A DNA stretch of 64,000 bases. It comes from Polytrichum commune. Taxonomy: Eukaryota; Streptophyta; Polytrichopsida; Polytrichales; Polytrichaceae. Below are positions 1 to 64,000 of this stretch, in pieces. Positions within the stretch are counted from its first letter, which is position 1. Each line of letters opens with the position of its first letter. The translations under genes and the position numbers were made by a program. Location: the NCBI GenBank assembly GCA_950295325.1, contig OX485805.1, positions 15,177,501-15,241,500 of the forward strand, read 5' to 3'. A model generated the notes under the pieces. It did not search any database. It was not told where the DNA came from and saw only the letters and a program-made list of their open reading frames with translations.

Positions 1-2735
1 TAAATAGTGGTCGGTTCTCGTTGTTCATTGCTTGGATCTTTGGGCTCAACAATGGGTGACCCAAAACCGAGTAAGATTTACACTATACATCATATTATGA
101 TTAATTGTGGTCCACACTATTTATCATTGACTTACATAAATAATCCTACAATCACCATGTGGCAACCAAAGAAGGTGGCATGAGATATTTGTTGCTACAT
201 CGGATTGGTTTCCTCATGTCACCTACAGAGGGGATAATAATGAAAACATGCTCCCTATAGGTCATCCTAATTTAAGATCATTGGACAAATTCTAAGTTGT
301 TGGCCCTAATTTAGGGGTTGCATTTACAAAAAAATGACAATCCCAAGTTGTCAAATAGTAATCAATGTTTCACGTTACTCTCCTCCGGTTTTCCCTCCCC
401 CTCTATAGGTATATTACTACATAATACTACATAATGTAAGTCATGGATAAATGTAATTCAATGGGTAAATGCTACATAATGTAAGTCATGGGGGCCATCC
501 TAATCAACGTGGCACGTGAACTTTAATTCCACACTACATTAGATTTGTAGTGTGCCACACTAAAAATTGTATTTAGTGTCACCCACTCTAGTTGTTTTTC
601 TCAACACTAACTGTAAACTGCCCATGCAGTGTTACCAACAATAAATGTAAATCCAACATTACTTATTATTCCTTGTAAAAAATAAAAAGTAAAAATAGTT
701 AACAAAGTGTTTTTTAATCCAAATTTCAGTCACCCATGACAATATTCCACTACATAAAAAGTTGGGATGCATAATATATCAAATTTTATTTCAATAAATG
801 ATGTGAATTTCATGCATTATGCCATCAAAGAATGGTCAAGCAAGAGTAGGCACACAACCACACGTCAACAACCCCAGATATCATCATATACTTATTAGCA
901 AGTTCGTCAATCTATTGTTAGCAGTTTAAGGGACTGGATGATCCTTAATTAATTGTGGTTTTTTGGCAAATTCCAATTGTATACATGTTTGAAGTTTAGA
1001 TATGACTACTCACAGTCAAAATTTTGAACATTGAAGTTCTGTATATAGGAGATAGAAATATCACATGGGATTTTTTTAAATTTACGCCATTATATGATCA
1101 TTCAACAATTTCTCATAATGTGTTATATTTTTTAGGCTCATCATAATTGTTTCAATGACTATAGATTACGTCATTGATAAAACCAAAAGTTTGCTTGAAC
1201 AAGTTTTGAATGGTCTACTTCCGGGCTAATTGCAAGTTGTGTATAGAAAGAGTGTTGTCAACAAACTTTGTTTATAGTAAATTGGTTCATAGTGAACATC
1301 GAAGGTCATAAATTGATGTCAAATTTTTTCGAATAGTGTCATGTATAACATTAAATATCATGATAAAATGATAAAATTGATATGAAGGTTTTTTTAGGTC
1401 ATATCACATATAATATTAAATCAAAATGATAAGATTGATATTATATATTTTCAAATAATATTTGTATAAAAAAAATATTAAATAATTAAAAAAGTGGCCA
1501 TATAATATCATTTCAATCATACAAAATTTATTTGTATGTTTTTGTTTCATTCTAATATTTTTCTTTAGAGTGTTTAGATGGCTTCATCTACTGTTGCCAA
1601 CATAATGAAGAATTCTAACAACCTTCTACTTACAGTAAAAAATAAACATTGGACATTTTCAACAAAAATAAAATAAAAATCTTGTGCAGGGTCTATACTT
1701 CCACATCTAAAAGATACGTTTCAAAAAAACATTTTTGCAAGCACATGTTTTTACACAGCTTACATATACTTTGGAATACACATGCACGTGCTAAAAACAT
1801 TATTGGCAAATCACGCATTCAGAATTATCAAAAGTAAAACATTTTTGTCTTGAGCGATGAAATGACAAGAAAAAAAAAAGTTAATTAATAAGAAAAAAAA
1901 TGGTTGAAAAAAACAACTAAGATTTGGAAGACCTTGAACTCCTTCGATGTTGTTCATAAAAATAAAGATAAACTCATTTTATCATTTATATTGGATCCGG
2001 TCTTAAAATTATTTTTAAGAATTCAAAAATGGGGACATCACTTTTATTTGTTTTACTTCAACAAGCTTGTCACTGAAATTGAATTTGCGGAATACTTAAA
2101 ATTCATCAAAGATATTTTCGGTGTAGAACTTTTAATGCAAGCATGGGAAAAAATAACGTAGAAAGAACACAAAACATCTCGCAAAACATATGTAAATGAT
2201 ATTTTTCGGTGAAATTTTTAAAAAATGATTTTATAAAATTTACTGTTTTATTTGTTATTTTTAATTATTTATGAATTGATCTACTTCAAGTATGTTTTGT
2301 ATCTTATTTGTTTGTGTTTTATGTTTAGGTTGGAGGTGGGGCGTAAGGAATATATGCAATCTATAACGAATGCACAATACATTCACTACGAGATGAAGAC
2401 TCCGGAACGATCCCAACGCATAGCACATGAATATACTAGTTATAGGATTCGCCGCACTGAGTTGATGAAGGAAATCTATGAGAATGATGTTGAAGCAAAT
2501 GAAAATGAAGTGGATATAGAAAATAGAAAATAAAGCAATGTATCTTATCAATTTTATATGCATTCTTTTTATTTTAATTGAAATTATTTTGCACTTGAAA
2601 TTTTCCAGATGATTTGTAATAAAAGACTGAAGTTTTTTTTAATATCAAAATAGTCAAAACAATAGTTTGATTGCTAAATAGTAATATCACAACCACTCCT
2701 TGCTTTGATCAAGATATTATGCTTAACTCGGTCAT
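1..2735. other. AT-rich intergenic DNA, no recognised gene
   Basis: AT-rich sequence with many short poly-A and poly-T runs. The first 40 bases resemble the tail of the CCGGTT-type repeat described at 27.4-27.8 kb (a CGGTTCTC...GTTCATTG block). Two short plus-strand reading frames stand out a little. One (1904-2161) has 85 codons and is lysine/phenylalanine rich. The other (about 2329-2533) follows a pyrimidine-rich stretch ending in TTTAG, so it could be an old exon, and its C-terminus is acidic. Neither matches a family I recognise. I see no RNA gene here. Confidence 0.5.
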
Positions 2736-5300
2736 GTAGTTAGCTTTTTGGTTACAAACAAACCCAGGGAAACAATCAGGGAAGACTTAAAATGTGACTT
2801 GTATAACATCTAGGCGTCTTAGATAAGGTTCGTTAGAGAAAACATAAGGTTATATCACCTCTTTTCATATTAAAATAGACAATTAGTTTAGGGGTAAGGG
2901 ATAAAAAAACATTTAAAAGATCACTCCGTTTCAGTACATGCAAAGGTGACAGTCCCTCACCTCACTCTACTTTCCCAGTCAATTGTCTGGCAGTGAGTTC
3001 ATTTTAATTGGACCAAGTGCGGTGCAAAAGCATAGGCACAACCATAGTCCATAATCTTATAATAGTATCTCATGGTTGTCTCTTTACTGAAGCCAGGGGC
3101 ACTTCAACGTAGTCCATGGTCTTTCATTTATAAATCATTTGTTAATGGAACTTGAAAATGTCAGTCTGTAATCCATTCAGGATATCATGTCTTCCTTAAT
3201 TAAATCAATCTCTTAATTAATCCGTCAGTCCATAGCCTCAGTACCTGGTTCACTTCAGAATAGCATAGTGCTCTCCTCAAGACTATGAATCCATACCACA
3301 TATGCGGTTAACATAGGCTCACAACACTCATGAATTCATTAGATTCACTTAAGGTTCAGATTCCTTATTCTTAGATTTCAAGACATTCAATTTACTAAGT
3401 CATATCATTATTGCAACTAAGGTTGGAGTCACACACTTACTAAAACCAACAAAAGAATCAATCAACATTAGTTCTTTAATAAACAATACCAACTTACCGA
3501 GAACTTGAGCAGCATGTCCTCGCGACTCCCTTGGTATTGAGATAATCCTTCGCAGTCAATGGACTCATCCAGTTGACTCTTCACCATTCATGAACAGTTA
3601 GTACATACAATTTCTCCCTCATACTTTAACCGCAGTCTATTCCCATTCACGGATTTCTCTCAGGACCATTACAAAGTCGAGTTATCTAGTACAGCCTAGT
3701 AATTACCTCCAATCGACCTCCGACAATAGACTCAGTGGTTTAGATTTCTGCTTCCAATTTCTGTAATTATCCACCTAGTCTAAGAATGACGTTTATGGCC
3801 CTAGCTCCTTGCAGATTACAGCCTAAGACCTTCTTCCCCCTATCAGTACATTCTCTATGATCATGAACCGAATCTGTGCCTACTTTATATGGTTGATTCT
3901 GTCGAAGACATTGGCCTTGCATTCTTTCCAATTTCTGAGACATGCCATGTGATTAATGCGTTTAAACACGCGTAGCAACCTATATTAATCTTACACGGTG
4001 ATTGACGTAACTTCCAAAGTCTATTAACCCTGCCTCCTCGCGTAAACAATTCCAAAATAAACTTGGAGATTCACAACTATGACCAGGGAGACTTTTGGGC
4101 ATAATCGGTAGGGATCCTAGTGTTTGCGTTTCCAACCGGTTACATGTTGACACACTCCGGGTTTCCTTTATTAATTTGGAGTAGATTCCATAGATTTCTC
4201 TAAAATGATCAATAATTTTCCTACAGTCTTGAACATCAACCGGTTATTTCACAAACTCAACCGGTTCATTTGTGACTCACTGCCGGTTCTCCCCTATCAG
4301 AGCCCTCAAATTATATTTCTCCAAACATGCTATTACAATGTAGTGAGTACCTAGGCGAGACCTCAGATAATAATTTCAATTATGGGCCTATTGGATTTCA
4401 TTCCCTAGGATTATCCGTAGAATATGTAAATGTCACATTGTAATTTCTTCAGCGAGGAATAAGGTGATAACTCAACATAATTTGATTATATAATTTCACT
4501 CGTTAGTATGATTAACCAAATCCACTGCAAATACTTACGACTGAACCTCGCACAGACGATAGTCACGAATTATCTTACATTGAATTGATATCCCCTGTAA
4601 TTCGCTCAGCAAGACAATAGCAGAGAATTAGAGTAATTTTAGCTATACCATCAAGACAGTTTCAATGAGGTGTAGTCTCGATCATGCAGACTTTACAAAG
4701 ATGCAATTAATGTTATAGAACCCACAGATAAAGGCTATAGCCCCATAAGTGCTGTGAATCGACTTAAGTTAATCTCTGGTGCCTTAATTAATCCCCGATT
4801 CCCTTAATCAAACTGCTCGAACAATCAAGAGGATCACAGATCTTTTAGAGACAGTCACGACATTAATCCCTCACCAAATTCCAAGACTGCAGTGCTCTTA
4901 ACTACAAGACAATTGACTTACAAGATAAGTATAATATTGGCAGATTAACAACGTGAGCCCCGTTCAAGTTACAATGCCTCGCACAACCAGACTTATATCA
5001 ATTAAGTACTCAATACAATTGAAAAGTATAATGTATCCCAGCACAAGCACTCTGGAATGCATCAGATTGACAGTCTGTAAGTCAAACTAAAATTAAGACA
5101 ATAGCAAATAGTTCATCAAATGTTCACCAAAAACATAAACCAAAGTTCTGTCAATCTTGCGGCTCTCCTAGCCCTCTTGCTCTAAGTTCGAGAGAGAGTT
5201 ATGAGCCTTCATCTCCCTTGTATCTTCCACACGAGCCGGCCGAGGCCCGGTAACTTCCGTAACCGCCATAGATCATTGCCCCAACTAGTTACTGTTTCTA
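2736..5300 (-). repeat. Long LTR-like repeat block, copy A (inverted)
   Basis: The reverse complement of this stretch matches the blocks at 9.3-11.7 kb and 13.7-16.1 kb. The clearest shared segment (about 2750-3130) holds the reverse complements of GCACTTGGTCCAATTAAAAT and of CACATTTTAAGTCTTCCCTG, in the same order and spacing as in the other two copies. Read on the minus strand the block ends in CTACA, as copies B and C do. A plus-strand CCGGTT-type repeat lies within it near 4090-4310. Homology is convincing at the end near 2.75 kb and weaker towards 5.3 kb, so the outer limit is approximate. Confidence 0.45.
4090..4310 (+). repeat. CCGGTT-type dispersed repeat, copy 1
   Basis: A block of about 220 bp with the order CCGGTTACATGTTGACA, CTTTATTAATTTGGAG, AAAATGATCAATAATTTTCC, CCGGTTATTTC, AACTCAACCGGTTCAT, CCGGTTCTCCC. 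The same order recurs at about 14560-14750, 27385-27580 and 27590-27795. It has no coding capacity. All copies lie on the plus strand, although the surrounding LTR-like block here is inverted, so it is a separate repeat and not part of that block. Confidence 0.6.
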
Positions 5301-6094
5301 ATTCTCGGAGTCAATTGCCTCTTCTCACTTATCCATTTAAATAACAACAAGATAAGTAAAGGCTCTAATCACACTTAATCCGGAATTGAACCAAAAAGGT
5401 TGAAAATTGCTACCACAGGTCACTTATCTGAATCACACAATTATATTTTAATAATATGTAGATATGTGTGTATTCCAAAAACAAACATCAATAAGGTACA
5501 TCTTTAAATAATATTAGACTATGGGCTCAAATTATGATACAAATTTTAAGCTCATTAATTAACATATTTCAAAGAACCTATGTGATCATTTTTCTCACGG
5601 AGACTACTGCACTCTGTCACTCTACAAAATCAACTAATTTTAAATCATTATAATATAATTTCAATGCATATAGTATCTTTGGCTTCTCATACTTCAAAGT
5701 AAATGTCATTTCATGTATATTTTCAAGAAATTATATTGGTCGATGCAACTCTTGGTGTTAATAAAACCTTATATTTTAGCATTTTTTTATCCAAAAAAAA
5801 TTTGTTCTAACTTAGGACATCATTAATCAAACTTAGAAGGTATAAGGTAGATGGTACATTAATTTGTTATTTTAATTGAAAAAAATTGCGTTTCTAATTT
5901 ATACTATAAACTAAAATTTCATTGAAGCTTACATTTTTGCATAATATAGTATAATACTCGTGAGAATCTTTCATTCTTTGCACCGAATTTGTTGTGTCTT
6001 CATCTATATATTGGAATATCATTTTTCGGGTGTAATTACCCGCATCTCCTTGAATTTGTATTTTATTGTTATATAATTTTTTCATTTTTTGTAG
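5301..6094. other. AT-rich intergenic DNA
   Basis: No gene recognised. The stretch is AT-rich with short homopolymer runs. From about 6095 it leads into a segment of some 50 bp (TGTAGCCCAAATGAAGTTTA and following) that is repeated directly at about 9345, just after the first copy of the unknown gene family. This may mark the ends of an old element. Confidence 0.4.
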
Positions 6095-6539
6095 CCCAAA
6101 TGAAGTTTAAGTGAGAACAATTTCTTAATTGAACCAGAAAGGTAATGATGAATTGGGCCCGAATTGTACACCAAAAGACAGGGAAAAAAATCAAGAGGTG
6201 GCAAGACAGAGGCTCTAAGACTTGGGAGTTACTTTTTGCACTTTACATTTTGTTTTGTTGCTAGGAAATACCCTCGTATGCGGTTGTGACAAATACACCC
6301 TTAAGCTACATTCCGATCCAAAGTCCATTGTTTAGTCCTAAGGGTTCTTTAGGAATTATGAAAGAAAATCAGAGTCTAAGGCTATAGGTGCATTAATATG
6401 AGGCCTTGTTGCAAGAGTAATCAAAGCAATTGTGTGAGAAGGGTGAATCACTAATTACATGCCAATCAACCGTAGTATAGCACATTTTGGACTTGGCCGT
6501 AACTTTGAAGGACAAGCTGGATCAGCAAGTGGTGTTAGA

Positions 6540-9310
6540 TGAAAAAAAAAAAAAAAAAAAAAACTATTGACTTGTATCAGAAGCAGGTAGCCAAGAAGGA
6601 GTTGGAGAATGTGATTCTTTGGCAATAGTTAGATGGTTGTAGGCAATTACAGGAGCAGTTGGGACTATATCAACAAGAGTTGAAGTAGGTCACAAATAAA
6701 AAATAAAAATAAAAATAAAAATTGAGGTTACAGAAAGAGGAACTAACCCAATACAAGGCAACGACCAGTCGGGTTAGAGTTGGGAATCATCCATAACCTA
6801 TATTGTGTCAACTTTGGACCCAATTCCCATGGTGTACAAGGACATATTTTCTTAGTTGTAGAGTTGGGAATCTAAGAGCCTTGTACCTAAAGGCCTATTC
6901 CAAATGTTTGAGTGTCAATGTCAATTTTTTCTATTGGTTGTAGGTCTCAAAAAAGCTGCGTGGATAGACCATAGTCGTTATTTGAAGATTTGGCAGCAAA
7001 GTCTTGAGTGGGGGTGGAAAATTTATTTGTAGAAATTCTTGCTCAACGGTAGGTTAATTTATCAAATGCTTATTCCACTTTAATGGTAATTGAAGATTTT
7101 GGGGCCATAACTCTTTTTTATTACGTGTCTTTGGAAAATTAGTGGCTAGTGAGGTATCAATTTCCGATTAATGTTGAGAGAATAGAGGTGTTAGGATAAG
7201 AGTATGGTGTTCGAATATGTCGCAACCCTTGCTAGGTCCCTTAATAATCTTGCCAATTTTCGTTTCTAGCAAAGGTTACGAGCGCTAACCCTTCGCATTC
7301 CGCCATGCTAATGGATAGCTCCTCTTACCCCGGACCAATAGTTCATAGGAGGGAACCAACCCTCCTACTTTGCTTTCGGGACTCACCCCTTAATCGGTAA
7401 CCCATTTCCCCAATGTGGACTTCCATCCATGGGAGTCCAATCCTATGTTGATCATCGCGTTGCCGGAGCAACACTACAACAACCCGAAGCATACTAGGCA
7501 ACTATGGCCTCACAATAGGCCAAAGCCCATGGAGGCCTTGCCGTTCGGCCTCGGGTGGGTGAGGCCACACCACCTCACCCATATAAGCCTCTAGGACTTC
7601 ACGCGGGGCCCCTACCCCACCGTCAACCAACCTCTTGTCTCTCTACCAAGAGTTGGGGCCAAGTGGACATTTTCCTTTAGCTGCTGGGCCTAGAACCCCC
7701 CAGCAGCTTCAGACCATCATAACTTCCTTGTATGATGTCTGATCATAACAACCAACCACTCCATCTTCATCTACGCTTCACGTAGATGCCGATGGACTCC
7801 TCACTTGCCCCATTCGGGCAAGTATTGAGGAAGTTATGCCTGTTTGAACCTTTGCAGTCCCGGGAATCACTCCCAGGCACTGCTGTACCAGGGCGCTGTC
7901 CCGGGACAGCGCCCCACTCAAATGGCCATAACTCCTAGCTCACACCTCCGATTGAGGTGTTCTTGAGCTTTCTAGAATCACCACGCCATGAGCTACGCAT
8001 AACTCATAGCCTTACCCTTGTGCCTCCTAGTCTTCGTGGGTGGGAGGCGTTCCCAATGCCCGGGGCCCTCACCCACACTAGGATCACTTGGGCCCTCTCA
8101 CCAACGGCGCCACAAGTCCCGGGTGTCACTCCGGGGTCCCCCTTGTGCCCATGGTGTTTCGGGCACTCCTCATGGAGAGGTGCGCGACAGAATATGTGCT
8201 CAATTTTATGCCCAACCCCTAGATAATTTACAACAGTGGCAAGGTATTTTGCAAGATCTGTTAGCTCAACTTTGGTATCTAGATTTTATGTCAAATATGT
8301 TGTTTGCCAATGTTCAGTGTCTCTCGATCTGCATCTCAGGGTGTAGATTTCTCTGGTTCTCATTATTTTTTTTCAATTTGACAGAGTGATCAATAGGCTA
8401 GAGAGATTAATATGAGAGCTAGAGATGCAAAACAAACCCGCGTTGAATTTACACATACATGTTCAATTCGACCTACCGCCTACCAAGTTCGCTCCAACTT
8501 ACCAGGCTATAGACTTGCTTGTAGCAGGGAGTCCCCTTATGCTCAAGTACCTTGGGCACCATGTGCACTTGTTTGATTCACTAGTTGAAGAACCAGTTCC
8601 GACATGGTCAGCCATGTTCTGGTTGCTCGAAGACTATGGACTTTCGCGAACTGAAGATGTACCTACCGATATCCAATATAGTAGAATTTCCAGGCAATGG
8701 TCTGAAGCTCCTCCGGTGGCCGTGTTAATCCACCCACATTTCTATGATTGCCCTCGAAGGTGCAAGTGAGATCCCAAGGCCACATTAATGAGTCTTGAGT
8801 ATAACCGCCCCGTAATCCAAGGACTGAAATATGTTGCGACCGAATGCAGGGCAACTTACGTGCAATTTTTCCAGAGTCATGTTCACCACAAGGACCATGT
8901 TTGCTTCCGAGCAGCAATTTTTATCAGACTGGTGTGGGCAGTGAAATGTGACTATAAACGTAAATGAAATTCGCGATAGCCACAAATTTTTGTTACTGCT
9001 CAAATTGCAGTACTGGCCCACGCGATGGGTGAGATTGGTGGAGGTGATGACGATTAGTCATTTCATTGCGGGCTCATAAGTGCCTTATTAATGAATTTCC
9101 GCATACACAAGCAAGACATTTTGAGAGATTTCTTCATTGGCAATGGATGAATGCACCTGAGTTGGTCGCAAGGGATGAGGATTTGCATAGGGCAATCGAA
9201 AAGATGTAGACCAAGAGCTAAAAGGTTCGGTCGAGGAAGCTCCTCAAAATCAGAGGCGTCCACCAAAGCTCCTCAAAAAATAAGTTGCTAGAGGGCCAAC
9301 AACGAGATAA
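6540..9310 (+). pseudogene. Decayed gene of unknown family, copy 1, split by a solo LTR
   Basis: A broken plus-strand protein-coding region that I cannot assign to a known family. Pieces are recognised by homology to the second copy at 12.4-13.7 kb. Before the solo LTR there is a glutamine/glutamate-rich, coiled-coil-like piece near 6570-6700. After the LTR, 8195-8389 encodes a QFYAQ..NLQQW stretch matching QFYSQ..NLKLW in copy 2. Then 8425-8769 encodes a 114-residue piece with PTWSAMFWLLEDYGLSRTED, matching a WLLEDYGLSRTEE block in copy 2. A further match (about 9010-9290) contains RWVR and HFI..AH blocks. Stops and frameshifts separate the pieces. The direct repeat at about 6095 and 9345 suggests the gene may be the internal region of an old LTR element, in which case the protein could be gag-like. 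That is inference. Confidence 0.5.
7218..8189 (-). mobile_element. Solo LTR, 972 bp, 5-bp target duplication GAATA
   Basis: This is the inverted copy of the repeats at 51711-52684 and 54885-55857. It begins TGTCGCAACC and ends GTGCGCGACA, so the termini form the inverted repeat TGTCGC/GCGACA with the TG...CA ends typical of LTRs. The flanks are identical: GAATA at 7213-7217 and GAATA at 8190-8194. A perfect 5-bp duplication around a single copy identifies a solo LTR, left after recombination between the two LTRs of a full element. It interrupts copy 1 of the unknown gene. Reading frames inside it in several directions are by-products of its high GC content. Confidence 0.9.
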
Positions 9311-9319
9311 GTGAGGGGC

Positions 9320-11740
9320 TATGTCGTATGAATTTTTTGTTTTTTGTAGCCTAAATGAGGTTTAAGTGAGATCAATTCCTTATTTGAACTAGAAAGGATG
9401 AATCTATCTAGTACGAATAGGCTATTATTTTGAGATAGGAGGAAGTAGGTATTGTGAAGACTATGGCATGATTTCAATGGGCAAAAAATTGTGATAACTA
9501 CCTAGTGGGGTGAAGAAGATATGTAGGCTAGACTTTTTTGTAGGCAGAGGGGCCGGATAGATTTTTCTTGTTTTTGTTGAACCTCTCCTGAAATTGTGAT
9601 TTCTTGAGTAAACTTCTCTTGAATATCAAGGTTATATGAATGCATATGTGTATGATTTACATATGTTAATTCAATTATCAATTATTTGACGTTATTAATT
9701 TATCTCCAGGGGGAATGTACCGGGGTTGTGAGGTACTATCTATTTTTAGCAAAATTATTTGAATGTGAGTGGATTTGCAAATAAATCAAGAGAGATTCAT
9801 GGGTTTTAATTGTACGCATTAATTGGAAGTTGTTTTGTACTTTGCCAGTCTTCTTATTTTGTTGCAATAAATGGTTAATTTAACGGGCAAGACTACCGTT
9901 TGAAGTTGTATCGAACTGGACTGTGGAATATGCTCTCTCAAACTTTGATTTGTGAGAAACAATTTTATTGTTGGCCGAGTATTTGAATAAGTCATCCTCA
10001 CAATTTACTAAGTATGAAATTACGTGTGGTTAAAACTATTGAGATTTAGGCCATAGAATTGCAAATTAATGTATCTCAAATTAATTACCTAAATGCAAAA
10101 GTGTGTTTGCATATGTAGGGGGTTGAATATTCCAGAAGGGGTTGTACTGGTCGCAAAATTGAAAGTTTATGAGCCTACAATGAATTAAAAAAAACACAAC
10201 TGATTCATTTAAAATCTCAAAAAGATTGCTAGAAATCTCGATTCAGTCCATGGTCTCAGAGATTGCAGTTCACGTAAAATGTTAGTGTTTAATTGAAGAC
10301 CATAATTTGAAGGAGGCAAGATTGTGTGATTAGTTATTTTGTATGAAATGGCTGATTGATTAAATGAGCAATTTCCGCACGCTAATTTGAGAAGATGGGT
10401 TTTTACAAACTAGGGTGCGTGAGAATTAGTCTTGATTGATTCCCAATACCGGAGATATTTTAATATCTCAAAGTACTTAGAAAATATGAGAGGAGTGATT
10501 CCTCTGCATGTGGATTATGCTCAATATTATAGTTGAATTGAATGCTGATTTGGAATTATTTATATGTTACAAACTTGTTTGATTGAGCGACATACTTAAT
10601 AGGCTATAGATCACCCATTCACGCACTTTGCGTATTTTCTGAACTTTCTCGAAAGCTAATTGCACCAGCAAATAAGACATCATGAATGTAATTAAATTCT
10701 TTAAATCAATTTGAGAGCATAATATGGTGTTGTTGTAAGATGTGTGAATGAAGGTGAGCCTTGGTATTTGATACCAAAATATAATTAAATTGAAGTTTGT
10801 CAAGACTATAAACTTCATGGCATGAAGCATATTTCTTTATTTTTTTAACCTTAAATAGAAGGCGAAGAGACATGAAACCTAACCATTGGCTGCGACTAGT
10901 TCATGTGAAGTCGATGGAGCGAAAGGTTGTGGAGACCCGAAGTCTTTGGGCATTGCTGGAGACAATAATTTAACCTTTGGTAACGTAAAGGAATTTTCCA
11001 GCAAGACATGCCGGGATGACAACCTAGAAGTATATTACTGAACGCACTAGGCAATTGGTTTGATTATATCATGACTGAAGGAAATCTCTTAATGTATTAA
11101 GATCAATTTGATGAACTTACAAAATGGACTTCACCTTTAATAAGATAAATGTATGAACGAAATGCTGTTCAATTAACCTTGGTGTGATATGGTTGATTAT
11201 TGTAATTTATGAAAATAACAGTTATTTTGGCCAAGACCAGGTAAGAGACTATTGTGAGACGGCATAATTAAGATTGAATTTAATAAAATAATATTGATAA
11301 TCTTGAAAAATGACTCTACTACATTTTCAAGTTATATTAAATAGAATCAATGAATGAAAAACTATTGACTACACCAAAGTATCCTTGGCTTCGATAAAGA
11401 CACCAAAATAGGTTATTTATGCAAGATTATTGACTATAACTATGCCTATGCTTGCGCACCGCACTTGGTTCGATTAAAATGAACTCATTGCTAGATTATT
11501 GCATGAGAATTTAGAGTGATATGAATGATTATCACAATAGCATATACTGATTTGGAGAGTTTTTTAAAAAACATTATTATTTATCCATGACCCAATTGTC
11601 AATTCTAACCCGAATTAAAGTGAAATGGCTATGTGTTTTCTTTAATAAAACTTACATGAGACACCTATATGATATACAATTCACCTTTTAAATCTTTCAT
11701 GAATGTTTCCATGGATTTGTTTGTAACCTGAAACTAAATT
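9320..11740 (+). repeat. Long LTR-like repeat block, copy B
   Basis: A stretch of about 2.4 kb without a gene, homologous along much of its length to 13.7-16.1 kb. Shared landmarks, in order: a GAGAGATTCATG block (about 9790), a TTGTTGCAATAAATGGTTAAT block (about 9860), GACTACACCAAAGT (about 11370), GCACCGCACTTGGTTCGATT (about 11460) and a block around CATGGATTTGTTTGTAACCTGAAACT (about 11710) ending in TACA. It directly follows copy 1 of the unknown gene, and copy C directly follows copy 2. This fits an LTR after the internal region of an element. Divergence from copy C is substantial, so it is old. Confidence 0.55.
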
Positions 11741-12400
11741 ACATTTATGAATTTTTGCCAAAACTTGGGTATGTATTGCATGAGCATATTAAACAAATAA
11801 TTAAGCTCATTTTTTACACTTGGACTTGATTGCGGCAAGCACGTCGTCTATTTGGCATAATGTACTTTCTTGCATAAGGGATCAAAAAATATTGACATCT
11901 ACAATTTCATCTTCAACAATATCATTATCATGCAAAAATGCAAGATCACCATCAATTTCTTTGTTTTCACCTTAAAAATAATTATCTAAAAACGGACGTA
12001 TCAAACATGGTCATCAATCTCCATCTTTTTGTTTCGTATTATATTCTATAATATCAAAAATAATAATTTTGGTATTTTGCAATATGATTGCACATTGATA
12101 TTTATAGAATTTTCTTCGTAATTCCTATGGACATGAATAATATGCAAATTTTAAATGTGATTGATGAAGCTCATAACAATGTTCAGAATTAAAAGATTTG
12201 ACCTTTCATCTTCCGCCATAATATGTTAATGGTATAATGTGAGTTGACAAAATGCCGCTAGCCTTGATAGTATTTCTTTGAAGTATGTTTCCAATGACTT
12301 TGTTTACAACAAAACCATTGAATTTCTCTTCATTAAATACATATAATAATTGGCAACACAACAATGTATTAAATGGGAGTTGAGAATTTATTTGTAAAAT
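11741..12400. other. AT-rich spacer before gene copy 2
   Basis: No gene recognised. If blocks B and C are the two LTRs of one element, this would be its 5' internal leader. I see no convincing tRNA-complementary primer site immediately after block B. Confidence 0.35.
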
Positions 12401-13705
12401 TTATGGTGCGAAAACAACTTAACATTTATGCTCTTTATTATGCTTTTGTAGTAATTGGTGATCTCGAGGCTCGAGTTTTACTTTATTATGTTGCTTTGGA
12501 ATATTAGTGGGTGATGTGACACCAATTTCTTGTCCTTGCCGAAAGACGAAAGGTGTCATGGTTCGATTATGAGACTCGAGTAAATTCTCAATTTTATAGT
12601 CAAGAGTTGAACAATTTGAAGTTGTGGAAGACAACGTTGAAAAAACTTCTGGTCCAATTGAGGCACCCAAATTTTGTGTTGGATGTCTTAGCTACAAACA
12701 CGCAACGTCTTTTTATAATTTTGAGTAAAAATCTCTCAGAATTTCATTATATTTACCAATTTGATAAAGTGGTTGATAGACTTGAGCGTTGTGTGAGGGA
12801 CATTTTGGCTGAGAAGATGTCGCTTCTTAATTTATACAGTCAAATACAGTTTGAACTCCCTCTTGAGAATTATGTACATGCTCACACAACCATAGAGATA
12901 CCCTTGATAAACAATGTTTTTATCCTCCGGTACTTGGGATAATATGCCCAATTGTTCGATAATCCAGAAGAATAGCCAATTCCTATTTGGCCAACAATTT
13001 CATGGTTATTGGAAGACTATGGATTGTCACGGACGGAAGAGGTACATGTAGACATACACTATCGTCATGTGGTCTGCAATCCCACCAGTCGTAATGACAA
13101 GTGATCATCATTATTGTTCATGCCCTCGACGATACAAATAGAATCCGGCCGCGACTTTGTCAAGTGTAGAGTATAACTGGGCGATTATATTAGAACCTAA
13201 GGCTATGACAGCGGAATGTCAGGCTACATACATACAATTTTTTCAGATACATGCTCATCATAAAGACCTTGTTTGTTTCCGGGCTGTAGTTTTTGCCAAT
13301 GTGCTTTCAAATTGGTATGGGCAATGAAATATGACTATTGATGTGAATCAGTATCATGAAAATCATCACGAGTTTCTGTTGCTACTAAAGTTGCAGGTTA
13401 GGCCTACGCGATGGGTGCGGATAGTAGAAGTAATGGCCATCAACCATTTTATAGTAGAAGCTCATAAATGTTTAATTAATGAGTTTCCGAATACTAGGCA
13501 GGACCATTGGAGAGATTTTGTGGTGGCAACGGACAAATGCACTAGAATTGGTGGTGAAGGATGAAGATCTACAAAATGCCATCGAGAAGATGGAAACACG
13601 CGAACTCAAGAGAGCTATAGAAGACGTTGCACATCGGCAAACATTGCCATAGTTACTGTGAAGGTAGGTTGCTGAGGAACCAACAACGATTTTAGTAGGA
13701 GGCTA
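12401..13705 (+). pseudogene. Decayed gene of unknown family, copy 2
   Basis: The best-preserved copy of the unrecognised protein. The open part, 12553-12942 (129 codons), contains QFYSQELNNLKLW, a leucine-rich stretch and VVDRLERCVRDILAEKM, and ends at a stop after ILRYLG. Coding similarity resumes in the same region with WLLEDYGLSRTEE (about 13000-13050). It resumes again at 13331-13564 with VNQYHENHHEFLLLL, RPTRWVRIVEVMAINHFI and DHWRDFV. At least two stops or frameshifts break it. It shares architecture with copy 1 at 6.5-9.3 kb. I do not recognise a catalytic motif. A gag-like structural protein of a retroelement is possible but unproved. Confidence 0.5.
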
Positions 13706-16125
13706 TGTAGTACTAAATTTTTCACTCTTTAGTGCAAATTATAATTTAGTGTAAACAAATACTTCTAAGAGCCATAATTTTTGGGATTATGTATGTGTGA
13801 ACATGCCAATACCTTGAGATATCATAAGAAGCCAATAGGAAGGACCATAGTCTGATAGAAAATGACATATCGTTTGATATCTAGATAGGCCATAGAAAAG
13901 GTATATAAGGGGGGCAATTTTAAAGAGAGGGCCCCCCAAATTTTAGTTCTTGTGATGTATCGGAACTCTACCGGTTTTTGTAATTCTCTCTTGTGAATCG
14001 ATTGCTTATTGTTATTTGGAAATTGTGGCATTGATGTGTGATATATCTTTGCTTGACAATTGTATGTGGTGCCAATTATTTAAAGTTTACTATGGGGTGA
14101 ATGTACTAGAAGTTATCTAATTTTGCGTTAGTTCTGTGTGATCACTTTTTGAATGGTATAATTGATTAAATCTATCTAGAGAGATTCATGAGTTTTCGTC
14201 TATCCGCTTTACTCTAAAGTCAAATTGTGCGTTGCTAGTCTTATCTTTCTGTTGCAGAAGATGATTAATTTGATGAGTATGGCTATTGTCTAGTTGTGTA
14301 TGATTTTAGGGAAGCCTGTGTAAATTAAGCTATGGCCTGGCTGAATTGAAATTTAGTCTAAACTTCAACAGATTGTGATTGTGAATTGGTAATGTATAAG
14401 TCCATTAACCGTTATTTTTTGTGAGATGGATAAAATCTACTTGAAGTGGCTAATCTTTTAATTGCTGATAAACAAACGAGAGAGATTTTAGAGTAAGAAA
14501 TTAATAATTTGAGTTTCAATTAGTTGAAGGACGTCTAGGGCAGTGTCTGGGAAGTATTTTTTTAGGCATTGTCGTTGATTTACATGTTGGCATACTTTGA
14601 GATTGTTTTATTCATTTGAGGCATCTTTCAAAGACTACTCTAAAAAATGATTGTTAACTTCCCTAATGTCTCAAATTTCAATCGGTTATTTATGAGACTC
14701 AATTCGTCCATCAGTAATTACTTGTTGGTTCTACCCGAACTTTGCAGGGCAACGTTACATGGCCGGATAATATAATACCTCACTGTCATAATCAAGGCTA
14801 TTGTCTACAGGAGAGAAAAAACAATTTGTAATTTTAAAATGGAATTCAGTAGTTACTTGGGATTGGAATGAGTAGAGAAGTTGATGAAGGCTATCGTTTG
14901 TGCATGGCTACACAATTAATTTACCGGGGATGATTCTCATAATAAAATATTAACATAAACAACGACAACCCAGTGAGGATTATGCAAAGCAAATGCCCTT
15001 CCATAATTGTAAACAATGATGAGTGCAAATTAAGAATACAATAAAAGTGGAGATACGTATTGCAGGCAATTGAAGATATAAGTGCATGGCATGCATTTGA
15101 ATCATTGCATTAGAAATAGATACAACTCTTTATGAGGGAATGGATTAAGAGCGTGCAATTAGATTGAATTTCATAGCAAAGAGGTTGAATTGTCATTGCA
15201 TTGAAATATTGTATTGAGTGAATGTTAAGATTATGGACTTTGTAGTGTAAATGGAGGAATTGCTTTATTCTAACATTTGATAGGATTTGAAGCGCCAATA
15301 TGTGAAGACTATTGACTGCGAAGGGTTAACCGGTTGCGGAGAAGACAAAAGAACGTTGCCGTTGAATCGGTTAGTGTTGATTGATAATTCAAATCTGAAG
15401 CAAATTAAGAATAACTTGGAACTCCACCCCTTTTAAAAATTGAATTGATTAAGCATTATTTGTAAGAATGAAACGAATTGGTGAATTAGATGATTTTTGA
15501 ACTAAGAGTGTGGAATCTTCACACTTAATAAATCAAATAAATTGATGTATTAGGTGAGAACATGTTAATAGGCATAAGTGGTTTTGACTTATTGACATGA
15601 AGAAATAACTTATGATTATCTTGGCCGAGACCAAATATAAGACTATTATTGGACTCGATAATTAAGATTGTTTTTAATTCAAGGAGAGTAACAATCATGT
15701 GAGGATGACTGAATTGTATTTTCAAGTTACATTAAAGAGAATAAATGAACGACATAATATTGACTACACCGGAGTGCCCCAGGCTTTGGTAAAAAAAAAC
15801 AAAAATGGGTTACTTCTGCAAGATTATTGATTATGGATGTGCTTATACTTATGCACCACACTTGGTCCAATTAATATGAACTCACTGCCATATTATTGTT
15901 TGGGAACTTAGAGTGAGGTGAGTGACTATCACGAATGCATGTACTGATTTGGAGAAATTTTAAAAGTTTTTTATCGCTTATCTATAACTCAATTCACAGT
16001 TTTAATCCGAAAGAAAGTGAAATAACCTTGTGTTTTCCTTAATAAAACTTATCAAGACACCTAGATGATATGCAAGTCACATTTTAGATATTCCCTAATT
16101 GTTTCTTTCAGTTTGTTCGTAATAA
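13706..16125 (+). repeat. Long LTR-like repeat block, copy C
   Basis: About 2.4 kb without a gene. It begins near TGTAGTACTAAATTTTTCAC, right after a purine-rich AGTAGGAGG stretch that could be a polypurine tract, and ends near ACTACACTACA. It is homologous to block B in the order described there and to inverted block A. Within it lies a diverged CCGGTT-type repeat (about 14560-14750). TATATAAGG at about 13901 could be a promoter TATA box. Confidence 0.55.
14560..14750 (+). repeat. CCGGTT-type dispersed repeat, copy 2 (diverged)
   Basis: A diverged copy with recognisable blocks: TTTACATGTTGGCA, AAAAAATGATTGTTAACTTCC, TCAATCGGTTATTTATGAGA, CAATTCGTCCATCAG and TTGGTTCTACCCG. The block order and orientation match the copies at 4.1 and 27.4-27.8 kb. 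Confidence 0.45.
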
Positions 16126-18050
16126 AAAACTACACTACACGCATCATCCACAATAAAACGACATGGTCGTCATTCGGCTACAATATTGATGGCTTTCAAT
16201 CATAAATCCGTCACTCGTTGTATCAAATCATTTTTTTAATCTTTATATTATGATCCAATCTATCAGTACTCCATGATGAAAGTCATCAAATATAATTAAT
16301 ATAATTAATTAATATCTTATATGGTTGGTACGAAATGTAACGTTTATTGATATAACTCCATCATTACTTTACCTTAATATGACATTAAATTGCCATTGCA
16401 TTTAAATATCCTCTTTAATGAATATTCAATTACATCATTTAAAAAAAATGATATCCACATCTAGATACTCAATGCATTTTTCTTAGTTTAGTGCCAAACA
16501 TTTATTTGTTGTCTTGATTTATAATATCTAATATCTCGTAAATCAAGAAAACTTTTTTCTATCATTTATTATTCATATTTCATTCTCTTCATCAAAATAT
16601 TCTTATAAACTTCATAAATATAATTTAGAATATAAATATAATTTAATTAATATGTCAAACAAATAATTAATTGTTTACTATTACGAGGTTGAAGTTGGGA
16701 TTTTCTGGAAATATAATCCGAATATTTGGGGCCGTATGGTATTGATCTATTTTTCCTCTTATGTTCAGCAATATAATAGGCAATCTCTGCTATATCTGAA
16801 TATTTATACAAATATTACACAAATGTTTTACTAAAAATCGAGAAAATTAATATATTTTGATAGAACGTTTATATGAATGATCAATTTTATAATCATTTAG
16901 TCTATATGTACACTTATAATACGTTTGAGTAATGAAATCATCATTCTAGAGATGTTGAGAATTTTTCCTCCTACAATGGTTTTCTCAATATTCCATTGTA
17001 ATTTATTCTTATACCCTAAGCCTTGACCATCTATAAAATCCAAAATGCGCTCACAAAGTAAAAGCAAGATGACTAAACACAAATTAGCAAATCCTTGCTT
17101 TATTTTTTTTAGTCCATTGAAGATCTTCAAATTTTATAGGGGTGAATGTTGGATATTGGATATTTAAATTTATTGTAATCCTCTCCATAATTGCAAAATT
17201 AAAAACACGTCTAATACCAAATATCAATATTTAAAACAAAATACTAGCTCTATATAGTTTTATATGTTATTAAAAAATACGAATGTTATTTAAAATTCAA
17301 TCATACTTTTAATAATACATGTTATATTTGACAACATACAACTTTAAAGTTGACAATTCCTCATAATATGTACGATTTAATGTACTATACTTGACAAATG
17401 ACCAATAATTTGAAATAAATTCAAAATAAAGGTGTATCATGAATTTCATTTTATGTGAAAATATGATCAAATCCTCACCAAAAAATGCAATGAAATATAA
17501 TGTTAGAAAGGAAAAATTTGTCACATATCTCTTCTGAAACTCGGAGTGGACGAGTATAAGAGTGAGATATTGGCTCTTATATATGTTTGATTACCTAAAC
17601 CCTAATAAAGAGAGACGTATAAATAATGAATTTTTATCTCATCATTTATGGCCGTTGGATGTACGATGAAGATGTGCGATTTATAACTTGCTCTTGTTAA
17701 AAATATAGGGTTCTCAAACCTTTGCCACCTAAAAGTATTTGGAAATTAGAGGAAGATGTCATAGAAACTCCATCTTTATCTAAATTAAAGGCGACAATAT
17801 TAGTTGTTGATTCATGCATTGCTTGTAAATAATCTAATATAGGCTTTGGATGCTTACTCGTGTAGGTCCTATATTTCTCATGCTATAAAGATAGGTTTTT
17901 TAGGAGGTGGGAGGCTTTCCCTTAACATATGATGAAAGTTTGAGAGTCATCTATGAGGCCTTCATGAACTGGGGTGTGCGAGTGTAGTAGTTGGTTCACC
18001 CTAGTTGGATTAACACATGGTAGAAAATGAAATTTCATTTGAATGAAAAT
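16126..18050. other. AT-rich intergenic DNA
   Basis: A very AT-rich stretch of about 1.9 kb. Reading frames on the minus strand at 16897-17130 and 17309-17524 are short, low in complexity and match no family I know. Nothing else is supported here. Confidence 0.5.
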
Positions 18051-18084
18051 GCTAATAATAGGCACACATGAAAGATCTTGATAC

Positions 18085-19500
18085 CTTAATCATGTCATGA
18101 TGAAATGCGGGGCTGACAATGCGGCAGTAGAGCACCCATTCCTTGCCACTAGTCATCACCAATCCTTTGTGCAACAAGGGTGAATTTTTCTTGAGAATCT
18201 GAATGTCCTTGGCAATGATTTCATTCTTGTCCAAGAGTAGCTCATTCACAATGTGGGGCTTTGTGATTGTCAACACTGTCTCCGGGCCTAGAAACCACAT
18301 GTATATCTTTTGTGCAGATTGTCAACAAGCATTTTGCTATTATTATTATATTGTATATATAACAATATTAAAAATAAGATCTAATGAATAATCTAATGAA
18401 TTGTAATGAATAATCTCCCACATTTTCTCGCTCCCTCTTATTAATAAGATGAAAGGTTCACAACCACAACATCAACAAATTGAATAATGGTTGCATATTA
18501 TAGCAAATGGTGGAGCAATACGTAGATGACATAATAAGCATGCCATGGAAGTGTCATCAATTATAGGTGGTAATGTGCATCCTGGTATGGAATCATGATT
18601 AGAGACATCAACATAAGTGTTTATCTTGACCACTACAAATTTTAAGAGGAGGTGAGCTAAGGACATCCTCTATGTAAGCATTTCTTCAACTCTTTTATAA
18701 AGCTCACGGTTGAGAGGTCATGAGCATGCTCGAGAGTTAGACATCTTTACAAGAGATTTTGGCAACTTGAGGTTTTAGAACCTCATATGCAGAGTGTTGG
18801 CAATAGTTCCATTTATTGCTGTCCAATTAACGCGAGTGATGCTAAACCCAACGCTGTAAAAACTTGCATAGTAATTAAATAGGCTTTTGAGAATGTTCAC
18901 CACCTTCTCATTGAGCTCCCATGTTGGTTGTGGGTCATCTACCAATAAAACTTTGAACCAAGATTCTAGCTTTTGCAAATATGATAGGTAGTCAAATGAG
19001 ACAAGCTTTGGTGTGTTGGAATGCTCTTTCAATTGCTACCGAAAAACGTCTAGAACCTCATCAATCTAAATAACAAGAGGTACACTCAACACTTAAAAGT
19101 GACGGTTTTAGCATCATCCACCTACCCTCCTCCATATGGAAGAAAGGTTGAGGTCCAAGGTGCTTGGCAGACTGTATTGCTTATTAGTCCAGGCCACATG
19201 ATGGGGCAAGATGCACGGGTAGAATATTGTAGTCGCCGACATCCATGTCCTTTGCCGCAGCTTCGTTGAGCATCTGCTTCATCTTTGCATGGTTGCCCAA
19301 CATCCACTGCCCGGGGGGGGGGGGGGGGGGGGCTTTCACCCTTTGTCTCTCCAAAATTCTCTGCATATGCAAGGGCACAAGCACGTATCTTTGCAGGAAC
19401 GAGACACCCAGGTGCACCATCACCAAGACCAACACCGTCGGCAACAACACCAAAGCCCATTGCCATAGCTGCTCCATTAGCAACGCCATGGCTGATCTGA
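18085..19500 (-). pseudogene. Cytochrome P450 pseudogene (clan 72 type), two exons
   Basis: Heme-thiolate monooxygenase remnant, normally anchored in the ER. Exon 1 (about 19490 down to 19130) encodes a hydrophobic anchor (WALVLLPTVLVLVMVHLGV), then an ILERQRVKAPPP hinge, then MKQMLNEAAAKDMDVGDYNI. In the hinge a run of 20 C's has replaced the usual proline/glycine segment. Just after the DYNI block the frame shifts, and the expected HHVAWTNK block appears in another frame. Exon 2 (about 18320 to 18085) encodes FLGPETVLTITKP, LLLDKNEIIAKDIQILKK, GLVMTSGKEW and SPAFHHDMIK, followed by a GTATCA donor. The PERF and heme-binding cysteine regions are absent, so only the N-terminal third remains. 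The broken frame and poly-C run make it a pseudogene. The 'intron' (18.3-19.1 kb) holds unrelated short frames. Confidence 0.8.
19313..19332. repeat. Poly-G run of 20 inside the P450 exon
   Basis: Twenty consecutive G's on the plus strand (C's on the coding strand) replace the hinge-coding segment of the P450 exon. Runs this long are prone to slippage and to assembly error, so the exact length is unreliable. Confidence 0.85.
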
Positions 19501-20207
19501 TCGTCTCAAAGCCTCTGAGTGATGGATAGGTGACAAACGAAAGTCGAATTTGCTCTTGACGTACACGTTTTTCACTCCTGACGGTGTTGGATTTGTTTGT
19601 GTTACAAATTTCACTGACAACAACCTGAACTAAGTTACAATCATGGCACTTCGAGATGAGCAACACATTCTATTCAAACTTGGCAGTGATGGGGCTTCTC
19701 ATACCTTTCTTTCAAGAGCAGTATTAGCAGCGATGGGCGATAAAATATCAATGTCCCTCATGAGTACATTGCAGAGAGCATATGGTGACGTGTGGGCCAG
19801 TGAAATAACACTTTATAGTATCAGATACCGTGTGAGGAGAAACTCTTGGTGTGGGGTTGAGTACTTGTGTTGTTAGTAAATTCCCTGTTGACAGCATTTG
19901 GACAGATGTTGTCCATGAGCTTTCCCAGTGCTGGAAGCAGTGTTCAAGTTTGAAGTGTGCACATGCATTTCAATGTGAAGAACTTCAAAATGTGGATTGG
20001 GCATCCAATGCTTCCAATGATTTAAGTTTCAATCGACTTCTACGATCACTCTTCACCCATCTTTGGAAAATCCACGTTCACATATAGCTATGCTTGTAGG
20101 AATTACGAGTTACCATTGCTACAATCTCATCATTGTAGGCCAATTTTGCATGAACTCCCGATCGGTGCCACAAAACAACCATGCTTCGTGCATTCCTTTC
20201 TGTTCGC
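19501..20207. other. Region upstream of the P450 remnant, unassigned
   Basis: Short reading frames occur on both strands, but none resembles a known family. On the minus strand, amino-acid-like similarity runs patchily from the duplicated segment at 20.2-20.8 kb (for example WLFCGTDREFMQNWP near 20130-20190), so a decayed minus-strand gene is possible. I cannot name it. Confidence 0.3.
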
Positions 20208-20774
20208 TTACCTTCATCAAAGTTTCTACAAATTCCAGTATTTCTCTTTTGCATCGATGTGCTATGTCATTGTTGCAATCAAACCTCACAAATAATTTGT
20301 CAAGCCGTTGCTCAATGAATTAACTCCTCTTAATCTCATCCAAGTGTAACGTTTGGGATAAATAATCTTGTGGCACTAAAAATAGGCAAATTATAAAAAC
20401 GGACATTTGAATTGTCAAACACTTTTTAAACATACTATGCACCAAGAATTTTTACATCCCTCAATCATACTAGCACATTGACAACCATTGTTACCTTCAT
20501 CAAAGTTTCTACAAATTCCAGTCTTTCTCTTTTGCATCGATGTGCTATGTCATTGTTGCATTCAAACCTCACAAATAATTTGTCAAGCCGTTGCTCAATG
20601 AATTGACTCCTCTTAATCTCATCCAAGTGTAACGTTTGGGATAAATAATCTTGTGGCACTAAAAAATAGGCAAATCATAAAAACGGACATTTGAATTGTC
20701 AAACACTTTTTAAACATACTATGCACCAAGAATTTTTACATCCCTCAATCATACTAGCACATTGACAACCATTG
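20208..20774. repeat. Tandem duplication, two units of about 283 bp
   Basis: Unit 1 is 20208-20490 and unit 2 is 20491-20774. Both begin TTACCTTCATCAAAGTTTCT and end ATTGACAACCATTG. I count only a handful of differences (for example CAGTATTTC/CAGTCTTTC, GCAATCAAAC/GCATTCAAAC, GAATTAACT/GAATTGACT), so the duplication is recent compared with its surroundings. Unit 2 on the minus strand carries a 64-codon frame with LDKLFVRFECNNDIAHRC; unit 1 is broken. Confidence 0.9.
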
Positions 20775-23700
20775 TACATCTAACTTTACTTCAAAATTCT
20801 TAATAACCATTTCGAATTTACACACTAGAGAAAATATTGTACATGTCCCTTATGTATGCTATGTACTCTAGTGCCCCAGGGGGGGGGGGGGTAAGACTCC
20901 TCATACCACGTACAAATTAATGTGAGTGTAAGAAGGGGTCTTATTTGAGGCATTAGCGTACATAGTATATGTCAAAAGGGAGAAGTATTATTTTTCTCTA
21001 GTCTATAAATTTAAAAAGGATATTGTGAATTTTGAAGTACCTGTTGATGTACAAAAAAACAGGCCTATTATTTAGGAATTTTTTGACAAAAATGTGCTAG
21101 TTTCATCCAATTCACATTTTCATCCATGGTCATCGTATGGTCATAGTCCTCAATAACAATTTGTGTCTAATCTTGTTAGGGCTTGTATTTGGAATTTAAG
21201 TTTTTACAAAATGGAGGCCTTTCAAGTGCTCATGGGCTCCATTGAGTTTTTTCTCTTTGAATTGTGGCTCTCTTGAAATTATTGTGCTCTTGTCTTTCTT
21301 TGTTTGATGTAATCATTAAGTTACATGCTATGGATGAAAAAAATGTTTAATGACTTCTTAATCGGAAAGCGAAAGTGGATTTTATATGTAATAAATTGTT
21401 ATTTAATTTATGATTTATATTTTGTATATGTAATTAGGGCATTTATCACAATAATCTGAAAAACATGGTATACATACACACTAGTAGAAAATTGTGCCCA
21501 AAAAAACCGCAGTCAAAATCGGTTGCGGTTCTTTTGACCAGCCTGATATGCAGCCGATTTTGATTACGATTCTTTTTACATAGTTTTCAACTAGTGACAT
21601 TATCCCATATTCTAGCATGCCATGATTATGTATATATTTTCTAAACTTATTATATATATAGAGGGTTTAATTTCATAATGACCCACACACGTCATTACAA
21701 TTCCAATGAAAAGTCCACCCCTTGGGGCTAATCCCTCAAATACCACCCCTTTCTACACTCATATTAGTTTGTATGTGGTATGAAGAGTCCACCCCAAGAG
21801 TTTGACCTCTTTTTTCAAGGTTTTGTTTGAAGGAAAACACTCAATTGACTACTTTTGGTACAATTTAGCTTCATGAAGGAAAATAAATACACTAGCCCAA
21901 AGAGGAATCGTCATTGCATATAAACATACCTCTCATCCATCCAAATAAGCCCCAAGAACATGGGGATTCTCTTAAGTTTTAAAAGTGAACGTACTAATTC
22001 GGCTACCTATTCATCTTTAACCCCTAAAGGATGAAACAAAATCTACCCAAAATTGCGTAAAACAATTCACCTTGCTCAAAAGTTTATTAAAAGAACTTCA
22101 TACCTATGATCTTGAAGCTGCCCATACGGATGGCATCTTTGTGAAGTTAAGATTGTTCACACCAAAGTTCAACAATTCATTTGTCCCAAAATCAAAAGAT
22201 TATAATGTAAATGTGTGTGCTAGTATTACCAATGTCTAGAGTTTGCCATGACTACTCATTTTAATAGTTCATTTCTTCTCACTTTAGCACTCAAAACCAA
22301 GACATATGTTATGGCTAAGGGTGCATCTATTTTTAATTTATTTAAAAATACACATTTTAAAATGCATTTTAAAATACTCAACAAAATTTGAGGCATTTTT
22401 TAATGTTTTTATCTATAAATTCACTACTACATCAGTGCAAGTCAGTAAAGCAAATATAGACATGTGTAACTTTGCCAATTGTTCCATATTACCATATAGC
22501 ATTAGTACATTCAAACTAAACAACAATGCCTGAGCCCTAAGCCCCAAGCTCCAAGCCCCGGACAGAGAATGACGACGACATTGAACAAGATGAATTTTGC
22601 ATCGGGGACGATCCACGCGTAGTTTTGGATCAATACTTGGGTGGAGAAGAAGTCGAAAAACTTATCCTTGAAGAAGGAAATATTTTTGACAATGATAAGA
22701 ATTGGAGTCCATCGTGGCAATCCTTTCCCATCCTATGGTGGTGGCCAACTTCACTACCATCACGGCCATAATTGTGTGTCAAGTCAATGCAATTATTGTA
22801 CCTTATTTTGGGTGACGTGTCCATGCCCATTCCTAAAATAGTGTTCTAGCTTAGACATCCACCCGTTCGAAGCAACTATGGCAATGTCTAACGTCCACAA
22901 CACACAAGTTTCTAGCAATTTTTGTTGGATGCCCTCTAAGTATGGCTGCCATTTTACATCACCAACTAAAGTGAACAAAGATGTGGCCTATGACTGCAAA
23001 TATATGTTTTCCTAATGCTTTTGAAGCATGTATAGTGTTGTGATTCAAGATTATTGTTCACATTGAGGGTGGTTAATGCATACCATTCACGTTTGTTGGG
23101 AATACTAATGTATGAATTGCTTGCGACATGTTTTTGTGCTACTTCAATATGTTGTCTACAATTGCAAACATGTTTCCAAGGCATAACAAATTGTGTACTC
23201 ATTTAACACACATCGTATGTTCATCATTGTCCATAGCCACATTCCCAAAGATGCACTCCAATTGCATTGCACACAATGCAATTAAAATGAACTATTCCTA
23301 TTGTCATGCCAATTTTTTTCAAACCACAACACAACCACAAACATGGCATAATTTTCTAATTCTGTCTATTTTCCAGCTAGTCTCCAACGCCTTTGCACAA
23401 AACATGGCGGCTAATGTCTATTTTTAATGTATGTTTACATGTATGTTTACATTGAGGCTTGCAAGTCCAACACTGCATTACACAATTTCACTTCTAGTCC
23501 TAAGCATATGGTGGGAGCTTGTATTTAGTGCCGTCTTTGATGTTCTTCTACCTTGCGACATGTTCTTCATTATAGTGGATCATGTCTTCCCCTACACAAC
23601 CATGTCACAACGCCCCCACACCCCCCACCCAAAACCTTTTTTTAATATATATAAAAGAATTCCCCATTTCAAATCAAAGTTAAGGAAACAAACATTGGTT

Positions 23701-24470
23701 GCCCCTCCACATGTGTTCACTTCCTCCAACCACATCCACTGCTGCAAACACAATACCGCCCAATACATTTTTACGTATGTTTGCCCAATATATGTCCTTC
23801 ACATGCCCACCGTGCCTCCAACAAAATCGGTTTTGATTTCCACAAAGGTTACATGGCTTTCACAACCCATATGAAAAATCTCCTCCTCGGCAGGTTCCTC
23901 TTCAACACATTCTCACACAACATATTAATTGTTTGTTTGTTGCATTACAAGCACAAGCATGCACAAACCACTAGTCGCACCAATCCAATTGCAAAGACAT
24001 CCACCTTCCCCCACACTCTTCCTTTGCTACACATGTTGACCCATTTTTGTTTACACATGTAGCACTCACGTCCTCAAGGGCTCATTCGCCATTGCCACTT
24101 CTGATGTGGAAAATACAATATCCCCCACAAGGTTAGGCATGTTCCACATGGGTTGTGGGTGTTCCAACAACAACAACGTTGTTGGGTCCAACCTTATAAA
24201 CTCCATGGTGGACTCCATTTTAACTCGTTTCGACCTTGACTCTTTGAGCATAAGTACTCTCCATTTTGGATTGTCCTCTTTTGTGAGAGAAACATTGATG
24301 CACTTGCAAAGGAAATACAAATGGTTATGCCTCGGTGTCAACAACTAGTTCATTGAAGTTTACAACCAGGAAACCATCATTGTCCCTCTTGTAGTTTGTG
24401 CCACCATCAACACCCGCACCGTTGCAAACCTTTACACATTGCATTGCATTTATAGGGGTGCTCACGCTCC
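20775..24470. other. Unassigned AT-rich DNA
   Basis: No supported gene. Points seen: a run of 13 G's at 20879-20891, a short CGGTTGCGGTTC motif near 21520, and a stretch of C/A-rich plus-strand sequence from 23 to 24.4 kb whose many short frames look like by-products of composition. Around 22570-22740 a frame rich in D and E (DDDIEQDEF, GGEEVEKLILEEGN) looks coding-like but runs into stops. I considered a DDE transposase for 22.7-23.3 kb and could not support it. Confidence 0.4.
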
Positions 24471-24722
24471 CATAGTCCAAGTGCAGTATGTGCTTCAATA
24501 GTCCTAAGCATGCAACTTTATTTTGCCTTATTCTCTTACTACTTGTCCCCCCTAGGGGTGTAGAACACGTTACCCACACCCTAGTTGTTTGTGGCCATGG
24601 TCCATGTGCAGTATGTGCTTCAGTAGTCATAAGCATGCAACTTTATTTTGCAGTCTTTTCTTACTACATGTCCCCCTAGGGGTGTAGAACATGCTACCCA
24701 CACCACAATCGTTTTTTGTGGC
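24471..24722 (+). repeat. Tandem duplication, two units of about 125 bp
   Basis: Unit 1 (24471-24595) and unit 2 (24596-24722) share GTGCAGTATGTGCTTCA, AAGCATGCAACTTTATTTTG, CTACTTGTCCCC/CTACATGTCCCC and TAGGGGTGTAGAACA, ending in a TTTGTGGCCATG block. Differences are scattered single bases and small gaps. No function is evident. Confidence 0.85.
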
Positions 24723-26880
24723 CATGCCCTTGCACATCCCATCCTCACATCAAAAATGATTTCCATATGCATTTATTTTGGAATGCAACTTAGCAATTAT
24801 GCGTGGTGGGATAGCCAAGGGATGCACGTCATCACCCCTCCCATCCACTAGTTTCCCTCCACGTCCATTTTTTGCACCTCATTGCACACCCATTTCATGA
24901 GCATCAGGAATGTACCACCTCTTTCCACGACTATGCCTTCTTTGCCTTGTACCTACTGCACACACAAATATTCTTCCATTCAACCTTTCCACCAACATGA
25001 ATTCCCCTTCCGCCCACACCTTGCCCACCACTACAACCACTACACACAAATCATTCTCAACCCATGTCATGTTATTAGTCCAGTTGTATGTTTGCCATCT
25101 AGGGCACATACTGTACAACTGCTAAAAAATGGCTTCTAATAGGGGGTGATCCACATTGAGGGCGTACACGCTCTCCAATCTATGTGAAAGAAAAACAAAG
25201 TATTAAGGCATTACACACTCATGAATGCATGAACTAATAATGGACTACCTCAAGGCAACACCGTCCCAAAATGGCTCATGTCGTGCACATGTGGGGCGCA
25301 AAGATGCCACTGCAATGCTAGGTTCAAACCCGACATATTATGCGTCATAGGTCACCCATACAATCAATCCCCTCCAGGAGCCCCTATACCAATGCCAAGA
25401 ATATAATTCATAGAATGTACATACTGCAACGATAAATTTGCTCCAAAAGGCTTTGCCAAGAAAAATACAAAGTATCAACTACTTATCAATAGTATCGAAA
25501 CAAGGGATGGAATGTAGTCCCACTCGTGATCTTAACATCAAGTGCAAGAACTACCATGAACATACCATCAATGATAAACCTATAAATTAAATTGAAACCC
25601 CATGTCACAAAAATAAAAACTACATATAAACAAATTAACACAATAGTCACACAAATATGTACACTCCATAAGTAAAGATTATAAAATTGACAATTTGTCA
25701 TAGACCTTCAAGACCCACCTTAGACCAACATTAAAAAAATAAAAATAAAATTGTAGGTTTGACACCAACCGCCGAATTAGCTCAATTAACAATTTTGAAG
25801 GGATAGGCCATTGGTTGATACTACATTTTCTGCATATACTCACATAGCATAATCAAGTCATTCTACATCCACTCAAACATCTCAATAGGAATTGAACTTG
25901 AACCAATTTTATAAAACTAACAATCATTCCCAACCAACATGGAGCTAATGACATGGTGTTCATGAACCCCAAAAAATATAAATACGAGCTTATATTTACA
26001 CTCTCTAAATGACACCCTTCTCGGAAGCACCCAAAGATTTTGGTTATTGGTTATTGGTTATTATTAGCAATTATTGGATATTGATGTAGGGTCTACTCCC
26101 TGCACAAGGTGAAGTAGTTCTACATCTAACATCATTGTCCTTTAGGACATGGCCACATATGTTTTACGTAATTGCACTCTATTCACTTTGGCCTCCTTCT
26201 GGCCTCCTTTAGAGACTGAAGTTATTCTCTTCTTCTTTGTACCCCCCCCCCTCCGAACACACACAACAAGGTTTGTGGTTAGATTGAATGCCAAAATGCA
26301 AGTGTTACAATGAGATTGGAATTTTTACTCAAACTATAGACACTATTCCAAGTTCATTATTAGTTAACACAATTTGGGAGGGCCTAGGTGATTACTCAAA
26401 GATAAAAAAAAATCTCAACTTTGACTTCCTATAACTTTTGCATCTCAAATTTGATTGTGAAATTTGAAATGACAATTCACGAGTTTTGCAAATGGTGTGT
26501 AGACAAGACACATTTGAATCCCATCAAATCGTCCAAATTGTATGTGGAAGTGCCCACAATAAGACCACACACCTTATCCGTGTTCAATTTGGTGAATGCT
26601 TGGCCATACACGATTAGGTGGTTTTGGCAAAAAAAAAAAGGGTAGAGAGAAAGTAGACCCTTCTTTACACTAGAGCATGAGTTGAGAGCTTGAATTGTGG
26701 TTTTTGGAAGTTTTGATACTTGGAGTTGACAAGCTCTCATCCAAAGATCAAACTATTGAGAGCTAGATGTAAAGAGTGCCTTATCAATGAACGGCGTTTT
26801 GAACAATAAGGGATCCCAACAAGCGTAGCCCATTTATCAAGAGGACAATTTTACACAAACAATTATGCTTGAATCATGGG
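24723..26880. other. Unassigned intergenic DNA
   Basis: No gene recognised. The stretch holds a C-run at about 26242-26251, TTGGTTATTGG microrepeats near 26040, and short frames without family resemblance. At 26807-26850 a block (GGGATCCCAACAAGCGTAGC and following) recurs at 28015-28060, suggesting that 26.8-28.06 kb lies between two copies of an old repeat. Confidence 0.45.
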
Positions 26881-27145
26881 ACTAGCATGTCAAAGCTCGT
26901 TGATGTGGCCTTGGGACATATATTAGAACCACCTTATTTTGACCTTAATGGAGAGCCCTTGGAGTTTTTAGATGTTGATGAGAGACCTCCACCTATTATG
27001 AAACTGGCAGATGCTTGACATTATGCTCAATTATTAGCTACATTTTTTATGGGCAACCCATTAGAGTTTACTCCTGCATATGTAATGAAATTGCAAGTCA
27101 TATCGGAGAAACTCAATAAGATATTTGTTGCTAATTTGAAATAGC
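26881..27145 (+). pseudogene. Coding fragment of unknown family with stops
   Basis: Reading from 26881, a coding-like stretch encodes SKLVDVALGHILEPPYFDLN, then EPLEFLDVDERPPPIMKLAD, a TGA stop, then HYAQLLATFFMGNPLEFTPA and YVMKLQVISEKLNKIF, ending at TAG. The composition and the continued sense on both sides of the TGA argue for a decayed protein. I do not recognise the family. Its position between two copies of a GGGATCCCAACA block suggests the interior of an old element. Confidence 0.4.
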
Positions 27146-27384
27146 AACATCATGACTATTGATTCCTTCTTCAATTCTACATAGATTTCATGAGGAAATT
27201 CTATATATTCGTAAAAATATTTGTAAAACCATTTATTTTGTATATGTGACAAAATACATAATGTGTGTTTTCATTAAATACCTCATTATTATGACAAAGA
27301 GGTGTAATTTATCATATTATTGAATGTGTGACACCTCGATAATATGACAATTTTCATGTTTCCCAAATGTGTCATATTAAAGAG

Positions 27385-27795
27385 GTAGGATTGTAATCGG
27401 TTGAGATCCTGGTGTTTCCAAGTCCAATCGGTTACATGCCATCTTTCGAGTTTTCTTTATAAACTTGGGGTATACTCCATAGATTCCTCTAGAATGATTG
27501 GTAATTTTCCCGAAGTTTTGAACTTCAACTGGTTATTTCTCAAATTCAACCGGTTCTCCCTGTTCATTGTTCATGAAGATTTTAGGGAAGAATCAATTGA
27601 GATCTCAATGTTTCCAAATCCAACCAGTTCCATGTTGACATCTTTCGGATTTTCTTTATTAATTTGAGGCACATTCCATGGACTCCTCTAAAATGATCAA
27701 TCATTTGCCTGAAGTCTTCAACTTCAACTGAGTATTTCTCAAACTCAACCGGTTCATCCATAACTAGCGGTCGGTTCTCCCGTTCATTGTTCTCT
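27385..27795 (+). repeat. CCGGTT-type dispersed repeats, copies 3 and 4 in tandem
   Basis: Two tandem units of about 200 bp (about 27385-27580 and 27590-27795). Each runs GAGATC..GTTTCCAA, a TCGGTTACATG/CCAGTTCCATG block, CTTTATTAATTTGAGG or its relative, AATGATCAATCATTTGCC, CTTCAACTTCAACTG, CTCAACCGGTTC and ends CGGTTCTCC.GTTCATTG. They match the copies at 4.1 and 14.6 kb and lie about 500 bp upstream of the aspartate kinase gene. Confidence 0.65.
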
Positions 27796-28139
27796 CTCTC
27801 TCTTCAAGAGCTTGTTGTAACGAATTGTTCCACGTGAGATCCATCAAAGCGCTATCTAAGTATAACAAGCCCGGTAAAGAATTGAAACTCTCGAATTTAG
27901 AGTAGCGTGTAAAGTGAATTCAAGTGAACAAGCATGCATAAGAGGCTCCCCCATCAATGAGAAGGCTCCAAACTCAAGCTCCGAGTCGTGTAAAGGGGAT
28001 GAATGAAGTGTCCAAAGGGATCCCAACATGTGTAGCCAATTTATCAAGAGAATCATTAAATCATTACGCGTACTGTATACAGTGACGATCATTGTTGGAT
28101 ATGCTCTAAAGCACGGGGCGTGCCCGAACTGTCAGGCTA

Positions 28140-28311
28140 CACTACACTACAGTAGTGGCAGCCCTAAAACCCTAGCTAGACCCTCCTCTGTGCTCTCCTC
28201 TGCCTCCCTCTCTCGTTCCGATTTCGATTCGGAAACGCATTCATTCTGTGCTTCAATCGCCTCTACTTGCTTAGCTATCGAGCTTGAATCTTCTGTGAGC
28301 TGCCAATCACC
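28140..28311 (+). promoter_or_regulatory. Promoter/5' leader of the aspartate kinase gene
   Basis: The sequence just upstream of the start codon holds two adjacent CCCTAAAA/CCCTAGC motifs (about 28162-28176), which are telo-box-like elements common in promoters of plant housekeeping genes. A CT-rich stretch (CCTCCTCTGTGCTCTCCTCT and following) follows, as is usual in plant 5' leaders. The ATG sits in a favourable context (CACCATGG). No clear TATA box was identified. Confidence 0.45.
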
Positions 28312-31300
28312 ATGGAGGCCGCAGCCCTCGCTGCCGCTTCCGCACCCTCGCACGCAGCAACCGCACGTGCTCTCTTTTACCACCATGGCCACAAATCGCT
28401 TGCGTTGCGAGCCAAGGGGATTGCGTCGTTGCGGTTTCACAGGGGTACGCAATTCGCTGACAACACAAGGGAGGAAACGAGGGATTCTGCTTCCAGACGG
28501 GGTTCGAGACTTGTGCTGCAGGTGCGGTGCGATGCGGGGACCGCAGTTGTGAAGGAGAGAGTTGGCGATGGGGTGGAGGGTAAGAGTTTGAAGCAGGACT
28601 TCACTACGGTGATGAAGTTCGGGGGATCCTCGGTGGCCTCAGCTCACAGGATGAAGGAGGTTGCGTCTTTGATCCTCAGTTTCCCCGAGGAGCGGCCGAT
28701 CATCGTGTTGTCAGCCATGGGGAAGACCACGAACAATCTTCTCAAGGTGTTGCTTAAATTCGGGGTGTGGATGGGGGTTCAGGTTTTATGTGGTTTGGAA
28801 TGTGGGAAGGGATTGAGGAGAAAGATGGGAATGAAGAAAACGGCGATTTCTTTGTGGTTTTGGAAGGCAGAGATTTAGCAACTTGAATGTCGTAGGAAAT
28901 AATAATAATAATACTAATAATGGTGGAATTTGGTTGGCAGGCAGGAGAGAAGGCGGTTACCTGCGGTGTGAACGAGTCCAGCAACATTGAGGAGCTTGGA
29001 CTTATCAGGGATCTGCATATAACGTAAATGCTCATCCGGAGGGTTTATTTACGTATGTGGAAGCATTTTATTTGTTGCAGACATCATTTTGAAATGTCTC
29101 AAGTACTAGTTAAGTCACAGAAAGTTTGACTCTATTCGCGTGGCTCTCTGTTCTTGTGAAGCCTTTGTGTTGGAAATTGGCAGAGTAGTCACAGTTGCTG
29201 ACTAAATAACCTGATTGTGTGTGAATTTGACTCTTTGGGATCGGAGGAATGTTGATGGGCTCCTCTCGGGGTTTGGTACTTGGCAGGACTGCACAGGAAC
29301 TCAAAGTGGGCATTTCTGAAATAAATGGTTTGTGCTCTGCACTCTGAGAATAAAAATCAGGGACTTATCTGTGGTTTGAAGAGTTGTTCTTGCAAGGCAG
29401 AGGAAGTTTCCATCAATTACTCGTGTCGTCCGTGTTTATGTTTGGCATTGTTTAGGTTGCACATAATTCTTGGCTGGGAATGATGCTCTGTTGGGCTATT
29501 TAGGTGTTGTGCTTATTTTGAAGATGATTCATTAAGGTACTTTGTGAACATTTTGTGAGCAGAGCTAGCTCAATACTGTGTGGAAAGCAACTCCAACATG
29601 ACTCTGTAATTATACTCCAACGTTGTTTTCTGGTCTGGTGCAGAGCTTCTAGAAGAATTGGGGCAGCTACTAATGGGGATTGCTCTAATGAAGGAGTTGA
29701 CTCCTCGAACCAAGGACTACCTGGTGTCTTTTGGGGAGCGGCTCTCCACCCGACTGTTTGCAGCTTATTTAAGAAGCATTGGCAAACATGCACGGCAGGT
29801 CTGAATTCTTGTGGGCATGTTTACATTTGACATTCTGTCAGCTATTCTTGACCCGGAGAAGGTCATGATGGAAATAACTCAAGTTTGGAGGCTTTCTCAT
29901 GCAGTATGATGCCTTTGAACTTGGAATCATCACCACTGATGAATTCACAAATGCTGAAATCCTGGAGGTGACTTACCCCACAGTAAAGGATCGATTGCTT
30001 CAAGATATGGAAGAGGATCCCTCGAGGGAGTTACCATTGTGCATTGTCACGGGCTTCCTTGGTAAGGTATGGATAATAGGATGTTTTGATGCAAGACTAT
30101 GAGGGGTGACAATTGTGTAGTATGTACAGTTTAAATTCTTCATTCTTGGTGAGAATTGGTATAGGACTGGGTAATTGTCATTCCATTGTAAAGTGAATTG
30201 GTATCAATCCTCTGTTAATCTGACTTCTGCTTGTGCAGGGTGTGCAAACGGGTTGTGTAACCACGCTAGGTCGGGGTGGGAGTGACTTAACGGCTACAGC
30301 GATTGGTAGAGCGCTTGGTCTTCGAGAAATTCAGGTTAGTTATCCAATAGTTGATATTACTTGCTACTTCCAGCTATATGCCACAATCTTTCTGTTGCCC
30401 ATGTCTGGTTTTAGGGTGCCTTGGTTAACAACTTAGATGTATACAATATTTGAGTTTTTGATGTTGCCTTTAATTGTGAATATACACCTTGGTAGCGAAG
30501 AATTTCAGGAGGTCCCACTAATCTTCCATCACCATAGAGTTCCTAATGGGATGCTGCATGAAAGATGATTGGAGAGTAGTTTATTTGTCTTCTGTGTTTG
30601 CTCTTCTCCCTATTGATTACCCGGCACATGTAATTGTAGTATATGTTAAGAATGTGTGTACCATTTCTAAACCTCAGTAATACATGTGTGTGTAGGTGTG
30701 GAAAGATGTTGATGGAGTCTTGACATGTGATCCCCGCGTCTATGGAAATGCACAGCCTGTGCCATTTTTAACTTTTGATGAAGCATCTGAGCTAGCCTAC
30801 TTTGGTGCCCAGGTACAGATTCTACATGAACACAGTCAGTGATTCTAACAGCATGCCTCAGATTATTGTGGGCCAACGTACTTTAGACGTTTATACATGT
30901 TCGTGAAAACTTGGTCCGGGGGGGCTTCATGTGATTTAGAAGAAGTTGCAAAGTATGTCCTGCACTACACTGTTAATGGTATTTATTGTCACTTCCTATT
31001 CGGAGTTATGTAGAGCTATAAATGTACTGAGAATGTAACTTTTGACTAATTGACGTTGTTTGTGGTCTACAATGTCCAAACAACCTACTTGACCTTTGTT
31101 GGTAAGAAATGAAATTTATAGTAAAAAGGTAGAACATTGTGCAATTTTAAATATTAAGTGACACTAAATACCATAAACGGTGTAGTGGTTGTGGCTGTGG
31201 AACAACTACAATAACGGATGACCCTATTATTTTGTGAGAATATAGTAATGAGTCCTTCGGTAATGGTCCAAGTTGAAATAGTTCGATGGTCTGTTAGTGT

Positions 31301-33768
31301 ATGGATCTGTATTATAGATCAGTGGGTAAGCGGTTTCATCAAAGCTCTCTGTCTGGACAGTTTTGGCATGCACTATTAGATGTGATCATTGACACAGTTT
31401 ATCCTGGAGATGTAGCTTGTACTCATGGATTGCCACTGATGTGCTTTGGTGCCAAAGTAAGGATATATTCCTGTCTTTTACAAAAGGGGTGACTCACACA
31501 AGTGTTGCTTCTCAGGTGTTGCATCCACAATCAATGAGGCCAGCTCGACAAGGAAATATTCCTGTCCGTGTAAAGAATTCTTACAACCCAGGTGCTCCTG
31601 GCACACTAATTACAAGAGAACGAGATATGAGCACGGTATAACCCCTTGCACTTTCTTAGGTGCTCATAACTTAATGCGATGGGATGAGATGGATACAGTG
31701 GAGTGATATGCTATGATTTCTACAGGTTCTGAACTAGATACCTGCAAGTTACTCAATGCTTATGGACATTTGAAAGAGATTATGTTGGATGAGTTCCTAG
31801 GACAAGTAAATTGGGCATCAGGGCTTTAAGCTACCTTAGAGCATCCAGCATCATCTGATTTCGATTGTCTTGAGATTGGCTGGAAGGGGTCGAAGTTTAT
31901 TGTTTCTACTACATAGAGAGTGTACTGGAGAATTGGGAATCTTATGAGCACATCTGTTGATCTGGTGGTTGTGAAAGGCAATATAGTACTGCAGTCATGT
32001 CCTACCCTTGTCCTTCTGCCTAGAAGCCACTGTTTCTCTTGACAAGCATTTTGGATCATTTTATATTCTTATTGGTTTGCAGTGTCATGTCTCTACTACA
32101 TATTATATATCTCACGAAGTGCACTGATTCAATATTCCAGGTGGAGATGACAAGTATTGTACTTAAAAAGGATGTGACAATGTTAGATATTCAGAGCACT
32201 CGGATGCTCGGTCAAGTGGGGTTTCTAGCTAAGGTTAGTCTGTTCTGCTCCAACTGACTTATCCATATATATATCTCTCTATTGTGGTTTAAGTTTCAGC
32301 CCTCTACTTAGGCATGATGATGTACATTCTTGGAGCTATTGTTTGATCTTTCGTGTCTTGCAACTCGTATAACTTGATGTTCCTTATGTCTGATATGGTA
32401 CCGGGTTTTCCTGTAGGTTTTTACAACGTTTGAGGATCTTGGTATATCTGTGGACATGGTGGCCACGAGTGAGGTCAGCATATCTTTGACACTGGACCCT
32501 TACAAGTTGTGGGAACGAGCTCTTGTTGAGCAGGCAAGTTTCCACCTGAACACACTTTTGAAAACCTACACTCCCTGTGTGATTTGAGTGTTTCTAAATT
32601 TCTAAAGCACTACCTAGCAGGCTGCACAAAGTGAATAATCGTATACTAGAAGTTACACAACAATAGATGATATGAAAACAACTGAGTGGCAGGTGATAAG
32701 AGTTTTTAGGTCTCCATGAATTTCTCCCATGCAAAGACAATTTGTTTGCTGTGCTCACACATTCCTTAATGTGTTTTTTATATCTCTCTTTGCATCTTTC
32801 TGAAGGTTCTTGTTTCAAGGGTGTTGTTTGACAAGTTGCTAAGTAATGAGGGAGCTGCTGTTAACAGGAATTGGAAAAAATGAAGTCAGAGTTGGAAAGG
32901 ATTGCTACAGTGGAGCTGCTGAAAAGCAAAGCGATTATCTCACTTATTAGCAATGTCCAGCAATCGTCAGCCGTTTTGGAGAAAGTATGACTAACTTCAA
33001 ACCCTGTTTACTTGGTTACATATAAATGCCGTATTGGTATGGTAGTGTGCTCAGAATTGGGAAAAATGAGGGGTTGGATTGGTATCTGGGAACTAAATGT
33101 AGGCCTCACTAGGAGGACATCTGCGTGCATTTGATCAAATGATGCTCTTTATCAAATCGCTGATTTTGAAACGTGTTCTTCATTGTTGCAGGTTTTCAGG
33201 GTCTTTAAGAAGAACGAAATCAATGTCCAAATGATATCACAAGGAGCCTCTAAGGTGTGGAAATATTTGATTGCAAATTTTTGAACAACAAGCATATATA
33301 TGACGCCTTGTTATTTCTTGCAGACCTAGAATGAATACCTTCTCAGAGATGTGAATACTTGATGTGTGGATAGGTGCATGAAGAAGTGTGGTCAATCAGT
33401 ACTCTCCATGTTCATTATGTAGTGCAACAAAGATGTTATGAAGTCTTCTACTCGTTTTTGTGGAAAGTTGTAAAGTTAATCTTAGATTTGTAGTCCAAGT
33501 TGCTTTATTTACAGAAATGGTCACGGGATAAATATGCACTGGCTTGTGAGTCAAAAGTAATGAACAAAGTTTTTGCGGAACCATGTGGTCTTGAATAAGC
33601 TCAGACATGATATGGAGACAAGGTTTTGATTTATACTTCTGGATGAAATAGGTGAATATCTCCATGGTGGTGGATGATGAAGATGCTCCAAGGTGTGTGC
33701 AGGAATTGCACAAAGTATTCTGGCCTGAATCAGACAGGGCTATGTTGAAATCAACTATTGAAGTTTAG
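28312..33768 (+). CDS. AK: Aspartate kinase, monofunctional, plastid-targeted (13 exons)
   Basis: Phosphorylates aspartate at the head of the lysine, threonine, methionine and isoleucine pathway in plastids. I place exons at 28312-28746, 28941-29023, 29287-29327, 29644-29798, 29905-30066, 30239-30334, 30696-30812, 31516-31635, 32141-32233, 32417-32533, 32868-32984, 33192-33254 and 33652-33768. Phases are consistent and give 571 residues, the usual length for plant monofunctional enzymes. Residues 1-95 are alanine, serine and arginine rich, as in a transit peptide. The kinase signature KFGGSS starts at residue 102. [18 protein letters not shown] is in exon 6 and [10 protein letters not shown] in exon 8. 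Tandem ACT domains follow ([35 protein letters not shown]), implying allosteric control by lysine, as is known for this family. No homoserine dehydrogenase domain follows, so it is the monofunctional type. Intron 10 (32534-32867) is GC-AG; the others are GT-AG. Confidence 0.95.
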
Positions 33769-34449
33769 AAACAGTTTCCCGCACTAAAACGGTTGTAGCT
33801 TTTTTCCAAGCAAAGAAACATTCTTTTCAGGGATTGAGACTGTCCTGACTGTTCAACAACGGGCAGTGGGGGCTGAGGAATTGAGAGAAGCTAGTCAGAT
33901 ACAGAGCAGACCTCACTTATTGACTGGTTGAGCTCAGGAATTCTGCTGAGACTTGTGCTTTTGTTAGAGATCATTACCTCGAGTCATTTTATCCTGAAAT
34001 ATTCATTCAGGTACGAGTAGTGGTTATAGGAGTTTCCAGTGATACAGGTATCCTGCTCCAATGTGAAGGAATTTTGTTACGACCTGTCCTAATATGATTT
34101 AGTTGAGTTCCAATTGGAAGATTAAAGATACTCACCTAAGTGTACTAGCAAGCAGATCACGTAATTACTTCCACTAGGTTTCTAATATTTTGGCATTCAT
34201 GTCATTGTTTTCAAAATATGCAACATATCAGATTCCTATTCCCCAGCTGGGCAAATGACCTTTAGAGGTGCTTGTGTAACTGTCACAACAGTGAGTGGGG
34301 GTTGGCAGTCATGTCAAAATGTAGCAAATTCTTGATATTCAATACGAAGACCTTCAAACCTTGAAGCCTGGAACATGTACTCCTTTCAATTGGCCTTCTT
34401 GGTTCAACCGGTGGGAAGTCATGTATACCATCCATTTTCTCACCAATTA
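33769..34449 (+). other. 3' flank of the aspartate kinase gene
   Basis: No coding sequence recognised. This should contain the 3' untranslated region of the kinase gene. A canonical AATAAA signal is not obvious within the first few hundred bases, so the polyadenylation site is undecided. Confidence 0.4.
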
Positions 34450-34588
34450 AGGTAGATATACCCAAAACCGTCACCGAACTTAAAACCACCAGTATGTACC
34501 ACATGCATGCATGTGGAAGCAACAAATGTACGCATTTGGTACATAGTGGTGGTTTTAGGTTCGGTGATGGTTTTGGGTATACCTACCT
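34450..34588. mobile_element. Foldback (hairpin) mini-element, 139 bp, TA target duplication
   Basis: An almost complete inverted repeat. The left arm begins AGGTAGATATACCCAAAACC and the reverse complement of the right arm begins AGGTAGGTATACCCAAAACC. The arms are about 50 bp, differ at only a few positions, and are separated by a 35-40 bp loop containing GCATGCATGC. TA lies directly outside both ends (34448-34449 and 34589-34590), as expected for a Tc1/mariner-type miniature element. It carries no gene and could fold into a long hairpin RNA if transcribed. Confidence 0.75.
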
Positions 34589-34590
34589 TA

Positions 34591-35267
34591 GATCTAGCAG
34601 GTCTCGCAGATGTTGAACCGTCCTACTTGCATCTTACTGCCTCTTCAAAACGATCCATGGAATTTTAAAACATGGGCTGATTATCCACCTGGGCATCCAA
34701 GATTTTATGGTGTGAAAATTAGATGTGGACCAAATTAAGATGGGAACTAAATGCTTATATGACATACACACTGATATATGCAATTAGGTTGATCCTTGCT
34801 AATTTGTTGACACTCACACAGTTATGAATATTCATTACCATTTAGTAACAAAACAAATGAATTTATGTGGTTGCTATATGATGTGTAAACAAAGTTTTAA
34901 GATTTTTCGATCTGGTTTTGGCCCAAGTTTATTTGCATGGGTAGAGAGTCAACATATTCATGAATGTAGCCTAATTGCACATATCAGTTTAGTGAAAGTA
35001 AGCGTACTTCCACATGTGGTGATGGTGCTACACTGTTCGTCGTAATTAGTGTCACTTACTCTATGGAGTTACACCATGCTTTTACTTTTTACTTGCAATG
35101 TAAGATTTCACCAAGTATTTGACCTAGTATGTTGGCAAATAATGATATATATACAAAATAGTAATAGTCTTGTGTAGTTCCAAATAGTATGTGACACAAA
35201 ATGTCATAAAGGATGTAGTGAGGCATCTTCATTGGCAATAACTATGTTACAAGGCCCTCCGAGATAT
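34591..35267. other. Intergenic, no gene seen
   Basis: AT-rich with scattered short frames. Nothing with family resemblance was found. Confidence 0.45.
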
Positions 35268-35470
35268 AGTAGATTAGGCACATTCTCTTGTGGGGTCGTC
35301 TTTGTGCATCAAGGCGTTTGCGAGATCACAAGCATTCGTGAATGTTGTGTTTTCACCAACTCTTTGGTATGTCGTTATGGCGTGGGCAAGCAAAGTGATG
35401 CGTGTCGAGGTTATACCCAACGGGTTCTCTTTTGTGGGCACGATGAATGGCATAGTGCGTGGCAAGTTGG
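35268..35470 (-). pseudogene. FAD-dependent monooxygenase fragment 1
   Basis: On the minus strand this encodes STRITLLAHAITTYQR followed by GENTTFTNACDLANALMHKD. It resembles the second FAD-binding signature of group A flavoprotein monooxygenases (GxVTLLGDAAH..TP..G.G.N.A..DA..LA..L). The GD dyad that contacts FAD ribose/pyrophosphate is missing (LAHA where LGDAAH is expected), and nothing in frame continues on either side. It is a dead exon-sized fragment, paralogous to the one at 36.05-36.23 kb. Confidence 0.5.
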
Positions 35471-36049
35471 CAACACATTGTATCCCTCATCGTATTTTGA
35501 AAGTGAAACTCTTATAATCTAGAATTGTGAAGCACCTGAACATTATGACAGTATGAAAGTGATATGATGATAATCCTCTACAACTTTGTAGAAAGGTCAA
35601 TTGACTTTTGAAATCGAGAAGTAATAATTATTATCAATGTATGAAAGCAAACGATGCTTGAGCAATTAAGAAGTAGTTGAGGGGAGATGGGGGTTAACAC
35701 CATTATTTACATTTTAATTATTATCATCCACGGCCTCATCATTTAAGTTTCGTCCATATATATACATCCTTCATAATCTCATGTCTTAATTGCACACAAG
35801 CCCAAAATTCTGGTCATGTCCTTATACTCACTGATGATGGAAATAGGAGGAGACGGATGAGTTCATCCATAATAGAGTTATAGACGAATGAATGTTCTCA
35901 TCCACATGGTCATTCTTCATCGCAGTCCCTAGTGGGTCAAGTGGAAAGGATGGCCAATATCCAACCTGGAGTGCCTGCTTCAACCCAACAACAACAATTT
36001 GGCCCACATCACCCACCCAATTGCCCTGGAAACTGTATTTTCACCTTGG

Positions 36050-36235
36050 ATGTGTGAATCGCCACAGTGGTTTGTTTGGATGCTTGGACGGCTTCGAATC
36101 CACACTTGATCATGGTTTGTTAGTATTCCGAAATACCCTTCATGGGTCGTCTTTGCCCATCAAGGCGTTCGCGAGATTGAAGGCATCCACAAATGCTATG
36201 TTGGCACCGATCCCTTGGTGTCGCTGACGGAAAGC
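36050..36235 (-). pseudogene. FAD-dependent monooxygenase fragment 2
   Basis: Minus strand: RHQGIGANIAFVDAFNLANA then LMGKDDP and a stop. In another frame a block GFEAVQASKQTTVAIHTS follows, which is the typical continuation of the FAD-monooxygenase C-terminal helix. It shares DLANALM.KDDP with fragment 1 at 35.3-35.47 kb. It is a frameshifted partial second copy. The sequence between the two copies (35.47-36.05 kb) has no clear coding sense. Confidence 0.5.
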
Positions 36236-36666
36236 ATAACCAACGGAAAGCCACCATGAGATGGGCCCAATCTATCCCCATGATTTTAGGACCCCCACAA
36301 TTTGGCCATTAAAGACATTCATTCTTCTATGTTTTTGGGGATCAAATACCCATGATTTTGGGTTGACACTACCAATGGGGCTAGTAGCCACTGGTGGATA
36401 TCACAATCACCAAGTCGTAGATGTTCACACTCCTTTATGTGAAGAAGTTCCAATATATTGATTTATTAGATGCAGCAATTTTAGAATTGAGTTAAAAACA
36501 ATTGACATTCAAGAGAGGAGAGTTTCCACCCTTGGAAAAAAATGCTTCAAAGAAGTTCTAAAACCGGAAACTGTTGAAGGTGCAAACCTGATTTTTTTTC
36601 ATTTAAGAGTCTGCAAATTAAAGGTATCAAGAGGTTCCTCTCAATGTCAACTAATTGACTGTGTAC
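36236..36666. other. Intergenic, no gene seen
   Basis: No coding family recognised. It contains two copies of a CCCATGATTTTGGG/CCCATGATTTTAGG motif near 36280 and 36350. The expected second exon of the P450 remnant just upstream (on the minus strand) is not present. Confidence 0.4.
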
Positions 36667-36979
36667 CATATTTGGGGAAATACAAGGCATCATGTGACGT
36701 CATGGTGGGCGAGAAGTGCCCAAACTTGTCGTCAAGAGGCAAAGCCTCAGGCAATGATTGTGCATACGTGGCGGCCTTGGGTCCATTTCCGACAAGAAAT
36801 CGGAAGGGTGGTCATCCCATGCCTTGCTTTGCCATGAACTGTTTCAACCTCAACGGCTCCCATAAAACATTCCGCAGCCACGTGAGCAATCTCACGAGTA
36901 TTGCACTTGCTGCAAGAGTGAGTGCCACCACCGCAATTGCATTCCTCACTTCAAACTCGACATGTCCCGTCTTCGCCAT
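36667..36979 (-). pseudogene. Cytochrome P450 first exon (clan 72 type), one in-frame stop
   Basis: Minus-strand exon starting at ATG 36979. It encodes a hydrophobic anchor (AVVALTLAASAILVRLL), then LWEPLRLKQFMAKQGMG, a TGA stop, then PPFRFLVGNGPKAATYAQSL, PLDDKFGHFSP and HDALYFPKYG. It ends at a GT donor (36666), exactly where clan-72 P450 genes usually have their first intron. The stop replaces a residue just before the conserved PP hinge. No further P450 exons follow within a kilobase, so the copy is a truncated pseudogene. It belongs to a different subfamily from the remnant at 18-19.5 kb. Confidence 0.7.
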
Positions 36980-37075
36980 GACTCACAATGGAATTGTTCA
37001 AATTGGTGATCAAATTTATAGTACCCAGCCCAATGCAGTGTTTAACTAAACTATCCGCCTATAACTACAGTAAAT

Positions 37076-37480
37076 ATGATATTCGAGAAGAAGTCTATGG
37101 GAGGTGAAATGAGCTTTTGGCCTCTCGTGAGACCACGTCATTCTTTCACAACGCTTTGCTACCTTGGAGACTTCGTCCATGTTGTTCCAAATCTACCAAT
37201 CCTAGTATTTTTGTATTCCTCTCATTTTTGTCTTCCCCATTTGTTTCTTCGCCTACGCCTCACTCTTGTGTTTTCCCTCTTCTTTCTTGCTGCTGCCGCT
37301 GCTGCAGATTCCTTGCTACAGCCACTAAGGTAGATACCAACTCGCCGCCGAAACGTCTCTTTGAATCCCTCTACTTTAATCTCTTCTTTGAAATGATCAT
37401 GACTTCAATCTGTGATAGATTCTCCACTCATAGCTACGTTTGTGGATCTATAGATCACAGTGCCACCACTGACCTTTAGA
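37076..37480 (+). pseudogene. Possible N-terminal exon remnant, duplicated segments
   Basis: A serine, proline and cysteine-rich plus-strand frame (37117-37479) looks like a transit-peptide-coding exon. Its first 60 bp (GAGAAGAAGTCTATGGGAGG and following) recur at about 40425-40480, and its last 75 bp (CTTCAATCTGTGATAGATTC and following) recur at about 41785-41870. Both recurrences are among aspartyl-tRNA synthetase exons. I therefore suspect it belonged to that gene's 5' end, but no diagnostic motif proves it. Confidence 0.3.
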
Positions 37481-37615
37481 CATTGTTATAATGTCGGTAT
37501 TTGTATACTCAAAAGGATTCATGTGCAAAGCATACTTGCTATGTTTTCTTTTAATGTGAGTATTTGGAATATATTTTCACAGTTTGTTTTGATACTTATC
37601 TTGGTTTGTGGGTGC

Positions 37616-37732
37616 AAGCTGCACGGCTGATAGAAGAGGAGGTAAGGTACCTGAAAAATGCAATGGGCCATGAAGGCGCCTCTGAAGAAGACTATGCAAA
37701 GGCACGTGATGGTTGTGTGGATGTGTGAGCAC
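37616..37732 (+). pseudogene. Exon-sized coding fragment of unknown family
   Basis: Plus-strand frame: AARLIEEEVRYLKNAMGHEG then ASEEDYAKARDGCVDV and a stop. It is preceded by a CTGCAG-free but pyrimidine/AG-type boundary (GGTGCAAG). The amphipathic, charged composition suggests a real helical protein, but I cannot name the family and nothing continues on either side. Confidence 0.3.
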
Positions 37733-37862
37733 ATTTATTGGTGATTAAGTATGCAACAAGAGTCATGATCAACACTTGCACAACCTTTAATGATTCTGCT
37801 GAAAAACTAAAACTAAACTTTCTAGACGTGTGATCAATTTAAGATGCGTATAACGTATTGAT

Positions 37863-38453
37863 CAGAGCCCAACATTTTCCTTTTAAATTGCACCCATACT
37901 CAGACCATGCCCATCAACAACAACCTATGCCCACCCATGCCCACACATAGCATGACATGTGCCCACCCATGCCCGCCCATGCCCACCCATGCTATTCAAA
38001 TTGCGCCCATGTATTCAAAAATTGTGTAATGTGTATTACCTGCCTACACCAAGTCTTGGTTGGATCGGACAAATAAAAGGTTGTTCATTATCGCTGGCTT
38101 CAACCCGGAGCGCTTCTTGGTTAGCGTATTCCCTGCATCCGAGAAGTTTGACTCCGATTTGGAGTTGGATGCAAGGATGCACAAAACCGAACGCGCCATG
38201 CGCGACATGATGGGGAATGTGGGGGCTCCTTTCAGCTTCCACCACAAGAGAATACTGAATTTAGCAGTGGTATCCCGATTCATTGTCAATGCTAAGCTCA
38301 CCGCTGCACTGGTCTCATGATCACCCATGCCCACCCATGCCCACCCATTATAATATCAAACCCATGCCCACCCATGAACAATAATATCGCACCCATGCCC
38401 ACCCAAAACCCATGGGCATGGGCATGGGTGTGGGCACCCAATGTAGGGCTATG
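37863..38453 (-). mobile_element. hAT-type DNA transposon remnant, 591 bp, 8-bp target duplication GTATTGAT
   Basis: The left end is CAGAGCCCAACATT and the reverse complement of the right end is CATAGCCCTACATT, an imperfect terminal inverted repeat. GTATTGAT flanks both sides (37855-37862 and 38454-38461). An 8-bp duplication with CA..AGCCC ends is the signature of the hAT superfamily. Both subterminal regions are made of CCCATGCCCA-type short repeats (about 37895-38000 and 38320-38430). The core encodes the C-terminal part of a transposase on the minus strand. Most of the transposase is missing, so the copy is non-autonomous. Confidence 0.88.
38040..38300 (-). pseudogene. hAT transposase C-terminal (dimerisation) domain
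   Basis: Minus strand: SILLWWKLKGAPTFPIMSRM, ARSVLCILAS, NSKSESNFSDAGNTLTKKRS and LKPAIMNNLLFVRSNQDLV. The blocks WWK....FP.LSRMAR..L.I.AS..(S/P)SE..FS.AGN...K+R..L and NNLLFVRSN are the hallmark of the hAT C-terminal dimerisation region. The catalytic RNase-H-like core and zinc-finger BED domain are absent. The domain sits centrally in the 591-bp element at 37863-38453. Confidence 0.85.
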
Positions 38454-38530
38454 GTATTGATGCATTATTCATAGATGATTCAGTGATCCAGCTGAGAGAT
38501 TTTTGAGAAGAATTGGACTTGGTTTGGCAG

Positions 38531-40425
38531 CCTGGAGATTTCTATGCCCTACCTCAGAGTCCACAGTTGTTCAAGCAGATGCTCATGGATTCAGGGTTCA
38601 ACAGATTCTATCAATTAGCAAGATTAATTATCTGTCAATCCAAATTTTGAGAAAAAGATTTGGTATGCAATTCTCAAAGCCTAAGTCAGCATCCATGAGT
38701 CAATTGAGTCTTCAAATGTCTAACTCCAACATCACACCTATGTTCAGATTTCAATCAAATCTTATTTACACACACTGGCAGGTATTCTCAAAGGTCTAGG
38801 AATAGTCACTGCCGCTCCATGGTGCCTTGTTTCCCTGTTATGAGGTCACATTAATGGTTCTCTTTGTCAACACGTTGTGATGTGAACTACAAGGAGGTTT
38901 TGTGAATTTGCTTCCGTCACTCATGAGCCCTCATCCCAACTACTCGTCCCGAGTCTATTTCATGCTAAGACATAAGATTCACTTAGCACACCTATGCAAT
39001 AGAATTAGACTGATTTGCAGAGGTGACAAGAGCCTCACTTTCTGAATTTGCTTTTGCGATGCCACAGGTGTTTTCGCGATGAAGATTAGAGAGCAGATAG
39101 GCAACCAGAATTCACATAACTGGATATGGATATGGCTTTCACACCACTGGAGGATATGTTGTAGGTTAATGAGGGGATTATGAGACATGTATGCCTTCAG
39201 ACTTACCCCTGCCTAGACTTCCTTTGCAATAGCATTCTCTGCTAATTTATTTGCCTCTATTGACATTTGTTACCTAGATGCCTTTGCTTTGGTCATAATT
39301 CTAGTTCATGCAACGTTTGCATGTTGCAAGTTTTTAGGGAAAGAAAAGGAATCGACCTTCCAAATCCTTTTCCAAGACTCACATATGCTAAAGCAATGTC
39401 CCGTTTTGGGAGTGACAAACCGTACCTTCGTTATGGTTTGGAGCTCGTTGAGGTACAGTTTGATTCTCATCTTTATATTGTTTCATTAACCTTCACACAA
39501 AATGTCTAGCTTCACCTTTGGCTATGGCATTTATTTCTGCATTTGCAATTTGATACTTGGTCACAATGATGATGGACTTGCTCAGAACTATGGCATTCTA
39601 ATATGCTCACAAATTTTCTTATGGTTTTGGCTCTTGACAAAAAAGGTTTCAGATTTTTTTGCGGGATCGAGTTTTGCACCATTTTGCAGTGCGGTACAGG
39701 AGGAAGGGTTAGTGAAGGCAATCACTATTCCAGGAGGTTCCTCAAAGATATTAGCTACGAAGTTGAAGAAAGGTGATGTTCATCAGCATGCAATCAAATT
39801 AGGGGCAAAAGGCCTTCATTACTTGAGGGTTTTGGAAGCAGGTATGTCTCCATGTGGGCCAGATTGTGGACTTTCTATAATCCTTGAATTAGAATAATTT
39901 AGGTCCTTGCCCATATTGCATTGCTTTGTTAATGTTGTTAATATCACAGATGGGTCAGCTGCTATGGTTTACTGCTGTTGTTACCTAGGCCATATTATAG
40001 AAGAGAAGAGTCAAATGATTTTTATCACAAATTCTATCAATATTGTACTAAGAATTAATCCAATTTTATATCTTTCTGAATAGGCCTCAATTTTGGTAGT
40101 GGGTGCTCATTGATGGTTTCCTATGTCTACCCTTCCTACAATTTGACTGTGCAAAAGGAGCTGCCCATTGATTCATTTCATGCCACTCTATTTCAGGAAA
40201 CACAATGGTACACATTCTGATGCATCAAGCCTAGGCAGTACAAGCATACAAATATAAGTTGTTCAAGTTTGTTTGTTAGATTGGAAACTAATGTTGGACA
40301 TTGAATGATTGATTTTTCAAGGGAGCTTGAGGGTCCACTTGCTCTGGCTAGAAGTCTCAGTGAAGAGAAGAAGCAGGAATTGGGAGTTTGTTGTGGTGAT
40401 AAAGCAGGGGATCTTATCTTGTCGA
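38531..40425 (+). pseudogene. Aspartyl-tRNA synthetase (bacterial/organellar type), 3'-side exons with stops
   Basis: Charges tRNA-Asp in organelles. Five exon-like blocks in the right order. 38531-38623: [20 protein letters not shown], class II catalytic core. 39068-39186: CFRDED, stop, RADRQPEFT, stop, LDMDMAFTPLEDML, stop; this is motif 2 with three in-frame stops. About 39330-39452: [20 protein letters not shown] then [15 protein letters not shown] with a GT donor. 39646-39841: VSDFFAGSSFAPF and ITIPGGSSKILATKLKKGD, of the GAD insertion domain. About 40320-40425: ELEGPLALARSLSEEKKQEL and GDKAGDLILS. The anticodon-binding domain, motif 1 and motif 3 are not found. Retained introns and splice sites show that a genomic copy decayed rather than a retrocopy. 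Three stops make motif 2 nonfunctional. Confidence 0.85.
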
Positions 40426-41176
40426 GAAGAAGTTTATGGGAGGTGAAATGAGCTTTTGCCCTCTTGTGAGCCCACATCTTCAATGTCCCGTTTTGGGAGT
40501 GACAAACCGGACCTTCGTTATGGTTTGGAGTTTGTCGAGGTACAGTTCGATTCTCATCTTTATATTGCTTCATTAACCTTCACACAAAATGACTAGCTTA
40601 TCCTTTGGCTATGGCATTTATTTTTGCATTTGCATTTTGATACTTGGTCTCAATGATGATGGACTTGCTCAGAACTATGGCATTATAATATATTGAATTT
40701 TTTTCTTATGTGTTTGGCTCTGAAGAAAATCGGGTGGGATCTATGCAGATTGTTGCAGAAAGTGTTCAGGTCTTGAACAAAGTGGGGTTGGCGCTGCCGT
40801 TCTTGGTGACACTTGCTGAGGATAAAAAAAAACTGCCTTCCGAAAAAATTTGCATCAGGTTTTAAATCTTGCATTTGATGCATAAGATTAACGTAACTTA
40901 AATGCAAGTCACATCAAACTAAATGATTGCATCTGCTCTTAGGACTTGTGGTAATGAAATGTTCTCACTTAGGTTAAACGTTCATTTGCTGAACGTCTTT
41001 AATTGGAATCTTTGAGGAGAATACAAACACATGAATGGAAGGTAGGTGGCTGGTTTGCATGCAGGTATCGACACCTTCACTTAAGGATAGTGCAGATGAA
41101 CACCAATTTGCGAATGCGGCACTCTATTTTAAAGCTCATTCAAAGACATTTGGAACATGCACATGACTTTATTGAG
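40425..41176 (+). pseudogene. Aspartyl-tRNA synthetase, second partial copy with exons out of order
   Basis: A repeated exon (40483-40539, [18 protein letters not shown]) and its following intron duplicate 39397-39640. Next come two exons that should lie upstream of the blocks at 38.5-40.4 kb. 40749-40858 encodes IVAESVQVLNKVGLALPFLV and LAEDKKKLPSEKICI. 41065-41176 encodes YRHLHLRIVQMNTNLRMRHS and LKLIQRHLEHAHDFIE. These two keep proper AG/GT borders and join in phase (AG plus G gives Arg), so they decayed less than the other set. The order 3'-exons then 5'-exons on the same strand implies tandem duplication with complementary losses, or a rearrangement. The rest of the gene is not in the window. 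Confidence 0.8.
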
Positions 41177-42219
41177 AATGACTACTTTCTTCAGCTGTAG
41201 CTTTATTTACAAAAACTTTAAAAGCATGGTCCACTGTTCAGAAGCCTAAAGAGAGCGCCTTGTGTCATGCTTAGACAAGCTAGAATTTTCTGACACAAAA
41301 TTCTAACACACATCATTATGTATGTTTGTATTTGTTTTATTATGATCAGTTGTTTCTAGGTAATTGCTCCCTCTTGCAATGTGATTTGGAAACATGTAAT
41401 TGACCATTAAACGATCGTACAATTTTAGAGCACCAATGTTTTTAAAGATTTATGAAATTCTAAGAGAATTGTAGGTGTCGTGAAATCTTATGCTATAGTT
41501 AGTAAGGTTTTTATGGGAAGAAAGTGCCTCATATTCATAACAAAATACCTTTTGAGAGTCCTTATCTGTCTATTCTAGTATATCATCTGAGGCCTTTTAT
41601 CCCTCATTGGAACTTAGTTCATTAGATTTCATTAAAAGACCGGTAATGTCGATTGAATATCGAAAAATAATTTTTTATAATCTGAACTAGTTATTTGCTT
41701 GAGTTGCATGTCTATCACTCTAACTTTGCTCATAAACCGAAAATGCAAGAATAGCTTCAGTGTTATACCATGCACTGAACTGGCTGAGATTACCATGATT
41801 TCAATCTGTGATAGATTCTTCACTAACAATTATGTTTGTAGATCCATAGAGAAATTATCTTCTGCAATCATTAATGTACCTTCAAAGCTTCTCAGACGAA
41901 AAAAATACAACATATACATTCAACCCATAGACTGTAAGTTAAAAAATGACTTTATTTAAGTTGCATATCCATCATTCAACTTTGTTCACGAAGTGAAAGT
42001 TGAAGAATGGCTTAACATGCACTGTAATGGCCGACTATATAGTCTTCTATATAGTCTTCTATATGCATTTAGGAAATTTCCCGTCCAAAAAACGGGAAAC
42101 GCGGTCCTTGAGCATATACACTATAATCTGCAGGTACACCTCGTTTATCACGTCTATAATTCCGCATTTGTGCTTCATTGTTACATTGGATATAATTATT
42201 AATACTCACTTCATTGCTT
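41177..42219. other. Unassigned DNA with a duplicated segment
   Basis: No gene supported. About 41785-41870 duplicates the end of the 37.1-37.5 kb segment (TTCAATCTGTGATAGATTCT..ACTAACAATTATGTTTGTAG). A short tandem TATATAGTCTTC repeat lies at about 42036-42064. Confidence 0.4.
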
Positions 42220-42520
42220 AATTCATACCAGAAAAAAATGGACGAGTGTACGTAGGCCAAACGATATCATCACACATGCGACTACGTCAACACGCCCGGT
42301 CTCCACCTCTTAAGATGAGGGACGACGCAAGACTATACGTTCTATTTGCACAACATTTCCATATGGACGTTGTCTATATCACTACACGAAAATATGTGGC
42401 TGATAGGAAGGAGAAACAACTAATATGCATGTACCAATCCGAGCCTTTCTGAAGCTATAATATTATGGGGGGCTGCCCATCAGTCGACCTTTTGTATTGG
42501 ATGCTCAAAAGAAAAAATCT
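42220..42520 (+). pseudogene. GIY-YIG-nuclease-like fragment
   Basis: A plus-strand frame encodes GRVYVGQTISSHMRLRQHAR, then MRDDARLYVLFAQHF, then ADRKEKQLICMYQSEPF and a stop, followed by SYNIMGGCPSVDLLYWMLKR. The VYVGQT block, the spaced R..QH, a conserved-looking glutamate in RKEKQLI and a final YNIM.G.P block match the order of motifs in GIY-YIG endonuclease domains. The first GIY motif is not visible and the frame is broken by a TGA. It could derive from a transposon, for example a Penelope-like element, but no reverse transcriptase lies nearby. Confidence 0.4.
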
Positions 42521-43040
42521 ACAAATAAATAACAAAAATGTCGTCTCTTTTCTATCATGTTGTTGCTGTTTTTTTTTAATTTTTTAATTTTTTACATGTA
42601 GATTATATATCTTGATCGTTAAAATTGAATAGGTTAATAAATTTGAGGGCATTAGCTCATGGTTTAAGAATACAAATTCCACATCAACTTCAATTTTTGG
42701 AACAAGGACAAAAACAAGAACAAAAGTGTCTTCATTCAATAATGTGAACTTTGGAAAATCCTCATTCTCAATCCCATAAAAAAAGAATGTCAAGTAGGAC
42801 AAACAAAGTATGATGAACTCTGCACTTTCTTTCTTGTTTGGATTCTGGGTTGGTTATCTGATAATCTAATTGTAAAAAATGACATGCAAGTGAATTTGAT
42901 AGGATAATTTTCACTCAATGTTGTTATTATATGCATTTTGTGATCATGTCAAACCCAGTTTAAAAAAGACCATTTGATTTTCTTGACCAATTTTCACCTG
43001 TCACAGAGGCTTTAGAAGTTGATCAAATGTAAGAAGAAAA
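42521..43040. other. AT-rich intergenic DNA
   Basis: No gene seen. The AT-rich stretch ends at the start of the leader of the gag-like ORF. Confidence 0.4.
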
Positions 43041-43049
43041 GCTAAGATG

Positions 43050-43424
43050 GATGCACAACAACCTCTTCTTCAAGAGTGCAAGGCTGAAGTTGATAAATAG
43101 GGAGAGGCAAGTGTATCCTTTATATGAAGATGGTTATAACGGAAGACGGTTACACCGGAACCCGGATGGTTGTAACGGACTCGGAGCGGTTGCAACGGAA
43201 ACGGTTGAGGACCCAAGCCCGTTAGAGGAAGAGGGAGAGGGTACTTAAAGGAAGTTCTCTCCCTCTCTGAGCCATTTGCGCGAGCGGCATTGCCGAGAGA
43301 ACGAGTGGTGAGGTGTTTTTCGAGTCGCCAACAGTTGGATTGCTGGGATTCCTTAGTGATTGACAGATAGAACTCCGGAGGGAAGAAGCCGGGGATTGTT
43401 AGAGGATTGAGGGTGCGAAGCAAA
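43050..43424 (+). promoter_or_regulatory. Leader/promoter region of the gag-like ORF with AACGG motifs
   Basis: Between 43130 and 43225 the core AACGG occurs at least four times (TAACGGAAG, GTAACGGAC, CAACGGAAACGG) together with CCGGAACCCGG blocks and one CCCGTT in the other direction. AACGG is the core of plant Myb/MSA-type sites. TTTATATGAA at about 43118 and GTACTTAAAGG at about 43240 are possible TATA-like elements. This composition differs sharply from the AT-rich flanks. The regulatory role is inferred. Confidence 0.35.
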
Positions 43425-44258
43425 ATGCCGGAGGCGCGAGAGGAAGATGAGAGGGAGCATGTCCCGATTCCCGTGAAACCGGTATCGCCGGCCACCCCAA
43501 AGAGAGATTTCGAGCTCAAGGAGCTCATAAAGGACCTTAGTCGGATGGGTTGCGAGGGATTACTCGCCAAACCCTGGAATCTTTGGGCGGAGGCCACATT
43601 GCAGGAATTCCTGTTTGAGAGAGGCAATCAATGGATTCGGACGATGAGGCAGGAGCCGGAGAAGTGGACACCGGAGGTATGGGCTGGAGTTTACGGATTT
43701 CCGAAAGGAAAGGGCGAGGGTTGGGCTAGCCGCAATGATAGTTTTTACGTAGGGAAATTCAGAACGGACCTGGATCCTAAGGACGGATTCCATCCCGGGA
43801 ATTGCCGAAACCCTAGAGAAAAGAGCGTCATAGAATTTATTCTCTCCATCTTTAGTCCAGAAAAACCCAAGCAGCTTAGCATTACCATGGCCAACACCCT
43901 GTTCGGGGCCATGTCCGGAGCCCGGCCTGTAAATTGGGGTAGATTAATTCAGGAATATGTGGAAAAATCCATTCTCCACATTGGCCGGATTCCCTCTTTT
44001 CTTTCTCCTTACATCCTCCACCTCTACCAGTACCACGGCTGCATCACCAAAGAGGAGGACATGCTGACGATAGCGGAAGATGAGGTGGTGTACAAGATCA
44101 GTCCAGAATTCAAAGTTGCGGAGACCGGAACAGAGGATTCCAGCGACACAACGGTTCCAGAACCACCTCCGGTTTCGTCCCCTCTGAAGGTCCGGTGTCA
44201 AGGAAAATGTGCACTATCCGGTAAGCACGGGGCTCCTATTTTTTATGGTAGTGCTTAA
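43425..44258 (+). CDS. Gag-like / plant-transposon-type protein, 277 residues
   Basis: Uninterrupted frame from ATG 43425 to TAA 44258, the longest intact retroelement-like frame on the plus strand here. It encodes a proline/acidic N-terminus, KRDFELKELIKDLSRMGCEG, LWAEATLQEFLFERGNQWIR, WTPEVWAGVYGFPKGKGEGW, AMSGARPVNWGRLIQEYVEK and PSFLSPYILHLYQYHGC, then an acidic, proline-rich tail. The RPVNWGRLI...L block resembles the 'putative plant transposon protein' domain found in the gag region of plant retroelements. No zinc knuckle or protease follows. GGTAAGCAC at 44219 ends the coding-like composition, and the last dozen residues look like read-through. It may be the N-terminal gag of the methyltransferase element whose zinc knuckles start at 51054, separated from it by nested insertions. 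That link is inference. Confidence 0.5.
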   Translation: MPEAREEDEREHVPIPVKPVSPATPKRDFELKELIKDLSRMGCEGLLAKPWNLWAEATLQEFLFERGNQWIRTMRQEPEKWTPEVWAGVYGFPKGKGEGWASRNDSFYVGKFRTDLDPKDGFHPGNCRNPREKSVIEFILSIFSPEKPKQLSITMANTLFGAMSGARPVNWGRLIQEYVEKSILHIGRIPSFLSPYILHLYQYHGCITKEEDMLTIAEDEVVYKISPEFKVAETGTEDSSDTTVPEPPPVSSPLKVRCQGKCALSGKHGAPIFYGSA

Positions 44259-45822
44259 AAATTTATAGTACCTTTCCCTTCTCCTACACCTTTGTTGTAA
44301 ATCCCTCTCAATAATGTCCTCCTAAACTTCAGAATAGTATAACTCTCTCCTAACTCACTTTCTTCAAGTGAAACTTAGTACACTTATTAAGTACCTTACT
44401 AAAAGTATCTAGACCAAATTTCAGCACAAACGGAGCTCATACTAAATAGTTATACATGTTTTTCTAACTCTAACTTCCTAGCATGAATTCTGCGATATAA
44501 CATCCGGTCACTAAAACTCTAATAATTTCTAACCATTAAGTTCAATCAATCTCTAATTTTGACACATAATAGATAGATAAGATTTAAAGGTAGTATTAAA
44601 TTTGTGTAGCCATAGCTAAAATACTCAAAAAAATTCATATTGTCAAACCTTGTTATCCTAGTTGTCTTTGTTCCTAGATACCCTTCACTTCAACATTTTA
44701 TAACTTTTTCTCCCAAAGACTGAAGCTTTCAAATATTTACCTCAACTTTTATATCTCATAAAGAACATCCTGTCAAATTTTCATAACAATCGAATATTCT
44801 AATCATCCACAATTCACAAATATTTCATTCTAAAGTTCTGCTCACTTAATAATGAACGAATCAATATAAATAGTGCACTTAGTGCAACCTAGTCATTCTA
44901 AACTCTCACCCCTTCACCCTCTTGTATAGATGAGCTTCCTAAACACTTATTCTTCTCGAAATACTTAAAGCTCCTTCAATTCTACACAAGTACTAACTCC
45001 AAATGCTAACGTTCCCCCTTAATTCACTTCTAACACCCCTTAAATACTCTTCTTTCTTGCCATCTTTGGCCAATAGAAAACCATTGGAATAAGGATTTCT
45101 AGAACCCCAAGTGGCTAACTAATAGGAGGTCTTTTGGATAAAAGGTTTCTAGAACCCTTATCTTGCTAGAAATAGGAAAAATTTGGTTTAAAGGCTTCTA
45201 GAACCTTTATCCCGCTAGAAATAGGAAAGTCTTGGGTTAAAGGCTAATCCGGCAAGCCAATAAGAAAGTTCGGGTTTAAGGCTTCTAGAGACCTTATCCC
45301 ACTAACAAATAGAAAACTAAAAGGTTAGGCCTTTTAGAAACCCTAGGGAGTTAGGTAACGGTCCGCCGGTAAATCCTATTTTTCCCAAATCCTACCTACC
45401 ACATCCATCTACCGAGTCACCCGGTCTTAATTTTAAGACCGGTTCTCAATTTAAACAACTAACTTACATCATCATATAAATATCAATTTTAAAAATAACA
45501 ATAACATATAAAATACCTAAGTTCTAACTAGTAGTCGGCCCACATCACAACACCGGAAACCCTAAAACCCTAAACCCCTAAAACCCTAAACCCGTGTATT
45601 CGTTGTGAAATTATCCTGCAAACACATCTTCTCGCAGATTATTGAGAGTAGGCTCGGCCTCAAATACAATCACCAGCGAACGATTATTTGGTATCCTCCG
45701 TCTTCGTCGTGGTGCAGACGATTCTTCATCTCGGGGCCGCCTTCATGAGTTCGTCGGTCGAGATGCCATGACTGGCGCACTATCTATTTGTTGAGAATCC
45801 ATACAAGAAGACCACACTATGA
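44259..45822. other. Non-coding stretch: minor tandem repeats and telomere-like motif
   Basis: AT-rich with no gene. At about 45076-45340 an imperfect tandem repeat of some 60 bp carries CTTCTAGAACC.TTATC..GCTAGAAATAGG. At 45552-45592 there are four CCCTAAA/CCCTAAAA units, the plant telomere motif, here probably a promoter-type telo-box or a short interstitial tract. About 45600-45800 is GC-rich and could be an LTR leader (TGGCGCAC at about 45775 might be a primer site). This is not supported well enough to call an element. Confidence 0.4.
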
Positions 45823-46027
45823 CTATTGGAAAAGTTCTACTCTTATATCAAGTTGAAAGCCATCTACACAGTGACTGTGAATTTTAATAATACTCTCCCT
45901 CCCTTCTATGTTCTTGGGTAGGCAAGCGTCAGAGAGGCTATCGTCAAGACGGCTTAGGTTTATGAGGATATCGTTGATGAAACTCATGTATTTTTTCTGA
46001 CGCATTGGCGAGATTGTCGGCTGATTC

Positions 46028-46303
46028 TCATGTTCGTTCATTAATATCATAGCCGCTCCAATGCACAAAATACTCTAATTTACCCCATCTTCGCCGTGAA
46101 TCCAGTATCTTATCCACCTCGTATTCCTCGTGGTTCTCGATTTCGATACTAGGTGGCGGATTTTGCACTCTTCCTGGAAAAGATGACTCTCGATAAGGTT
46201 CCAATAAAGAGACATAAAAAACTGGATGTCCCTTCATAGCGGCCGGTAATTCCAGACGGTAAGCCACGGGATTGATTTGCTTTTGGACGACAAGTGATCC
46301 CAA
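46028..46303 (-). pseudogene. Chromovirus integrase C-terminus with chromodomain
   Basis: Encodes KQINPVAYRLELPAAMKGHP (the GPY/F-like C-terminal integrase region), VFYVSLLEPYRES, then EEYEVDKILDSRRRWGKLEY and FVHWSGYDINERT. The (E)YEV+KIL..R...G+.EY.V.W.GYD..ERTWEP pattern is a chromodomain, which reads histone marks to direct integration. The frame stops right after ERT, where a tryptophan is normally found, so the last strand is cut off. Confidence 0.85.
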
Positions 46304-46306
46304 TCT

Positions 46307-47467
46307 TCAGTAGTCTAACTTATCGCACGGTCGCTTCGTCTTGATATTTCGTCGGAGAAGCCACACTTTATCTCCAATCTTCAAAGCAGATGCCTCCTTC
46401 CGAAGTTTATCTGCAGATGCCTTGTAAGCCTCTTGGGCGGATTGTAGTTGAAGTTTTAACGTCGTCTGAAGCTCGGATAGTTGTTCCATAAATTCTTCTG
46501 CTGCCGGATTGCCATTCGTTGACGAGCTCAAAAAGTCGAGCTTCGGGTGATATCCATAGTTGGAGAAAAATGGCGTGCTTTGAGTTGAAGCATGGAGAGT
46601 GTTGTTGTAAGAAAACTCGGCAAGTGGTAGATATGTAGTCCAATCGTCTTGCTGGTAGTTGATGCTACATCGTAAATATTGCTCTAAGACTTAATTCACC
46701 CGCTCCGATTGTCCTTCAGTTTGAGGATGAAAAGCCGAAGAAATGATGAAAAGCCGATGAAAAGCCTAATGTCCACTTTTAGTTTTTCAAAGAAGAATCT
46801 CCAAAACTTGGATACAAACTGAGTTCCTCGATCTAAAACAATATCATCTGGTAGGCCATGATAACGATACACTTTATCAAGAAAGAGTCTTGCTGTGTCT
46901 TCGCTTGATGCCGTCTTCTTACAAGGGACAAAATGCGCCATCTTTGTAAGTCGATCGACCACAACAAAAATGCTGTCAAATAATGAAGTCCATAGAAACC
47001 GAAGACCACGGACGGCGTGGAACATATAATGGTTGCAGAAGCCCATATGGACGATGCCGAGGGGTCTTGGATCTTGAGCAAATGTTACAAGAGAGGACAA
47101 ACTCTTTGACATCCTTCTACATTTGGGGCTACCAAAAATCTCGGGAAATAAGCTCCAAGGTCTTATTGAACCCAAAATATCCCGCAGCTGGAAAATCATG
47201 ACGAGATTGAAGAACCCGAAGTCCCGCAGGTCCTTGTGGAATGTACAACCGCTCCTCAAAATACAGAAGATCACCCTCTACCTTGAACTTGATATTATTG
47301 CTACGTTGCTTGATGTCACGAGCTATAGAATCTTCAATGGTCGCAGCACGTACTTGGTTGAGGAAATCGGCGTCGATAGGTACGACAACAGTGAAAATCC
47401 TAAATTGCTCTGGTTTCAATAATGTCGTACACTGCTGATCAAATGCTACTTCTCCAGCCTTTGGCAC
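46307..47467 (-). pseudogene. Chromovirus integrase, frameshifted
   Basis: Several overlapping frames hold a complete but broken integrase. The HHCC zinc-binding region begins in 47129-47467 (RHDFPAAGYFGFNKTLELIS). The catalytic core is at 46696-47274, with VVVDRLTKMAHFVPC carrying the first Asp and DIVLDRGTQFVSKFWRFF the second. The DDE glutamate block (HPQTEGQSERVN, then a stop and VLEQYLR) lies in another frame near 46675-46740. The region around 46740-46775 has a small AAAAGCCGATG tandem duplication that breaks the frame. The downstream piece (46307-46643) is the linker to the chromodomain part. Confidence 0.8.
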
Positions 47468-48786
47468 AAAATACCATCTCCTCGATAACGCATCAGACAG
47501 TCATTGTTGGTTTCCAGGCCTGTAGTTGATAACAAAATCAAATCGAGCAGTGACATATTCCATCGAGCTTGACAACGATTCAAAACTCGTGCCGACATGA
47601 AGTATTCCAGATTCTTGTGATCCGTGTATACAATTACTAGGTGTGTAGTGCCTTCGAGAAAGTGACGCCACTCTTGGAAGGAATCCACTATAGCAAGGAG
47701 TTCCTTATCGTAGATCTCATAGTTGATTTCAGCAGTAGAGAACTTGCGAGAATAGAAAGCAATCGGGTGGAGCTTCCCGTCAACGCCAATTTGCGAAAGC
47801 ACGGCTCCTAAAGCAAAGTCTGAAGCATCGGTCTCCAAATAGAAAGCCTTTGCAAAGTTGGGATGTACCAAGATTGGAGCCGTAGTGAATGCCGTCTTAA
47901 GATCTTGAAATGCTCGTTCGGCTTTAGGTCCCCATTCCAACTTCTTCTTGCATGTTAACCGGGTGAGTGGAGCAGCGACTTGAGAATATTTCTTGATAAA
48001 GATCCGATAAAAGTTAGCAAAACCAAGAAAACATTGTACATCTCTAACCGTCTTCGGAACTTTCCAAGACACGATTGCTTCTACTTTCTTGGGGTCCATC
48101 TTCAAGCCTTCAGTAGTCGCAACAAATTCCAAAAACTCCATCTCTGTTTGGTGAAACAAACACTTCTCCAACTTGGCGTAGAGTTCTCGTTCGCGTAATT
48201 TTTTAAGAATCAACCGTACGTGTTTCTCATGTTCTTCTTCATTCTTGGAAAATACCAGAATATCATCTAGGTAGATGACAACAAAATCGTCGAGGTACTC
48301 CCGAAAGATGTCATTCATCATATGTTGAAAGACCGCTGGAGCATTGGTAAGACCAAAAGGCATCACGTTATATTCAAAATGGCCATACCTTGTGCGGAAA
48401 GCCGTCTTCCATTCGTCTCCTTCTTTGATTCGTACGAGGTTGTAGGCTTCCCTTAAATCAATCTTTGTAAAGATCTTTGCACGTCCAAGTTGGTCTAGGA
48501 GGCCAGAGATCAAAGGTAAGGGATAGCGGGTTTTCTTGGTCACCTTGTTGAGTCCTCGGTAGTCCACGCACATCCGTACTGAACCGTCCTTTTTCTTGAC
48601 AAATAAGATTGGTGCTCTAGTTGGCGATTTTGAATGACAAATGAAATTCTTGGCTAGGTTCTCGTCAATGTACTTTCGCAGTTCTGCCAACTCTGTCTGT
48701 GATAAGTTGTAAATTGGGCCAAAAGGTGGTTGTGCTCTGTCTTCCAACTCTATGGCGCAATCGTATGGTCGGTGCTCTGGCAGCAT
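47446..48786 (-). pseudogene. Chromovirus reverse transcriptase and RNase H
   Basis: An intact stretch of 446 codons from ATG 48786, embedded in a broken polyprotein. RT motifs seen: KKKDGSVRMCVDYRGLNKVT, FTKIDLREAYNLVRIKEGDE, TAFRTRYGHFEYNVMPFGLT and the catalytic VIYLDDILVFSK (YLDD). RNase H follows: FYLETDASDFALGAVLSQ, NYEIYDKELLAIV and VIVYTDHKNLEYFMS. Sense continues upstream past an in-frame stop near 48815 (DVFQKKNAD). At the C-terminus a frameshift near 47500 displaces the expected INYRPG...DALSRR block into another frame. Confidence 0.92.
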
Positions 48787-48955
48787 GTCGGCGTTCTTCT
48801 TTTGAAATACGTCTTAAAAATCCTTGTACTGCCTTGGTATGCTTGTTGTTGAGGTCGTCTCTCCTTTAGTCGGAGTTGCGTAAAAGACAAACGGTATTCC
48901 CTCCTTAGACAATTTTATGAACGCTCTTGCTCCAATAAATAAGGGTTTTTTTAAT

Positions 48956-49350
48956 TTATGGTCTCCTAGCGAGGTTAGTTTTTTCAGGGAATGTGATTGT
49001 CCGTAACCTCCAATCTATGGTTGGATTATGATCTACTAACCAGGAAAGACCAAGAATAACAGGGCTTGATGGAGTTCTAATGATATTAAAGACAACATAA
49101 TTATTATGGTCCTTAAACGTCACTTCTATAGGTTCTGATTCATGGGTCACATTGCCAGATAATAAAGGTCGTCCATCTATCACCTCTACGTGAATAGGCT
49201 TAGACTTTTGTACTAGACGAATCTTGTGGCGTTTAGCAAATTCTTCATCTAAAAAACAAGTAGATGCCCTCGAATCTAATAAAGCTAAAGTTTTTTGTTT
49301 CTAAAGACCGAGAGACAGAGAAATTGTAAAACAACGAGTAGGTTGGGCAG
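48956..49350 (-). pseudogene. Chromovirus aspartic protease
   Basis: Encodes QKTLALLDSRASTCFLDEEF, RHKIRLVQKSKPIHVEVIDG, TFKDHNNYVVFNIIRTPSSP and VILGLSWLVDHNPTIDWRLR. The ILG.SWL..HNP.IDW block is the typical C-terminal end of Gypsy retropepsins. The active site reads DSRAS in place of D(S/T)GAS, so the catalytic loop has lost its conserved glycine. Stops separate it from gag and RT. Confidence 0.8.
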
Positions 49351-49404
49351 AAAAATAGGAACCCGATTTTTATCGTGACATTGGGTCGTCCAACCGCACG
49401 GTTC

Positions 49405-50406
49405 CTACTGTGGCTGGGCATCGTCGTTTTCCGGGATCATCGCGCTTCTAGTCTTAACAGTGCGTCGGTTCTGCTTCTTGGGGCAGTTTATAGCCTTGTG
49501 ACCTTCTCCTCCGCAATATAAACATAATCCTTCTTCCATTCGTCGTTTCTTTTCTTCTGGAGTAAGAGTTCTGACACGTGCCGTTTCAATTTGCATGTCT
49601 TCTGCTTCCAAATGTGAATCCAAGCTCCTTGCTGTCATAGTTGCATTGTAACGAGTCGCTTGGTGTCTTGGACGTTGGTCTTGGCGACGTTGGAATAGAC
49701 GGTTGTCACACTTTACAGCTTGGCTAATGGCTTCGTTGAGTGTTTGCGGATTTGGAAGAGTTAACAGCAAGTCCTTCACATCATCCCTCAAACCCCAATA
49801 AAACTGACTCACCAACGCCTCTTCACCCCAATTGATGTCACTCGCCAATTGTCTGAAATCTGATGCATAGACTAATGCAGAGCGTGCCCCTTGTCGTAGT
49901 GACCGAATTTTGGTTGTAGCCCATCGGACCTTGTCATGTTCGCCAAATGCTTCTGTAAATGCCCCCAAGAATGTCTTAAAGTTGCTCAAAATTAACGATT
50001 GTTTCTCAAACAAGGGAGCAAACCATGACAGAGCTTGCCCTGTAAGCAATGTTCCAACAAGCCCAACACGCGCCTCTTCCGTTGGATAGCGTTCGGGCTG
50101 TAAAACTGTTATTAATCTAATTTGATTTAAGAAACCTCGAAACTTGGAACGCGTTCCATCGAACTTGTCAGGATGGCTAACTCGAGGTTCCTTCCATTGT
50201 AGCATTATTTGGTTTTGTTGACTCGAAGGTAAAGATACTTCATCTAGTGCAAAATTTTGGGTTTGATATATTCCAGAAGGCGCTATGACAGATGCTCCTT
50301 CGTTGTAAAGCCCTGCCATGATTCCTTCAATCTCTGCAGTCCTATGTGACAACGAAGCAAGAACATTGATGATGCCATCTAATTTGGAATCTAAACTTTC
50401 AGCCAT
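49405..50406 (-). CDS. Chromovirus gag, 333 residues
   Basis: ATG at 50406 (MAESLDSKLDGIINVLASLS) to TGA at 49405. The open frame begins earlier, but only with a non-ATG codon. The capsid-like retrotransposon-gag region runs from KFRGFLNQIRLITVLQPERY to FYWGLRDDVKDLLLTLPNPQ. One CCHC zinc knuckle (CLYCGGEGHKAINC) lies near residue 300. It would form the virus-like particle and bind element RNA. This is the only domain of the chromovirus still uninterrupted. Confidence 0.85.
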   Translation of the reverse strand: MAESLDSKLDGIINVLASLSHRTAEIEGIMAGLYNEGASVIAPSGIYQTQNFALDEVSLPSSQQNQIMLQWKEPRVSHPDKFDGTRSKFRGFLNQIRLITVLQPERYPTEEARVGLVGTLLTGQALSWFAPLFEKQSLILSNFKTFLGAFTEAFGEHDKVRWATTKIRSLRQGARSALVYASDFRQLASDINWGEEALVSQFYWGLRDDVKDLLLTLPNPQTLNEAISQAVKCDNRLFQRRQDQRPRHQATRYNATMTARSLDSHLEAEDMQIETARVRTLTPEEKKRRMEEGLCLYCGGEGHKAINCPKKQNRRTVKTRSAMIPENDDAQPQ

Positions 50407-50666
50407 CCTAAAGTCTTGATCTCCGACTATCCCACGAAAGGAGAACAACGGTTTGATAAGAGAACAATATTGGTTTAGAGGAAGGTACTCCGCAACCTCT
50501 AAAACGCCTTAAGACTCTGAGAAGAGGGGTAATCCACGCTCGTCAAGAGGAATAAGACTCCAATACTGAGGTGGAAGAAGTATCAGTTAGAGGAGGGTAG
50601 TCCGCAACCTCTAAAGCACTAGTACACTTTCAAAAGAGGGGTAATCCGTTCTCTAAGAAATGACTA

Positions 50667-50680
50667 GCTCTGATACCGGT
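50667..50680 (-). other. Primer binding site, tRNA-Met type
   Basis: Read on the minus strand the LTR ends ...GCATTCTCA and is followed by CCGGTATCAGAGCT. GGTATCAGAGC is complementary to the 3' end of initiator tRNA-Met, the usual primer of plant Ty3 and Copia elements. Confidence 0.85.
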
Positions 50681-50682
50681 GA

Positions 50683-51053
50683 GAATGCAGTCTCGACAAA
50701 TTGTCAGGGACACAAGAATGAGCAATGAGAGATTAAGTACTAGAAAACAAAATCACTAGGAAACTTGGATTAATAAGAAGAGTACACGATCAACACGCAG
50801 AGAGGTGGATTAGAGTCCTAAGGAGTGCGTTGTCGAGACTGAAGAATTCTTCAGCATCGACTCCTATATATACTTCTAGAGTCAACTCGTAAGCTTCTAC
50901 AGAAGGTTCTACCAACTTCCATTAGAGGTTTCTAGAAGGTTCTAGAAGCTTGTTACTAGAATGTTCTAGAATGTTTTAGAAAGTTCTAGAGAGTTCATTC
51001 TAGAGTGTTCTAGAAACTTGTCCTTAGAAGGTTCCAAAACTATGTCCCTAACA
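50683..51053 (-). mobile_element. 5' LTR of the chromovirus
   Basis: Read on the minus strand it starts TGTTAGGGACATAG at 51053 and ends GACTGCATTCTCA just before the primer site, so the ends are TG...CA. Length is about 371 bp. It holds a heat-shock-element array (about 51037-50901), a TATATATA box (50872-50865) and a downstream CT-rich leader. The array, TATA box and expected start lie in the correct order for minus-strand transcription of the element. Confidence 0.8.
50901..51037 (-). promoter_or_regulatory. Heat-shock-element array in the LTR
   Basis: From about 50955 to 51000 the sequence divides into consecutive 5-bp units AGAAT GTTCT AGAAT GTTTT AGAAA GTTCT AGAGA GTTCA, that is, alternating nGAAn and nTTCn. 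More units flank it (AGAAG GTTCT AGAAG CTTGT near 50935; AGAGT GTTCT AGAAA CTTGT and AGAAG GTTCC at 51002-51035). Arrays of three or more such units bind trimeric heat-shock factors. The TATA box is 30-170 bp downstream in the direction of transcription. Heat induction of the element is inferred by analogy with the Copia element ONSEN. Confidence 0.7.
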
Positions 51054-51484
51054 CATTGTTGGTCTTGTGGACATGCGGGTCACGCTAAGAATGATTGTCC
51101 TTTGAAGCAAAGACAAGCCCAGACCGTCGATAATCCGAAGTGGAAATCATTTGTTTCCGCAAAGGATTCGATGAAGGGATGGGTAAGCATTTACCCAAGC
51201 AGTTGACGTGTTCCCATTGTGGGTGGAATAATCACACGGTGGATAACTGCTTCGCTCTCCATCCAGAAAAACATCATTCTTTTGATCGGGAGAAGGCGTT
51301 GGAAGGAGAGATTGAAGCATTGGAGGAGAGGTTCAAAAGTTTGGCGTTATCTGGCCAAATCTTGGACTCACCGTCCTCCTCCACCGCTAAGGCTAGTTCT
51401 CCCACTCCGGATTATTATATGTTCGGAGCCGCGGGAGAAATGGTGAGTTCCACAACATTGATACGGGCTCAATCCGTGTCATGA
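51054..51484 (+). pseudogene. Gag zinc-knuckle region of the methyltransferase element
   Basis: Two CX2CX4HX4C knuckles: CWSCGHAGHAKNDC (from about 51060) and CSHCGWNNHTVDNC (from about 51210). They lie in different frames, so an indel lies between about 51110 and 51190. After the second knuckle comes a charged, coiled-coil-like stretch (FDREKALEGEIEALEERFKS) and a stop at 51482. In retroelements such tandem knuckles bind genomic RNA. The region starts right at the chromovirus LTR border, so its N-terminal capsid part lies elsewhere, possibly at 43.4-44.3 kb. Confidence 0.75.
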
Positions 51485-51710
51485 GCCACGCCCTCGACCA
51501 CAAAGAAGTCTGTGAAGAGCTTACGAGCTCGGGGCAATGGTCCCGCGGATCAGATTGGCCAGGCTTGTCTGCCATTATCTTTTGGATTGGCGGATGCGGT
51601 CCAATCTGTAAGTGGTCGTCATTTGAGCTTGGAGGCTTCGAATCCAACGACTGGCATGGTGCACACTTTGGCATCCAAAGTGTTGCATACGCCTTTGTTC
51701 ACGGCGATGG

Positions 51711-52684
51711 TGTCGCGCACCTCTCCATGAGGAGTGGCCGAAACACCATGGGCACAAGGGGGACCCCGGAGTGACACCCGGGACTTGTGGCGCCGTTGGT
51801 GAGAGGGCCCAAGTGATCCTAGTGTGGGTGAGGGCCCCGGGCGTTGGGAACGCCTCCCACCCACGGAGACTAGGAGGCACAAGGGTAAGGCCATGAGCTA
51901 TGCGTAGCTCATGGCGTGGTGATTCTAGAATGCTCAAGAACACCTCAATCGGAGGTGTGAGCTAGGAGTTATGGCCATTTGAGTGGGGCGCTGTCCCGGG
52001 ACAGCGCCCTGGTGCAGCAGTGCCTGGGAGTGACTCCCGGGACTGCCAAGGTTCAAAGAGGCATAACGTCCTCATAACTTGCCCAAATAGGGCAAGTGAG
52101 GAGTCCATCGGCATCTACGTGAAGCGTAGATGAAGATGGAGTGGTTGGTTGCTGGAATCAGACATCATACAAGGAAGTTATGATGGTCTGAAGCTGCTAG
52201 AGGCTTCTTAGCCCAGCGGCTAAGGGAGAATGTCCACTTGGCCCCAACTCTTGGTGGAGAGACAAGAGGTTGGTTGACGGTGGGGTAGGGGCCCCGTGTA
52301 AAGTCCTAGAGGCTTATATGGGTGAGGTGGTGTGGCCTCACCCACCCGAGGCCGAACGGCAAGGCCTCCATGGGCATTGGCCCATTGTGAGGCCATAGTT
52401 GCCTAGTATGGTTCGGGTTGTTGTAGTGTTGCTCCGGCAATGCGATGATCAACATGGGATTGGACTTCCCATGGATGGAAGTCCACATCTAGGAATGGGT
52501 TACCGATTAAGGGGTGAGTCCCGAAAGCAAAATAGGAGGGTTGGTTCCCTCCTATGAACTATAAGGTCCGGGGTAGGAGGAGCTAATCATTAGCATGGCG
52601 GAATGCGAATGGTTAGCACTCGTAACCTTTGCTAGAATTGAAAATTGGCAAGATTGTCAAGGGGGGCTAGCAAGGGTTGCGACA
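51711..52684 (+). mobile_element. Solo LTR, 974 bp, 5-bp target duplication GATGG
   Basis: Starts TGTCGCGCACCTC and ends AAGGGTTGCGACA, with terminal inverted repeats TGTCGC/GCGACA. GATGG lies at 51706-51710 and again at 52685-52689. It is nearly identical to 54885-55857 and, inverted, to 7218-8189. It splits the methyltransferase element between its gag tail and the protease region, and the coding sense resumes after it (EWSSPEFQPAKVFHLAGRIL). Confidence 0.92.
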
Positions 52685-52685
52685 G

Positions 52686-53470
52686 ATGGAGTGGTCGTCG
52701 CCAGAATTCCAACCTGCTAAGGTTTTCCACTTAGCGGGTAGGATTTTGGAAGGGAAGGCATCCTCACCTTCTCTGACCGTGGCCCAAGCCACCACGGACA
52801 TCCTTGCTTTTGAAGACCCCGATGAAGTGGCCATACGGCGAGCGAGGCTTGCCGCATAGACCATTGCGTCTTTTGACACACACACCTCAGATGACAGGGG
52901 GCCGACCACGTCTTATGACTCACCACAATCCGCGGGAGCAGCTTATCTGTCTGATGTAGCTACTAGACTTGCTCGCGAGTGCCGCGGCATTTGACCCGGT
53001 GTCGTGTGTATGGTGAATGATACCGATATTTTGGTGGTCAGTCGGACTAGGGGCAATGCCACTCAGGTTGCTCCATGTTGTGTGATGATGGATTCAAGGG
53101 CACAGCCAGTTATGATTGGCAAGAAGCTTGCCCAAGTGTTGGGATTGGCTGCCGAGGACTTGGCTCCTTGTCCATTCACCATTGTCACATCCGTTGGTCA
53201 TGTGGAGCGGGCCACAAGTTATACTCGGGAGCCATTACAGCTTAGCTTCCGAGTGAAGCCTGGAGATTCACCCACACCTCTTTTTCTTAGGTGTGCGGTG
53301 AGGAATGCGACCAACTATGACATTTTAGTTGCTCAGCAAGCACTTTATCCTCTCGGTTTTGATTTAGACAACTGGACTGAGGAGGCTTGGATCCAACCAG
53401 GTTGGTAACTTGGTCGTCTGGAGATGGCCACATGGAACTTATTCTTGTAGCATTCGCAGCGGCCGCAACC
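52686..53470 (+). pseudogene. Retropepsin-like domain of the methyltransferase element
   Basis: After the solo LTR the frame reads PEFQPAKVFHLAGRILEGKA, a stop, ...AAYLSDVATRLARECRGI, another stop, then the core VAPCCVMMDSRAQPVMIGKK followed by LAQVLGL, LQLSFRVKPGD and NYDILVAQQALYPLGFDLDN. The ...DSxAQPVMIGKKLA... loop and the following NYDILVG/AQ..LYPLG block are retropepsin-like. The expected DSGA reads DSRA, as in the neighbouring chromovirus. The C-terminal part (NWTEEAWIQPGW) leads straight into the methyltransferase after a stop at about 53408. Confidence 0.65.
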
Positions 53471-53496
53471 ATCGCACGTTTATCCATGGTCTTTAG

Positions 53497-54678
53497 ATGC
53501 AGTGCTATTGTGGATACATTGCTTTAAATTATGGATCCGCATTATTGGAGGAGTCATTGGCATTTATGGGGAGTGTTGAAGACCCACGAGAGATGACATC
53601 TAAGAATGCCTTGATACGCCATCCCAAGGATCATTTACCACCGTGGCGTGATTCCGCCGGCTTATTCGGAAGGTGTGAGGACATTGTCCTCTCTCTCGAT
53701 TCTACCACACCATTTATACCGGATACTCCATCCACGTTGGCACGTCCTATTTTGTGGCGCCCTTCAAACACTGTAACTACTTTGGTGGAATTGTTTGGGG
53801 GCATCGGCACAGGATTAGCAGCCGTATTGGAGGCTCGCCTCACGGTCAAACAATATGTCTATGTGGACAACTCTCTAGTGTCCACCCGTGTGGCTCGTCA
53901 CCATCTTCACGGGTTGATGGTATTGTACCCACAACAGTTACACCCAATTGCCATTCGTGGGTATTTTTCACGTTTCCCTCGTGATGTCACACTCATTAGT
54001 GAGGCCGACTTACGACACTTGGGCCCGGTGGATATGGTGATTGCGGGATGGCCATGCCAAGGCCATTCACGTGCTGGAGCAGGCCGAGGTTTAGAAGATC
54101 CCACGCCTAGCCTTTTTTGGGACCTCATCCGGCTTATGCAGTGGTGGTTTACCCACCAACCTTCCCCTCCAGCGTATATCTTCAAGAATGTACCTTTGTT
54201 GGGAGACTCTCGGGACAAGGTGTTGGAAGGCGGTCATTATGTCCGTCAATACCTTGGAGATCCCATTTTTGTGGATGCTGCGAGCATTGGTTCTTATACC
54301 TACCGGCCTCGGTGGATTTGGACCAACCTCATACCGTCATCTATTTTAGCTAGAGCATTTTTTGCAGTGCCTCCACCTTTGGATAAGAAGGTGGATGACA
54401 TCTTGGATCCAAACCAGACCTCTTTGCCGGTTGTTCGAGATGATTTATCCCCGTTGGCATTGGTCAACAAAGTGGGGGCACCACGGAGGGCCTTTCCCAC
54501 TTTTATGACGTTTCCACAGTCATTCGCATTCCACGATCGGGGACCGGGTATGGTGTGGGATGCTAACACCAAAATCCACACCGAACCGTTGGCTGACCAA
54601 TGGGAGCGGGCCATCGGATTCCGCACTGGCACCACCGCAGCTCCTGGCCTTTCCGAGGGCCAACAACGCTTCGTGTAG
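53497..54678 (+). CDS. C5-cytosine DNA methyltransferase domain of a retroelement
   Basis: Open frame of 393 codons from ATG 53497. Upstream sense continues past stops, so it was part of a longer polyprotein. Motif I (SAM binding) LVELFGGIGTGLAAVLEA is at residues 96-113. Motif IV GWPCQGHSRAG, with the catalytic Cys, is at 184-194. Motif VI reads IFKNVP at 228-233 where IFENVP is usual. Motif VIII SYTYRPRWIWTN is at 266-277, motif IX/X-like WERAIGF at 369-375 and QQRFV at the end. These are in the standard order of a DNMT, and the RPRW.WTN form recalls DNMT3/DRM-type enzymes. The target-recognition stretch lies between residues 278 and 360. Glu-to-Lys in motif VI should cripple catalysis. The last GQAMDL-type block lies in another frame after 54660. 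Function in the element (maintaining or placing host-like methylation on its own DNA) is inferred. Confidence 0.85.
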   Translation: MQCYCGYIALNYGSALLEESLAFMGSVEDPREMTSKNALIRHPKDHLPPWRDSAGLFGRCEDIVLSLDSTTPFIPDTPSTLARPILWRPSNTVTTLVELFGGIGTGLAAVLEARLTVKQYVYVDNSLVSTRVARHHLHGLMVLYPQQLHPIAIRGYFSRFPRDVTLISEADLRHLGPVDMVIAGWPCQGHSRAGAGRGLEDPTPSLFWDLIRLMQWWFTHQPSPPAYIFKNVPLLGDSRDKVLEGGHYVRQYLGDPIFVDAASIGSYTYRPRWIWTNLIPSSILARAFFAVPPPLDKKVDDILDPNQTSLPVVRDDLSPLALVNKVGAPRRAFPTFMTFPQSFAFHDRGPGMVWDANTKIHTEPLADQWERAIGFRTGTTAAPGLSEGQQRFV

Positions 54679-54884
54679 GCCAAGCCATGGATCTTTATAC
54701 CATGGTGTGGACTATTGGTTTATGCCTTGCATTGCAACGGCATCATGGTGACCAGTTGTTCTCTCTGGGGGCAGAGGATTCTGGTCAGGGGGCACATCGG
54801 TCCACATCCATGGAGGAAGAAATTGAGGTCATGGTTGGAGAAGCCAAACGAATTTGTCGATTCAAGCAGCAGGTGATGAAGGAG
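54660..54884 (+). pseudogene. C-terminal region after the methyltransferase, part 1
   Basis: In the frame of 54600-55070 the sequence reads VGQAMDLYTMVWTIGLCLAL, QRHHGDQLFSLGAEDSGQGA and MEEEIEVMVGEAKRICRFKQ, up to the second solo LTR. VGQAMDL is probably methyltransferase motif X, displaced by a one-base frameshift at about 54678. The rest is an acidic, helical segment of unknown role. The frame continues beyond the LTR at 55863. Confidence 0.55.
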
Positions 54885-55857
54885 TGTCGCGCACCTCTCC
54901 ATGAGGAGTGGCCGAAACACCATGGGCACAAGGGGGACCCCGGAGTGACACCCGGGACTTGTGGCGCCGTTGGTGAGAGGGCCCAAGTGATCCTAGTGTG
55001 GGTGAGGGCCCCGGGCGTTGGGAACGCCTCCCACCCACGGAGACTAGGAGGCACAAGGGTAAGGCCATGAGCTATGCGTAGCTCATGGCGTGGTGATTCT
55101 AGAATGCTCAAGAACACCTCAATCGGAGGTGTGAGCTAGGAGTTATGGCCATTTGAGTGGGGTGCTGTCCCGGGACAGCGCCCTGCTACAGCAGTGCCTG
55201 GGAGTGATTCCCGGGACTGCCAAGGTTCAAACAGGCATAACTTCCTCAGCACTTGCCCGAATGGGGCAAGCGAGGAGTCCATCGGCATCTACGTGAAGCG
55301 TAGATGAAGATGGAGTGGTTGGTTGCTGGAATCAGACATCATACAAGGAAGTTATGATGGTCTGAAGCTGCTGGGGGCTTCTAGGCCCAGCGGCTAAGGG
55401 AAAATGTCCACTTGGCCCCAACTCTTGGTAGAGAGACAAGAGGTTGGTTGACGGTGGGGTAGGGGCCCCGCGTAGAGTCCTAGAGGCTTATATGGGTGAG
55501 GTGGTGTGGCCTCACCCACCCGAGGCCGAACGGCACGGCCTCCATGGGCATTGGCCCATTGTGAGGCCATAGTTGCCTAGTATGGTTCGGGTTGTTGTAG
55601 TGTTGCTCCGGCAACGCGATGATCAACATAGGATTGGACTTCCATGGATGGAAGTCCACATTGGGGAAATGGGTTACCGACTAAGGGGTGAGTCCCGAAA
55701 GCAAAGTAGGAGGGTTGGTTCCCTCCTATGAACTATTGGTCCGGGGTAAGAGGAGCTATCCATTAGCATGGCGGAATGCGAAGGGTTAGCGACTCGTAAC
55801 CTTTGCTAGAATTGAAAATTGGCAAGATTATTAAGGGACCTAGCAAGGGTTGCGACA
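54885..55857 (+). mobile_element. Solo LTR, 973 bp, 5-bp target duplication AGGAG
   Basis: Starts TGTCGCGCACCTC, ends AAGGGTTGCGACA. AGGAG is at 54880-54884 and 55858-55862. It is almost identical to 51711-52684. Because each of these two direct copies has its own perfect duplication (GATGG and AGGAG), they are independent insertions and not the LTR pair of one element. The coding sense of the host element (VMK before, then LRAQRVYTALASSP after) is cut by it. Confidence 0.92.
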
Positions 55858-55862
55858 AGGAG

Positions 55863-56204
55863 CTTCGAGCTCAACGGGTTTATACTGCTTTGGCTTCTTC
55901 ACCTCTGGTGGTGGCTTCATCATCACATATTGGTGGTGATGAAGAGGGGATGGACTCTATTGCTAGCACGGAGGGTGGGGGCATGGTTAATGCCTCCTCC
56001 TCTCATTAGCAGTTAGAGTTTGTGCCAGCACCAGGTGGTTTTCTCCTAGTGGAGAGGGAGACCACAGAGTTTGATGATTGGCCATTGGAATTGGGCCTTC
56101 ATCTCACTGGTGCTGAGGCACAGAAAGTACGAGCATTTATTCGCTGGTGTGTCGAGGTGTGTTGTTTATGTGTGACTTTGCTATGTTTTAGTGTTGTTTG
56201 TTAG
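55863..56204 (+). pseudogene. C-terminal region after the methyltransferase, part 2
   Basis: Continues the acidic region with LRAQRVYTALASSPLVVASS, HIGGDEEGMDSIASTEGGG, a TAG, and then a second segment (56022-56204) with PAPGGFLLVERETTEFDDWP and LELGLHLTGAEAQKVRAFIR. No known domain is recognised. Coding sense ends before the hAT-type element at 56433. Confidence 0.45.
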
Positions 56205-56432
56205 TGGTGATTGGTACTTGAGCTGTAGTGACACACGATTGCTATTTACACGACAATGCTCTGAATATTTAACATTGTCACATCCTTTTTTAGTATAATA
56301 TTTGAATTAGTGCACTTGGTGAGATATATAATATGTAGTTGGGACATGACACTGCAAACCGATAAGAATCTAAACTGATCCAAATTGATTGTCAAAAGAA
56401 ACAGTGGCTTCTAGGCAAAAGAAGAAGGGTAG

Positions 56433-57431
56433 CAGGGTTGTCTATCGCAACGTCATGACGGTGTCGTGCCGTCATGTCGTGTCGTGTCGTGACGGACCCC
56501 TCCGTCACGACACAATAGGGTCCACGTAGGGTCAACATAGGGGGAACGGACTAGGGTGGGTAAAATACTTACCTTCTTGCCAAGGTGGCGTCCTATGTGG
56601 CAGAAAACGCCGACGTGGTCGTGGATATGCCTAGCGCCAGGTAAATCATTTTGCCATTTTGTTTACCATTTTGTTAAAATCAAAGTAGTAAAAAACGCCT
56701 AAGGAGGGTGTGGGGCGGACGGGGGTGGGGGGGGGAACGGAGCGGACGGGGGGGGGGGGGGGGAAACGGAGCGGACGGAGTCGGGAACGGGGGCGGACGG
56801 GGGGAACGGGAGCGGACCGGGGGGGGGGGAACGGAGCGGACGGAGTCGGGAACGGGGGCGGACGGAGGGGGGGGAAATTTTTTTTAAAAAAAATGGGGCG
56901 GACGGGGGAGCGGACGGAGGGGCGGACGGGGGGGAACGGGGCGCGGACAGGGGGGAACGGGGCGCGGACGGGGGGGAACGGGAGCGGACGGAGGGGGGGG
57001 AATTTTTTTTTTTTAAATGGGGCGGACGGGGAAAGGGGGGGGGGGGGAAAAAAAAAAAAAAACTGGGGCGGACGGGGGAGCGGACGGAGGGGCGGACGGG
57101 GGGGAACGGGGCGCGGACGGGGGGGGGAACGGGGCGTACGGGGTTGGGAACGGAGCGGACGGGGTCGGGAACAGGGGCGGACGGGGGGGGCGGACGGGCT
57201 CTAGTAAATTTTTCCCCACTTTACCTTTACTTTGCTGACATGTCATCACACGTGGACATTGTAAATCCTACGTGTCTGAATTGGGTTAATGTAATTACAC
57301 AAAAAAATCGGTAAAATTCAAGTCCGTCAGGATAAAGACAGCATCCGGCATAATGTCGTGACGGATACGTGTCGTGACGGCACGACATTATGCCGGGATT
57401 ACCCTCCGTCACGACACAATAGACAACCCTG
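56433..57431. mobile_element. hAT-type non-autonomous element with G-rich core, 999 bp, 8-bp target duplication AAGGGTAG
   Basis: Ends are CAGGGTTGTCTAT and (reverse complement of the right end) CAGGGTTGTCTATTGTGTCG, a terminal inverted repeat. AAGGGTAG lies at 56425-56432 and again at 57432-57439, the 8-bp duplication of hAT transposons. The subterminal regions hold perfect hairpins: GTGTCGTGACGG/CCGTCACGACAC (56484-56495, 56502-56513), and a 16-bp arm at 57345-57360 with its complement at 57381-57396. The middle (about 56700-57200) is a minisatellite of GGGGCGGACGG-like units with long G runs. There is no transposase gene. A truncated inverted copy is at 63087-63571. Confidence 0.92.
56700..57200 (+). 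repeat. G-rich minisatellite (GGGGCGGAC-type units)
   Basis: About 500 bp of irregular tandem units built from GGGGCGGACGG, GGGAACGG and GGGGG runs, interrupted by short A-runs and T-runs. Many G-tracts of four or more lie close together, so the G-rich strand could form G-quadruplexes. Apparent reading frames here (glycine/arginine or proline rich) are artefacts of composition. Confidence 0.85.
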
Positions 57432-57439
57432 AAGGGTAG

Positions 57440-58012
57440 GACATGACTGCAGTACTATATTGCCTTTCACAACCACCAGATCGACAGATGTGCTCATAAG
57501 CAAAATATGTAGTATGAATTATGTAATATAATTGCATTCCAAATAATTAAGATATTATTACGCATACATTATTCATATAATTATATTTAATTGTACATAA
57601 TTATGTGTAATATGAATTAAGTACATGTGATATTCCTTTACTAATGTAATAGAAATTAAAGTCAACATTAGCCGCCTGATTGTTCCACACGATTCTAAAA
57701 TTCGACCTATGGAAGAGGAAGTTGTTGCCCCCATGTAGTGTCGAATTTAACAAGGACATTATCATAGATGGCCTCCCTCTTTAAGTCTTTGAGATCTTTT
57801 TTCCAAACAATTCTAGCATAGTCAAGAAGACCTCACCAAAAAGTTTGCTTCCCCTTCACCTTGCACTAGCACCCCCTCTACGTAAGTAGCTCTCCATAAT
57901 TAGCAATCCCACTCATAGCAAAGCCTTAGTTTCTTCTAATTTTCTGACATTTTGACATAAATTGCGAAACTGCCATGCAAGCAAGGAGCTAGAAATACAA
58001 GGAGGAGAGTCC
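57440..58012. other. AT-rich intergenic DNA downstream of the terpene-cyclase gene
   Basis: No gene seen. Because the neighbouring gene is on the minus strand, its 3' untranslated region should lie just below 58013, where the sequence is AT-rich and has no obvious conserved poly-A signal. Confidence 0.4.
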
Positions 58013-60614
58013 TCAGTTGACCAGGTTTCCAGTTTCCAAATGGCATTCTTGGAGCACAGCAGCAGCATACGCCGTCGTCGTTAGCTCGTTCCCCCACCAA
58101 CTTGTAGGGTCATTGTAACTGTAGAAGGGGCAAACGTCCCACGATCCATCCACATTTTGCAGCCGTGCCAATTGCTGTCGGTCGATGACGTTCTTCACCC
58201 CACACATGTGACAAGCACGCAGTCTCATTGCGAGAGCCAAAGCAGTCCCTGGCAGTCCCACGCGCTTGCCCACTTTCTCCGCCAACAACTTGGCCATGCC
58301 CATGCTCTCAAAGTGCTCCTTGAATTTGTGCGTGAGGCGAGCTAGCTGACACAGAAACGTTTCCGGCAGCAGATAGTACAGACTGCCCCGTAAATAGGCC
58401 TCGCTCTTCAGCACATTGTAGAGAAACTCTTCGCTTTTCTTCACATCTACCACTCGGCCGGCTAAGCAGAACAGGTAGCAGATATTGGCTACAATGACCG
58501 CATCTACCCTTGGCCGCGTCGAGTCAAAGTAAGTCTGGCAGATCATAAGAAGCAGAATTAAATTATACGTATGATGTTGGTTCAACAAAAACAGCATTGT
58601 AATTTTGGTCACTCGAGCATGATACGTACTGATAATTATGGACGGGGCAGATTCAGATTGCTAACAGGTGCTTGATATTACGGGTCTCCAAGACTGCCGT
58701 GATATTAAATTGACATTTAGATTAGCTCTGTTAAATATGTGTGTTGTTGATTACTGGGAGCTACGAATGAGGAGAGATCCGACAGCTAGTTATCGATGAT
58801 CCGGTTGAGTTTGAGAAATGACGGGTTCAGGTTCAAGACTGGAGGCAAATTGACAATCATTATAGAGGAATCTATAGAGCATACTCTAAATTAATAAAGG
58901 AAAACCAAAAGATATCAACATGCAAACGATTGGACTTGGAAACACTTGGATGCTGACCGATGTTACCCAAAATCTCTGATTAGAATTGGGTCATGATGTG
59001 CATAGGTATGAGGCAAGGTAGACTGTTATCCTTATAGACAAGATCAGTCACCCATGCACCTGCCACAAAGATCCATTAAGTTGCAACCAATATCACCATG
59101 GTATTTCATTCCATAATAGGAAGTGGGTAGCTGATAGCATGTTAACATGGACCTTAAATTTTTGACTTGGACGTAGGCCGATCACAGTTTACCACACTTC
59201 TTCTCAAAAGGAAATGCTCTGACGTCTCATGACTGACTCTCTCCCATTTATTTGCTTGCATTGCTTGGGACGATAGTTGCACTGGATCATGGGACAACAG
59301 TGAAATACAACGCTGTGCAGGTGCGTAGCCAACCGATCCTGACATAATTAATTAATGATCAGATCTGCAAAGACTATACAATCCATCATGTCCTCATAAA
59401 CTCAAATTGGAGGTACCTCGGCATGATTCATGAACAGGGAATCCATGAAATTGCATCAAAGAGTTAGTAATGCGTCTGACCTGGAAAATACCATCACCGT
59501 TCTGTGCGTCTACCATTTTGTCCAAGACAACATGGATTATGTCCATGTCCACTTTGGAGAATTTGTGCAAAACAGACAATCCGATGGAGGTGACGTCGAG
59601 GTCGTCGGGGAAGCTTTTATGCGACACAGCATTGGTATTTGGGTCTCTCTGGTTCAGTCGTTCCATGGGAGGGAATAAGTTGAGCGTCCCGGACACAGGC
59701 GCTTGGTGCATGGGAAGGAAGGCCGGGTCCCCCAAAAGCTCCGCAACCAGAAAGTGGTCGAAATGGATCGGCACTCGAAAGCCGTCCGAAGTAAGCGAGG
59801 GGCATTTCTCCACCACAGGTCCTAAACCTCGCAGACTCGACAAGTATCCCGCGGCTGCCGCCCACTTCTCCTCATCGCTTCGAAGATGATACACTACGAG
59901 ATTCACGGCCTCTTTCACGCCTTCTTCATCATGAGAGCGCACGAGAACACCGGTGAACCCTAATGACTCGGCGGCCACCACATTCTGGAGCGTGTCGTCC
60001 ACAAACACCGTTTCCGACGCCTCGCACGCCATCTCGCGCAATGCGTGCTCGAAGAACCCGAAGCTGGTTTTCCGGAGGCCCACGGCGGCCGAGTAGAAGA
60101 TCCGGTCGAACTTTCGAAACACGTCCGGAAACCGTGCGAGGATGTCATCGTGATCCTCCTTCGCGGCGTTCGTCATGCAGAACAGCTTCAGCTTGCCCGT
60201 CGCGTGTAACGCGTTGACAAGCCGCACGAATTCCGTCACCGGCTGCAGGGAAGCTCGGGCACCGTCAAGAATCGCTTGCACTGAGGCTTCGTTGCAATGG
60301 TGATCTCGTAATTGGCTCATCTCGAGGGCCAGCCGGCACCGGGCTTCAGTCCACGAGAGCCTGCCCTCATGGTACTGGAGCCACGCATAGCTTCGAAGCA
60401 TTCGTTTAAACAGAGAGGGTGACAATGTCGAGCCTACCATGTCCAGGTTCGGCACAAGCAGCACCCCGCCGATGTCGAAGCACACATTCTTGAATTGGCC
60501 ATTGCTGCAGCTAAGAAATGGAATGCCAGCAGTAGCAGCACTCGCAAGGCTATCAACTAAATTTGCAGTACTCATCGTTGCATGGGGCATTCCGCAGGGC
60601 TCAGGCACTTCCAT
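58013..60614 (-). CDS. HAD-like hydrolase / class II terpene cyclase fusion (drimane-type synthase-like)
   Basis: Two exons, complement of 59481-60614 and 58013-58534, with a phase-0 GT-AG intron (59480-58535), giving 551 residues. I chose the first ATG (60614); the frame opens slightly earlier without an ATG. Residues 40-250 are HAD-like: VCFDIGGVLLVP (nucleophile Asp47), LFCMTN (Thr148), GLRKTSFGF (Lys182) and VFVDDTLQN (Asp206, Asp207). The second Asp of the usual DxD is Gly. Residues 270-551 are a terpene-cyclase beta-type domain: SFPDDLDVTSIGL carries DxDVTS (Asp338, Asp340), equivalent to the DxDTT acid motif of class II cyclases. QNGDGIFQ and NVDGSWDVCPFYS are QW-like repeats. HAD-cyclase fusions are known as fungal AstC-type drimanyl-diphosphate and bacterial drimenol synthases. 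The likely reaction is protonation-initiated cyclisation of farnesyl diphosphate, with the HAD part acting on the diphosphate. No chloroplast transit peptide is obvious. Confidence 0.82.
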
Positions 60615-60950
60615 CGGCGATGTCAATGGGCTGTCACGGTTGTAATCTGATCAGTCCAGGGCGTCAAGGAATGCTGCTCTGCGAGAATCCTGCTGTCTGG
60701 CAGTGGAGAGTGGCGCTGTTGTTAATTGCAGTCGTTTATCCAGCTTCTTGTAGGTTCATGGATGCGTCCCCCCCACGAACTCTTTGGGAGAGGAATATTC
60801 TGTCAGGGGCAGCCGCCTGTCAGATTTTCTGGACCCGACCGGAAATTGCTGCCCGTCCGCCCGACTTCGAAAAAACTATTGTTCTTGCATTCTTGAAAGT
60901 CACTTATCCACAAATGCCATATTGAGTGCACTTCATTTTCAAGGTCCCAA
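60615..60950 (-). promoter_or_regulatory. 5' flank/leader of the HAD-terpene cyclase gene
   Basis: The 340 bp upstream of the start codon (read on the minus strand) should contain the promoter and leader. The sequence is more GC-rich than the AT-rich DNA beyond 60.95 kb. I do not see a convincing TATA box at the expected distance. Confidence 0.3.
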
Positions 60951-61583
60951 ATTCAATATATATGTTCACTTTCATTAAATAAATAAGCAATTGCTTGGAT
61001 TTCATTCACAAAGTGAAACCGTCAATAAAGCATGTAATTAACTTGGAAGTTTAAAATATTACGAAATGCTCATTAGCGTTGGGGTTATAATTTTTGTGAC
61101 TTACGATTGAAAGGGTCTTTATCATTCTAAAATGGAACTAAAATTAATTTTTTTTTTAATTTTTAATTTTTAATTTTATAGTTAATACCTTCTACTATCA
61201 CAAAGTTTTTATACGCATTTAAACTAGTTAAGTGTGATTGAATGCAACTAGGTCTAGTAAATTTTGATTAATCCTAATTAATTATAATTAAGTCCATTTA
61301 AATCAAAAAGCATGCTAACCAAATTAATTAATCCTAATTAATTATAAAATTTACTTACTGGAATTAATCTTGATTTAACGGGATGAAAATGAAATGATAT
61401 ATTTTTTTAAATCCAAGAAGCTAAAAGGCTTATGGTACTATGTGTACATCAAGATGGTGTCAAAAAAATTAATTTCCTAGAGTAATGAAGTGTAGTGGCA
61501 TTTGTTAGATATAATAATGTATCATGGAAGAGGCACCATGTTGTATCAATTCGATGGTCTGATTGGAATTGACACTTGAGACA
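60951..61583. other. AT-rich intergenic DNA
   Basis: Rich in TTAATTAAT motifs. No gene or repeat unit recognised. Confidence 0.45.
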
Positions 61584-62165
61584 ACCTAGTATTTTTTTTT
61601 TGAGACAGAAGGCCAACTACCCAACGCCATTCACAAATCACGACAAGAAGAACACGCCTACAAAAGAGGGAAGGCGGGGCGCTTAGGCGTGACACACTGC
61701 CAAGTAAGAAGAAAATACAAGACCCCCACCACGGACAACCCACCACCCCACCAAGCCAAGGACCCCCCCCCCTCCCCACTTGCCAAGGACAACCCTCTAT
61801 CCACCAAATCGAACTGGCGAGAGCCGGCCAACTTATCTATGATGCGTTTTCCAATTCCATTCAATGTGCAAATTGTTCCGTCTACAAAGAACATTCCTAG
61901 CCCCCCAAGTTTAGGCAAATGGAACCTCAGGAATCTAATCTTTAATTGATGCTTAGGTACATGTTGGCAAGGTTCAACCCTCAAAGGGGTAGAAGATGGG
62001 GGGTTAGTCTTGATTGGTTTACCAATAAACAAAATGTAGAAGTTGAGGGATCCAAATTTTGGGGACACATTAGCAAAGCATGGAAAGTTATGGTTAAAGG
62101 CACTTACCAACTCCCACCCCACATTCGAATGGAATTGCTCCACTCAAACTTGTGGTGTTTGGATG
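61584..62165 (+). mobile_element. LINE (non-LTR retrotransposon) ORF2 fragment
   Basis: The plus-strand frame at 61937-62160 encodes LRYMLARFNPQRGRRWGVSL, WFTNKQNVEVEGSKFWGHIS, KAWKVMVKGTYQLPPHIRME and LLHSNLWCLDG. The pattern SKFW..ISKAWK.MVKG.Y.(L/I)PP..R.ELLHSN(L/I)W is typical of the region after the reverse transcriptase in plant LINEs. The adjoining 61584-61930 starts with a poly-T run and GAGACAGAAGGCCAACTACC, which read on the minus strand looks like a LINE 3' tail with poly-A. The two parts may be inverted pieces. No RT core is present. Confidence 0.5.
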
Positions 62166-63086
62166 GGGACGACAACTCCTATGTGAGCAGTGAGTAGTGA
62201 GTGGAGAGCGGAGATTTGGAGAGCAGAGAGTGGAGAGGAAGTAAAAATAGTAAAACATCCTAGATTAAATTTAGAAATAGTTTCAAGAAGGATCGAATAT
62301 TCTCATAATATTCTATATTCTTCCAAAAATAGTAAAAAATTATGACCTATTTCCGTGGAGTGTATAGGTCCTAAATTAAATAAAAAGGCCCTGAATTTGA
62401 AATAGTCTCATTAAGTTTGGAAACCGTAAAGTGCTAAAATGATAGGAAAATTGTGATTTAATTGATAAGTATATGATTAAAACCAAGGATGATCCCAAGA
62501 AAAAATAAATGAAATTTTTTTTTTTGATATTGGTATAATTAAAGAATGAGTCAATTAAAATACAAAGGGCAACCAACTTGCTTCGAAATTATTCCATCAC
62601 TTTTGTTCTTGTCCTGTGTGTGAGTCAATTCTAGAGCTTGTACTGCAACAATTATTGTTTGTGGTCGAAGAGATTATCTTGAGCTGAATATATATGAGGA
62701 CATAATTTAGACTCATACCCAACATGAATGTAGATACACATCCACACAATGGGAGAGGAGAAAGACATATTTGTTGGCCTAGGATGGGAGAAGGAGATTG
62801 GAAGTCTAGGAGATCCACATGATCATTTTAATCCATCACTGGAACATGACATAGGTACTACAAATCGACATAGAGATGACTACGAGATGACTCCATTTTC
62901 GTAGTCCATACAAGCCTGAAGGTAGAGGATGCAAGAGGAGTATAAACGATATGCAAAAAATGATAAGAGGCGAGCGGATGTGCCGGAGAAGGACGCCACA
63001 AGGGGCATGAATAGTGAGGCAAATGATGCAGCTAATTTGAATGAAGACAAGTCAATCAACACGGAGCAAGAGGTCAAGGTGGTAGG
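62166..63086. other. Intergenic, with a coding-like remnant before the second hAT-type copy
   Basis: Mostly AT-rich. From 62929 a charged plus-strand frame (MQEEYKRYAKNDKRRADVPE, then SEANDAANLNEDKSINTEQE) runs into the truncated hAT-type element at 63087, which interrupts it. The family is not recognised. Confidence 0.35.
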
Positions 63087-63571
63087 CAGGGTTGTCTATT
63101 GTGTCGTGACGGAGGCTAATCTCGGCATAATGTCGTGCCGTCACGACACGTATCCGTCACGACATTATGCCGGATGTTGTCTTTATCCTGACGGACTTGA
63201 ATTTTACCGAATTCTGTGTGTAATTACATTACTCCGTTTCGGACACGTAGGATGTAAGATGTCCACGTGTGATGACACGTCAGCAAAGTAGAGGTAAAGT
63301 GGGGAAAAAATTACTAGCGCCCGTCCGCCCCCGTTCCCTTCCCCGTCCGCCCCCCGTTCCCGTCCCGTCCGCTCCGTTCCCCCCCCCCCCCCCCCCGTCC
63401 GCGTCCGCCCCACACCCTCCTTAGTCATATTTTACTACTTTGATTTTAACATAATGATAAACAGAATGGCAAAATGGTTTACCTAGCGCTAGGCATATCC
63501 ACGTCCACGTCGGCCTTTTCTGCCACATAGGACGCCACCTTGGCAAGAAGGTAAGTATTTTACCCACCCTA
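63087..63571. mobile_element. Second copy of the G-rich hAT-type element, inverted and truncated
   Basis: Starts CAGGGTTGTCTATTGTGTCG, which is the reverse complement of the right end of 56433-57431. The same landmarks follow in reverse order: the GGCATAATGTCGTG hairpin, AATTTTACCGAATT, CACGTGTGATGACA, a C-rich core (about 63318-63420, much shorter than in copy 1), TTTTACTACTTTGATTTTAA, GCGCTAGGCATATCCACG, CTTGGCAAGAAGGTAAGTAT and ACCCACCCTA. After 63571 the match stops abruptly, so the other terminal repeat is missing and no target duplication can be defined. Confidence 0.9.
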
Positions 63572-64000
63572 CCACGGGGGGATCACACCCTCTTACATTT
63601 TGTAACCACGTGCGATAATGGGGTATTTAATGGGGGGGTATTTATGCACCTCTCGGTATTTTTTCCCTCCCTATTTGTAGATATAAAGTTGTTTTGACAT
63701 ATTTTTAAACACCCTATGTTTATTTGTAATTTTTTGGAGAGACCAATTTTTAGCATCATATTTTTTTTTATAAATTGTACATGTACCAAATAATGAACAG
63801 AATACTATAGCATTGCAAAATCAACTATGTGAGCAACAAACATTCCATACCATCCATCTTGTTATTTAATCGGTTTCAATTAGTTATACCAATGCTAAAG
63901 CATTCAAAGTACCATTCAAAACACAATCAATAACACTTTGAGTTTAGTTAAAAGATTACCAATGAACATGGAGATGACAAAATGTACAAGCTAACATAGA
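63572..64000. other. AT-rich intergenic DNA to the window end
   Basis: No gene seen. A GGGGTATTTAATGGGGGGGT motif near 63620 is the only noticeable feature. Confidence 0.45.

Follow-up and report, generated by a model that had tools for sequence, protein, structure and literature searches.

Retroelements with a cytosine methyltransferase have been described in a charophyte and in dinoflagellates. The charophyte case, KnitGypsy-Dnmt3 of Klebsormidium nitens, is treated in the parts of PMC5890265 drawn on here as an acquisition in that lineage, and the same parts report that DNMTs of retrotransposons are capable of de novo CG methylation. SymbioDIRS-Dnmt3 and SymbioLINE-Dnmt of dinoflagellates resemble the element reported below in being retroelements with a cytosine methyltransferase, but they are of the DIRS and LINE classes and are called independent in those parts of PMC5890265. 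Is there such an element in land plants? A sequence-only reading of the present DNA knew of no well-described case. This fits the literature searched, where none was found among the matches listed; however, land-plant members are already in protein databases under automatic names. Here we analysed a stretch of 64,000 nucleotides of Polytrichum commune (contig OX485805.1), called the window. Its positions 51054-56255 are very probably one decayed copy of a Ty3-type (Metaviridae) retroelement, with a DNMT3-class C5-methyltransferase between protease and RT. This confidence covers the identity of the element, and the steps of the mechanism are graded on their own. As judged from sequence, what is new is that an element of the KnitGypsy-Dnmt3 type, known from the charophyte Klebsormidium, is now seen in land plants.

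As listed in Table 1, the remnant holds gag knuckles, a protease and the DNMT3-class C5-methyltransferase, followed by the beginning of RT and a terminal piece of 106 bp. The element had been placed at 51054..56204; its end is moved to 56255, and 51711-52684 and 54885-55857 inside it are foreign. These are solo LTRs of another family, which split the copy later. Could the two 975-bp repeats be the element's own LTRs? This was rejected, for each is flanked by a 5-bp target duplication separate from the other's. A deletion has taken most of RT, RNase H and integrase (blastn jump from 6306 to 9599 of L031, a longer copy), and the piece at 51054..51179 is frameshifted relative to the next. Both CCHC knuckles noticed in the letters align with the longer copy L033. 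Their Pfam support is weak for the first (zf-CCHC_6 E 8e-4, zf-CCHC 0.0093, both under the Pfam cut-off) and absent for the second, whose piece has no Pfam match. The retropepsin-like loop stands through a sub-cut-off Asp_protease_2 match in L033, while the window ORF 52995-53405 has no Pfam match and reads DSR (about 53091-53099) where L033 has DSG. The window copy itself is dead.

Table 1. Parts of the decayed element and later insertions, in window positions
Feature	Positions	Strand	Basis
gag C-terminus, first CCHC knuckle (CWSCGHAGHAKNDC)	51054..51179	+	tblastn to L033 ORF1; Pfam zf-CCHC_6, below cut-off
Second CCHC (CSHCGWNNHTVDNC) and linker	51161..51709	+	tblastn to L033 ORF1; blastn 84% to L033
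Later insertion, solo LTR of other family, TGTCGC...GCGACA	51711..52684	.	target duplication GATGG on both sides; internal repeat matches
Linker and retropepsin-like protease	52686..53414	+	tblastn to L033; L033 Asp_protease_2 E 0.007
DNMT3-class C5-cytosine methyltransferase, ORF 53497-54675	53411..54675	+	Pfam, solved relatives, AlphaFold2 and Foldseek, tblastn
Post-methyltransferase tail, frameshifted	54675..54884	+	tblastn
Later insertion, second solo LTR, 95.8% to first	54885..55857	.	target duplication AGGAG
End of gag-protease-methyltransferase frame	55857..56006	+	tblastn
UAG CAG UUA, stop codon in readthrough context (UAG-CARYYA)	56007..56015	+	sequence reading and tblastn
Start of RT frame, first 45 residues	56010..56144	+	tblastn
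Terminal piece B (TGTCGAGG...CACGACA, 106 bp)	56150..56255	+	96% to L031

Which class of methyltransferase is it? The ORF matches Pfam DNA_methylase with E 3.5e-10 (40.2 bits, cut-off 22), and among solved structures DNMT3A/3B come closest (E 6e-8). Its AlphaFold2 model has a mean pLDDT of 79.9, and Foldseek matches it to DNMT3B/3A with E about 1e-15. A profile of 15 relatives searched against the PDB gave DNMT3A at 1e-22, then DRM (3.6e-15), HhaI (4e-8) and DNMT2 (7e-7); DNMT1 was absent up to E 0.001. The catalytic motifs are in unrearranged order with DNMT3 closest, as in the DNMT3 class, while the order in DRM is rearranged. Of the motifs that had been read in order, I (FGGIG), IV (PCQ, about 54052-54060) and a VIII-like RPRWIWTN hold, while VI reads KNV and not ENV (about 54184-54192), so its catalytic Glu is lost in the window copy. 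A TAG follows the ORF at 54676.

At least 106 places in the genome match the window methyltransferase, most at 76-87% identity and many in long open frames; 105 of 630 candidates were scored for this list. A Pfam PF00145 search of the genome gave 123 places, 69 of them beyond the list. There is a second subfamily among these places, with 1,386-aa frames, and one of the 69 is a host DRM gene. Two odd-looking places of the 123 were fetched: this host DRM gene and a decayed relative of the retroelement enzyme. In L031-L034 the methyltransferase lies within one open frame of 1,361-1,367 aa, and a second frame follows. The domain scan, done on L033, finds gag knuckle, protease and methyltransferase together in the first frame; the second holds RT, RNase H, integrase and PHD. 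A long copy reads gag-CCHC-CCHC-protease-methyltransferase, in-frame UAG in readthrough context (CARYYA), RT-RNaseH-integrase-PHD. This bears out the sequence-only reading that the retroelement carries its own C5-methyltransferase, and the RT and integrase that it proposed to look for in better copies are present in L033, in the frame after that of the methyltransferase. In L033 the Pfam E-values are 2.3e-11 for the methyltransferase and 1.4e-10 for PHD, and RT, RNase H, H2C2 and rve were also matched. CCHC (E 0.0038) and the weak protease match (Asp_protease_2) are below the Pfam cut-offs; gag CCHC and protease are backed by alignment across copies and relatives. The nearest solved relative of RT-RNase H is Ty3 (3.3e-100). 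A Ty3-like RT, the RT-RNase H-integrase order and a gag with CCHC and aspartic protease are all as in Ty3-type elements.

UAG-CARYYA is a consensus for stop codon readthrough. After the methyltransferase, the frame is first closed by TAG-CAR-TTA, at +354 nt, in 18 of 30 loci, and the motif is present in 36 of 60 loci with one copy counted twice. Of 19 loci that lack it, and are assigned here to the second subfamily, nine have TAG-CAA-TCA, a Leu-to-Ser change that still keeps CARYYA. It is likely that most ribosomes stop at the UAG and few read through, giving methyltransferase in Gag amounts and less RT/integrase. Among relatives in Marchantia, little follows the methyltransferase in proteins P0108, P0109 and P0118, and P0112, P0114 and P0122 are protein models joining it to RT.

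The ends of the element are split. The four copies examined (L031-L034) have A...B-gc-A-B or A...B: L031 and L033 are laid out A1-B1-A2-B2, and L032 and L034 are without A2-B2. These short A-int-B copies may stem from recombination between B copies, not circles. In all 11 copies read, the start of A and the end of B bound a 4-bp target duplication, as short as in Ty3-type elements. The two identical whole flanking LTRs of Ty3-type elements were not found in the four; B-gc-A lies only 3' of the enzyme. B-gc-A occurs at 177 places, against 2 for the control. Among 115 listed places, 64 follow a same-strand listed methyltransferase, none precedes one, and 51 have no listed methyltransferase within 12 kb. 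The direct A/B junction occurs at 50 exact places and, with inserts, at 7 more: A three times, ACT three times and TGAGGGGGGGCA once. Taken by themselves, the three single-A inserts are weak evidence. The 15 nt that follow A1 can pair without mismatch with A positions 124-138, and of 1,512 start points only those inside the same stretch reach 10. A-B as an ordinary LTR was rejected: the 5' A runs straight into ACTTGGCAA, not B, in 10 of the 11 copies read, and the stretch of the eleventh ended inside A. Split ends with a 4-bp duplication, a constant B-gc-A and a variable A/B junction are new here. In one copy A1 and A2 are identical; with the long open frames kept in some copies, this is in accordance with the earlier suggestion that the family of this dead copy may have active members.

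Might the window hold a chance stack, in which gag/protease remnants and a host methyltransferase gene came together by separate insertions? The window copy is indeed broken by inserts and frameshifts, but what breaks it is a pair of solo LTRs that came in later, each with a target duplication to itself, the whole order is uninterrupted in L033, and the genome has at least 106 matches to the enzyme. What is more, the host DRM gene lies in separate pieces with rearranged order, unlike the retroelement methyltransferases. Separate insertion, named beforehand as what would overturn the reading, is thereby excluded in L033 and hardly conceivable in the window. An element of DIRS/PAT type with a captured methyltransferase is only slightly less improbable. 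The A1-int-B1-A2-B2 layout of L031 and L033 is that of PAT elements (PMC4157794) and KnitGypsy-Dnmt3 (PMC5890265) in the portions of these papers used here; L033, however, has an integrase core (rve) and H2C2, tyrosine recombinase is absent among the Pfam matches of its ORF1 and ORF2, and the RT nearest Ty3 and the 4-bp duplications also argue against this type. A different question is whether the enzyme of this Ty3-type element works as an enzyme, or has been retained for a structural role in binding DNA or RNA that requires no catalysis. It precedes the putative leaky stop, which, if functional, would give it Gag amounts, and 4 of 30 loci have Lys for the motif VI Glu. Against this, 28 of the 30 retain PCQ and 24 retain ENV, the 30-row alignment shows no variation at C and Q of PCQ, and the methyltransferase is under purifying selection. 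For variants common to at least three copies, in the 30 best-matching loci of the 106, the N/S ratio is 0.23 in its core, near those of protease (0.15), gag (0.21) and RT (0.10), in contrast to 0.73 in the tail after it. A purely structural role is therefore improbable.

How are such ends made? Tf1-type self-priming is a precedent for RNA self-primed reverse transcription, and the junctions of 2-LTR circles can hold remnants. The 5' end of the RNA probably self-primes reverse transcription beside A1, which would give an ordinary linear DNA with B-gc-A as LTR. With somewhat less assurance, the linear ends would then be joined into a circle (A/B), and integrase would cut the palindrome CGACA-gc-TGTCACG inside an LTR, lose gc, and insert with a 4-bp duplication. 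Alternatively, unusual strand transfers in reverse transcription could make the long genomic form of the same element directly, by linear integration and without a circle. If a circle offers two identical B-gc-A sites, A-B-gc-A-int-B copies are expected as well, and this opposite permutation was not seen among the listed copies. Its lack counts against the circle route, and a linear route could explain why one of the two permutations is found. However, all 7 A/B inserts are primer-site or polypurine-tract remnants exactly at the junction, as expected from joined linear ends, and the B-to-A spacer never varies (2 nt in 67 of 67), so the linear route is rather unlikely. As for the enzyme, it might modify the element's own cDNA or circle, where host-like 5mC could protect it or set a chromatin state, and the PHD finger of the integrase could steer it to matching chromatin; we infer this effect of methylation from sequence and offer it tentatively. 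Just as tentative is the whole scheme, that the normal insertion route is a 2-LTR circle opened by integrase at a fixed palindromic junction of its own, where methyltransferase from the leaky stop acts on the circle and methylation may pick which identical junction is cut. If the circle route is true, it would explain how split direct repeats can form and be maintained with no tyrosine recombinase.

Protein searches found relatives in Marchantia, Calypogeia, Sphagnum, Closterium, Klebsormidium and Monoraphidium; scans of genome-contig and viral-contig collections gave no methyltransferase relatives outside this genome. This spread across green plants places the element with KnitGypsy-Dnmt3 (de Mendoza 2018) and extends that type to land plants, and K. 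nitens protein P0158 is a relative in both sequence and domain order. In the methyltransferase tree, K. nitens and the present family group together, with two rows as outgroup (a piece of DNMT3A and the DRM of this genome), too few to prove a single capture. For a host DNMT3 outgroup, no protein so named was among the best 120 of 148 rows, all with E < 1e-48. Klebsormidium is placed differently by the RT tree and the methyltransferase tree, the latter a quick tree with long-branch warnings.

Methyltransferase-carrying retroelements in land plants would thus be a large, selected family with green-algal relatives, and host silencing there would have evolved beside elements bringing their own methylating enzyme. 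Two questions become testable: what benefit DNA methylation brings to a transposon, and by which route split direct repeats come about.

Compared with the text, not the DNA, of PMC5890265, in the parts used, the present element is like KnitGypsy-Dnmt3 in its Gypsy-type domains, the Dnmt3-class enzyme in the coding frame, the DIRS-like repeat layout and purifying selection. It differs in its land-plant host, in the UAG between methyltransferase and RT, and in that 4-bp duplications, a constant B-gc-A and variable A/B junctions are shown. Further, the present trees suggest one wide green-plant family, as against the lineage acquisition of that paper. With PAT/Ngaro elements (PMC4157794, in part) it shares the terminal layout A1-B1-A2-B2, but theirs goes with tyrosine recombinase, and the present one with a retroviral-type integrase and target duplications. 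In spumavirus and HIV-1 (PMC1180852, PMC1905944, likewise in part) an integrase of this type acts on a palindromic internal LTR-LTR junction, as is proposed here from the letters; the difference is that the present element carries its junction-like palindrome as a constant component. It may also provide a natural example of what has been suggested for spumaviruses, namely that integrase can use the LTR-LTR junction of a circle.

The open reading frame at 53497-54675 matches the C5-methyltransferase family of Pfam (3.5e-10), its nearest solved sequences are DNMT3A/3B, and its AlphaFold2 model matches DNMT3B/3A, so the enzyme recognised in the sequence-only reading is real. Does it form one element with the gag and protease preceding it, as was also claimed? 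By tblastn, the longer relative L033 tiles the remnant in order across several frameshifts (CCHC, CCHC, linker, protease, methyltransferase, tail, stop, RT start), and the two long repeats that split it are ruled out as its own parts, being solo LTRs of another family with their own target duplications (see table). Thus gag/protease and methyltransferase do belong to one element. In blastn against L031, another copy, the alignment jumps from 6306 to 9599, and the greater part of RT, RNase H and integrase is lost. Tblastn with L033 detected no N-terminal gag anywhere in the window, and the left end of the remnant is absent.

Features in and around the remnant (window positions)
Feature	Position	Strand	Evidence or remark
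Remnant tiled by L033	51054-56144		tblastn
Solo LTR of another family	51711-52684		target duplication GATGG
Solo LTR of another family	54885-55857		target duplication AGGAG
Terminal piece B	56150-56255		blastn
LTR-like TGTCGC...GCGACA repeat	7217-8191		
Separate Ty3 element	~46000-51053	-	gag, RT, RNase H
G-rich run of GCGGACGGGGGGGAACGGGG-like units	56700-57200		long
HAD-hydrolase domain, then terpene-synthase-type region	58013-60650	-	Pfam 3.4e-10; second region judged by eye
Inverted repeats	56552-57431 and 63087-63571		88-93% complementary

The remnant is adjoined by the minus-strand Ty3 element, and no second full copy of the sequence at the right end of that element occurs within the window. 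The TGTCGC...GCGACA repeats, which include both solo LTRs, also adjoin or sit within other methyltransferase copies (L033, L032). The inverted repeats flank the HAD-hydrolase region, which is possibly a gene carried by a mobile unit; Pfam matched nothing in its putative terpene-synthase-type part (58013-58660).

How widely is the family spread in the genome? In the 408 Mb searched (64 contigs), at least 106 methyltransferase matches were found, many within frames of more than 1,000 aa; two are pieces of one copy, and the number is a lower bound because just 105 of 630 candidates were scored. A Pfam search gave 123 places, 69 of them absent from that list, which include a second subfamily with 1,386-aa frames, a single DRM gene of the host (C2:4703606) and one relative that is decayed and more distant. 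In all four 10-kb stretches examined (L031-L034) the methyltransferase sits in a first frame of 1,361-1,367 aa; the frame that follows has 1,048 aa in both L031 and L033 and 973 aa in L034; that of L032 is broken. L033, the sole copy scanned for domains, has CCHC, protease and methyltransferase in its first frame and, past one in-frame stop, RT, RNase H, H2C2, integrase core and a PHD finger in its second. The RT and integrase to be sought in the same open frame of better copies are present in L033, in a second frame beyond the stop. The RT-RNase H is nearest to Ty3, the integrase to PFV, and the PHD finger to those of CHD4, PHF12, LID, ATXR5 and UHRF1; fingers of this kind often read H3 tails.

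Among the best 30 of the 106 loci, the first in-frame stop past the methyltransferase is TAG-CAR-TTA at +354 nt in 18. In a scan of 60 loci, which counts one copy twice (L021 = L041), this motif is present in 36, 3 gave another match only and 21 none. Nineteen of these 21 come from the Pfam-search list and are treated as members of the second subfamily; TAG-CAA-TCA stands at the matching site in 9 of them, and an earlier stop is met in the other 10. Both motifs conform to UAG-CARYYA, the tobamovirus-type readthrough context, and a literature search found no paper on a CARYYA readthrough stop in connection with retrotransposons. If readthrough works, the methyltransferase would be produced alongside Gag and protease rather than RT.

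The same 30 loci were used for selection analysis, with 27-30 copies per segment. For variants common to at least three copies, the N/S values are: methyltransferase core 0.23, protease 0.15, gag/CCHC 0.21, linker 0.29, segment preceding the core 0.27, RT 0.10. The tail that runs from the methyltransferase to the stop, a built-in control, has 0.73. Rare variants are closer to neutral (0.65 core, 0.46 RT, 0.80 tail), and Ka/Ks between pairs of copies has a median of 0.30 for the core and 0.70 for the tail. The PCQ motif is kept in 28 of the 30 loci and ENV in 24; motif VI has become KNV in four (L001, L005, L008, L017), the window copy among them.

The ends consist of two pieces, A (333 bp) and B (106 bp). 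L031 and L033 read A-internal-polypurine tract-B-gc-A-B, and L032 and L034 read A-internal-B; each of the four is flanked by a 4-bp target duplication (TACA, ACCC, ACTT, GAAT). Both ends were recovered in seven of eight further copies, again with 4-bp duplications (TGTC, CAGC, GGTT, GATG, ACAA, GTGT, TATC); in the eighth, A was not found in the fetched 5' stretch. Allowing at most one mismatch, the genome holds 177 places with B-gc-A (control 2), 119 with A-B (control 0) and 177 with tract-B (control 0). Of 115 listed B-N2-A places, 64 have a listed methyltransferase of the same strand up to 12 kb upstream, none has one downstream on that strand within this distance, and 51 have none within 12 kb; since the paired enzyme is always upstream, B-gc-A lies at the element's 3' end. 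Among 50 exact A-B places, 27 are preceded by B-N2-A about 331 bp before; of the remaining 23, 4 have a listed methyltransferase no more than 12 kb away, and the others may represent solo A-B pieces. Listing is complete for contigs C1 and C2: of the 24 exact tract-B places there, 14 continue into B-gc-A. The other 10 do not, and they include the L087 junction (G000:C1:21765450-21766100), where 12 nt of the tract are retained between A and B.

How might such copies be inserted? The 15 nt directly after A are complementary to A 124-138, and among 1,512 start points compared only those within the same stretch reach 10; the arrangement resembles that of Tf1, which primes itself. With self-priming and a tract before B, ordinary reverse transcription would yield linear DNA with B-gc-A as LTR, ending at the start of B and the end of A. 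Because genomic copies start with A and finish with B, these ends would be joined and the DNA then opened between B and A. The B-A distance is 2 nt in 67 of 67 matches (0-14 nt permitted), and the A|B junction holds inserts at seven places (A three times, ACT three times, TGAGGGGGGGCA once), all matching primer-site starts (A, ACT) or the tract end (TGAGGGGGGGCA); single-A inserts taken alone are weak evidence. Such remnants are of the kind known from 2-LTR circles, and constant B-A spacing with variable A|B inserts would fit insertion through a circle, which we regard as moderately probable. The opposite permutation, A-B-gc-A-int-B, is absent among the listed places, which counts against the circle route; direct insertion of the linear DNA seems rather unlikely. 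Cleavage of the palindromic LTR-LTR junction is reported for the integrases of spumavirus and HIV-1 (PMC1180852, PMC1905944). The spacer is GC in 48 of the 67 matches, and 16 of the 19 others differ solely by C-to-T or G-to-A, the site being CHG, which is what methylation and decay of integrated copies would be expected to leave.

Protein searches found named relatives in Marchantia polymorpha, M. paleacea, Calypogeia fissa and three Sphagnum species, and among algae in Closterium, Klebsormidium nitens and Monoraphidium neglectum. Database records assign one protein of this family (P0007) to a bacterium, a Candidatus Obscuribacterales metagenome-assembled genome, probably because of contamination. 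The relatives have two domain orders, protease-methyltransferase-RT-RNase H-integrase and RT-RNase H-methyltransferase-integrase-PHD. Was the enzyme captured once or twice? In the methyltransferase tree (145 rows, a quick method with long-branch warnings) the latter order is one clade (98) nested in rows of the former (forks 81-87), and the window groups with Marchantia, Calypogeia and Sphagnum rows (98). It is again a single clade (95/92) in the RT tree (32 rows), with the Klebsormidium RT as its sister; there the methyltransferase tree differs. From these trees, relocation of a single captured enzyme is likely, exchange between elements possible and a second capture conceivable.

De Mendoza et al. 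2018 (PMC5890265) describe KnitGypsy-Dnmt3, DIRS-like repeats included, and report that DNMTs of retrotransposons are capable of de novo CG methylation. Streptophytes and dinoflagellates are mentioned in a survey of 2025 (PMC12344493), and passages of a moss DNMT3 paper (PMC6453930) say nothing of transposon-encoded DNMT3. The earlier remark that a well-described land-plant case is lacking agrees with our searches of open-licence papers, which listed no methyltransferase-carrying retroelement of a land plant. Since KnitGypsy-Dnmt3 is already described and no land-plant case was found, what the present data add to this known kind is its spread in land plants, a putative leaky stop, the target duplications and the junction evidence.
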